A DNA stretch of 34,738 bases from a virus. This document shows, one piece after another, positions 1 to 34,738 of this stretch. Within the stretch, counting starts at the first letter, position 1, and every line of letters starts with the position of its first letter. A program made the position numbers and the translations under genes. Location of the stretch: positions 1-34,738 of IMG/VR virus record IMGVR_UViG_3300032087_003911. One strand, 5' to 3'. The notes beneath the pieces are model-generated. The model was not told the DNA's origin and searched no databases. It saw only the letters and a program-made list of their open reading frames with translations.

Positions 1-340
1 TTAAATACGCTTTACCTGAAAAGGCTGCTGTAAATGTTATTGTTATTTGACTTGTTGAATTATATGTTACGTTTCCTATTACTATGTCGTTCGCTGAATC
101 CACTACCTCTATAGAAGGGAATTTATTTAATGTATGGTTGATAGTCCAAGTAGCAGATGCTGAAGATTGTGTGAAAACAAAATTCTTATCACCACTTACT
201 TGTACAATACCTCCACTAAGTATCACATCAACAGTAATATCTTCTGTTACAACATTAGTAGTAACTTCGTTTCCTACTTCTGTAACATTTATTTCTGTAG
301 CTGATCCAGGTTCTATTATGTTTAGCGATGTTGCTGACAT
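1..340 (-). CDS. Partial tail fibre / receptor-binding module, C-terminus cut by the left edge
   Basis: The frame reads from the ATG at 340 to the edge (113 codons) without a stop. The visible C-terminal half (about residues 59-113) has a WTINHTLNKFPS segment, then EVVDSANDIVIG, then ITITFTAAFSGKAYL. This is a short beta-rich module I know from phage fibre and tail proteins, where it normally ends in KAYLN and a stop, so only one or two codons should be missing. Its start overlaps the stop of the upstream gene by one base (TAATG), so it is translated in the portal/fibre operon. Receptor binding is inferred from the module and from the fibre genes that would follow if the map is circular. I am confident it is a gene; the exact role is uncertain. 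Confidence 0.7.
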   Translation of the reverse strand, partial: MSATSLNIIEPGSATEINVTEVGNEVTTNVVTEDITVDVILSGGIVQVSGDKNFVFTQSSASATWTINHTLNKFPSIEVVDSANDIVIGNVTYNSTSQITITFTAAFSGKAYL

Positions 341-693
341 TAAGCTATTGTAATTTCTTGATTTACTTTAATTTTTCCTTTTAAGTATGTTTTGACTCTG
401 CCACTACTATAAGTAATTTGTAGGTCATAATCATACTCTCCCCATCCCCAATCAACAATAAAAGAAGTAGTTCTAAAAGTACCTGTGGATTGATCCACCC
501 ACTCCAAGCCATCTCCTATAGTGAATGTTTTGACTAAATCACCAATGACATCTTTTCTGACCTGCATTCTAGGAGTAGCACCTGTAAGGTCTATCTCATT
601 ACCATTTGTAGCAGAATCTGTAAAGAAATTAAACGTAATAATGTCAAAAGAATCACCATTATACTGATTAGGAAAATTATACGTTTTTGCCAT
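340..693 (-). CDS. Putative baseplate/fibre protein, BppU-N-terminal-like
   Basis: 117 residues. The middle reads EIDLTGATPRMQVRK, followed by a GDGLEWVDQSTGTF segment and a C-terminal YDYDLQITYSSGRVKTYLKG stretch. That order (LTGA.-RMQ-RK, G-Y-YDLQ, G-KTYL-G) is typical of a small immunoglobulin-like beta-sandwich at the N-terminus of BppU-like baseplate proteins and of similar stand-alone phage proteins. It probably sits at the baseplate as an attachment platform for fibres, which agrees with its place just before a fibre-module gene. A 72-nt gap separates it from the adaptor gene; the gap has a small AAGAAG/CTTCTT hairpin without a following T-run. No Shine-Dalgarno is visible before the ATG. 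Family assignment is by pattern only. Confidence 0.55.
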   Translation of the reverse strand: MAKTYNFPNQYNGDSFDIITFNFFTDSATNGNEIDLTGATPRMQVRKDVIGDLVKTFTIGDGLEWVDQSTGTFRTTSFIVDWGWGEYDYDLQITYSSGRVKTYLKGKIKVNQEITIA

Positions 694-765
694 CTTTTTT
701 CTCTTTTATTTTTTTCAAGAAGACATATAGCTTCTTTATATTTTTGTCTTTTGGTTTGTATGTCC

Positions 766-1263
766 TTATATTACCCATCCTGTAAAGTTTATATCTCTAT
801 GTGGATAGATACCATCATCTTGGTTTGTTATAAACTCTGGATATAGATGGCTGTTAAATGCCATATGGTCAATAAATCTGTTTGTATAGAACTCAGCCTT
901 GTCTGTAGCCTGTCTAACCAACATATTTATCTCTGACATCTCTGCTGATACAGAATTCTCTGAATTATGCTTGTAAACACCTCCATTTGATATAGTATAA
1001 GCTGCAAAAGGAATATATGAAGCTTGAGTATACCAAATCAACATTGGTTTTATGTATTCATCCACCAAAGTCTGATAATTACCACTCAATGTATCATTAA
1101 TGATGTCATTTTGTAGTCTTTCATACAATTTAGTACCCAACTGCATTTGTATGTTAGTGTCTTGAGCTAATTCAATGAACTGAATGATTTTATCAGGGTC
1201 CAGGTTACCATCAATGATTGATTTTCTCTTTAACTCTGTAATAGTTATAAATAATGCTTTCAT
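766..1263 (-). CDS. Putative head-tail connector (adaptor) protein
   Basis: 165 residues, mostly helical by eye, with an N-terminal helix pair (ITELKRKS.., then a DPDKIIQFIELAQDTNIQMQL-type segment) and a middle helix YIKPMLIWYTQASYIPFAAY. This resembles the short alpha-helical head-completion proteins placed after the portal (gp6-like/DUF6712 type in Bacteroidetes phages), which form a ring under the portal. The start overlaps the portal stop by 4 nt (ATGA), so translation is probably coupled. The C-terminal part is rich in aromatic residues and His (YPHRDINFTGW). Assignment rests on size, composition and the position directly after the portal. Confidence 0.5.
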   Translation of the reverse strand: MKALFITITELKRKSIIDGNLDPDKIIQFIELAQDTNIQMQLGTKLYERLQNDIINDTLSGNYQTLVDEYIKPMLIWYTQASYIPFAAYTISNGGVYKHNSENSVSAEMSEINMLVRQATDKAEFYTNRFIDHMAFNSHLYPEFITNQDDGIYPHRDINFTGWVI

Positions 1264-2489
1264 TCTTCCTCAGTTTCTATTGGTTCTTCTTCATCTGATA
1301 CCTTTTCACCTGTTTCTTCTTCTCTTTTTATCTTGGTAGCTATGTTATCTAGCTCTGTAAACTCGATAGGCTGAAGAGTTACGAAGTAAAGGTCTAAAAG
1401 TATATCATTGACTAATAAAAGCTCTTTAAACGCATCTATGAGCATATTTTGGAATGGTCTAATAACGATATTGTCCATCAATATACTCGCTGTTCTAAGC
1501 TCTTCTGCGTTATTACCAAAACCTGTATTGTCTTTGATACCTAAAAGTATAGGAGAGACAACTCCATGTCCAATCATTATTTTTTCTCTAGCTTCTTTAG
1601 CTAAAAAGTCATATTGAGCATGTGCATCAGGTAGGTGTATTGGGTCTATAGTCGATTGTGTCTCTGCATCCTCATTAAAAGCTAATATGAATCGACCACT
1701 ATTCGAACTGCCACTGAATTTATCATAAATCTTGTTCTCAATCATCTGTTGAGTCTCTTCATTAGGAATTCCATTATTGAAATTAATCAAAAGACTAGGC
1801 TGTAAGCCATTTTGGATGTTTGAGATATGATAATTACTAACTTCTTCTTCAAGAGAGCAGTATTGTAAAGATCCTTGATAGTCTACAGGACTATAGTAAT
1901 AGAATCCAGCTCTATAAGGCTTAACACAATAGATTTCTATAAGTTCACTCTTGCTTCCATTACCATAAGAAGGTATTCTTTTTGGCTTTTCATTGTGTTT
2001 TATATCTTTCCATTGTGGATGATAATAGTATCCTTTGACTCTGCCATCAATAGCCTTCTCTGCTCTTAATGTTTCAGTAGGAAAATGCAATATACGCTCT
2101 ATCTTTCTCTTTCCTTTCGCCCAAACAATCTGTAAAGAGGCTTGACCAAGCATTTTAAGGTCATTTACCATCTTTTTTACCTCTTTCTCTGGTAAAAGCT
2201 TCTTGAGCTGTAAAAACATCTCAGGCTTCTCGTCAGAGTCTGTAGCGTTGAGTCCTTTTCCATAAACCATGTCTACAATTCCATTTACACATCTAGAATT
2301 TGTAGGACTACCTAAATATCGCTCTATAAGCTCGTCATAATAGCAATTATCCTCGCCATAAGACACCCATTCTTTTCTGTTCTCTTCAATAACCTTAGGA
2401 ATCTCATATCCACTAAGATTTACGACTCTTAAAGCACTTTTAGGAGCGTTGTTTTGTTGTTTATTCTTATTATAAGTCCTTCTGCTCAT
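1260..2489 (-). CDS. Phage portal protein
   Basis: 409 residues, close to the usual size of HK97-type portals. Portal proteins form the dodecameric ring at the capsid vertex through which DNA is packaged and ejected. Supporting features are the N-terminal CVNGIVDMVYGKGL segment, a central beta-rich region, the stretch AREKIMIGHGVVSPILLGI followed by GFGNNAEELRTA (the wing/stem part of HK97/SPP1-like portals has this hydrophobic 'V.SP.LLGI....G.' pattern), and a very acidic C-terminus (SDEEEPIETEEE). It overlaps its neighbours by 4 nt on both sides. Oddly, it lies after protease, capsid and tail tube in transcription order, not before them. Confidence 0.8.
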   Translation of the reverse strand: MSRRTYNKNKQQNNAPKSALRVVNLSGYEIPKVIEENRKEWVSYGEDNCYYDELIERYLGSPTNSRCVNGIVDMVYGKGLNATDSDEKPEMFLQLKKLLPEKEVKKMVNDLKMLGQASLQIVWAKGKRKIERILHFPTETLRAEKAIDGRVKGYYYHPQWKDIKHNEKPKRIPSYGNGSKSELIEIYCVKPYRAGFYYYSPVDYQGSLQYCSLEEEVSNYHISNIQNGLQPSLLINFNNGIPNEETQQMIENKIYDKFSGSSNSGRFILAFNEDAETQSTIDPIHLPDAHAQYDFLAKEAREKIMIGHGVVSPILLGIKDNTGFGNNAEELRTASILMDNIVIRPFQNMLIDAFKELLLVNDILLDLYFVTLQPIEFTELDNIATKIKREEETGEKVSDEEEPIETEEE

Positions 2490-2833
2490 ATCAGCGTGTA
2501 TTTTTGACCTGTATCAGTACCTTCATGTGTGTACTTGTTTGTATTAAGTGTATGCCTATTAGATGTACTAGAAGTACAATAAACTTTATCTCTGTATAGT
2601 AATTGAGAACCTCTTTTTATCTCTATTGTATACATTTGGTCTGCTGAGAGTAAAGTAAAGGCACAATAAACGTTTAGGAAGCTATCATCGACAATCGATC
2701 TGGCATTGCTAATCGTCTCTGTCCTTTTAGTTCCTTCTTGTGTTAAGACAATAACTAAATCACTCGCAGTTATAAGATATCTAGGTATTATCCTGAACAC
2801 TTGACTATCTGTCGTTGGTTCAAGTCGTATCAT
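2486..2833 (-). CDS. Small structural-operon protein, unknown function
   Basis: 115 residues, no recognised domain. The pattern (SDLVIVLTQEG, then MYTIEIKRGSQLLYRDKVYCT) suggests a small beta-sandwich, and similar proteins occur next to portal or fibre genes in Bacteroidetes phages. It is the first gene of the portal operon and starts 6 nt after the late-promoter-like element at 2840-2866, so it may be translated from a leaderless mRNA. Its stop overlaps the portal start by 4 nt (ATGA). It could be a head-completion or fibre-linked protein; nothing visible decides between these. Confidence 0.6.
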   Translation of the reverse strand: MIRLEPTTDSQVFRIIPRYLITASDLVIVLTQEGTKRTETISNARSIVDDSFLNVYCAFTLLSADQMYTIEIKRGSQLLYRDKVYCTSSTSNRHTLNTNKYTHEGTDTGQKYTLI

Positions 2834-2839
2834 ATAATA

Positions 2840-2866
2840 ATAACTGAAAAAAGTGATTTTGTTTTA
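2840..2866 (-). promoter_or_regulatory. Late-promoter-like element, copy A
   Basis: On the minus strand, TAAAACA (2866-2860) and CAGTTAT (2846-2840) are separated by 13 nt. Box 2 ends 6 nt before the ATG at 2833, so the boxes sit at -33 and -13/-7 relative to that A. It lies just behind the terminator of the capsid operon and drives the portal/fibre block. The same element stands before three other late operons (6672-6698, 14108-14134, 30574-30600). Confidence 0.6.
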
Positions 2867-2868
2867 AT

Positions 2869-2898
2869 AAAAAAGGGACAGCTTTCGCTATCCCCTTT
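2869..2898 (-). terminator. Rho-independent terminator after the tail-tube gene
   Basis: Read on the minus strand there is an A-rich entry, a GGGGATAGC / GCTGTCCC stem (one wobble pair, one small mismatch), a GAAA tetraloop and a run of Ts. It ends the capsid operon (6665-2954). The next late promoter element starts within a few bases of it. Confidence 0.8.
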
Positions 2899-2953
2899 TC
2901 GACCCAAAAATAATATGAAAAAATTATTACTTGATGCTAATATACAAATTATT

Positions 2954-3508
2954 TTAGAAATCAGAACCTGCTGTTACAGTGTCAGTCGCACTAGTCATTC
3001 CTGCAAATGGTTCACCATCTGTCGCTCCATCTAAGAATTGAGCAGGTAGTTTTTCCATTGCTGTAAATGTTAGTGTATATCCTGATAAGTCACCCATAGC
3101 AGCTCCTGTTACCACAGTTCCTCCTGTTACTTCAGAACCATGTTCTTTACCCATTAAGAATGCATTACCATTGTAATCCTCAACAACAATGTGAGGTCTA
3201 CCATATGATAACAACTTAATCTCTTTGTGGTCAGCAGCAGATAATTTCTTTAATGTAAGGTTTAATACTTGCTCAAAGAAAACTGTACCATTTTCTCTAG
3301 AAGCGTTAATGTTTTGTTCAAAACTACTATTACCTCTTAAGTCATACTTAAAAGCTGTAAAAGTACCTGCCATATCAGTGATTTCATCGTTAGTACCACC
3401 TTCAGTAATACTACCTAAATCACCAAAATCTACAAAATATACTGCTTTAAGACCTCCTACGACATCCTTACAGGGTTCTACTCTACCTTTTGTTAAATCA
3501 CAAGCCAT
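2954..3508 (-). CDS. Major tail tube protein (putative)
   Basis: 184 residues beginning MACDLTKGRVEPCKDVVGGLK, a start I associate with structural proteins of Bacteroidetes siphoviruses. The body alternates short beta stretches with Gly/Thr/Ala loops (FEQNINASRENGTVFFEQ, LTLKKLSAADHKEIKLL, RPHIVVEDYNGNAFLMG, MGDLSGYTLTFTAMEKLPA). The ENGT-FF-Q and SGYTLTF-ME-LPA signatures fit a tail-tube or capsid-associated beta-barrel. It follows the capsid gene by 24 nt and is the last gene before a strong terminator, so it should be made at high level. Tail tube is the most likely identity because no other candidate is present; a capsid decoration protein is the alternative. Confidence 0.6.
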   Translation of the reverse strand: MACDLTKGRVEPCKDVVGGLKAVYFVDFGDLGSITEGGTNDEITDMAGTFTAFKYDLRGNSSFEQNINASRENGTVFFEQVLNLTLKKLSAADHKEIKLLSYGRPHIVVEDYNGNAFLMGKEHGSEVTGGTVVTGAAMGDLSGYTLTFTAMEKLPAQFLDGATDGEPFAGMTSATDTVTAGSDF

Positions 3509-3532
3509 AGTTATCTTATTTAATAGTTATTA

Positions 3533-4480
3533 TTAATTAACAGCGTTAGTGATACCATAAGTCACGATATCTTCTACCACTCCATATTGAACTCCTGCAG
3601 TATAACGCATTACAAATCTTACGTTTTGGTCTCCTAGAGTAGCTGCAGTATCAATAACCTGAACGAGATTATGGTCTGAAAGCAATCCTGTACCAAAATA
3701 AAGGTTTGATTTAGTTGTAGAAATTGCAGTGTCATCTGCTAATCCATTAGCAACAAAGATTTTTACACCATCAAAAGAAAGTGATCCATTATTGTACCAC
3801 ATTGTTCCTTGATTGTTGAAACCTTGCGCTCCTAATCCTGATGCACCATATCCACCTAATTGTCTGATGTATGCTCTAGCAATGTTCTGAGAAACATAGA
3901 TATGTAAGTCTTCTTTAGTATAAAGAGAAGAAGGAATTGCATCTACAATTTTACCAAGCTCAGTAATTACATTTGATGCAGTAACTGTAGTTCCTGTCAC
4001 CTCGTTAGCTGCAGGCAAATCTGCATCATTAGCTAATTTAGTAGAGAACCCATCATAATCGTCATTTCCTGAAGTACCTGACCAAATTGAAGTTTCAGTA
4101 GCAGCAGCTACTTTATCAGCCATGTAACCAATTAGATAGTCAGTGAATGTTTTTGGAGCTGACTCATGTGCGCTAAAGCCCATTTGCATCGCCTCCCAAT
4201 TGTTTTTAAACTCATCCTTACAAAGTTGAGCATTTACTTGTAATCTCTTTGGTTCAAGGATTCTTTCCTTCAATGTCACATCTCCTACTGCAGTAAAGTC
4301 GCATGATGCTCCTTTTACTAAAGAGTTTGTGTCAATTCTACCAATTACACTTTTAAATTTTACGTTAGGCATAACTGTAATACCTCCTGCAGAGATAGTG
4401 TTTGCCTCTAATAAACTAGCAGAGATATATTTACCTGCGTGTTCTCCTGCGTAACTTACGCCAGTGTCTGTTAAAGCCAT
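3533..4480 (-). CDS. Major capsid protein
   Basis: 315 residues, typical of an HK97-fold coat protein. The N-terminus (MALTDTGVSYAGEHAGKYISASLLEANTIS split over residues 1-30) leads to VMPNVKFKSVIGRI. The middle holds an acidic E-loop-like stretch and a long helix (YLIGYMADKVAAATETSIW, the spine-helix position), and the C-terminal part has the P/A-domain-like DLHIYVSQNIARAYIRQL and FDGVKIFVANGLADD. It follows an acidic scaffold-like gene by 6 nt, and the protease lies further upstream in the same operon. The start context is an A-run without Shine-Dalgarno, as usual in Bacteroidetes. Confidence 0.8.
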   Translation of the reverse strand: MALTDTGVSYAGEHAGKYISASLLEANTISAGGITVMPNVKFKSVIGRIDTNSLVKGASCDFTAVGDVTLKERILEPKRLQVNAQLCKDEFKNNWEAMQMGFSAHESAPKTFTDYLIGYMADKVAAATETSIWSGTSGNDDYDGFSTKLANDADLPAANEVTGTTVTASNVITELGKIVDAIPSSLYTKEDLHIYVSQNIARAYIRQLGGYGASGLGAQGFNNQGTMWYNNGSLSFDGVKIFVANGLADDTAISTTKSNLYFGTGLLSDHNLVQVIDTAATLGDQNVRFVMRYTAGVQYGVVEDIVTYGITNAVN

Positions 4481-4486
4481 TTTTTA

Positions 4487-4903
4487 CTAATTGTTGTTAT
4501 TTAATCGATTAAAAATTCTATCAAGTCTCGTTTGAGGTGCTTGCTGTGAATAAAGGTGAGCTTGAACCTTTTCTGAGACATTCTCAGGACTATGAGTCAT
4601 TGGTTCAGTTTCTACCTCTTGAGAAGATAGCTCCTCTGGAACTGACATATCTTCTTCCTTATAAGACATTAGTTTCTCTACCATAGCACGAACTTCTGCA
4701 AGCTCTTCTTTAGTAGCGTATCCTAACTCTTCTTTTTCTTCTTCAATCACTTCTTCAGGTGATCCAGGTTCTTCAGCTAACTCTTCAACCTCTTCAGATG
4801 AAGCTTCAACTTTTACCTCTTCTTCTTGAACTTCTATATCCTTGACCTCATCAGAGGAAAGAAGCACGTTCTTTAGTTTTTCTACGATTTCTGTAGCTTT
4901 CAT
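4487..4903 (-). CDS. Acidic scaffold-like protein
   Basis: 138 residues, dominated by Glu from about residue 18 to 75 (repeated EEV/EEL/EEE stretches), then a predicted coiled coil (ATKEELAEVRAMVEKLMSYKEE) and a basic, Asn-rich tail (TRLDRIFNRLNNNN). An acidic, helical protein directly in front of the coat gene, and in an operon with a protease, is what a capsid scaffold looks like: it templates procapsid assembly and is then removed by the protease. The short basic C-terminus could be the coat-binding end. The leader between 4904 and 4948 is AT-rich and lacks the late promoter element. Confidence 0.65.
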   Translation of the reverse strand: MKATEIVEKLKNVLLSSDEVKDIEVQEEEVKVEASSEEVEELAEEPGSPEEVIEEEKEELGYATKEELAEVRAMVEKLMSYKEEDMSVPEELSSQEVETEPMTHSPENVSEKVQAHLYSQQAPQTRLDRIFNRLNNNN

Positions 4904-4948
4904 AAAACAAATTTTAAATATTACTGATTAATGTATTTTTGTTGCATT

Positions 4949-5398
4949 TTAAGCCTTTTTCTGAATCACAAACCATTCAGATCCATCTGACCAAATAGCT
5001 ATACCTTCATAGGCTTTATTAACCTCATAAGCACTTGTAGAGCCATCTAAAGTATCTCCACTAGCAGGAGTTAAATCCACTCTTGTGTTGGTGTTAAAAG
5101 TTCCATCTGATATAAATCTTATGACTCTATTAGTGTTAGTGGATGCGCTTGGTAATGTATATGTCGCTGTACCATTTGCGCCTGACCAAATCAAATGAAC
5201 CATCCTAGCATTTTCATAACTAGATGATTCCATATCAACTATATCTCCATCCATCACAGTGTCTTCTTTAGCAATGATATAATTAGAGATGTCATTTATT
5301 GTAGCCTTTCTAGTTGTGCTAGATTGTACTACAGCTATTTCTTCTGTGCCTATTAAGGCTGATGCTGAATTAAGTTCGCTTATTTTCTTGTCTGCCAT
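4949..5398 (-). CDS. Small virion protein with 'KISEL' N-terminus
   Basis: 149 residues. It starts MADKKISELNSASALIGTEE, then VVQSSTTRKATINDI, the common N-terminal anchor of many phage fibre or decoration proteins. The rest is a beta-rich, Ser/Thr-rich domain (YTLPSASTNTNRVIRFISDGTF, AYEGIAIWSDGSEWFVIQKK). The final 'W-DGSEW-VI' hairpin is frequent at the end of fibre-like domains. It lies between protease and scaffold genes, so a capsid surface fibre or decoration protein is more likely than a tail fibre. It overlaps the upstream gene by one base. Confidence 0.5.
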   Translation of the reverse strand: MADKKISELNSASALIGTEEIAVVQSSTTRKATINDISNYIIAKEDTVMDGDIVDMESSSYENARMVHLIWSGANGTATYTLPSASTNTNRVIRFISDGTFNTNTRVDLTPASGDTLDGSTSAYEVNKAYEGIAIWSDGSEWFVIQKKA

Positions 5399-5622
5399 TA
5401 TTGTCTTAAATTATCTCCTTTCTCATGCAACAATACACCTCCATCTTCTAGAAGAATGTGTTCAGTAACTATAGAAGCTTGAGTAGCTCCTACTCCCTGA
5501 CTTCTAAATTCACCATCACAGCAGTCTACATGATATGTATTGTTTTTACATAGACAACCCCTTCTTTTGTTTTGTGGGGAAGGGATTGAATCTCTGTAAA
5601 ATCTTCTTAAAAACTTCCTCAT
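5398..5622 (-). CDS. Small Cys-rich protein of the head operon, unknown
   Basis: 74 residues: a very basic N-terminus (MRKFLRRFYRD), then a Cys cluster GCLCKNNTYHVDCCDG (four Cys within 13 residues), then QGVGATQ and an acidic tail. The same CLC-TY-CCDG pattern is familiar from small genes between head genes of Bacteroidetes phages, but I know no function for it. The Cys set could bind metal or form disulfides. The start overlaps the end of the protease gene by 4 nt. Confidence 0.5.
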   Translation of the reverse strand: MRKFLRRFYRDSIPSPQNKRRGCLCKNNTYHVDCCDGEFRSQGVGATQASIVTEHILLEDGGVLLHEKGDNLRQ

Positions 5623-6665
5623 TGTTTAGGTACGCAGTTAGGTACTTTTCTACCATTCTTATTTTTAAAGCCTATCATCTCATAGCCTTCTTGGCATGGA
5701 TTTACATCCAGAGCTAATTCATCTAAACCTTTTAGCTTAGACTCTACCCAATTCTTCATGCTCTTTCCACCCCATAGTAAATAAGAGATAGTACCACATG
5801 CTTCAGGTTTACCTGGATCGTAATAAGCCTCTGCTCTGCTGAGGTAGCTATAGATTCTTTTCAAAGTTGGTAGAGTGAACTTCTCACCTCTAGCCAATTG
5901 TTGTCCACGAACTTTACCTACTTGTGTTGCGCACTTATTACCAAGTTCTTCATTTCGTTTAATCCCCAACTTGGCATTATTCCTAGCACTTTCAGGGTAG
6001 CCACCATAAGACTCCATTTCCACCTCTTCTAGAGCAGCTAGAGCTTCTTCTAGTTCGATTTGCGCAGAGAACTCTCTAAAGCACTCATCACACTCCTCTG
6101 TGCATTCTTCGCACTCGCCATCAGATTTTAATGACAACTTCTCGCTCTTATCTATGAAATACCCTTCAATGCTAAATCCTTTTATATCGCCATTTCTAGC
6201 TTTTTGCTTTATCTCTTCGTTTTCTGTCTTAACAGTAATCATCCAAGTTCCCTCAGACAAATCATAACCATATAAAGCAGACTTATCTGTTTTAGAATCT
6301 TCTATGATCCAGGATTCTACGACAGTCATGTCCTCAAGCATTTCACCTTGATGTTCGTAAGTTGAATTTTTCTGATTATTCTTTTTCAAGAATAGTTCTG
6401 ATGCTTTTCTAACAGTTTCTTCGCTAAAGAATATGTAATAATCCTCTTCCTCAGTAGCTCCTTGTCGATATATCTTTTGATTAGGAATTAAAGCAGGACC
6501 CATGAGTATCCCCTTTTCCTTGTCTACTTCTGTCAGAGTTATTCTCTTTTGCTCAGATAGAAAAACAAAGTTCTCTTTTATGGCAGGATTTTCTACTACG
6601 CTAATAGCTTCGATTCCTGCTTCTTCTAAATCTTCGTCTATAATAAGCTCTATGATATTATCCAT
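5619..6665 (-). CDS. Prohead serine protease, XkdF-like, with C-terminal extensions
   Basis: 348 residues. Residues 20-170 carry the XkdF/Peptidase_S78_2 pattern: ISVVENPAIKENFVFL, then ILMGPALIPNQKIYR, STYEHQGE (His105, putative catalytic), VESWIIED, EGTWMITVK and IKGFSIEGYF (Ser165, putative nucleophile). It should cleave scaffold and coat proteins during maturation. After the protease come a C-x2-C-x3-C-x2-C knot (Cys185, 188, 192, 195), a YPESARNNAKLGIKRNEELG module followed by VGKVRGQQLA and a GGKSMKNW motif (a module often fused to phage head proteins), and a CQEGYEMIGFK / GRKVPNCVPK tail. It is the first gene of the head operon and starts 6 nt after the late element at 6672-6698. Confidence 0.75.
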   Translation of the reverse strand: MDNIIELIIDEDLEEAGIEAISVVENPAIKENFVFLSEQKRITLTEVDKEKGILMGPALIPNQKIYRQGATEEEDYYIFFSEETVRKASELFLKKNNQKNSTYEHQGEMLEDMTVVESWIIEDSKTDKSALYGYDLSEGTWMITVKTENEEIKQKARNGDIKGFSIEGYFIDKSEKLSLKSDGECEECTEECDECFREFSAQIELEEALAALEEVEMESYGGYPESARNNAKLGIKRNEELGNKCATQVGKVRGQQLARGEKFTLPTLKRIYSYLSRAEAYYDPGKPEACGTISYLLWGGKSMKNWVESKLKGLDELALDVNPCQEGYEMIGFKNKNGRKVPNCVPKQ

Positions 6666-6671
6666 AATACC

Positions 6672-6698
6672 ATAACTGAAAAAGTGGAATCTGTTTTA
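6672..6698 (-). promoter_or_regulatory. Late-promoter-like element, copy B
   Basis: Minus strand TAAAACA (6698-6692), 13 nt, CAGTTAT (6678-6672), then 6 nt to the ATG of the protease gene. The first three bases of box 1 are the TAA stop codon of the tape-measure gene, so promoter and stop share sequence. No terminator separates the tail and head operons here. Confidence 0.6.
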
Positions 6699-9098
6699 AA
6701 TACCTGATGAACTCACTGTACTTCTCTCTAGTTCTTGAGCAGAATTTACTTCTGACAATACCACCTGTGCTTTTAATGGTGCTTGTTCCTTTGAAGCAAT
6801 AGCAGAAGCTAATTGATTCACAGGACTAGCTCCTACTATGTTGAATGATGGCAATTGAGCTACTGCAGGAGCAGAAGAAGTACTTCCACCTGCACTACTA
6901 CTAGCTTTAGTTAGAGAAGCTATCTCTGCCTTTGCTTTCTTTCTAGCTGCTATAATAGAAGCTATTGTAGTTGCTATTGTTAGAGCCATAAGAGGAATCC
7001 CTGCAGGACCAAGTTGAGCCAAGAATCCACCTTGAGATGCTAAGGTGTCACCAACACCTTTAGCAGCGTTAGCACCCATCTGACTCATTAATAATGCACC
7101 TTGTTGCGCACTTAATTTACCCATAAGAACTAATTGCTGTACAGCTAGTTTTTGAGTAAGTATATGGTCTTGTATCTTAAACTTCTGTTTGACAGCAAAC
7201 ATGTTAGCTTCCATCATTTGAGTATTCACAAACTCAGCAAGACCTATTATCTTTTTGACTGTAAACAAATCTCTTTCTGCTTTGATTCGCTTAACCTGTA
7301 ACTCATTTTCTTTTGCATCTAACCTATCAAGACTTGATTTCTTTTCCTCTTCAGTCATTGATGTACTTGCATTAATCTCATCTCTTTCTCTATTGATTAA
7401 AGCAACCTGTCTTTGAAATCTAGATTGTCCCATTGAATCAAATTCATCTAGCAGACTAGTGAATTGAGTCATTATTTGAGCAACATTAGATGTGAGTTGT
7501 TTTAGATTCTCTAGCTCTAATCTTTCTTGTTCTTTAAGCTCATCTCTTCCTGCTTTTAAGGCTTTCTTAGTGCTTGATTTTATGAGTTTGATTCTTTCTT
7601 CCTCTGCTTTCTCTTCCTTCTTTAAAACCTCAGCTAAATGCTTCGCATGACGTTCTGCTTTAGCCTTATTTATCATTACATCATAAGCCTGGATCAAAGC
7701 CATTCTTTTCTCTTGATAGTCTTTTTCACCCCTAAACAACTCATCAAAAGTCTTTAATTGATTCTCTTTCTCTCTTTCTAGCCTTTGGTCTTCAGTTTCA
7801 TCTTCTGACTTGTTTATTCTTTCCTGTAGTTTTAGTAGGAATGCTAATCTTTTCTTCTCAAGGTCTTCTTGGTCTTTTAATGCTTTTTTGTTTGTGTCCC
7901 TGCTCTTTTCTTCAATATCTTGAATCTCTCTATTTAATTGAACTATTCTTGTTAGTTTAGGATTTCTAGCATCAACAAGATTATTTATTTGACCATCTAT
8001 TTTTTCAATCTTACTTCTTAAGTCTGCTTCTTCTTGTATGGTAGCTGAATTAACAGCTCTATAAAGTTCAATATCAAGACCTCTCTCAATGACTTGTTTT
8101 CTGTATTCATCTTGATTAAGAGCTGCTACTTTGCCTAACTGCTTTTCTACTTCTACTTGCTCCTCTTGAAGTTTCTTAACATTCTCTAAAGCTTCTTTAT
8201 CCTGTTCGTCTAAATCAGATTGAAGTTCTTTTAGCTTTAACTTGTTCCTAAGCAGTGTTATAAGTTCTTCTTCAGATATTCTTTGTTCTTTGTAAGAATC
8301 TAATATATCATCCTCTAAAATACCATAAGCTTTTATTGTCCTTATAATACTATCATCTATTTTTTGTCTACTAGAATCAATAGTACCTATAACTCTTTCT
8401 AGATTAGCTATCTGTGAAGCTCTATCAAAATCAAAGTCATCTAAAGCCTCTTTAGCTTCTGTTGTTTTTTGAGCAAAGGCTTCGAGTAGTGTTATAATTA
8501 ATTGGAAGGCGATAATAATACCCATTGGTCCCATCATCTGAGTACCTAGCTGTCTAAATGCAGCTGTAACTTTACCCATTCCTTTAATACTCTCTTTCTG
8601 TTTTGCTACAAGAGTGATAAATAAACTAGATAATTGAGAAAGGTTATTCGCAACACCTCTAATACCATAGTTAGCATCAGATATCGTTCTACCAAATTCA
8701 GTTAATGTAGCACCTGCAAGACCTGTGTTGGATGATTGTTGACCTAAAGCTCTAACAAATCCTAAAGAAGAGCCTGTAAGCTCTTCATATTGCTTATCAA
8801 GAACAGCTAACTTCTTAATAGTTAAATCATGTTGGTCTCTGGAGACAGCACTTGTTTTAGCTAATTTGACTAGATTTCTTGCATAATCCTCTATCCTTTG
8901 AGCAGTAATACCAAATTTTTGATTGAGCTGACGTTGAGCTTTATCTAATTTAGCTAATTCAGTTTCAAAATCGCCTATCTTTACTTTAGCACCATCTACT
9001 GCTCTTTCGAGTTGTACGATTCCATTATCATCAACAGATACGCTGATTAATATATTCTTAGGAACAGCTTGCGCTACTTTTATTCTTGGTTTCGCCAT
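6696..9098 (-). CDS. Tape measure protein
   Basis: 800 residues, the longest gene. Long, charged, helical stretches (about 15-120, 225-420 and 430-640, rich in E, K, Q, R, L) predict coiled coils. Hydrophobic segments lie near 188-210 (GPMGIIIAFQLIITLLEAFA) and near 705-725 (GIPLMALTIATTIASIIAA), as in tape measures that insert into the host membrane on ejection. By the usual rule of about 1.5 A per residue the tail would be near 120 nm. The end is Ser/Ala-rich (STSSAPAVAQLPSFNIVG). It follows the tail-tip genes in the tail operon. The start overlaps a 48-codon gene by 19 nt. Confidence 0.85.
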   Translation of the reverse strand: MAKPRIKVAQAVPKNILISVSVDDNGIVQLERAVDGAKVKIGDFETELAKLDKAQRQLNQKFGITAQRIEDYARNLVKLAKTSAVSRDQHDLTIKKLAVLDKQYEELTGSSLGFVRALGQQSSNTGLAGATLTEFGRTISDANYGIRGVANNLSQLSSLFITLVAKQKESIKGMGKVTAAFRQLGTQMMGPMGIIIAFQLIITLLEAFAQKTTEAKEALDDFDFDRASQIANLERVIGTIDSSRQKIDDSIIRTIKAYGILEDDILDSYKEQRISEEELITLLRNKLKLKELQSDLDEQDKEALENVKKLQEEQVEVEKQLGKVAALNQDEYRKQVIERGLDIELYRAVNSATIQEEADLRSKIEKIDGQINNLVDARNPKLTRIVQLNREIQDIEEKSRDTNKKALKDQEDLEKKRLAFLLKLQERINKSEDETEDQRLEREKENQLKTFDELFRGEKDYQEKRMALIQAYDVMINKAKAERHAKHLAEVLKKEEKAEEERIKLIKSSTKKALKAGRDELKEQERLELENLKQLTSNVAQIMTQFTSLLDEFDSMGQSRFQRQVALINRERDEINASTSMTEEEKKSSLDRLDAKENELQVKRIKAERDLFTVKKIIGLAEFVNTQMMEANMFAVKQKFKIQDHILTQKLAVQQLVLMGKLSAQQGALLMSQMGANAAKGVGDTLASQGGFLAQLGPAGIPLMALTIATTIASIIAARKKAKAEIASLTKASSSAGGSTSSAPAVAQLPSFNIVGASPVNQLASAIASKEQAPLKAQVVLSEVNSAQELERSTVSSSGI

Positions 9099-9226
9099 CT
9101 CTTAACTGTTTTTGTTACTTCTTTTAGGTTGGTTGGTGATTTATATTTTCCTTTTGCGATATCTATGTTCTCACTGATGCCATAGTAATCGCCTTGTTTT
9201 AACATCTCAAGAATAAACTCAATCAT
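9080..9226 (-). CDS. 48-residue tail-operon protein
   Basis: A short frame that fills the gap between the tail-tip gene and the tape measure. The ATG at 9226 overlaps the end of the upstream gene (ATGATTGA), and its stop lies inside the start of the tape-measure gene. It begins MIEFILEMLKQGDYYGIS and ends basic (TVKRWRNQE). The tight overlaps on both sides and the absence of other coding in the gap support translation. Function unknown. Confidence 0.5.
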   Translation of the reverse strand: MIEFILEMLKQGDYYGISENIDIAKGKYKSPTNLKEVTKTVKRWRNQE

Positions 9227-11276
9227 AACTATTAATTAATTCTAATGTTGTTTTACCATCTCTTAAACTTGCCTTCATAGAATTTATTCTGAAATACTTG
9301 TCTTTGTATAGTATCTTATGATATAACTTAATTTGTGTAAGTTGTGTTAGTGGCAGAACCAGCTCTAGCTTGATTAATCTACTCTTCTTGTCAAATATGT
9401 TTTCTATGTAGCTCTGGTAGAATCTCTTGAATAGAGTATCTACACCTGCAGGAGTGTCTGTAGCAGGATCAGCATCATATTCACTGAACTCATTAAACTC
9501 TGCATTGAAATGTATATTCTTAGTAGAGGTTTTTGTTTGTGAGTTTAGTGGTATATTAATATTACCATTATAGCCTGTGTGACCTGTTCTGTCTATATAA
9601 GAAATAATAAAACCTGCTGTCACATTTTCTACAAAGAATAGTAATGGTTTTTCTTTTATAGGTTTCTCTTCTCTGTCTACTGAATAACCCCAAGTTATGC
9701 CTGTAACATTTGAGAAGTCATAAGCATCAATTAGTCGCTCAAACTTCATGTGACTGAATGGTAGTTCTAGCTTAAATATATCTCCATCTATGTTTACTCC
9801 ATCAGCAGCTTTATATTCTACTTCACCCCATCTGAATTTATTAGTACTAACCTCTTCAAAGTGTTGTTTAGCTAATATCGTTTCTGATCCATTATACTCA
9901 AAGTCTATCTCCTTAAATGGAAGAGCTACTGCAACTTCATGTGAATCTGAATCAACATACTTATTAATGTCAATGACATCAGAAGAGTAGTACTCTTGTA
10001 ATGGAGTAACTTGTATTTTACCATCGTCTTGTACATAAGCAACCAAATTAAACATTCTAAATAATCCTGATAAGAACTCAATAACCTTCATCTTAGGAAG
10101 ATTATCTTTAGGGTTAAAGAAGAATGAAGCGTTATAAGTAGAGTTAAAAACAGAGAAAGTATCTGTAGCTACACCTTGACCATCTGTGTAAGTAGTACTA
10201 AAGCCTAATTGACTAAACGTTATGTCTTCTTCATAAGTATTTATTTCTATACTCAAGACATCAGAAGAAACAGCACTAATAGCTTCAAGAGTATTTAAGT
10301 TATTTGAGATGCCTTTGTATTCTGTAACAACTACATTGTTCTTTTTGACAAGAACATCAACTATCTTACCTCTAGAACCTGATGCAATATTTATAATAGG
10401 AGTGAATGTAGCTGTTTGAGCTACTGAAACATCTCCATTGGATAAAGAACCTCTGGAAGGTATTCCTAAAGTATTGGTTGAGGTTGCAGTATCCATTTCA
10501 ACAGAGTAACCACCTCCTGATACTAGTTTAGTGCCTTTAGCGTTCCTGTGACACCACATATACAATTTTTGGACATCTTCATTAGAATCCTTAAAAAAGC
10601 TGTCTGAAGCGAACTCTACACCTGTGTATTCATTCTCTATTGCAGTTATAAGTTTAGATAAACTGACTGCATATTTTAATTGCAGTAATTTAACACCTTG
10701 CTTAGTTGTAGAATCATGATATATGTTTCCAGAATTCTCTACTGTTTGGTTTGTGTCGTAGAAAATTCTTTGCTCAGGAGTTATTAATGGAATAGTGAAT
10801 CCTGCGTAGTCACCTGTTTGGATAGATGGGTCTTGTGTAAGCATGCCTAAGAGCCTTGTTTGGTCATACTCTAGGTCAAGATCCAGGTCTGATAATTCGT
10901 GCAGGTAGTCATCCCCTATTAAGTCTTTAAGCACAACTGTTTTACCAAAGAAAGTAACCTTGTATGAATGTGGTTTATTGTTCTTTAGCTCTACTGAATT
11001 TAGTGCGATTCTTCCTTTTTTATAAGGTAAGTTGCTTATCTCTATGTTAGCATCAACTCTTATCCTAGCATCAAAGCCATCTGTGATATTGTAGTTGTAA
11101 TAATGCTTAAATATCTTGTTGTTGGTTCTAGAAGCAGGTAATGTAAACTGATAAGTGAAAGCTGTAAAAACCTTACTCAAATCCTTTAGGTTTTTTAAGT
11201 TTTCATTTATGGTGATATTATCCCCTTTGAATAAATCAGCCTTAGTACCATCTATGTATAATTGAATCTCTCTCAC
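9219..11276 (-). CDS. Putative tail-tip / baseplate hub protein
   Basis: 685 residues. The N-terminal 120 residues (IQLYIDGTKADLFKGD, TAFTYQFTLPASRTN.., KHYYNYNITDGF, KKGRIALNSVEL) are the part I recognise from large tail genes near the tape measure in Bacteroidetes siphoviruses. A central region reads MKVIEFLSGLFRMFNLVAYVQDDGKIQVTPL, like the hub domain of tail-associated proteins, and the C-terminus ends in IKLYHKILYKDKYFRI..TTLELINSYD. Length and position fit a distal-tail or hub protein under the tape measure. No lysozyme or peptidase motif is visible. The start overlaps the upstream stop by one base. Confidence 0.55.
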   Translation of the reverse strand: MREIQLYIDGTKADLFKGDNITINENLKNLKDLSKVFTAFTYQFTLPASRTNNKIFKHYYNYNITDGFDARIRVDANIEISNLPYKKGRIALNSVELKNNKPHSYKVTFFGKTVVLKDLIGDDYLHELSDLDLDLEYDQTRLLGMLTQDPSIQTGDYAGFTIPLITPEQRIFYDTNQTVENSGNIYHDSTTKQGVKLLQLKYAVSLSKLITAIENEYTGVEFASDSFFKDSNEDVQKLYMWCHRNAKGTKLVSGGGYSVEMDTATSTNTLGIPSRGSLSNGDVSVAQTATFTPIINIASGSRGKIVDVLVKKNNVVVTEYKGISNNLNTLEAISAVSSDVLSIEINTYEEDITFSQLGFSTTYTDGQGVATDTFSVFNSTYNASFFFNPKDNLPKMKVIEFLSGLFRMFNLVAYVQDDGKIQVTPLQEYYSSDVIDINKYVDSDSHEVAVALPFKEIDFEYNGSETILAKQHFEEVSTNKFRWGEVEYKAADGVNIDGDIFKLELPFSHMKFERLIDAYDFSNVTGITWGYSVDREEKPIKEKPLLFFVENVTAGFIISYIDRTGHTGYNGNINIPLNSQTKTSTKNIHFNAEFNEFSEYDADPATDTPAGVDTLFKRFYQSYIENIFDKKSRLIKLELVLPLTQLTQIKLYHKILYKDKYFRINSMKASLRDGKTTLELINSYD

Positions 11277-12406
11277 TAGCGAACTTCATTTATCTTGTCA
11301 AATGCAAACTCTACTTCTATAGAATACTGAATCAATCCATCATTCACAGATGTTTTCTTTTCTAGAGAATCAGTAGTAATATTAACAGGAAGCACTGTAC
11401 CATTCTCATCTAGCCAAACATATTCTGACAGCATTAATTCTTCAAACACAGCATTATGTCCCTCGTCAATGAAATCAGTGTTAATAATCATGCTTTCTGA
11501 TCCATTCACCATATACTTCTGTTTTTGGTGACCATAAGTATCATAAGTAAGCGTGCTATAGTCTACAATGCTTTTGCTATAGTCCTCAGCAGTAGTACTG
11601 AATGATTTTACACTTTTATTGATAAACCATAATTCCTGTAAAGCTCCATGTCTATTATAGAACACAAGTTTAATAGGAGTGTATTTAGAACACCTAGTCT
11701 TTTTCAGAGTAAGGACTTTTGTCGCTACTCCATAAGTAACTGTTAGAGTTTCCTCGTCAAAGAATAAATCAGTAGTAGATATCCCTATATATTTTATCTT
11801 AGTATCTGCATCATTTGATGAGGTAAAAGATAGGTCTATACCTAAGTTTCCACTAACTCCATCTGTAATTGTATCCCAATAATCATCTAGTATCTCCCAA
11901 TCTGCTGAGCTGTGGTATGCAGATTGATATGAAGTAAACTCTGCTGATAATGTTGTGTAGTGATTCATTACAGGAATCTTAATGTCTTCTCCTTCCACAT
12001 AGTAATGAGTTGTGTTAGTTTGTAGAGGAGACTGGATCGTATCTGTTCTAGGATTTATTCCTTCACTAAAGTTGCCATATCCATCTACAGCAATATAATC
12101 TGTATCTGAATCTGAACCATAAGCACCACCCTCTGTAGACTTTGTAGCTATCCCTGTTCTAACCCATAAAGAATCATTTGATGTGCTATTCCAAACAGTG
12201 TTGTAATAATCTCTTATTAGCTCACTAATATCAAAAACAACATACCCTAAATCAGAATCTTTCTCTATGGTGTACTTTAAATTACTACTAAGTGTTGATG
12301 AGTTTCCTGTAGCTACATATAATTTTAGTCTAGCTCCATAGGATGTTGTCACCTTTATGAAGTAAGGACTTCTTGTATTAATTACTTTGGTACTAGTTAA
12401 AGCCAT
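11276..12406 (-). CDS. Putative tail protein, beta-rich
   Basis: 376 residues starting MALTSTKVINTRSPYFIKV, then a Ser/Thr-rich, beta-type sequence (LKLYVATGNSSTLSSNLKY, YVVFDISELIRDYYNTVW, KLVFYNRHGALQELWFINK, FEELMLSEYVWLDENG, YSIEVEFAFDKINEVR). I associate this architecture with the protein encoded just before the tail-tip hub in related phages, but I cannot name a family. It overlaps the upstream neck-protein gene by 14 nt and the hub gene by one base, so the tail operon is tightly packed here. Role at the tail tip or baseplate is inferred from position. Confidence 0.45.
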   Translation of the reverse strand: MALTSTKVINTRSPYFIKVTTSYGARLKLYVATGNSSTLSSNLKYTIEKDSDLGYVVFDISELIRDYYNTVWNSTSNDSLWVRTGIATKSTEGGAYGSDSDTDYIAVDGYGNFSEGINPRTDTIQSPLQTNTTHYYVEGEDIKIPVMNHYTTLSAEFTSYQSAYHSSADWEILDDYWDTITDGVSGNLGIDLSFTSSNDADTKIKYIGISTTDLFFDEETLTVTYGVATKVLTLKKTRCSKYTPIKLVFYNRHGALQELWFINKSVKSFSTTAEDYSKSIVDYSTLTYDTYGHQKQKYMVNGSESMIINTDFIDEGHNAVFEELMLSEYVWLDENGTVLPVNITTDSLEKKTSVNDGLIQYSIEVEFAFDKINEVR

Positions 12407-12893
12407 TTCTTCTGAATATTAAGTCTATATCTTTTGTTAGTGATTTGTCTATTTTATTATCTATATGCTTCTCTGTAGTTCTAATTGCATCACTCAAAAA
12501 GTTCACACCAATATAACCTCTCTTGTGTATTTTTTGGCTAATGATGTAAGCAATACCTTTTACTTCATAATCCTTGAATGTAGCAAGCTGTCCTTTTCTA
12601 CCTTTAAGCCTTGCTCTGTTTCGCATGACCCACCCTATCAAGATGTTTTTTAAGCCTACAGAACCAAATGTATCTGTTGGTGGTCTACCTTCATCTACCT
12701 GCTTACCATATGCTAAACCAATCAGATTAAAGGTGTATTTTGCAGCTCCTGTTCTGCTTTGTTTTACATCTAAACTTTTAAACAGCCTACCTCTATCCTT
12801 CTTTTTAGCTTTGCTGAGGTTACCTCTGGCTTCCCTAAGAAGCCTATAACTAGTTTCTTTTAGAAACGCTCTTAAATTATCACTAGCAGGCAT
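12393..12893 (-). CDS. Putative neck / tail-completion protein (HK97 gp10-like)
   Basis: 166 residues, basic. Features are an N-terminal helix with many Lys/Arg (NLSKAKKKDRGRLFKSL), the stretch LAYGKQVDEGRPP, a long GLKNILIGWVMRNRARLKG segment, and VKGIAYIISQKIHKRGYIGVNF. The 'YG--VDEGR-P' and 'RGY-G-NF' signatures occur in minor neck proteins of the HK97 gp10 type that join tail to connector. Its place in front of the tail genes fits. It overlaps both neighbours (11 and 14 nt). Confidence 0.5.
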   Translation of the reverse strand: MPASDNLRAFLKETSYRLLREARGNLSKAKKKDRGRLFKSLDVKQSRTGAAKYTFNLIGLAYGKQVDEGRPPTDTFGSVGLKNILIGWVMRNRARLKGRKGQLATFKDYEVKGIAYIISQKIHKRGYIGVNFLSDAIRTTEKHIDNKIDKSLTKDIDLIFRRNGFN

Positions 12894-13344
12894 CTATATC
12901 GTTATTTGCTATTTGTATTTGTAAAGTGAGACCCCAACCTGCTAACATGTTTTCATACCTGTCTTGAAATGGAATAGCAGAGGCATCAGAAACAAGCTGG
13001 AAGCCATCTCTGTATAGATCCCCTCTCCTCATTACAGACTGCAGTTTGTTTGCAGCTACTAATTGTGTATTGAGTACATCTTGCACATTAGTGTTGCCAT
13101 AATATCTATCTTCTTCCTGTAGCTCATTGATGGTGTCTACTACATCTATAAATAACACATCAACAGTCATAAAGATGACTTGTTCAGAAAATGTTACATC
13201 TCCTATTACCACATGCGCTAGTGGGAATATTGTTGTTTTATCCAAATCAATGTCAAAAAAATCACCAAAGGTTTTGGTGTGGGTGATTTTGTTTGAATCG
13301 ATATTGTCTTTAATTTTATCTAAGACTTGATAGACTTGTCTCAT
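12883..13344 (-). CDS. Putative tail terminator-like protein
   Basis: 153 residues with alternating alpha/beta pattern: MRQVYQVLDKIKDNI, then FPLAHVVIGDVTFSEQVIFMTVDVLFIDVVD, a helix NVQDVLNTQLVAANKLQSVMR, and a final YENMLAGWGLTLQIQIAN. A long N-terminal helix, a central sheet with an exposed loop and a final beta strand match the outline of tail terminator proteins that cap the tube. It is next to the neck-protein gene, as terminators often are. The identification is structural guesswork, not a sequence match. Confidence 0.4.
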   Translation of the reverse strand: MRQVYQVLDKIKDNIDSNKITHTKTFGDFFDIDLDKTTIFPLAHVVIGDVTFSEQVIFMTVDVLFIDVVDTINELQEEDRYYGNTNVQDVLNTQLVAANKLQSVMRRGDLYRDGFQLVSDASAIPFQDRYENMLAGWGLTLQIQIANNDIDAC

Positions 13345-13586
13345 TTATTTATCATTTTTATTTCTAATTCTGTTTTCTCTTTCTCAAAAGACAGCCATGT
13401 CAAACACTGACTTGCAGGGAGTCTTTCAACTTCTTCAAATTTTGTGACATCTCCTGATGCAAGTTGATAAAGCGATGAGTACCATCCCCACTTTCTGCTA
13501 AAGTTTCCTTGAGCGTTGTATTGCCCTTCATCTGTTCCTCCAAATAACTCATCATACAATCCAACAAATCCCTTCCTAAATGATAA
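13341..13586 (-). CDS. Frameshift extension of the tail-assembly chaperone (-1 frame)
   Basis: This 81-codon frame is open from the T9 slippery run to the stop at 13341 and lies in the -1 frame relative to the 13400-14101 gene. It has no ATG near its beginning; the first plausible independent start is a TTG at 13559. Its product (after LSFRKGFVGLYDELFGG) contains FSRKWGWYSSLYQLASGD and LPASQCLTWLSFEKEK, a segment I know from small genes next to tail genes in Bacteroidetes phages. Slipping at codons 171-172 gives a fusion of about 253 residues. This matches the G/GT arrangement of siphovirus tail-assembly chaperones. Confidence 0.65.
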   Translation of the reverse strand, partial: LSFRKGFVGLYDELFGGTDEGQYNAQGNFSRKWGWYSSLYQLASGDVTKFEEVERLPASQCLTWLSFEKEKTELEIKMINK

Positions 13587-14101
13587 AAAAAAACCATAGC
13601 ACCTAAAGCGATATTTACAGGAGCATCTCTCATTATATTAGAGTACTTGTGAGAACCTTCATATTCTTCTATTTGGTAAAACCCCTTTCTACTATTTGTG
13701 ATAGGTCTATACAAAACAGCCATTGCCTTATGCATAGTACTCCAATCTACAATGAACGATTCCAGATCAAGGAACTCACCAAAACTCATATCTTCTAACT
13801 TAGGTATGAAACCAAAAGTTATAGTCTTACCATTGGCATCAGTCATATCAAACTTCTGAACTAACCTATGCTCTGTGTCAAATAATGCATTTACCTTAAA
13901 TACAATATCACTAAACAGCTTTGCAGGTACTCCTTTGACATCCTTAAGGGATGCCTCACAGAATATCTCTACTGCTTTCATATTCAAGAAATGTCTATCC
14001 TCTGCATCTTTGTTCTGCTCAACAATACTCAAATACTTTTGGTATTTGTGTAGTTGAATAGCACTCAACTCCATTGGGAGATTCAATGTAAACTTCACCA
14101 T
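13400..14101 (-). CDS. Tail-assembly chaperone (short form, G-like)
   Basis: 233 residues. An acidic/helical protein (LHKYQKYLSIVEQNKDAEDR, FLNMKAVEIFCEASLKDV, PKLEDMSFGEFLDLESFIVDW) with DAPVNIALGAMVFFYHLG near residue 160-175, where the mRNA has nine consecutive Us. The frame continues 61 codons beyond that point, so both frames are coding over 13400-13586. It is the first gene of the tail operon, and its ATG stands 6 nt after the late element at 14108-14134. Chaperones of this type wrap the tape measure during tail assembly. The role is inferred from frameshift architecture and position more than from sequence similarity. Confidence 0.6.
   Translation of the reverse strand: MVKFTLNLPMELSAIQLHKYQKYLSIVEQNKDAEDRHFLNMKAVEIFCEASLKDVKGVPAKLFSDIVFKVNALFDTEHRLVQKFDMTDANGKTITFGFIPKLEDMSFGEFLDLESFIVDWSTMHKAMAVLYRPITNSRKGFYQIEEYEGSHKYSNIMRDAPVNIALGAMVFFYHLGRDLLDCMMSYLEEQMKGNTTLKETLAESGDGTHRFINLHQEMSQNLKKLKDSLQVSV
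13585..13593 (-). promoter_or_regulatory. T9 slippery site for -1 ribosomal frameshifting
   Basis: In the zero frame the minus strand reads GTT TTT TTT TAT (V-F-F-Y, residues 170-173), so a T_TTT_TTT heptamer is in register. After a -1 slip the next codons are TTA TCA TTT AGG and the frame stays open to 13341. A homopolymer of nine is otherwise risky in a coding region, and its placement exactly at the junction of two overlapping frames is the key evidence. I did not identify a clear downstream pseudoknot. Confidence 0.6.
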
Positions 14102-14107
14102 ATCTAT

Positions 14108-14134
14108 ATAACTGCTATTTTTTATTTTGTATTA
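14108..14134 (-). promoter_or_regulatory. Late-promoter-like element, copy D
   Basis: Minus strand TAATACA (14134-14128), 13 nt, CAGTTAT (14114-14108), then 6 nt to the ATG at 14101. Spacing between boxes and to the ATG is the same as in copies A and B; box 1 differs by one base. It would start the tail operon. Confidence 0.55.
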
Positions 14135-14291
14135 TGCCCTAGAAAATGAAACAAACTCTAGAAAGTCAGTTACTATTGTGTAGCCAATTTACTCAGCGAG
14201 CCTAAAGCGAGCTGTGATGTGCTGCAGCTAGACTCTAAGACAGAGAGCCATAACTATATTCTTTTTTTATTTATCTACTTACCATAGCTAT

Positions 14292-14324
14292 ATCATATGT
14301 GTTATCATTTCTAATCATATGTGT
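14292..14324. repeat. Pair of 11-bp direct repeats spaced 22 bp
   Basis: ATCATATGTGT occurs at 14292-14302 and again at 14314-14324. The 22-bp period is two turns of B-DNA, so both copies face the same side of the helix. This is a common layout for operator sites. Each copy also contains CATATG, a perfect inverted repeat. The binding protein is unknown. Confidence 0.5.
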
Positions 14325-14484
14325 GGAGTTTTAAATTCGAAATCGTTTGATTCTGTCTAAATTGGTTATTTAAGATGGCTACTATTGAATTTACGTTGAT
14401 TTTTCTGTTTAGCGCTGAGAAGCATTTTAAAGCGTTCTAAGAGACTTTCACAGTTCTGTGGTGTATAGTGTTGGATCCTGTGAG

Positions 14485-14523
14485 AAGTGCGCTTAAATCG
14501 CATCCTAGATACCTTCAGCGTTC
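14485..14523. repeat. Dispersed repeat block, copy 1
   Basis: AAGTGCGCTTAAA (14485-14497) is followed by CTAGATACCTTCAGCGTTCT (14504-14523). Both elements recur near 15872-15906 in the opposite order, so the cargo unit at 14594-15719 lies between two versions of the same pair of elements. Confidence 0.5.
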
Positions 14524-14533
14524 TGATTTGGGC

Positions 14534-14562
14534 AAAAAAAAGCCCATGCTATAAACATGGGC
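14534..14562 (-). terminator. Strong terminator of the GP88-like operon
   Basis: On the minus strand a perfect GCCCATG / CATGGGC stem with a 7-base loop is followed by eight Ts. It ends the two-gene unit 15719-14594 and isolates it from the tail operon. Confidence 0.85.
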
Positions 14563-14593
14563 AAACCTAAAAATGAAATGATTAATAAAAAAT

Positions 14594-15409
14594 CTAAACT
14601 AAAATATACTTGTTTGAGTGGTTAAAAAATTCGCTTGTCTCAGGGATAATAAAACCTGCTTCAATACCTTCTTTTAATTGTGCCTGATATTTTGCTTTTG
14701 TCTTAGAACCTTTGAATTTGAGCGCAAGTATTTTACTATCCTGCAAAACCATCTCAAGGTCGTTCTCATCGCCTGACACGATACGCATACCTGCCCACGT
14801 GTCAATATCACCTGACTTAATTTTTTCTATTACTGCAGGCTCAAAAACTACGCTGACATTTATACCCATGTTAATAGCTTCAATGATATCTTTGAAATTC
14901 TCACCACTATAAGACAAGGTTAAACGATAGTTTGAACCCATGTATTTTTTAACGCGCTGAAATGACTTTGTATAATCGTAAAACGTTAGATGCTTGAACT
15001 CTGTTAAAATATCAATACCAAAACTTGAGCGTATATGTTGTACAAAATCTACATCACTAGTGCCATTTAAACGAATGGCAATTTTAGATTTATTTTTCTT
15101 TGCTAGCTTGTCAGCGTTGCTCAATTCCTTAAGTAATTTAGTCAGAAACAAAACCCTATCTTGAATAAAGAAATTAGAACGATTAACGCGCGCGCTTCCC
15201 ACGTCTTTTTTATGCTCTGCGTGTCCTGTGTTAACAAGGCATAAAAGCCTGCAAGCATCAGTTGCATAGGGGCATAAATCGCGACCTTTGTAGTTCTGAG
15301 TTGATGCACTCAAATAAAGTATTTTAGTCTTGAGATGATTCTTTTTTGTTTTGGCATTGTTTAAGCCATCACTCAATAAATATTTTTTTATGGTGTAGTG
15401 TTTTTTCAT
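14594..15409 (-). CDS. GP88-like protein with C-x6-C-x3-C motif
   Basis: 271 residues. The pattern STQNYKGRDLCPYATDACRLLC (Cys46, 53, 57 region), then LVNTGHAEHKKDVGSARVNRSNFF and later KIAIRLNGTSDVDFV matches what I recall of the 'Gene product 88' family (Pfam GP88), first described in mycobacteriophages, whose function is unknown to me. The Cys triplet near an NTG and an R-x2-R motif suggests a metal or Fe-S site, but the spacing is not the radical-SAM C-x3-C-x2-C. The C-terminal half looks like an alpha/beta barrel (YRLTLSYSGENF, NVSVVFEPAVIEK, GMRIVSGDENDLE). It shares a unit with a 101-residue gene 4 nt upstream, has its own terminator and is not part of the late operons, so it is probably cargo. 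Confidence 0.6.
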   Translation of the reverse strand: MKKHYTIKKYLLSDGLNNAKTKKNHLKTKILYLSASTQNYKGRDLCPYATDACRLLCLVNTGHAEHKKDVGSARVNRSNFFIQDRVLFLTKLLKELSNADKLAKKNKSKIAIRLNGTSDVDFVQHIRSSFGIDILTEFKHLTFYDYTKSFQRVKKYMGSNYRLTLSYSGENFKDIIEAINMGINVSVVFEPAVIEKIKSGDIDTWAGMRIVSGDENDLEMVLQDSKILALKFKGSKTKAKYQAQLKEGIEAGFIIPETSEFFNHSNKYILV

Positions 15410-15413
15410 GGCT

Positions 15414-15719
15414 CTAAATGTTTTTAGGGTTAAACGAAAGTATATTTTTGCTCAGGTTCTTAAGTAGATTTTTTCTACCTGCTTTTGTCATTGGGTAGAT
15501 ATTATCATAATCTAAAAAGAATTCTGTATAGGTATTTGAACCTGTCAATTTATCGAACCTAAAAGCAAGGTCAGATAATACCCAAAATGATTGCATGGCT
15601 GAGGGTTGCCCTATGTAGACTTTTTCAACCTGATTAATAGTGTTAATTTCTTTTGTTGTGATGTACGAAACGATGCTTTTAATATCGTTTAACTTTTGTA
15701 GTTTTTCTGAAGTTGTCAT
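15414..15719 (-). CDS. Unknown protein paired with the GP88-like gene
   Basis: 101 residues, mixed helical/beta, no recognised domain. Notable are a Lys/Ile-rich N-terminus (LQKLNDIKSIVSYITTKEI), an AMQSFWVLSDLAFRF segment and a basic end (TKAGRKNLLKNLSKNIL). The YPMTKAGRKNLL stretch may be a DNA- or RNA-contacting helix. It is separated from the GP88-like gene by only 4 nt, so they are very likely co-transcribed and may act together. No TAnnTTTG promoter is evident upstream. Confidence 0.55.
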   Translation of the reverse strand: MTTSEKLQKLNDIKSIVSYITTKEINTINQVEKVYIGQPSAMQSFWVLSDLAFRFDKLTGSNTYTEFFLDYDNIYPMTKAGRKNLLKNLSKNILSFNPKNI

Positions 15720-15871
15720 AATATGAATTTTAAATGTTTAGTGCTTGCAAGATATAGAACCTAAAGCAAAAAAACAAATTTCAAAGATCCATTTTCTACC
15801 AATAAAAAAAAATGTTAAAATTCTTGCATAATCCAAAAATCCATCTCCTGCCACTTCTCAGATTTTTAATG

Positions 15872-15906
15872 CTAGGATACCTTGAAGGTTCTAAAGTGCG
15901 CTTAAA
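15872..15906. repeat. Dispersed repeat block, copy 2
   Basis: CTAGGATACCTTGAAGGTTCT (about 15871-15892) resembles 14504-14523, and AAGTGCGCTTAAA (15894-15906) is identical to 14485-14497. The order of the two elements is swapped between the copies. A CGCCTTAAAATGCG word follows directly and resembles 14421-14438 and 18181-18199. Confidence 0.5.
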
Positions 15907-15972
15907 ACGCCTTAAAATGCGAAATAGAAAAAAAACAGTTTTTTCCTTGCATATGTAAAATTTTTTATGTAG

Positions 15973-16063
15973 ACACGCGCACACGCACACACACGCACGC
16001 ACACGCACGCACACACGCGCCCAGGCGCACACGCACACGCGCGTACACGCGCACACATGCATG
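15973..16063. repeat. 91-bp alternating CA/CG tract (Z-DNA-prone)
   Basis: Strict purine-pyrimidine alternation, almost only CA, CG and a few TG steps, runs from 15973 to 16020 and from about 16025 to 16063, broken only around 16021-16024. It is far richer in G+C than everything around it. Such tracts adopt left-handed Z-DNA under negative supercoiling. It lies between two divergent transcription units, where supercoiling would be highest. Confidence 0.85.
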
Positions 16064-16075
16064 GATCGCTAAAGC

Positions 16076-16120
16076 CTCCATTGAGTCTATTAGGTCTATT
16101 AGGTCTATTGAGTCTATTGA
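16076..16120. repeat. 9-bp tandem repeat, unit GTCTATTRR
   Basis: Four consecutive units (16085-16120: GTCTATTAG twice, GTCTATTGA twice) follow a degenerate first unit CTCCATTGA. The core CTATTGA also occurs in the 23-bp repeats at 18226-18295 on the far side of the accessory genes. Confidence 0.75.
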
Positions 16121-16185
16121 GTTCATATTTGGTAGTTAAAGAAATTTATCTTATCATTGTATTCTAAACATTTAAAACATTTATC

Positions 16186-16473
16186 ATGCACATTGAACAT
16201 TTATTGAGAGAGTCTGATGGAATACAAATGACTTACCTCTCTATCGTTACTCCAACTGAAAAGAAGTTTGTAAACGAAGAGCAGATTTACCCAACTGCGT
16301 TTAAAGCGATTGGTTCTGACAAAGTAATTGAGGTCATCATTGAGCCTGCTGTATTAGCTAAGATTATGACTAACCACACATCTCTGAATTACGATATGAT
16401 ATTGAGCGCACTCAGAGTTCAGTTCAGTCACTACAAACTAGTACTATTGCGTTTAACAGATACTTCAATATAA
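16186..16473 (+). CDS. Accessory protein, first of a tandem paralogue pair
   Basis: 95 residues, unknown function. Its C-terminal half (IIEPAVLAKIMTNHTSLNYDMILSALR, then KLVLLRLTDTSI) aligns with that of the next gene, and the DNA shares an exact 17-base stretch, TATTGCGTTTAACAGAT. The leader before the ATG, with TTAAAACATTTATCATG, is also repeated before the next gene. It is the first gene of the plus-strand operon, which stays apart from the minus-strand late genes. Probably a small early or host-takeover protein, by analogy only. Confidence 0.65.
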   Translation: MHIEHLLRESDGIQMTYLSIVTPTEKKFVNEEQIYPTAFKAIGSDKVIEVIIEPAVLAKIMTNHTSLNYDMILSALRVQFSHYKLVLLRLTDTSI

Positions 16474-16491
16474 ACACTTAAAACAATTATC

Positions 16492-16788
16492 ATGAGAATT
16501 AGATTTACCAATCAGGTCGTTAAAGAAAGGGTTTTCTTTTACCTCGAAATCACAACCAATGTTGAAGGAGTTGTGACAACTGCTGACTATGAATTAAACG
16601 TTGTAGACATCACTTCGTCTGATGTCGCTACCATCTTAATGCAACCTTCTGAGTTTGCTAGAATGATGGAAGAACATCCCTACCTCAACTTTCAAATGGT
16701 ATACGAGGTATTCAGACTCTTCTACTGCAGAAGAAAGTCAGTGGTATTGCGTTTAACAGATTCTGTTCATACTGAAGACCTAGTATAA
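16492..16788 (+). CDS. Accessory protein, second of a tandem paralogue pair
   Basis: 98 residues. Shared features with the preceding protein: MQPSEFARMMEEHPYLNFQMVYEVFR aligns with the IIEPAVLAKIM..LNYDMILSALR segment, and VVLRLTDS aligns with VLLRLTDT. The N-terminal halves differ much more, so the two copies are old or under different selection. The leader (TTAAAACAATTATCATG) matches the upstream one at 21 of 23 positions over the aligned stretch, which shows that the duplication included the translation start region. Function unknown. Confidence 0.65.
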   Translation: MRIRFTNQVVKERVFFYLEITTNVEGVVTTADYELNVVDITSSDVATILMQPSEFARMMEEHPYLNFQMVYEVFRLFYCRRKSVVLRLTDSVHTEDLV

Positions 16789-16795
16789 CTGACGA

Positions 16796-16828
16796 GACTT
16801 CAATAGTCGAAACCTGCTTCAGGCAGGT
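16796..16828 (+). other. Two small hairpins in the intercistronic space
   Basis: GACT-TCAAT-AGTC (16796-16808) and ACCTGC-TTCAG-GCAGGT (16812-16828) lie between the paralogue pair and the next gene. No T-run follows, so termination is unlikely. They may protect mRNA ends or act as a processing site. Confidence 0.4.
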
Positions 16829-16856
16829 CTTATACAAACAAATAAATCTTATTAAA

Positions 16857-17492
16857 ATGACAAATCAAGAATTCACTCAGCACATTACAGAAAGCGCAGA
16901 CTTCGCTAGTTTAGTTGCAAGACCTCTCCCTGAGCATGACATGTTCATCTCTGTTTATTGGGGTAAAGACCATGAGAACAAGAGTTTCCTCTTAGGAGTC
17001 AACTTTTGTATGGGTGTGAATGTAGCACCTAACGACCCAAACCTAACCACCTTCCTTCACCACATGCAAGACACTTTGCTTGCAGATGAGAAGCTAACCA
17101 AGTATGTCAACCTATGGCACTTAGGTAAAGGTCAACCTACTATTGATTCTATAGCTCACGCTTGTGTTCTTTACCCTCAGTTTGAGGAGCTATTCAATAC
17201 CCCAATTGAATCTACAAGCAACAGAGCAAGTGACAGAATAGAATACTACGCAAGCGTTTATGATTGGGTTAAAAGAAACAATTATTGGGAACAAGCATCA
17301 GACGTTCTAGGAGACGATATAAGCGACCTTGATGGGTATAGCCCTGATGAGGCTGTAGATGCTATTCAGGCTGTCTATAACGAGAAACTAGATGGAGATG
17401 GTAAAGTCATTGTATCTAAGGCTCGTGACCCTCAAAAAGAGAAGGATGGCTACCCTATTGAAGTCTTATGGATAAACGTTGCTAAAGGATAA
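16857..17492 (+). CDS. Accessory protein, 211 residues, unknown
   Basis: An acidic protein with no recognised family. Visible features are an aromatic beta-rich part (HDMFISVYWGKDHENKSFLL, then GVNFCMGVNVAPNDP), a helical middle (TTFLHHMQDTLLADEKLTKYV) and SDRIEYYASVYDWVKRNNYWEQASDVLGDD, followed by an acidic stretch (DISDLDGYSPDEAVDAIQAVY). The first 100 residues resemble an immunity- or anti-restriction-type small acidic domain only in composition. Its ATG follows a CTTATTAAA leader like those of the other plus-strand genes. Confidence 0.6.
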   Translation: MTNQEFTQHITESADFASLVARPLPEHDMFISVYWGKDHENKSFLLGVNFCMGVNVAPNDPNLTTFLHHMQDTLLADEKLTKYVNLWHLGKGQPTIDSIAHACVLYPQFEELFNTPIESTSNRASDRIEYYASVYDWVKRNNYWEQASDVLGDDISDLDGYSPDEAVDAIQAVYNEKLDGDGKVIVSKARDPQKEKDGYPIEVLWINVAKG

Positions 17493-17514
17493 TTTAACTC
17501 AAAATAGAATAGAT

Positions 17515-17985
17515 ATGAAAGTTACTATAACAAAATTAATCACTATCAGAAATAAGAGGTCAGAGCTACTCGCTCTCAGAAACAAGTGTAAAGACCACTA
17601 CTACTACTGCAAATACAATCAGGTAAATGAGCCTGATGACTTCGATGATAAAGACAATGAGATGTATGCAGAAATCGTCAGACACAAAATCAAGGCAGGC
17701 TACATGACGATACTAGGCTCTGAGGATTGGTGTTGTCAGAACAACAGACTACATGCCACTCCATTAGAAATGATAGAAGAGGTGGTTACCTACCTGACTG
17801 AAGAGATTAGACACTTGGAGACTCACAACCTAGCTAACCTCATTAAAGAACTCATACAAGAGAGACTTGATGATGATGAGATGGATGTTGATTTATGCTT
17901 AGATGACTTCCTGAAGGAGTACTATAGTATTCTGTCTGATACAGAAAGAGCATTGATTGAATGTGTAGAATACTTGATGTCATGA
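17515..17985 (+). CDS. Accessory protein, 156 residues, unknown
   Basis: The frame is open from a TTG at 17479, but the ATG at 17515 is the better start: it avoids overlap with the preceding gene and has an A-rich upstream stretch. The product is helical and charged, with a basic N-terminal helix (TKLITIRNKRSELLALRNK), a Tyr/Cys cluster (CKDHYYYCKYNQ), GSEDWCCQNNRLHATPLEMIEEV and an acidic C-terminus (DDDEMDVDLCLDDFLKEYY). No catalytic motif is visible. It overlaps the next gene by 4 nt (ATGA). Confidence 0.6.
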   Translation: MKVTITKLITIRNKRSELLALRNKCKDHYYYCKYNQVNEPDDFDDKDNEMYAEIVRHKIKAGYMTILGSEDWCCQNNRLHATPLEMIEEVVTYLTEEIRHLETHNLANLIKELIQERLDDDEMDVDLCLDDFLKEYYSILSDTERALIECVEYLMS

Positions 17986-18155
17986 ATATCTACAAAGTAA
18001 TCAGAGAAGGCACTTACGAGTTTAAGGGCAAAAAGAAGCGATATAAGGGGTACTTGACTGCCCCTGATATGCAGACTGCCATGAGCATGGCGATAAGTCG
18101 TTACAAGGGCTTAGATAACATCAGAAAGGTAACAATGATTAAAGCACTCGATTGA
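17982..18155 (+). CDS. Small basic protein ending the plus-strand operon
   Basis: 57 residues from the ATG at 17982, which overlaps the preceding stop in an ATGA. An upstream in-frame ATG at 17961 would add seven residues but forces a 25-nt overlap. The sequence has YKVIREGTYEFKGKKKRYKGYL and a helix MQTAMSMAISRYKGLDN, like a small protein with a beta hairpin and one helix. The stop codon lies within the loop of the terminator at 18141-18168. Function unknown. Confidence 0.55.
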   Translation: MNIYKVIREGTYEFKGKKKRYKGYLTAPDMQTAMSMAISRYKGLDNIRKVTMIKALD

Positions 18156-18168
18156 GTGCTTTTTTTTT
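18141..18168 (+). terminator. Rho-independent terminator of the plus-strand operon
   Basis: A perfect 9-bp stem, AAAGCACTC / GAGTGCTTT, with GATT loop, followed by a long T-run to 18168. The last codons of the 17982-18155 gene form the left arm. Confidence 0.9.
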
Positions 18169-18200
18169 ATGATCCATTTTAGCGCATTTTAAAAAGCGAT

Positions 18201-18224
18201 GCACAATTGCACAATTGCACAATC
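18201..18224. repeat. 8-bp tandem repeat GCACAATT x3
   Basis: GCACAATT occurs twice and a third copy ends in C. It lies directly before the 23-bp repeats in the non-coding space between two converging terminators (18141-18168 and 18299-18319). Confidence 0.7.
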
Positions 18225-18225
18225 A

Positions 18226-18295
18226 CCCTCTATTGAATCTACCTGCATACCCCCTCTACTGAATCTACAGAACCCTCTATTGAATTTACTGCATA
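18226..18295. repeat. 23-24-bp tandem repeat x3 with CTCTATTGAATCTAC core
   Basis: Units start at about 18226, 18250 and 18273. Each has CCCTCTAYTGAATYTAC followed by a short variable part (CTGCATA, AGAA, TGCATA). The core CTATTGA recalls the 9-bp repeats at 16076-16120. Binding sites for a replication or regulatory protein are possible; none is proven. Confidence 0.65.
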
Positions 18296-18298
18296 AGA

Positions 18299-18319
18299 AA
18301 AGCCTCCCTGAGGAGGCTT
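18299..18319 (-). terminator. Terminator of the WYL_2-like gene
   Basis: AAGCCTCC / GGAGGCTT stem with a CTGA loop, followed on the minus strand by TTTTCTT. It ends the single-gene unit 18630-18346. Confidence 0.7.
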
Positions 18320-18345
18320 CACTAATTACTAAACAAATAAAACTG

Positions 18346-18630
18346 CTAACTGAAATCCTTGAATAGAATCCCATTAGCCTTAACACTAAGTAACGTGTTA
18401 ATATTTACAAATCTGTGCTGTTGAATCTGAATGTCGAAGAACTGAAGAAGACCTTTATCTGCAGGATTGAAATTGTGTCCTACACCTTTAACGCCTTTCT
18501 TAACTCCTACTCTACCATTCATGACTCTAACATCTCCATTCTTTTTCACAAATGTGATAGTACAAATCTGACCATCACTAATTTCATTTAATACTTTTTC
18601 TTTTGAGTAACCTTTTACAATTGTTTTCAT
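18346..18630 (-). CDS. WYL_2 / DUF2693-like Sm-fold protein
   Basis: 94 residues. The run ICTITFVKKNGDVRVMNGR, then VGVKKGVKGVGHNFNPADKGL, LQFFDI and HRFVNINTLLSVKANG is the pattern of the DUF2693 family (Pfam WYL_2, a small Sm-like SH3-type beta-barrel) found in many phages and some mobile elements. It may bind nucleic acid or small ligands, but no function is established to my knowledge. It is a stand-alone unit on the strand opposite to its neighbours, with its own consensus Bacteroidetes promoter (18652-18683) and terminator, so it is probably expressed early by host RNA polymerase. Confidence 0.75.
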   Translation of the reverse strand: MKTIVKGYSKEKVLNEISDGQICTITFVKKNGDVRVMNGRVGVKKGVKGVGHNFNPADKGLLQFFDIQIQQHRFVNINTLLSVKANGILFKDFS

Positions 18631-18651
18631 ATCTATACGTTTTTGTTACAT

Positions 18652-18683
18652 CAAATATAGTCTTTAGATTTCACTTATGCAAA
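18652..18683 (-). promoter_or_regulatory. Consensus Bacteroidetes promoter for the WYL_2-like gene
   Basis: Minus strand TTTG (18683-18680), 20 nt, TATATTTG (18659-18652), matching the TTTG / TAnnTTTG boxes of the Bacteroidetes housekeeping sigma factor. A start about 7 nt downstream would leave a leader of about 15 nt before the ATG at 18630. This is the clearest host-type promoter in the window and supports a Bacteroidetes host. Confidence 0.75.
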
Positions 18684-18733
18684 TAAATATTTTTTACTAA
18701 CTTGTATGGCATTAACAGATAAAACCATTTAAA

Positions 18734-18934
18734 ATGTACATTGACAAAATTTACTGCCACGAGACAAAGACTCTGATGAGTCTAGAAGACTTTAATTGTA
18801 TCTGCCTGCACAGAGGATGGGATATAGAAGAAAAACTATGTTCTGATGACTACAGCTACATAGAACGAACCAATACTAACTATAAACAAGAATCAAATGG
18901 ACAAACCACCTCTACTGCATTTAAAGCTAACTGA
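18734..18934 (+). CDS. Small accessory protein, 66 residues
   Basis: A small protein with three Cys-containing stretches (IYCHETKTLM, FNCICLHRGWDIEEKLC) and a polar, Asn/Thr-rich tail. The ATTTAAAATG start context resembles the leaders of the other plus-strand genes. It diverges from the WYL_2-like gene and overlaps the following 47-codon frame. No family recognised; a metal-binding role for the Cys residues is only a possibility. Confidence 0.5.
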   Translation: MYIDKIYCHETKTLMSLEDFNCICLHRGWDIEEKLCSDDYSYIERTNTNYKQESNGQTTSTAFKAN

Positions 18935-19040
18935 AGATGAACTAGAGATAATTGACAATGCTTTAGAGTTCTCTGAAGAAAACACTGACAATATTCTCAG
19001 GAAGATAAGACAGCTACAACGTTACAAAACACATGTATAA
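18897..19040 (+). CDS. 47-residue helical protein
   Basis: A short frame (MDKPPLLHLKLTEDELEIID.., ending RKIRQLQRYKTHV) that overlaps the preceding gene by 38 nt and stops just before the bidirectional terminator at 19043-19066. The sequence is an acidic then basic amphipathic helix, typical of small real phage proteins, and the frame fills the space up to the terminator. Function unknown. Confidence 0.45.
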   Translation: MDKPPLLHLKLTEDELEIIDNALEFSEENTDNILRKIRQLQRYKTHV

Positions 19041-19042
19041 AT

Positions 19043-19066
19043 AAAGGGGACTTGATGTCCCCTTTT
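19043..19066. terminator. Bidirectional terminator between accessory genes and TerL
   Basis: AAAGGGGAC / GTCCCCTTT stem with TTGAT loop, T-rich on both outgoing strands. It serves the plus-strand small genes from the left and the replication/packaging operon (ending at 19098) from the right. Confidence 0.8.
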
Positions 19067-19097
19067 ATGTTTAATAGAATGTCCCTACTGCGTTTAA

Positions 19098-20324
19098 TTA
19101 TCTGATGGTATACTTACCCTTCTTCGCTTTAGATAAATAATACTGCACTGCATATCTAATCGCATCGAGTCTGTGGTCCCAATTTGGAACAGGTTTCTTG
19201 TTGCGCTCATGCCATACATAATTATTCAGCTCTTTAATGATTTCTGTAGATCCAGGGTCTACCATTATATCATGGTCTTGGAGTAACGCTATTCCTGTCA
19301 ATATAGAACCCTGTCTTTTAATTGTGGGTTTTATATTGCAGTAATGCTGTAATGCCTTTAAGAGTCTTGGCTCAGAATTATCAGCAATAATTATAGTCTC
19401 TTTTGCATACCTCCTATTAGATTCACCAATCTCCTCTGTAGACATTCCTACCTTACCATAAACCTCTCGCACCCATATCTTTTTTCTACCAACATCTATA
19501 CCTACCTGGACCAAGCATGTTGGGTCAGTGGAGAAACCAAAGTCTAATCCATACACATAGTCTACTGCATTGTTATATGGAGCAACTGTCCAATTCTCAT
19601 AGACCACCCCTTCTGCTTTGTCAAGCCATCCTCCTAGTATCTGATGGTTGTATTTGTCAGGTCTCCTTCTTCTGATATCAGCCAATTGTGCTAAGAATGA
19701 CTCAGATAGATTAGACTCCCCTTTTGAGTTTACATTGTCTTTGTAAGTTGTGTGGATGTATGTCACATTACCCTTCCATCCATTCCATCCTGCATTTACA
19801 CCTTTAGCTGCATAGAACCTTTGGTAAATAAAATGTTCTTTGGTAGCAGGATTCAAAACCAATACTACCCTATTCTGTTTATTTCTAACTCTAACACTTT
19901 GGTCTATCTTATCAAAGATATCCTCACTAACTAACTCCTCTGCCTCATCCAGAACCCAACAACTAATACCTTGCAAACTTTTGAGGTTTGCAGTCTGTGT
20001 TCCTGCACTTGTTTTTATCCCTTTGAAAATAATACTTGATCCTGTTAGCGTGTTTACGATTTCATCTTTAGAGATATGAAAGTGTTCCTGTAACCCTAAT
20101 AGGTCTATTTTCTCCATGAACTCTGGAATGATACTCGTAGCTGCACTAACCATTGTGTACCTAGTAAAAAGTATCTTCTGACCTCTCTCCATCGTCAGAG
20201 CTGCTAAGAATGTGTTTACAGCAAAACTCTTTCCTGAACCTCGACCTCCTGTAACAATAAAATACCTAGAGTCATTCCCTAAGGCATTGTAGACAGGATT
20301 TATATCTAATGGAAGTTTATTCAT
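19098..20324 (-). CDS. terL: Terminase large subunit
   Basis: 408 residues, the usual length for a Terminase_3-type subunit. ATPase part: Walker A GGRGSGKS (26-33), Walker B WVLDEAEE (123-130) and a coupling-type motif VVLVLNPATKEHF (153-165). RNase H-like nuclease: GLDFGFSTDPT (Asp261), IIIADNSEP (Asp315) and NWDHRLDAIRYA (Asp383, Asp387). The enzyme packages DNA into the prohead through the portal and cuts concatemers. It overlaps TerS by 8 nt and is the last gene of a long operon beginning near 28582, so packaging genes are grouped with replication and are far from portal and capsid. Confidence 0.95.
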   Translation of the reverse strand: MNKLPLDINPVYNALGNDSRYFIVTGGRGSGKSFAVNTFLAALTMERGQKILFTRYTMVSAATSIIPEFMEKIDLLGLQEHFHISKDEIVNTLTGSSIIFKGIKTSAGTQTANLKSLQGISCWVLDEAEELVSEDIFDKIDQSVRVRNKQNRVVLVLNPATKEHFIYQRFYAAKGVNAGWNGWKGNVTYIHTTYKDNVNSKGESNLSESFLAQLADIRRRRPDKYNHQILGGWLDKAEGVVYENWTVAPYNNAVDYVYGLDFGFSTDPTCLVQVGIDVGRKKIWVREVYGKVGMSTEEIGESNRRYAKETIIIADNSEPRLLKALQHYCNIKPTIKRQGSILTGIALLQDHDIMVDPGSTEIIKELNNYVWHERNKKPVPNWDHRLDAIRYAVQYYLSKAKKGKYTIR

Positions 20325-20718
20325 CTTCAGGAGTAATATCTATTGTTTCTTGTTCTGATTCTTGTTGTGTACCTGTAAACAGATTTTTAATGTTAATATT
20401 AAGTTTCTGATTTTCTTTAGCAGGTAAATTATCTTCAGGCTTTCCATACTTATACTCAAATAGTAATTTCATATGAGGAAAACTACCTCCTAGAGCTTGT
20501 TCAGCTAAGGCTTTCCAAGCAGCTTCTTCGCTACCAAAAACATCTTTCATTGCATTCAATGCATAGATGCCTACCCTTGCTTTCTTGGCTTTATTTAGAG
20601 CAGACGTAGTTGCTCTGGTTGGCTGTTTGTCTTTGTAAGTTTCGCCTTTTTTTCTGCCATTGTTTTTTCTACCATCTGTCTTCTTGACATATTTATACTC
20701 TTTTGGTCTTCTTCCCAT
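20317..20718 (-). CDS. terS: Terminase small subunit (putative)
   Basis: 133 residues. The N-terminus is very basic (GRRPKEYKYVKKTDGRKNNGRKKGE), followed by helices (RATTSALNKAKKARVGIYALNAMKDVFGSEEAAWKALAEQA) that could form a DNA-binding helix-turn-helix and oligomerisation core, a FPHMKLLFEYKYGKPEDN segment often seen in phage TerS proteins, and an acidic tail. Position directly before TerL supports the call. TerS recognises the packaging site. It overlaps the upstream gene by 124 nt in a different frame, which is unusual. Confidence 0.65.
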   Translation of the reverse strand: MGRRPKEYKYVKKTDGRKNNGRKKGETYKDKQPTRATTSALNKAKKARVGIYALNAMKDVFGSEEAAWKALAEQALGGSFPHMKLLFEYKYGKPEDNLPAKENQKLNINIKNLFTGTQQESEQETIDITPEDE

Positions 20719-20915
20719 AAATATTTATAAATTTTCCAAATTGCATCTGAGGCTTCCTGAGCATTCTTGTAGACTCTAGTACCTCGTTTTATCTTGCCAT
20801 CCTTTTCAATTTCTATACCAAGCTTCTTACCAGAGACAGGATAGCAGTATATCTTATAGCCTTGAGCGAACACCCAAGACTGGATCATCAGCTCCTTTCT
20901 ATGAGCTTCTTTCAT
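20595..20915 (-). CDS. 106-residue protein overlapping TerS
   Basis: Sequence MKEAHRKELMIQSWVFAQGYKIYCYPVSGKKLGIEIEKDGK split over residues 1-41, then a NAQEASDAIWKIYKYLWEED helix. The first 70 residues look like a small, well-formed alpha/beta domain. The last 40 overlap the TerS N-terminus and are basic in both frames. It also overlaps the upstream DnaA-domain gene by 17 nt. Function unknown; both overlapping genes look real because each has a sensible composition in its own frame. Confidence 0.5.
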   Translation of the reverse strand: MKEAHRKELMIQSWVFAQGYKIYCYPVSGKKLGIEIEKDGKIKRGTRVYKNAQEASDAIWKIYKYLWEEDQKSINMSRRQMVEKTMAEKKAKLTKTNSQPEQLRLL

Positions 20916-21441
20916 TCATACGTCTTTGTGTTTTTATAACTTTAGAATATAGATTCATTTTATCTAATAGAACTTCTACCTCTTCAGGTGTTAAGTCTTC
21001 AAACAAGTTATTTATCTTTTCTTTTTCACATTTCATTGATACTATTTGCACAGAAAGTTCCTTTATCCTTTTTTCTTTCTTTGCTAGTTCAGAATACAAA
21101 TTAGATATACCTCTTTGGTAAAGAAGTAAATCCTCTTCATCAATATCATCTTCTAAAAATATCTTGAGTTCATCGTAAAGGTTTTTATAGATATCTTCTT
21201 TTAAAACATGATGCAATGTATTATTAAGAGCATGCAGAACTGTTGCATGTGTTTTACCCATATATCTACCCACCTTTTGATAACCATACTTTGTTTCATG
21301 ATAAGCTAAAGCATAAAACAAAACCCTTGCATTTATGTATTTCCTTTTTCTAGTCTTTTCATGAAGTTTTAAACCTAATCTTGATTCAATAATTTTTTGT
21401 ACTATTTCTAATTTCTTGTCTCTTTCAGATTTCGTATTCAT
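20899..21441 (-). CDS. DnaA C-terminal-domain-like DNA-binding protein
   Basis: 180 residues. Residues 35-78 (NARVLFYALAYHETKYGYQ.., then VGRYMGKTHATVLHALN) match the helix-turn-helix domain IV of DnaA, whose signature is G-x-DHSTV-HA; here the Asp is replaced by Thr. There is no AAA+ ATPase domain. The second half (80-180) is a charged coiled coil (LYSELAKKEKRIKELSVQI). It may bind the phage origin, recruit host replication proteins, or act with terminase, since it lies three genes before TerL. Similar stand-alone DnaA-domain proteins occur in phages of Bacteroidetes. Confidence 0.65.
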   Translation of the reverse strand: MNTKSERDKKLEIVQKIIESRLGLKLHEKTRKRKYINARVLFYALAYHETKYGYQKVGRYMGKTHATVLHALNNTLHHVLKEDIYKNLYDELKIFLEDDIDEEDLLLYQRGISNLYSELAKKEKRIKELSVQIVSMKCEKEKINNLFEDLTPEEVEVLLDKMNLYSKVIKTQRRMNERSS

Positions 21442-21682
21442 CTTTTAATTTGTTTGTGTAGTTTTCTAATTCTTCTAAAACGTGTTCATATAAATCATTG
21501 GCTCTCTTGATGCCTATACAAGCGACATAATTCTCATCATCCCTGTATTGAGCCAAGCCATCTTCTATATTTATTTGCTTCATAAAGAACAGCACCTCCA
21601 AAAGAGTTTGATGCTCATAGTAACCAATCTCCTTATTGCGCTGTTCATGTTTATCAAAAAGTTCCTCTAATTGTAAATTCAT
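21425..21682 (-). CDS. Small acidic helical protein, unknown
   Basis: 85 residues, charged and helical (QLEELFDKHEQRNKEIGYYEHQ, then LLEVLFFMKQINIEDGLAQYRDDENY and a C-terminal helix NDLYEHVLEELENYTNKLKD). It overlaps the exonuclease gene by 29 nt and the DnaA-domain gene by 17 nt. No recognised domain. A regulatory or partner role in replication is only suggested by its place. Confidence 0.5.
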   Translation of the reverse strand: MNLQLEELFDKHEQRNKEIGYYEHQTLLEVLFFMKQINIEDGLAQYRDDENYVACIGIKRANDLYEHVLEELENYTNKLKDEYEI

Positions 21683-22427
21683 CTAGTCGCTCTGGATGTT
21701 CTGAATATTCATTGTAGTTCTTAATAGCCATATCCAACTTTGATTTCCCTGATTCATAGCTTTGCTGAGATAATGGAAACACACCAACATCCAAAGTTTC
21801 CTTATCTACAGCAACAAAGATGAAGTTCTTCACCTTAAACAATTGCATGTAGATGTAGGCTTGAATATCATAATGCCAAGTGTACTTTCCTCTATAGCAA
21901 AACCTATCAATGTCACTAGTTGTTTTAAGATCCACAATCAAATCATCTGTCAAATAATCAGCCTTACCTCTAAAAGGAACTCCTGATATAGTGTCTAGAG
22001 CTGGAACTTCTGCCATACCATTTACAAGTAGCTCAGAGGCTACAGGATTGTTTCTAACAGCGTTTGCAACCTTCTCTGCTGTATCATACTCATCTCTTAG
22101 AATAACCTGTCTTAGAGTGCTTCCCTGAGCCTCCTCAAAGGTCTTGGTCTTCCTGCTTTTAACATCAATGATTTCATACTTGTCATCTACCTTATCTGAT
22201 TCCAGAACGATAGTGTGTACGATGTGTCCTAATATCAAAGCACTCTGACCATAATTAGATTTCTTTGGATTAAAGAATCTCTTAGGAGATGCGAATAGAT
22301 TTTTAACAGAAGAGCTAGATAGCACTTTACTTGAGTCCAACTCATTATAGTAAAAGTCATCATTCCACATCTGCTCTAAAAGCTCATCCCTATCATGTAT
22401 AGTGCCATCTAACAATTTTATTATCAT
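21654..22427 (-). CDS. PD-(D/E)XK exonuclease (RecE/DUF3799-like)
   Basis: 257 residues. After an N-terminal substrate-entry part (SSSSVKNLFASPKRFFNP) comes LGHIVHTIVLES (His68 and His71, typical of this group), then the nuclease core: Glu140, GKADYLTDDLIVDLKTT (Asp157, Asp166, Lys168) and YDIQAYIYMQL (the Q-x-Y of the exonuclease family). It should degrade 5'-ended strands of duplex DNA to give 3' overhangs for annealing by the ERF protein encoded upstream at 27810-28412. It overlaps the small membrane-protein gene by 4 nt (ATGA). Confidence 0.8.
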   Translation of the reverse strand: MIIKLLDGTIHDRDELLEQMWNDDFYYNELDSSKVLSSSSVKNLFASPKRFFNPKKSNYGQSALILGHIVHTIVLESDKVDDKYEIIDVKSRKTKTFEEAQGSTLRQVILRDEYDTAEKVANAVRNNPVASELLVNGMAEVPALDTISGVPFRGKADYLTDDLIVDLKTTSDIDRFCYRGKYTWHYDIQAYIYMQLFKVKNFIFVAVDKETLDVGVFPLSQQSYESGKSKLDMAIKNYNEYSEHPERLDEFTIRGTF

Positions 22428-22576
22428 AACATAATTTTTAATAATGCATATGTAACTAAATACCCTGCAACGACTCCTGTAATTACAGCGAAGCCATACG
22501 TCAATACTACCATAGCTGATTCTGTTTTACTAGTAGAGGCAACTACACCTCTAATTGGTTCTTCTTTATTTTCCAT
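22424..22576 (-). CDS. 50-residue single-span membrane protein
   Basis: A short frame filling the gap between the nuclease genes. After a polar N-terminus (MENKEEPIRGVVASTSKTES) comes one clear membrane segment, about residues 21-48 (AMVVLTYGFAVITGVVAG, then YLVTYALL). Its stop overlaps the exonuclease start (ATGA), which argues for real, coupled translation. It may be an early inner-membrane protein, for example for superinfection exclusion, but there is no direct evidence. Confidence 0.6.
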   Translation of the reverse strand: MENKEEPIRGVVASTSKTESAMVVLTYGFAVITGVVAGYLVTYALLKIML

Positions 22577-22585
22577 ACTCTAAAT

Positions 22586-22921
22586 TTAAAAAGGCTTTGC
22601 ATGCCCATGTTTAATTAATATTTCGCTTAAGTCTTCTCCATTTACATAGATGTGACCTAAGGCTCTTCCAAAGCTGTCTAGTTTTTTAGAGACAAGCTTC
22701 ATTTCTATTGAATCAGGATTTTGACTCAAGTATACCTGAACGAATTCTTTTGCCCTTATTCCTGCTTTTTTCATTTCTATGTCTTTAGTTCTAGTCTCTG
22801 GAGCATCAACTCCTAGCAATCGAACTCTGACTTTTTTCATGATAAAGAAACCTAAGTCAACAATCACATCAATTGTATCTCCATCAACTACACGATCCAG
22901 GCTCACGTTATAAGTGTACAT
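22586..22921 (-). CDS. Thermonuclease-like (SNase) protein
   Basis: 111 residues, an almost minimal SNase domain. All catalytic positions are present: DGDT (13-16, Ca-binding Asp), VRLLGVDAPE (Arg34, Asp39, Glu42) and SFGRALGHI (Arg86). It has no signal peptide, so it acts in the cytoplasm and may help degrade host DNA or process phage DNA. It overlaps the upstream 50-codon gene by one base (TAATG). Known SNase proteins are often secreted; a cytoplasmic version in a replication operon is typical of phages. Confidence 0.85.
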   Translation of the reverse strand: MYTYNVSLDRVVDGDTIDVIVDLGFFIMKKVRVRLLGVDAPETRTKDIEMKKAGIRAKEFVQVYLSQNPDSIEMKLVSKKLDSFGRALGHIYVNGEDLSEILIKHGHAKPF

Positions 22922-23073
22922 TATATTATCTCGTTATCTATCTTTTCGATTAAATACCTCAGCTCTGCTTTCTCCATAGGAGCAACAATACTTTGGTCTC
23001 TGTAGTGGATCTCAACATTATACTTGTCACCTTTAGTTCCTTCTATCTTAGTAACTCTAGCTTCTATGTTCAT
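22921..23073 (-). CDS. 50-residue protein, unknown
   Basis: A short frame between the SNase and PD-(D/E)XK-type genes, overlapping both. It reads MNIEARVTKIEGTKGDKYNV, then EIHYRDQSIVAPMEKAELRY and ends LIEKIDNEII: two beta strands and a helix. No start other than the ATG at 23073 fits. Function unknown. Confidence 0.5.
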   Translation of the reverse strand: MNIEARVTKIEGTKGDKYNVEIHYRDQSIVAPMEKAELRYLIEKIDNEII

Positions 23074-23557
23074 ACGCTCTCACCTCCAATTGCATTAAGT
23101 CTTCAATATCTTCAAATCTTACTTTCACTATTTTATCTTTTTTATTTTCATTAAGCCTTGTGTAGAATTTACCAAACTCATAAGAGTTTGAAGTAGTTTC
23201 TGTCACATGACGTTCTACATAATCTAATAAGTCATATGTGTAAAAAAACCTAAACACATTTTCCTCTGGGAAATGAAAAGCTATATAGTCTGCCTTGCCT
23301 TGTAACCAACCTCCATTACCTGCTACGTTAGTATGCTCTAGCCAAATCTTATCTCTATATCTGTTTGACTTCACATCCACTGTCCACATTATTGGTGGCT
23401 CTTCATCGAATAAAGCTGTGACAACAAAATCTATATGTTCTTTTCTATCCTGATAGTTAGAAGACTTTGCCACATCATAACCTAAGCTTTCAAATGTAAT
23501 TCTGAAAAGCTCTTCACACTTCATTCCCATCTCCATTCTACCATAATTACCCCCCAT
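23057..23557 (-). CDS. Putative PD-(D/E)XK nuclease-like protein
   Basis: 166 residues. The core contains MKCEELFRITFESLGYDVA, then KEHIDFVVTALFDE (Asp43) and WTVDVKSNRYRDK (Asp61, Lys63), which is the D...D-x-K arrangement of the PD-(D/E)XK fold, then IWLEHTNVAGNGGWLQGKADYIAF, a pattern I recall from a widespread family of phage proteins. It may be a DNA repair or recombination nuclease. It lies near a DNA methyltransferase, but no proven restriction link exists. The start could also be Met12, which would remove the overlap with the upstream gene. Confidence 0.5.
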   Translation of the reverse strand: MGGNYGRMEMGMKCEELFRITFESLGYDVAKSSNYQDRKEHIDFVVTALFDEEPPIMWTVDVKSNRYRDKIWLEHTNVAGNGGWLQGKADYIAFHFPEENVFRFFYTYDLLDYVERHVTETTSNSYEFGKFYTRLNENKKDKIVKVRFEDIEDLMQLEVRAYEHRS

Positions 23558-24044
23558 AGCAAAAATCCATATACTTTCTTAATTGAGTTATTTTTCTAGA
23601 GACACAAACACTGCATGTTCCTGCTTCTTCATTTGAATTGAATATCACATTGTAGACTCTATATATTTCTTTGACCTCATCAGCATAAAACCTATTCTTC
23701 TTTTCATCCTCTATAATAGGAGCAATGATATCAAAATCCTCCTGAGTCATGAACTTTGGATACTTCAACCAAAAATGTCTATTCAGTTCCTTTCTTTTTT
23801 TTTTGATGATCTGGATTTGATTAAGGTCATCCTTACGCTGTTCACAGCCACAATTCTCACCAAAAAGCCATTTCACTACTCTTTTAATTCCTGTAGCTTC
23901 AGTAATCTTTTCTACTACATCTCCTAACCCTACAGACTCTTCTTGGCTATCCTTCCAAGCCTTATAGTCTTTGTACTCTTTTTTTCTTTTGTCAAGACCT
24001 TCGATATACTCAGGGTCTTTCCACTCTTCTTTGAAATCACTCAT
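23547..24044 (-). CDS. Cys-containing protein of unknown function
   Basis: 165 residues. A charged N-terminus (EEWKDPEYIEGLDKRKKEY) leads to GLGDVVEKITEATGIKRVVKWLFGENCGCEQRKDDLN, a segment seen again and again in Bacteroidetes phage genomes. Cys65/Cys67 and Cys144/Cys147/Cys162 could bind a metal, and ATGIKRVVKWLFG could be a DNA-binding helix. It lies directly after the methyltransferase with a 4-nt overlap and before a nuclease-like gene. I do not recognise its function. Confidence 0.5.
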   Translation of the reverse strand: MSDFKEEWKDPEYIEGLDKRKKEYKDYKAWKDSQEESVGLGDVVEKITEATGIKRVVKWLFGENCGCEQRKDDLNQIQIIKKKRKELNRHFWLKYPKFMTQEDFDIIAPIIEDEKKNRFYADEVKEIYRVYNVIFNSNEEAGTCSVCVSRKITQLRKYMDFCYGG

Positions 24045-25336
24045 AACATTGATTTTAAAATATTAATACCAACAGCCTCTACTACATTAACAGTGACTGC
24101 ATTACCACACATTTTATAGCGTTGTGTATCACTTATAACTTCATTTTCAATTCCTTGTTTTGTCCAATTGTCAGGAAACCCTTGTAAACGCTCACACTCT
24201 ATTGGAGTTAGTCTTCTGACAGCACCTCTTTCATACAGCCTTAAACTATTGTGATGAGGCTCTAACAACGTAGGACTATCTTCTCTTGCTCTTTTATTAT
24301 ATATGTCAAGTGCTTTAACATCATCTTCAGATAGATTCTCTTTTTCTAAGAGTTCATTCAAGTTCTTACTGCCATACTTATATTTTATAACAGGCTGACC
24401 ACTTCCATCTTCTCTAGCTCTAGCAGGAATAGTTGGCGCGTTACCATCTTTTATCTCTCTGAACCCTCTACCATCTTTATGAGTTCTCCATGTACCTGAA
24501 ACAAGCACACCTTGATTTCCTGTAGTATCCACAGTGGGACTAGTGCTTTTACCTACACGACCTCTGGAGGTCTTTGATCCAGGATGGTCTAAACGAACAG
24601 CATCACCAATACTAGCCTCTTCATAGCCTTTGCTGTTGTTAGACTTAAATTTAATCTGCTTAGGCTGTTTGTAGTCTGTAGCAGACAAAGTAGTCATGAT
24701 ACCTTCAGGGTCATAGATAGCACCTCTTTGACCACCTTTATTAGTATCCCCTACTACTTTTATTTCAGAGTCATCTTTTCCATCGCCTTCTCTGATAGGA
24801 AATATTTCTCCTGTACTTCTGTCTCCAAGACATCCAACAAGATAGATTCTCTCTCTATTTTGGGGTAGAAACCACTTCGTATTAAGCAATTGCCATCCAA
24901 GTCTATAACCCCCAATGTTGGCAAACTCTTGCAGGATTGCTGCAAAGTCTGCCCTATTGTTTGTGCTGAATGTTCCTTTAACGTTTTCCCAGATAAAAAT
25001 ACTAGGTTTGAGTTCTTTGATAAGCCTAATTGCTTCTCCAATGAGTGAACTTCTCTCGCCATGTAAGCCTCCCCTTGCTCCTGCCAAACTAAAATCTTGG
25101 CAAGGACTTCCAAAAGTGATGATGTCGATTTTTGGCAATTCTGCTCCTCGAACATCTGTAACTGATCCGACATATTGTGAATTTTTAAAATTGTTCTGAT
25201 ACACTGAGATAGCATATGAATCTATCTCTGAGAAAAAGCATTGGTCAAACTCAAATCCAGCTCTCTCTAATCCTAGATGAAAACCACCAATGCCACTAAA
25301 TAAATCTAAGTAGTTATATTTTGTCATAGTCTTCAT
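24041..25336 (-). CDS. dcm: DNA (cytosine-5) methyltransferase
   Basis: 431 residues with all main motifs in order: I DLFSGIGG (11-18), IV GSPCQDFS (76-83, nucleophile Cys79), VI ENVKG (117-121), VIII QNRERIYLVG (159-168), IX RRLTPIECERLQGFPDNW (374-391) and X CGNAVTVNVVEAVG (420-433). The target-recognition region is about 170-370 and contains repeated SPT-x-T / PTI / MTTL loops of the type common in phage and bacterial Dcm enzymes. It methylates cytosine to protect phage DNA, with no clear cognate endonuclease. A start at the ATG at 25327 would reduce the overlap with the sigma-like gene. Confidence 0.9.
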   Translation of the reverse strand: MKTMTKYNYLDLFSGIGGFHLGLERAGFEFDQCFFSEIDSYAISVYQNNFKNSQYVGSVTDVRGAELPKIDIITFGSPCQDFSLAGARGGLHGERSSLIGEAIRLIKELKPSIFIWENVKGTFSTNNRADFAAILQEFANIGGYRLGWQLLNTKWFLPQNRERIYLVGCLGDRSTGEIFPIREGDGKDDSEIKVVGDTNKGGQRGAIYDPEGIMTTLSATDYKQPKQIKFKSNNSKGYEEASIGDAVRLDHPGSKTSRGRVGKSTSPTVDTTGNQGVLVSGTWRTHKDGRGFREIKDGNAPTIPARAREDGSGQPVIKYKYGSKNLNELLEKENLSEDDVKALDIYNKRAREDSPTLLEPHHNSLRLYERGAVRRLTPIECERLQGFPDNWTKQGIENEVISDTQRYKMCGNAVTVNVVEAVGINILKSML

Positions 25337-25883
25337 TTAAATAGTCTTCCCAATCTTCACCAATCTCATCTTTTAAACGCTGTCTATAGTTCTTCAAACT
25401 ATTGTAAATAGAACTCACTGAGATACCTGTTTCTTCAGCTAATTTTCTCATGGTGATATCAGTATGATAGTAGATGTTAAACAGCTTTTTATCATACCAA
25501 TAATCCCATGATTCGACTTCGTTTTCAACAAGTCTCAATAACTTTTCTTCTGCCAAATCCTTTTCACCTTTTATAACAGTGTAGTCTACTAAACCTTCTG
25601 TAGTTTGAGTTATGTAAAAATTAGGAGCATCTACACTACTAAAATTGAACTTAGACTTCTCTTTGTTATAATCCATCCAAAGGTTTCTAAGTGTTCTGTA
25701 GAAGTAGAACTTGTTAGGCTCTGTATCATTGAACATAATCATACTATCGTCTTTGACATATTTGTTTATTCTAATGTAGCATTCCTGCACAAAATCCTCT
25801 ACCAGATCATCAGGAATCCCCATTGCTTTACCCATAAGAATCCACTCCTTATGATACTTTGCTAATATTTCCAACATCACCAC
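25314..25883 (-). CDS. Sigma-70-like factor (ECF type)
   Basis: 189 residues. Region 2: AKYHKEWILMGKAMGIPDDLVEDFVQECYIRINKYV and FYFYRTLRNLWMDYNKEKSK (about 8-78; DLVEDFVQE matches the D-x2-Q-E signature that binds RNA polymerase). Region 4: DITMRKLAEETGISVSSIYNSLKNYRQRLK (about 142-171) is a helix-turn-helix. The linker between them is acidic. It probably redirects host RNA polymerase to phage promoters and is the best candidate to recognise the four-copy late element. It overlaps the RusA gene by 7 nt and the methyltransferase gene by 23 nt, so it would be made with the replication genes, as expected for a middle/late switch. Confidence 0.7.
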   Translation of the reverse strand: MVMLEILAKYHKEWILMGKAMGIPDDLVEDFVQECYIRINKYVKDDSMIMFNDTEPNKFYFYRTLRNLWMDYNKEKSKFNFSSVDAPNFYITQTTEGLVDYTVIKGEKDLAEEKLLRLVENEVESWDYWYDKKLFNIYYHTDITMRKLAEETGISVSSIYNSLKNYRQRLKDEIGEDWEDYLNEDYDKI

Positions 25884-26287
25884 TCAAATTGTATTCTAAT
25901 ACTATCTTCATCTGAGTAATACTTTTTAATGTTTTTAATTTCGCAAATGTTTTGGTCTTGTTCGTATATCAAACCCTCAAATGCATCTAAAAGAGCTTTG
26001 TTTAAATTATCATGGAGGTCAGGCTTGGTTGTTTTTTGTAAGCCTTCCTCCCTGAGATACTTTGGCATACTTTTCAAATAAGCAAATACATAGTGTAAAT
26101 AGTTTATTTTAATTGGTGTACCTGCAGGTATCATTGTAAAATCATCAGGCAACTGATGCTTGGTTAGGTGTTTGATATGTTCTTGATAATCTTTTATTTT
26201 CTTTGGCTTATACTTAATGCCATTTCTTCCTATCTTAAAACTCTGATGCGCCACAGGCATCACTTTAAATTCTAGAGTCAAAATCAT
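25877..26287 (-). CDS. rusA: RusA-like Holliday junction resolvase
   Basis: 136 residues, the usual RusA length. The active-site segment is KPDLHDNLNKALLDAFEGLIYEQDQ (Asp90, Asp93 or Asn94, Lys97, Asp101, Asp111), close to the family's PD-x-DN-x-K...D...DD pattern, but the final DD is replaced by EQD. The N-terminus (LEFKVMPVAHQSFKIG) is the typical dimer strand. It resolves branched DNA before packaging, which fits with ERF/exonuclease recombination. It overlaps the sigma-like gene by 7 nt and the ATPase gene by 4 nt. Confidence 0.85.
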   Translation of the reverse strand: MILTLEFKVMPVAHQSFKIGRNGIKYKPKKIKDYQEHIKHLTKHQLPDDFTMIPAGTPIKINYLHYVFAYLKSMPKYLREEGLQKTTKPDLHDNLNKALLDAFEGLIYEQDQNICEIKNIKKYYSDEDSIRIQFEW

Positions 26288-27078
26288 ACGCTTAAAAAAT
26301 CGTTGTTATGTATTGACTCAGGTACATCTTTTGAAACATAAGGTAACCCCTCTTTATTAATTCTAAAACAAAAGTCCTCAAAAGAGAACCCTCTACTCCT
26401 TCTACATCTTACCTCTACGAAGCCTTCTTCGCTTGGATTCAATATTATTTGTGTTTCTGCTTTCTTCTCCAGAAACGAGCCTAAATGACCTGTAGGCTTG
26501 TCTGAATTGTAGTTGCTATGTATAGCTGTAATTAAATGTATATTGTATTTCTGTGTCCATTTCATCAGGTGCTGTGTCAATTTGTTTGCATCAACTATGT
26601 TGTTCACATCATCAATTAAATCAGCGATCCCATCGATAACAACAACACCCACATCTTCAAGGGTTGATAAATGCCAATCAATAAATTGTAACCTGTCAAC
26701 AGCTGAATACTCTCTAAGAGCATAAGTAAAATAACTTGTGACATTATCACACATATTAAAAACTCTCCTAAATGTTTTTTGTGCATGAAACGTTCCTTGT
26801 TCTGTATCATAATGAATCAGTTTTTTTCGTTCTCTGTTACCCACTAATTGACCAACATAATATGGTTTTGCTCCCATGTAAGCTGCGCTCAATAGCGTTA
26901 AGAAAAAAGTCTTCTTGCTTTTTGGAGGAGCTTGTACAAAAGAAAAATTACCATATGTGCCAATACTAATGGGAATGCTAGAATTATAACCACAACTGAT
27001 TGCAGTGGGTGGATAGTCAACCTCTTCCAAAGGATTGACATAGCTATCCTCCAATATCTTGCGTATTCTTTCATTCAT
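26284..27078 (-). CDS. RecA-fold ATPase (RepA/AAA_25-like)
   Basis: 264 residues. The P-loop (APPKSKKTFFL, 50-60) lacks the usual Gly before Lys-Lys-Thr, a variant I have seen in Bacteroidetes mobile elements. Further motifs are LIHYDTEQG (87-95, a RepA-type segment), Walker B VVVIDGIADLI (145-155) and AIHSNY (sensor-like, 185-190), then GSFLEKKAETQIIL. It resembles hexameric replicative helicase or helicase-loader ATPases of the RepA/AAA_25 group. With the DnaA-domain and SSB-like proteins it should open or prepare DNA for host replisome loading; no polymerase or primase is visible in the window. Confidence 0.75.
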   Translation of the reverse strand: MNERIRKILEDSYVNPLEEVDYPPTAISCGYNSSIPISIGTYGNFSFVQAPPKSKKTFFLTLLSAAYMGAKPYYVGQLVGNRERKKLIHYDTEQGTFHAQKTFRRVFNMCDNVTSYFTYALREYSAVDRLQFIDWHLSTLEDVGVVVIDGIADLIDDVNNIVDANKLTQHLMKWTQKYNIHLITAIHSNYNSDKPTGHLGSFLEKKAETQIILNPSEEGFVEVRCRRSRGFSFEDFCFRINKEGLPYVSKDVPESIHNNDFLSV

Positions 27079-27308
27079 CTAACTCTAATAAAATCTTCTA
27101 AGTCAAAGCACTTATTGTCATTTGCATTCCTAGTACTACTATACCATTCCTTAATATCATAGTTAAGAAAGCAAGCTCTGCGCCAATACTTTTTGTAGTC
27201 TAAATTGTTTTTGATAAGGTATAACATCATCATAGCATCTAGCCTATGTTTAGGGTTAGATGTAGTCTGTAAGACCTCTATATAATGTTTGGTTAGGTGT
27301 TCTCTCAT
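27075..27308 (-). CDS. Small protein, unknown
   Basis: 77 residues, basic at the start (REHLTKHYIEVLQTTSNPKHR), then LDAMMMLYLIKNNLDYKKYWRRACFL and a charged tail. Helical overall; may be a helix-turn-helix-like adaptor. It overlaps the ATPase gene by 4 nt (ATGA) and starts 5 nt after the RHH-gene stop, so it is part of the replication operon. No family recognised. Confidence 0.5.
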   Translation of the reverse strand: MREHLTKHYIEVLQTTSNPKHRLDAMMMLYLIKNNLDYKKYWRRACFLNYDIKEWYSSTRNANDNKCFDLEDFIRVR

Positions 27309-27313
27309 TTATA

Positions 27314-27460
27314 TCATTGCCTATCAGAAATAGCAAAATCTTTGGTTATTTCATTTCGTATAAACGAACTAATTGGCAACCTAGCCTTTTGAGCATTCTT
27401 AAGTAATTTATTGTAGTCCTCTGTTGAAATTCTAATCATAATATGCCTATCTAATCTCAT
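27314..27460 (-). CDS. Ribbon-helix-helix protein
   Basis: 48 residues from the ATG at 27460: MRLDRHIMIRISTEDYNKLL, then KNAQKARLPISSFIRNEITK. The beta strand RHIMIRIS and two helices match the RHH (MetJ/Arc, MobC-like) DNA-binding pattern. The frame is open up to 27511, but a start there would lie inside the terminator at 27481-27508, so the internal ATG is preferred. It may repress early or replication genes, perhaps by binding repeats near the origin. Confidence 0.65.
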   Translation of the reverse strand: MRLDRHIMIRISTEDYNKLLKNAQKARLPISSFIRNEITKDFAISDRQ

Positions 27461-27480
27461 GGTAAAATAGTTTTTTTGAT

Positions 27481-27508
27481 AAAAAAGGGGAGCTAAAAAT
27501 ACTCCCCT
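27481..27508 (-). terminator. Terminator after the SSB-like gene
   Basis: Minus strand AGGGGAG / CTCCCCT stem with a 9-base loop, followed by six Ts. It lies inside the replication operon, so it may attenuate transcription into the RHH and downstream genes. Confidence 0.75.
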
Positions 27509-27529
27509 CATTCATGTTTATCGAAAAAT

Positions 27530-27799
27530 TTAGAAATCAAGTGAATCAGATGCACTTGATGCCTGTTGTTGGCTACTTGTTTTCCCACTGCCAACATAGT
27601 GGTTTTTGCCTTGATACTCTTTCTCCCTTTGCTCAGAGGTAAGGTCTAAACAAACAGAAACATCTTTACCCCATTGGTTTGGTTCTTTATTCAACCAAGC
27701 TACAACGTTGATCCACTGATGCCCTTCTTTTGAAGTGTATACATACTTCTTAGGAATTTTTGAGAGATTGATACTCATTTTAACATTCGAATTTGCCAT
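27530..27799 (-). CDS. Putative single-stranded DNA-binding-like protein
   Basis: 89 residues. An OB-like strand pattern (KMSINLSKIPKKYVYTSKEG, then QWINVVAWLNKEPNQWGKDVSVCLDL) is followed by a flexible Gln/Ser-rich linker (SSQQQASSASDS) and an acidic LDF end. SSB proteins end in a short acidic tip with a final Phe that docks partner proteins; DSLDF is similar but less acidic than DDDIPF. It lies next to the ERF recombinase with 10 nt between, as SSB genes often do. The domain assignment is by pattern only and the protein is shorter than typical SSB. Confidence 0.55.
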   Translation of the reverse strand: MANSNVKMSINLSKIPKKYVYTSKEGHQWINVVAWLNKEPNQWGKDVSVCLDLTSEQREKEYQGKNHYVGSGKTSSQQQASSASDSLDF

Positions 27800-27809
27800 A
27801 ATTAATATA

Positions 27810-28412
27810 TTAACTGATTAAACTTTTTAACTTTTCTAAACTCTTGCCTGTCACTGTATATTGACCAAGAATCTTATTTAGACCTTCCTGACCATGCTCT
27901 TTGACGTATTCACACGCTTTAGTCCATCCTTGAGACCTCATGTTAATACTTGGCTTTTTGTGTTCATTGGTCGCATCAGGATCGTTGGAACTATCATCTA
28001 TACAGAATAGAGAGCATATAGCATACTTTCTAGCATAAGATGAACCTGCTCCAGAAACCTGTGGAAACTGCTGACCTTTGTTAGGTCTAAACTCTAATAG
28101 CGCAGTACCATCAGACTCTATTGAACTTTCAGGGTCTTCTACGTCTATTACCTTGCATGTGGCTATTAAGTTCACAAGAGGGACTTGAGTAATAAACTCT
28201 CCTCCTTCATTTGTTGTCTTGTCCTCAATTAAGCCTATATGCTCAACCCTCTCTGTAAACTTCACCAACACATTATGTTTTTTTGCTATAGGCTTTACAG
28301 CCTCGCAAATATCCTCTAATGACCTAAAGTTGTAGTTACCAAAATTGTTTCTGTTTTTCTTTGGAGCTTTTAACTCCAATTGCATGTTAAGTAGTTTCTC
28401 TGCGATGTTCAT
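27810..28412 (-). CDS. ERF-family single-strand annealing recombinase
   Basis: 200 residues. The signature segments are NFGNYNFRSLEDICEAVKPI (20-39, ERF N-terminal domain), LVNLIATCKVIDVEDPESS, and FPQVSGAGSSYARKYAICSLF followed by CIDDSSNDPDAT (about 128-157), the conserved GS-x-x-YARRY...DDDAD block of ERF proteins. It anneals complementary strands during recombination-dependent replication and partners with the exonuclease at 21654-22427. It overlaps the upstream coiled-coil gene by 4 nt. Confidence 0.85.
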   Translation of the reverse strand: MNIAEKLLNMQLELKAPKKNRNNFGNYNFRSLEDICEAVKPIAKKHNVLVKFTERVEHIGLIEDKTTNEGGEFITQVPLVNLIATCKVIDVEDPESSIESDGTALLEFRPNKGQQFPQVSGAGSSYARKYAICSLFCIDDSSNDPDATNEHKKPSINMRSQGWTKACEYVKEHGQEGLNKILGQYTVTGKSLEKLKSLIS

Positions 28413-28582
28413 ACTTTTTTAATTAAAAATTTATACATATTTAGTTCTTTTCTTAGTTTAACAATAGTTCTTTCCTTTTGTTCAACTTCCTGCTCTAAAT
28501 CGCTAATTTCGAGTTTGCAATCTTGCAGGTCTTTTTTTAGTTCTTCTAAAGAACCTTTTAATTCCATTTCGTGTAGTGTCAT
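28409..28582 (-). CDS. 57-residue coiled-coil protein
   Basis: An almost pure heptad pattern over its length (LHEMELKGSLEELKKDLQ, then LEISDLEQEVEQKERTIVKL). It overlaps the ERF start by 4 nt (ATGA), so it opens the replication operon. It could be a small dimer that regulates or stabilises the recombinase; function unknown. Confidence 0.55.
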   Translation of the reverse strand: MTLHEMELKGSLEELKKDLQDCKLEISDLEQEVEQKERTIVKLRKELNMYKFLIKKV

Positions 28583-28608
28583 ATATCTGAATTTTTTAGC
28601 AAGTTAAT

Positions 28609-28639
28609 AAAAAAAAGGGAATATGATAACACATTCCCT
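28609..28639 (-). terminator. Terminator between the lysis operon and the replication operon
   Basis: Minus strand AGGGAAT / ATTCCCT stem with a 10-base loop, followed by eight Ts. It ends the lysis operon after the endolysin. The weak promoter candidate at 28691-28725 lies upstream of it, so the hairpin might also act as an attenuator. Confidence 0.75.
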
Positions 28640-28690
28640 AATTTTAAACAAAAACAGATTTACGAATAAAAAAGTACTACTACTATAATG

Positions 28691-28725
28691 CAAATATAAG
28701 TTAAATATTTTCTAATAGAGCCAAA
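28691..28725 (-). promoter_or_regulatory. Candidate promoter for the replication operon
   Basis: Minus strand TATATTTG (28698-28691) is a perfect Bacteroidetes -7 box. The nearest TTTG (28725-28722) lies 23 nt upstream, longer than the usual 19-21. It falls at the end of the endolysin gene, and the terminator at 28609-28639 stands between it and the first replication gene. Confidence 0.35.
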
Positions 28726-29071
28726 TTGCAGGTGGCTTTAAATCATCGTTATCAACATGAATAAAAGTTCTAGCTATCCCTATTCTAACAAACCCTGCTT
28801 CTAATAGTGACGCGACTATCTTGTACCTTTTACCAACGTGACTACACTTTATATCTGCAGCCCTCCCTATGAGATGGCTGCTATTAGACACACCACCTAC
28901 CTTACGATTATGAGTAGGTGTACGATATCCTGATGTGATGACAAACTTTAGCTTTGCAACATCTCTAGCATAATCTAACATCTCTAAAAACTCTCTATCC
29001 ATGTACCTTTCTCCTGATCCAGGTCTGTCAGGTGAATCAAATTCACTGAACTTAAAATACTTGTATTCCAT
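28712..29071 (-). CDS. Endolysin, M15-type peptidase
   Basis: 119 residues, a single-domain Peptidase_M15_3-like enzyme. Zinc ligands are visible: SSHLIGRAADI (His66, Asp73) and FIHVDND (His105); the preceding VITSGYRTPTHNRKVGG is the typical substrate-groove segment. It should cut peptidoglycan cross-links as L,D- or D,D-peptidase. There is no signal peptide, so export depends on the holins of the same operon. It is the last gene of the lysis operon and is followed by a strong terminator. Confidence 0.85.
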   Translation of the reverse strand: MEYKYFKFSEFDSPDRPGSGERYMDREFLEMLDYARDVAKLKFVITSGYRTPTHNRKVGGVSNSSHLIGRAADIKCSHVGKRYKIVASLLEAGFVRIGIARTFIHVDNDDLKPPAIWLY

Positions 29072-29187
29072 TTTTTTTATATATTTGAATTCTGTAGCAG
29101 TAAATCTACGTTAAAAATTACCAAACTTCTATTGAGAAATAGTTGGATCAGATAACAATTGAAAAGAGTTAAGTTTTCTAGGGGGAG

Positions 29188-29244
29188 CTTTTTCTTTTCT
29201 TTTTTCTTTTTCTTTGTAGTTCTTTTACTTTTTTCTTTTCTTTT
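29188..29244. other. Polypyrimidine tract in the leader of the endolysin gene
   Basis: Within the 181-base gap between the 3TM holin and the endolysin, 28 consecutive pyrimidines (29188-29215) are followed by a nearly pure CT run to 29244 with four purines. On the transcribed minus strand it is a purine-rich A/G leader. No gene is visible in the gap. It may be a ribosome-recruiting A-rich leader or a triplex-prone tract. Confidence 0.5.
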
Positions 29245-29252
29245 AAAAGTCT

Positions 29253-29699
29253 TTAACCTCGCTTAATCTTATTATACTTCTCTAGTCCTCTTGACCCAAA
29301 GTAAGCTGCGTTAGTTGTAGTAGTCAGGATAGTCAACAAATCAAGCCACTCAGGCTTGATAGTCACGATATTGTATGAGTCTAATATTATATAAATTGAA
29401 AGAGAAAATGTCATGTAAAGCACTATAATTGGTCTAACGTTTTTAGCCAACCATGAATCACTCTTGCTATCTGCAACCCATCTAGCAGTTACATTTTCCA
29501 TCTCTATTTCATCCATTTTAAGCATCTCTAAGGCACGTTCTTTGTCTAGTGGACTTAAAGTCCTATCAGTGTCAATTAAGTTCTTTACAAGTCCTAATAG
29601 ACCCTTATCAGGGATTGAGTCTCCTAATGCACCTAGAAGACCCTTTTCCCCAATTAGAAAGCTCCCAACCTTCGTGTTCTTAAAACGTTTCTTTGACAT
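29253..29699 (-). CDS. 3TM holin of the gene-transfer-agent type
   Basis: 148 residues. A polar N-terminal half (about 1-85, with DKERALEMLKMDEIEMENVTARWVAD) is followed by SWLAKNVRPIIVLYMTFSLS, a membrane segment (about 93-112), and YNIVTIKPEWLDLLTILTTTTNAAYFGSRGLEKYNK. The R-P-x(2)-VLY-TF...YFG-RG-EK pattern is that of the 3TM holins named after gene-transfer release. It would permeabilise the inner membrane for the endolysin. It overlaps the upstream gene by 20 nt. Confidence 0.7.
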   Translation of the reverse strand: MSKKRFKNTKVGSFLIGEKGLLGALGDSIPDKGLLGLVKNLIDTDRTLSPLDKERALEMLKMDEIEMENVTARWVADSKSDSWLAKNVRPIIVLYMTFSLSIYIILDSYNIVTIKPEWLDLLTILTTTTNAAYFGSRGLEKYNKIKRG

Positions 29700-30006
29700 T
29701 TTTTATACTAGCCAATACCTTTTCTCTTGGTATTCGTAATTGGAAAGATATGTCTGCATCCCACTGAATAATTGCCTTGTTTCCTTTGAAGACAATTATC
29801 GTGGGAACAGATTTAATTTGTCGTTTGATTTGCTCTGGTTGCTCTTCAAGATATGCAAATTTGTAGTTAACATCATTGGGTAGATAATTTAATTCTACGT
29901 TGTTTCTAATGTTCCATTTTGCATTAATTTGAAGTACAGTAATGTCTTGTGCATAAGCACTAAGACTTACGAAAAAACACACTATTGATGATAAGACTAA
30001 TTTCAT
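29680..30006 (-). CDS. Secreted thioredoxin-fold-like protein lacking CxxC
   Basis: 108 residues. A signal peptide is clear (MKLVLSSIVCFFVSLSAYAQ, cleavage likely after the AYA). The rest reads DITVLQINAKWNIRNNVEL..., then EQPEQIKRQIKSVPTIIVFKGNKAIIQW and LRIPREKVLASI, i.e. a thioredoxin-like fold with the cis-Pro loop SVPTIIVFK. The normal WC-x-x-C active site is replaced by WNIRNN, so it cannot be a redox enzyme. It lies in the lysis operon, which suggests a periplasmic role near lysis or in envelope modification, perhaps as a structural mimic. Confidence 0.6.
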   Translation of the reverse strand: MKLVLSSIVCFFVSLSAYAQDITVLQINAKWNIRNNVELNYLPNDVNYKFAYLEEQPEQIKRQIKSVPTIIVFKGNKAIIQWDADISFQLRIPREKVLASIKNVKETF

Positions 30007-30284
30007 TGCTTTCTGATTATTTCGTAAAGCTTATTGTCTATGTCATCTAGTTTCTTACTATTCTCCTCAACTTTGGTTTGAGTGTTTATGATTGTCTCCC
30101 TGATTAAAGCATCTTTTAAATTGAACTCTTCTCTAGAGATAGTTGGCTCAGGTAATTGTTTAGCTAGCTCAATGTCTTTTTGCAATGCAAAGTACATTGT
30201 AACCAAAGAAATCACACCACCTACAACCATAACAATTGTTTTGATGTCAACAGTAAGCTTTGTATTTTCGCTTATTTCTGGCAT
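30003..30284 (-). CDS. Membrane-anchored coiled-coil protein (lysis operon)
   Basis: 93 residues with one membrane segment at about 13-35 (IKTIVMVVGGVISLVTMYFAL) and then a charged coiled coil (TISREEFNLKDALIRETI, KVEENSKKLDDIDNKLYEII). This is the arrangement of an inner-membrane spanin-like or XhlA-like lysis protein with its domain facing one side. It overlaps the thioredoxin-like gene by 4 nt (ATGA). Its position among holins and endolysin suggests spanin or holin-regulator function, unproven. Confidence 0.55.
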   Translation of the reverse strand: MPEISENTKLTVDIKTIVMVVGGVISLVTMYFALQKDIELAKQLPEPTISREEFNLKDALIRETIINTQTKVEENSKKLDDIDNKLYEIIRKQ

Positions 30285-30285
30285 T

Positions 30286-30555
30286 TTATTTTAATCCTAC
30301 CTTCGCTTTTAATCTTCCCCATAAAGCAACAGCTTGCCCTACAAAAAATATTACTCCACTAATCACTTTGTCTGCTGATTCAGCAATTTCCTGTCCACCT
30401 GACAACGCTTCATTTGTTGCTCCTGCAATATCTACTGATCCATCTGATAGTGCAAATACTACTCCAGAGATAGAAGAAATTACTAAACCAATTATAGTCT
30501 TAGACTTGTACCAAGACTTAAATTCATTGAATTTGTTTTGTACAATATTTTCCAT
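30286..30555 (-). CDS. Holin-like membrane protein
   Basis: 89 residues with two hydrophobic stretches, about 19-37 (KTIIGLVISSISGVVFAL) and 63-80 (VISGVIFFVGQAVALWG), a basic end (RLKAKVGLK) and a polar loop between. The two-TM, basic-tail layout is that of class II holins. It opens the lysis operon. The late element copy C (30574-30600) lies 18 nt before its ATG, longer than at the other three sites. It may act with the 3TM holin. Confidence 0.6.
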   Translation of the reverse strand: MENIVQNKFNEFKSWYKSKTIIGLVISSISGVVFALSDGSVDIAGATNEALSGGQEIAESADKVISGVIFFVGQAVALWGRLKAKVGLK

Positions 30556-30573
30556 GTAAAAAGTATTTATATA

Positions 30574-30600
30574 ATAACTTAAAAAAGAAGTTTTGTTTTA
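30574..30600 (-). promoter_or_regulatory. Late-promoter-like element, copy C
   Basis: Minus strand TAAAACA (30600-30594), 13 nt, AAGTTAT (30580-30574). Box 2 has one base different from copies A, B and D. The distance to the ATG at 30555 is 18 nt, so the predicted start near 30567 gives a leader of about 12 nt. The first three bases of box 1 are the stop codon of the fibre-assembly gene. Confidence 0.55.
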
Positions 30601-30978
30601 TGATGGTTTCGTAGGATATACGATATTAGACAAATCTACATTTGCAGGTAAATCTCTTAACTCCTGTCTGTATATTGCCCATTCCTGCTTCTTAGCCTCT
30701 GTAAGAGGAGAATCTGGTACTTGTGTCCAATCAGACTCTTTTAGTAACAAACCTCTTGTAGACCTCACGCCATCCATTGCAGAATCATCTAGCTCTTGTT
30801 GTGAGTAATCCCACACCTCGTGTTGTCCATTATGGTATCTACATCTTGTAGAATTAGCTTCTTTCCATTGAGCCTCTGTAAGCTCTACGTTAGGTGTTGG
30901 AATATTGTCTCCATGCCACTCATCAGAGTAAAACCCTGTGTAGCTACCATCTGTATCGTATGTTGCAAAATATCTCAT
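30598..30978 (-). CDS. Tail-fibre assembly chaperone-like protein
   Basis: 126 residues from the ATG at 30978, one base after the fibre stop; an upstream ATG at 30990 overlaps it. The C-terminal part STRGLLLKESDWTQVPDSPL, then KQEWAIYRQELRDLPANVD is the pattern of the Phage_tail_APC family (LL-x-SDWTQ...W-x-YRQ-LRDLP), which helps fold or attach fibres. The N-terminal part (YFATYDTDGSYTGFYSDEWHG) resembles the fibre-chaperone lead domain. Position directly after the fibre gene fits. Confidence 0.75.
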   Translation of the reverse strand: MRYFATYDTDGSYTGFYSDEWHGDNIPTPNVELTEAQWKEANSTRCRYHNGQHEVWDYSQQELDDSAMDGVRSTRGLLLKESDWTQVPDSPLTEAKKQEWAIYRQELRDLPANVDLSNIVYPTKPS

Positions 30979-30979
30979 A

Positions 30980-33172
30980 TTAATCACCAAATGCTATCCA
31001 AAAGAAATCCCTACCCTGACCATTAGAGTCCTCAATAACTGCCCTAAAACTTGATGCTGTAACAGAGTAAACATAGTTCGTACCATTACCACTAGAGGTA
31101 GTTCTTCTTGTTGAAACATGAACAGACCTACAGGCTTTTGGGAAGGTTAGAGGAAAAGTGGTTGTTGGATTACTTGCTGTTCCATTTACATACCCCCACT
31201 GCATTATACAAGTATCTGATAATCTCTGATAAAAATTAGCAGTAACAGTGTCAGAATGCGATGCAGTTCTAGATGCATAATTTTGAACATTTAACGCAAC
31301 ACCATCTAGGTTTAATCCTCCTTCTATTTCCACAAATTCAGAGGATGCACTAACTGTTGATGTTTTTAGATAATTATTAGAGTCATATATTACTTGAAAC
31401 CCTTCGTCTGTTAACTCTGTTTGGTTAATTGTCTTAGCAAAAACTCCATTAGTTTGACCAAAATCAAAAGAGGTTAATGATGATCCTGTATCAAAATCAA
31501 CACTACCAGCACCCACAAAAACATTCCTGTAATAATACACCCTCATGTATGCTGTTGTAACGTTTTGGTTTATGTTTATTTCTATGTTTCTAGCATCAGC
31601 AACAAAATCTACATCTACACCAGCACTACTAGTACCTGCTGTTTGCAAAACCACAGTCTTAAGTATGTTACTAAATGAAGAATCAGTAGCGATATCCATT
31701 CTTACCTCAACATTAACATTTCCTATAAAATCAGATGACGTAGTAAAAACTGTTTCTCCTACAGGTGTGGCATTCATTGAAATCTGCTCCACATAAATAC
31801 CATAGTTTGTGCTTGTAATATTTGCTGCTGCAGATAAACTTGTTGTGCCATTGTACAAGAAATCCTCAGAGTTAGATGTAAGGGTGTCATTAAAAGTGTT
31901 GAACTCTAAAGTATTTAATCCTGAAAAAGTAAAGTTCTTAGATGTTAATCCTGTTAATGCACCTGACCTAATTTGTACCTTAGGAGTACCACTTGAGTTT
32001 TTAATCTGTAAACCACTATCCTTATTTAGTTCTATCCTGTCATCAGGAGACACAATAGCATCAGCCTGTATATCCCACCCACCAATAGAACCTGATGTTG
32101 AGGCAAGAGAACCCTTAAACTCAGCATCACCTGAGGTAATCTTAAATTGTGGTGATATGATGTCACCTGCTGAATTACTATTATTCCCTGTTAAAAACAG
32201 CTTTGTACCACTCACTGAGAAATCATCAGGATTAGTACCTGCAGTAAAACCTGTGCTGTTTATTGCTCCTGTCGTAATGTTATCGCCATTAATAATAGTA
32301 GCAGCAGCTGTCTTTAAAGCTGCAAAGGTTACAGGACCATTATATTGAGTAGACTCAAATGCACTAGTAAAAGAAACACCCCTTGCTGTCTCTGTGCCAA
32401 CATACGCATTATAAGAATTCCACTCTCTTAGAAATACTTTGTTTTGAGTACTTGCGCTATCAGGAGGAGCCTCACTATAATCACTACCATTTGTTGTGAA
32501 CGTAAGAGTGTTGTTTACAAAATTAAAGGTGGCTGTGGGAGTAGATACATTAGCGATATTAGTCTCTGAGCCAACATAATAAATAACCCCTCTAGCTATC
32601 TTAACACCACTACTATCATAGTCTGTAGTATAGTTACCATAAAAGTTAGCGTAGTTTAAGTAATATTGCCCATCTTCACCATCTAAAGTGTCAGCATCAA
32701 CATTTAAATCATCGATAGTAGCTTTAGTGATAGCATCATTTGCTCTTTGATTTGTGAAATATAGATTAGTACTACCCTCAGATAAATCATCTGTATCTTT
32801 ACTACCAAAACTTGTATTAAACAAACTTTCAGTATAATAAAGATTAGTAGTACCAACACTTAAATCATCTGTAGTCTTTTGACTAAGATCCAGGTTAGTT
32901 CCTGTTTGAAGATTTACTCTCGCATCAGCTCTCGCATCAGTATAGTATAAATTACTACCTTCACTAATTTGGTCTGTACTAGAAGGTATTGTAGGTGTAT
33001 TATTTAGATTGTTGTAATTGAGATAGTATGTACTATCGTTACCATCTAATGTATCAGCATCAACACCTGTACCACCTGTAAAGCCATCAATCTGAGATTC
33101 CAGATCAACTAGAGCCTTTCTAACTTCTTCAAAAGTTTCTGTATTTGGTATCTTAGAAGTGTCTATTGCCAT
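30980..33172 (-). CDS. Tail fibre protein
   Basis: 730 residues. The N-terminal half has repeated units: ADTLDGNDSTYYLNYNN and ADTLDGEDGQYYLNYAN, and four copies of a T-DLSEGS-NLYYT-type motif (about residues 60-150). The rest is beta-rich and Thr/Ser/Asn-rich, with FKITSGDAEFKGSLASTSGSIGGWDI (about 345), a segment typical of trimeric phage fibres in front of a GGW turn, and a C-terminal knob-like domain ending FRAVIEDSNGQGRDFFWIAFGD. It should bind the host receptor. A chaperone gene follows, as is usual for fibres. Confidence 0.8.
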   Translation of the reverse strand: MAIDTSKIPNTETFEEVRKALVDLESQIDGFTGGTGVDADTLDGNDSTYYLNYNNLNNTPTIPSSTDQISEGSNLYYTDARADARVNLQTGTNLDLSQKTTDDLSVGTTNLYYTESLFNTSFGSKDTDDLSEGSTNLYFTNQRANDAITKATIDDLNVDADTLDGEDGQYYLNYANFYGNYTTDYDSSGVKIARGVIYYVGSETNIANVSTPTATFNFVNNTLTFTTNGSDYSEAPPDSASTQNKVFLREWNSYNAYVGTETARGVSFTSAFESTQYNGPVTFAALKTAAATIINGDNITTGAINSTGFTAGTNPDDFSVSGTKLFLTGNNSNSAGDIISPQFKITSGDAEFKGSLASTSGSIGGWDIQADAIVSPDDRIELNKDSGLQIKNSSGTPKVQIRSGALTGLTSKNFTFSGLNTLEFNTFNDTLTSNSEDFLYNGTTSLSAAANITSTNYGIYVEQISMNATPVGETVFTTSSDFIGNVNVEVRMDIATDSSFSNILKTVVLQTAGTSSAGVDVDFVADARNIEININQNVTTAYMRVYYYRNVFVGAGSVDFDTGSSLTSFDFGQTNGVFAKTINQTELTDEGFQVIYDSNNYLKTSTVSASSEFVEIEGGLNLDGVALNVQNYASRTASHSDTVTANFYQRLSDTCIMQWGYVNGTASNPTTTFPLTFPKACRSVHVSTRRTTSSGNGTNYVYSVTASSFRAVIEDSNGQGRDFFWIAFGD

Positions 33173-33184
33173 ATTTTATATTTT

Positions 33185-33880
33185 TTATGCAGGTTTAAGA
33201 GCAATTATCCAACCAACATAAGGGTCAGCTAATGGTACAGTATAACTTTTACCACTTTCAGTTCCTGCAGTTTCTTGTGTTCTATAACTCATTACGTTGG
33301 AAGAATCTCCTCCTGATGTAGTATATTGTCCTGTTATAAATGTGTAACCAATAGGAACAGTCAATCCTGTCCAATCATCATCATCTAAAGCAAAACCTGC
33401 AATTAAAACGCAACCATCATTTGTAGTTGTTACTGAGGGCAAATTAAGTGTTGTTGTGAATCCTGTTCCAACGCTATTAGTTGCTGAAGTATCAATAGGA
33501 TTAGTCGTATCACAACCTCTCCAAACTGAATAAACAACATTTTGCATTAAGCCATATTCACCTTCGTCATCAGGAACTGTAGAAAAAGTTTCGCTTGTGC
33601 CTGTTGCAACATAATAACCTGCAATAGATGTAACTGCTTGGTCAATTTCCCAAAGGTTTGTGCCTTTATCAAATACAGTATTCCAAATATCATTTCCTGT
33701 GTCTGATGAGGCGTGTAAAATTATAACATCGTTTGCTTGAATACCTGAAACTGTAAAACTACCTTGAACTAATGTACTTGTTGGTCCCTCATAAGTACCT
33801 GATTTGACTAAGGTAATTTCTGAACCAACTGCAGTACCTGACTGAAATTTTCGTAAATGGTTCCAATGAACAAGTATCAT
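33185..33880 (-). CDS. Putative tail adhesin
   Basis: 231 residues, Thr/Gly/Ser-rich and beta-type. The stretch GTYEGPTSTLVQGSFTVSGI, DDEGEYGLMQNVVYSVWRGCDTT, VLIAGFALDDDDWTG and GYTFITGQYTTSGGDSSNVMSY recall the small lectin-like beta-sandwich domains found in phage adhesins. It overlaps the first fibre gene by 4 nt (ATGA) and is followed by the large fibre after 12 nt. Carbohydrate binding at the host surface is likely but not shown. Confidence 0.5.
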   Translation of the reverse strand: MILVHWNHLRKFQSGTAVGSEITLVKSGTYEGPTSTLVQGSFTVSGIQANDVIILHASSDTGNDIWNTVFDKGTNLWEIDQAVTSIAGYYVATGTSETFSTVPDDEGEYGLMQNVVYSVWRGCDTTNPIDTSATNSVGTGFTTTLNLPSVTTTNDGCVLIAGFALDDDDWTGLTVPIGYTFITGQYTTSGGDSSNVMSYRTQETAGTESGKSYTVPLADPYVGWIIALKPA

Positions 33881-34734
33881 ATCTCTAAAAAGAAAAAGTA
33901 ATTAGCAGTTCCATCTCTATAAACAATCAACTTCATGTCTGTATTAGCAGAAAAGGTTGCGCCCATCATTTTAGTCGCATTTGTAAAAGATGGCTCTGAA
34001 GCAGCGTTAATACAAATATGAGCAAACCCTCCTGTAACTGCTCCTGCAGAAACAGTATACTGTGTAGTGTTATTTGCATCTGTGTAATAAGTTCCTGCTA
34101 CATTTGAGAGGTCTATGCTGCTTGGGTCTGCAGTTGAATTTGTTGCTGAAGAAACACCTGTTGCAGCAGTAGAACCTGCAATTTGAGTTATTGAAAAAAC
34201 ACTATCGCCACTTATCATTGTTATACTACCTGTGTTTCCTTGAGTAATACTTCTAATATCTACTATTTGCCCTGCGCTTAAATCAAGTAAAGCAGTTACG
34301 CTTGAAGAACCAACTGTCAAACTTCCTGAAGAACGCAAGTACATATCTGAACCCCTGTAACCTGTTGAGGTTGCATCAATAAAAATTTCAATACCAACCC
34401 TACCTCTTTGCATTGCCCCTGTTGCATTTACAATAGCTGAAACTAAATACTTGCCTGCATCAGTAACTGTAACTCTACCACCTGAAAGCGAATAATTTGT
34501 TGTGTCAGTTATTGAATCAGTAACATTAAAAGGTACAATGGTAAAGGTTGCTGTATTTAAATTTGTTGTTGTATTTGTAGAGCCATATTGAGCCACGCTG
34601 ACAGTTGCACTTCCACCACCACCACTATAATTAGCATCAGCGTATGCTTTTGTGATTAATGCATCATTCCCCTGCGTAGTAATTTGACTATTACTAGCAG
34701 AAGAAGATACTACTGTATTAAAGTTTGTTGCCAT
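33877..34734 (-). CDS. Putative fibre protein with C1q-like jelly roll
   Basis: 285 residues. The N-terminus (MATNFNTVVSSSASNSQITT, then GNDALITKAYADANYSGGGG) is a typical virion anchor with a Gly-rich hinge. Residues 45-190 read VPFNVTDSITDTTNYSLSGG, then RVTVTDAGKYLVSAIVNA, RGRVGIEIFIDATSTGYRG, SSVTALLDLSAGQIVDIRSI, which is the strand order of C1q/TNF-like domains used in surface fibres. A second beta domain ends in FFFLEI. It is the first gene at the right edge; if the map is circular, the partial fibre gene at 1-340 comes before it. Confidence 0.65.
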   Translation of the reverse strand: MATNFNTVVSSSASNSQITTQGNDALITKAYADANYSGGGGSATVSVAQYGSTNTTTNLNTATFTIVPFNVTDSITDTTNYSLSGGRVTVTDAGKYLVSAIVNATGAMQRGRVGIEIFIDATSTGYRGSDMYLRSSGSLTVGSSSVTALLDLSAGQIVDIRSITQGNTGSITMISGDSVFSITQIAGSTAATGVSSATNSTADPSSIDLSNVAGTYYTDANNTTQYTVSAGAVTGGFAHICINAASEPSFTNATKMMGATFSANTDMKLIVYRDGTANYFFFLEI

Positions 34735-34738
34735 TCAA

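Follow-up and report, generated by a model that had tools for sequence, protein, structure and literature searches.

The window, a 34,738-base uncultured phage contig, carries the two-box element TAAWACA-N13-MAGTTAT in exactly four matches, all of them on the minus strand and all with 13 nt between the boxes (Table 1). Downstream, the starts of ORFs 2833, 6665, 14101 and 30555 follow at 6, 6, 6 and 18 nt, and our pattern search recovered each copy at the position given by an earlier sequence-only reading of this DNA. That reading had also placed every copy at the head of a late operon, and the genes found downstream, those for connector and portal, a head-protease-like protein, tail and lysis, bear this out. 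No exact match occurred in 100 dinucleotide shuffles, and the reversed pattern has none in the window. With up to two mismatches there are 11 matches as compared with 4.0 expected, an excess in which most sites beyond the exact four fall within coding sequence; with up to three there are 54 against 36.6, mostly chance, among which 4920-4946 is a real variant copy. This variant is also upstream of the major capsid candidate (3533-4480), placing it at the scaffold/capsid genes, and relatives have a copy before the same gene. As both the variant and the divergent copy at 14147-14173 belong to the class, the description of a four-copy element holds for the exact matches and falls short as a total. 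A GC-rich hairpin with a T run stands directly upstream of the copy at 2840-2866, and the copy at 6672-6698 extends into the end of the tape-measure-like ORF 6696-9098.

Table 1. Promoters, candidate RNA and associated genes in the window
Feature	Position	Strand	Remarks
Late promoter copy	2840-2866	minus	6 nt before ATG of ORF 2486-2833; conserved in 15 relatives
ORF, connector-like by position	2486-2833		portal (1260-2489) next
Variant late promoter copy (AACA, gap 14, AGTAAT)	4920-4946	minus	before ORF 4487-4903; predicted 10-nt leader
Late promoter copy	6672-6698	minus	6 nt before ATG of ORF 5619-6665 (head maturation protease-like)
Late promoter copy	14108-14134	minus	6 nt before ATG of ORF 13400-14101 (first gene of tail operon)
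Divergent copy, TGAAACA-N13-TCAGTTAC	14147-14173	plus	back to back with 14108-14134; among the 2-mismatch matches
Candidate non-coding RNA	14180-14269	plus	from divergent copy; 15-mer TAACTATATTCTTTT (14251-14265) shared with relatives' RNA
Host-type promoter, TTTG-N20-TATATTTG	18652-18683	minus	before ORF 18346-18630; contrast case
Protein with DnaA C-terminal DNA-binding domain	20899-21441	minus	180 aa; Pfam E 8.5e-9; replication cluster
ECF-type sigma factor, proposed reader of the element	25314-25883	minus	189 aa; regions 2 and 4, no region 3
Late promoter copy, lysis operon	30574-30600	minus	18 nt from ATG of ORF 30286-30555; predicted 12-nt leader

Several look-alikes were set aside, namely the 1-mismatch match at 9323-9349 and the matches at 10277, 31035, 32793 and 33120, all within coding sequence, and the site at 20936-20962 (ahead of ORF 20915 and upstream of the terminase genes), which is without a good first box. 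Unlike this last site, a copy before the packaging genes is present in some relatives and in phage P12024. The earlier claim that the replication, accessory and cargo genes have no copy in front of them also stands, with only weak look-alikes inside coding sequence found there.

The TAnnTTTG -7 box of Bacteroidota sigma A, found in the promoters of flavobacterial hosts, is in none of the late elements, and scans for the sigma-70 consensus and for terminators remained at chance level. Host-type TATATTTG boxes occur elsewhere in the window, both in the promoter listed in Table 1 and upstream of the replication gene cluster that includes the sigma gene. One at 28583-28700 (minus), with a hairpin and T run between it and ORF 28409-28582, is a possible early promoter with attenuator ahead of replication genes. 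A further one at 29071-29120 (plus) points away from the endolysin gene and precedes a block kept in relatives (GTAGCAGTAAATCTAC, TACCAAACTTC), possibly a second, early non-coding RNA. The window also holds a Gp88-family protein (14594-15409, minus; PF17338, E 9e-29), found in roughly half of the relatives, Val/Cys/Ala/Arg repeat-rich ORFs (15796-16126, minus; VCVCARVC...), which look like translated GT/CA-type repeat DNA and not like real genes, and five ORFs (16186-18155, plus) with homologs in 0/20 relatives, the first two of which (95 and 98 aa) look alike.

We fetched 18 related contigs (23-36 kb) and two Nonlabens phages, P12024S and P12024L, which by terminase are the nearest named relatives at 48% identity, and placed the orthologs of the window genes on them. 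From these relatives we infer that the host of the window phage is a flavobacterium. The two boxes recur upstream of the orthologs of ORFs 2833, 6665 and 14101, while the sequence between the boxes is far less conserved, and there are exactly 6 nt between the end of the GTTAW box and the ATG in 16/16, 18/20 and 17/20 genomes, respectively, the window included; genes inside the operons are without such a box. Spacing, which the earlier reading had held to be fixed at 13, is so within the window and varies by 1-2 nt in the relatives. Box 1 proves looser than the window copies suggest (AACA, TACA, AACG), C being its most informative position within an A-A-C core, with a gap of 14-16 to box 2; box 2 takes the form [A/G/C]GTTA[T/A], as AGTTAT or GGTTAT in the window group and CGTTA in P12024S/L. 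A weight matrix trained on the relatives only, the window being left out, ranked the four window sites top (17.3, 17.3, 17.3 and 16.4), followed by a site in antisense coding sequence at 15.3, and since the best site in 30 shuffles reached 17.9 the matrix by itself is not conclusive.

The pattern AAAACA-N15-17-CGTTA, run on P12024S/L without reference to the ATG, returned 13 sites, all with an ATG at 5 or 6 nt, and none when reversed. In part, these sites stand before other genes than in the window group (e.g. gp08, gp41, gp44 and gp45), indicating that the operon layout changed while the placement rule stayed. Furthermore, among 20 additional contigs picked solely for encoding the sigma-like protein described below, 19 have AACA-N14-17-GTTAW-N6-ATG, with 43 sites as opposed to 2 for the reversed pattern. 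Occurrence before the same operons in related phages, as the earlier reading would have it, is therefore seen in the fetched relatives and extends to these further contigs, giving conservation across about 40 contigs that are non-independent samples. The element was absent from the parts read of Riemerella phage RAP44 (41 kb) and Olleya phage Harreka_1 (26 kb); as these two negative controls are only distant relatives, read in part, sigma gene and promoter could simply be co-inherited.

Over 21 genomes, 64 box 2 copies lie at 6 nt from the ATG of an ORF and 0-2 at each of 3, 4, 5, 7 and 8 nt, with smaller peaks at 10-20 nt that include real short-leader promoters, and reversed boxes used as a control give a flat spectrum. 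The 6-nt arrangement is found before 83 distinct proteins in nine gene families, which, where nameable, are the terminase small subunit, head, connector and tail genes. Box 2 thereby occupies -12 to -7 from the ATG; leaderless genes have been described as recognizable by a -10 box in this place, some 12 bp ahead of the start codon (PMC3160421).

The same distance reappears at the divergent copy, which matches the consensus exactly in seven of the full relatives fetched and, in relatives, stands before a conserved structured RNA. The first base of this RNA lies 6 nt past box 2 in all 13 distinct sequences (5-8 nt allowed), and the RNA runs about 103-118 nt up to a conserved ATTCTTTT tail. Its outer stem, AGATAA[T/C]C...G[A/G]TTATC, contains one compensatory pair (U-A to C-G), its inner hairpin persists although the hairpin sequence differs between groups, and folding z-scores in three relatives are -1.95 to -3.22. 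The window version folds no better than shuffled sequence (z -0.03) and keeps the promoter position and the 15-nt piece of the tail at 14251-14265; a covariance model of the relatives' RNA reached the window weakly (E 0.21). Rfam returned no family for the window or for the corresponding stretches of three relatives, and a tRNA/tmRNA search found none. The candidate RNA is contained in the intergenic stretch 14174-14594 (plus) downstream of the divergent promoter, which is closed by a hairpin with a T run at 14542-14562 (minus). One relative (G010, L075) has an extra G-run stretch inserted between the back-to-back promoters that G009, otherwise very similar in this region, is without.

As box 2 recurs at exactly 6 nt with almost nothing at 4, 5, 7 or 8 nt, most late messages are predicted to begin right at the start codon, that is, to be leaderless. 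A start 6 nt past box 2 is backed by the first base of the structured RNA, which lies at that distance, and by the promoters with leaders, whose predicted +1 is an A; the predicted +1 is A at the capsid, lysis, fibre and RNA promoters. It is unlikely, yet the best surviving of the alternatives, that the promoter is rightly identified and its mRNAs are not leaderless, the transcript starting farther upstream or the 6 nt being a Kozak-like signal for translation initiation. Host biology lends this some weight, in that 87% of the predicted transcripts of F. johnsoniae have leaders longer than 10 nt and an A at -3 and -6 aids initiation there (PMC6847099), leaderless mRNAs make up 5.5% in F. psychrophilum (PMC9723704), and about 3.7% of the 5' UTRs of B. 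thetaiotaomicron are shorter than 10 nt (PMC7366714). Against it stand the 6-nt distance of box 2 also from a non-coding RNA, where there is no start codon, the absence of the box from operon-internal genes, and the position of box 2 at -12 to -7, which matches the leaderless signature. A comparison of the nucleotides at -3 and -6 between leaderless and other genes gave no decisive result, and a phage-encoded S21 ribosomal protein, a possible link to special translation, is absent.

The protein proposed to recognize the element is the product of ORF 25314-25883. The gene is situated in the replication cluster, a location that suits a factor made in the early or middle phase to activate the late genes. 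The protein matches PHROG 1740 (E 3.9e-7) and, over residues 26-173, the NCBIfam sigma70-ECF model TIGR02937 (E 5e-8), its 32.7 bits lying below the curated cut-off of 42.9, for which reason we label it ECF-type and do not assign it as a member; Pfam matches to regions 2 and 4 were weak and seen in few family members. By profile comparison a 17-sequence alignment of the sigma-like protein matches P12024S gp33, which carries a sigma-70 region 2 annotation, with a probability of 96.9%; this link comes from profile comparison only, tblastn of the window gene against the named phages giving no match. The predicted structure, of moderate confidence (pLDDT 70, pTM 0.42), has helical N-terminal and C-terminal parts with a low-confidence linker (78-105) between them, in line with the ECF architecture of two domains with regions 2 and 4, no region 3 and a size of about 20 kDa. 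Foldseek gives almost all of the top ranks to ECF sigma factors (best E 3e-4), in keeping with a shared fold; overall TM-scores reach only 0.3-0.4, as the arrangement of the two domains differs. A search of solved structures by sequence returned only unrelated HTH proteins, and no host genome or prophage with the sigma gene was found.

The sigma-like gene is present in 17 of the 18 fetched metagenomic relatives, the one without it being a fragment. ECF-type promoters follow a rule of an AAC core in the -35 box and about 16 bp to the -10, and the element conforms with its A-A-C core and gap of 14-16. The case that this protein reads the element is strong but indirect, since it draws on the shared occurrence of gene and element and on a footprint of two boxes such as ECF sigma factors have. 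Somewhat less probable still than transcripts with leaders is recognition of the late promoter by host polymerase with a host sigma factor, possibly a host ECF, and a phage activator at box 1, the phage sigma-like protein then having another role. Flavobacteria do possess ECF sigma factors of their own, the CGT -10 box of one ECF promoter class in F. psychrophilum (SM6; PMC9723704) resembles the CGTTA of P12024S/L, and a phage protein with a DnaA-type HTH domain is encoded in the window (20899-21441). Set against these are the persistence of the sigma-like gene in the relatives, the recovery of the element in 19/20 contigs picked by sigma, and the fit of both boxes to the two-part footprint of an ECF sigma factor.

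The element is almost certainly a promoter. Operators, too, typically come as spaced and nearly identical copies on one strand, of which there are four here, but an operator or another repeated regulatory site (repressor, replication or packaging signal) in place of a core promoter is very improbable, considering that the element is asymmetric and non-palindromic with a fixed orientation and distance to gene starts, that one copy follows a terminator-like hairpin and that another heads an RNA gene. A chance pattern spotted after the fact, for which the abundance of loose versions of the motif in AT-rich sequence (the 3-mismatch count) might speak, is refuted by the relatives, with the shuffles also speaking against it, as the earlier reading had anticipated in calling the pattern hard to explain by chance, and its probability is negligible.

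Joining what is directly seen, namely a conserved element at a constant position with respect to the ATG and the RNA and a sigma gene that occurs with it, we propose a model for late transcription in this phage. Early in infection, transcription would be served by host-type promoters, and the early region would yield the small ECF-type sigma factor. This factor may then bind the host core RNA polymerase and steer it to the late promoters, in which box 1 (core AAC, mostly AACA) would act as the -35 element and box 2 as the -10 element of a phage late-promoter class. Transcription would begin 6 nt past box 2, usually at an A. At the tail, head-protease and connector/portal operons this A would be the A of the ATG itself, giving leaderless late mRNAs that are presumably translated as such. 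Transcripts from the capsid and lysis promoters would keep a short leader, some 10-12 nt in length. The divergent copy would make the non-coding RNA, probably in the late phase as well. Judged from sequence and its conservation, it is probable that this class of late promoters is read by host polymerase equipped with the phage sigma factor and gives leaderless late starts. The proposal of a phage-specific late promoter that differs from the host TTTG/TAnnTTTG consensus is thus supported, given the conservation in relatives and the flat reversed-box control; the ECF-type sigma gene, the 6-nt distance to the ATG, the scaffold/capsid copy and the divergent copy that heads the RNA are additions to it.

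Late promoters of T4 consist of a single TATAAATA box, and we know of no leaderless rule for the late sigma systems of T4 or SPO1. The system proposed here differs from T4 gp55 and SPO1 gp28/gp34 in its two-domain ECF-type sigma factor and its separate -35 box. It is like them in that a phage gene would redirect host polymerase to phage-specific middle or late promoters, those proteins being phage sigma factors essential for late control (PMC9429907). To bacterial ECF sigma factors, such as that of the SM6 class of F. psychrophilum (PMC9723704), the protein is similar in its small size and its regions 2 and 4, and the promoters in the AAC core of the -35 box and, for P12024S/L, the CGTTA -10. 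Unlike those factors it is phage-encoded and would serve virion genes, with no anti-sigma gene noticed, and the -10 of the window group is A/G-GTTAT, unlike that of the CGT class. The position of the box relative to the ATG is that of leaderless genes in Actinobacteria and Deinococcus-Thermus (PMC3160421). There the resemblance ends, as an alternative phage sigma factor would be at work here, in phages related to those of Bacteroidota, where leaderless genes are rare. Leaderless late mRNAs are also described for Thermus phages. In Thermus phage P23-45 the late genes are likewise under phage-specific promoter features, its middle and late extended -10 promoters being read by the host holoenzyme (PMC7403470). 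Unlike here, the phage factors of P23-45 modify the host sigma A, and no phage ECF sigma is present.

Late gene control in Bacteroidota phages is little studied, and our literature search, which is incomplete, found no paper on a late promoter or late sigma factor of these phages. On balance we favor the view that a widespread marine group related to flavobacterial phages uses a private sigma factor and mostly leaderless late mRNAs, with a late structured RNA transcribed back to back. If true, these phages would couple late transcription to a mode of translation that their host, which is without Shine-Dalgarno initiation, rarely uses. If the model is right, it would provide a testable sigma-promoter pair, which an isolate, Nonlabens phage P12024S/L, also has, together with a natural collection of leaderless messages for virion genes in a phylum that lacks Shine-Dalgarno initiation and in which leaderless mRNAs make up about 4-6%. 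It would also allow late operons to be annotated straight from sequence in many uncultured marine phages.
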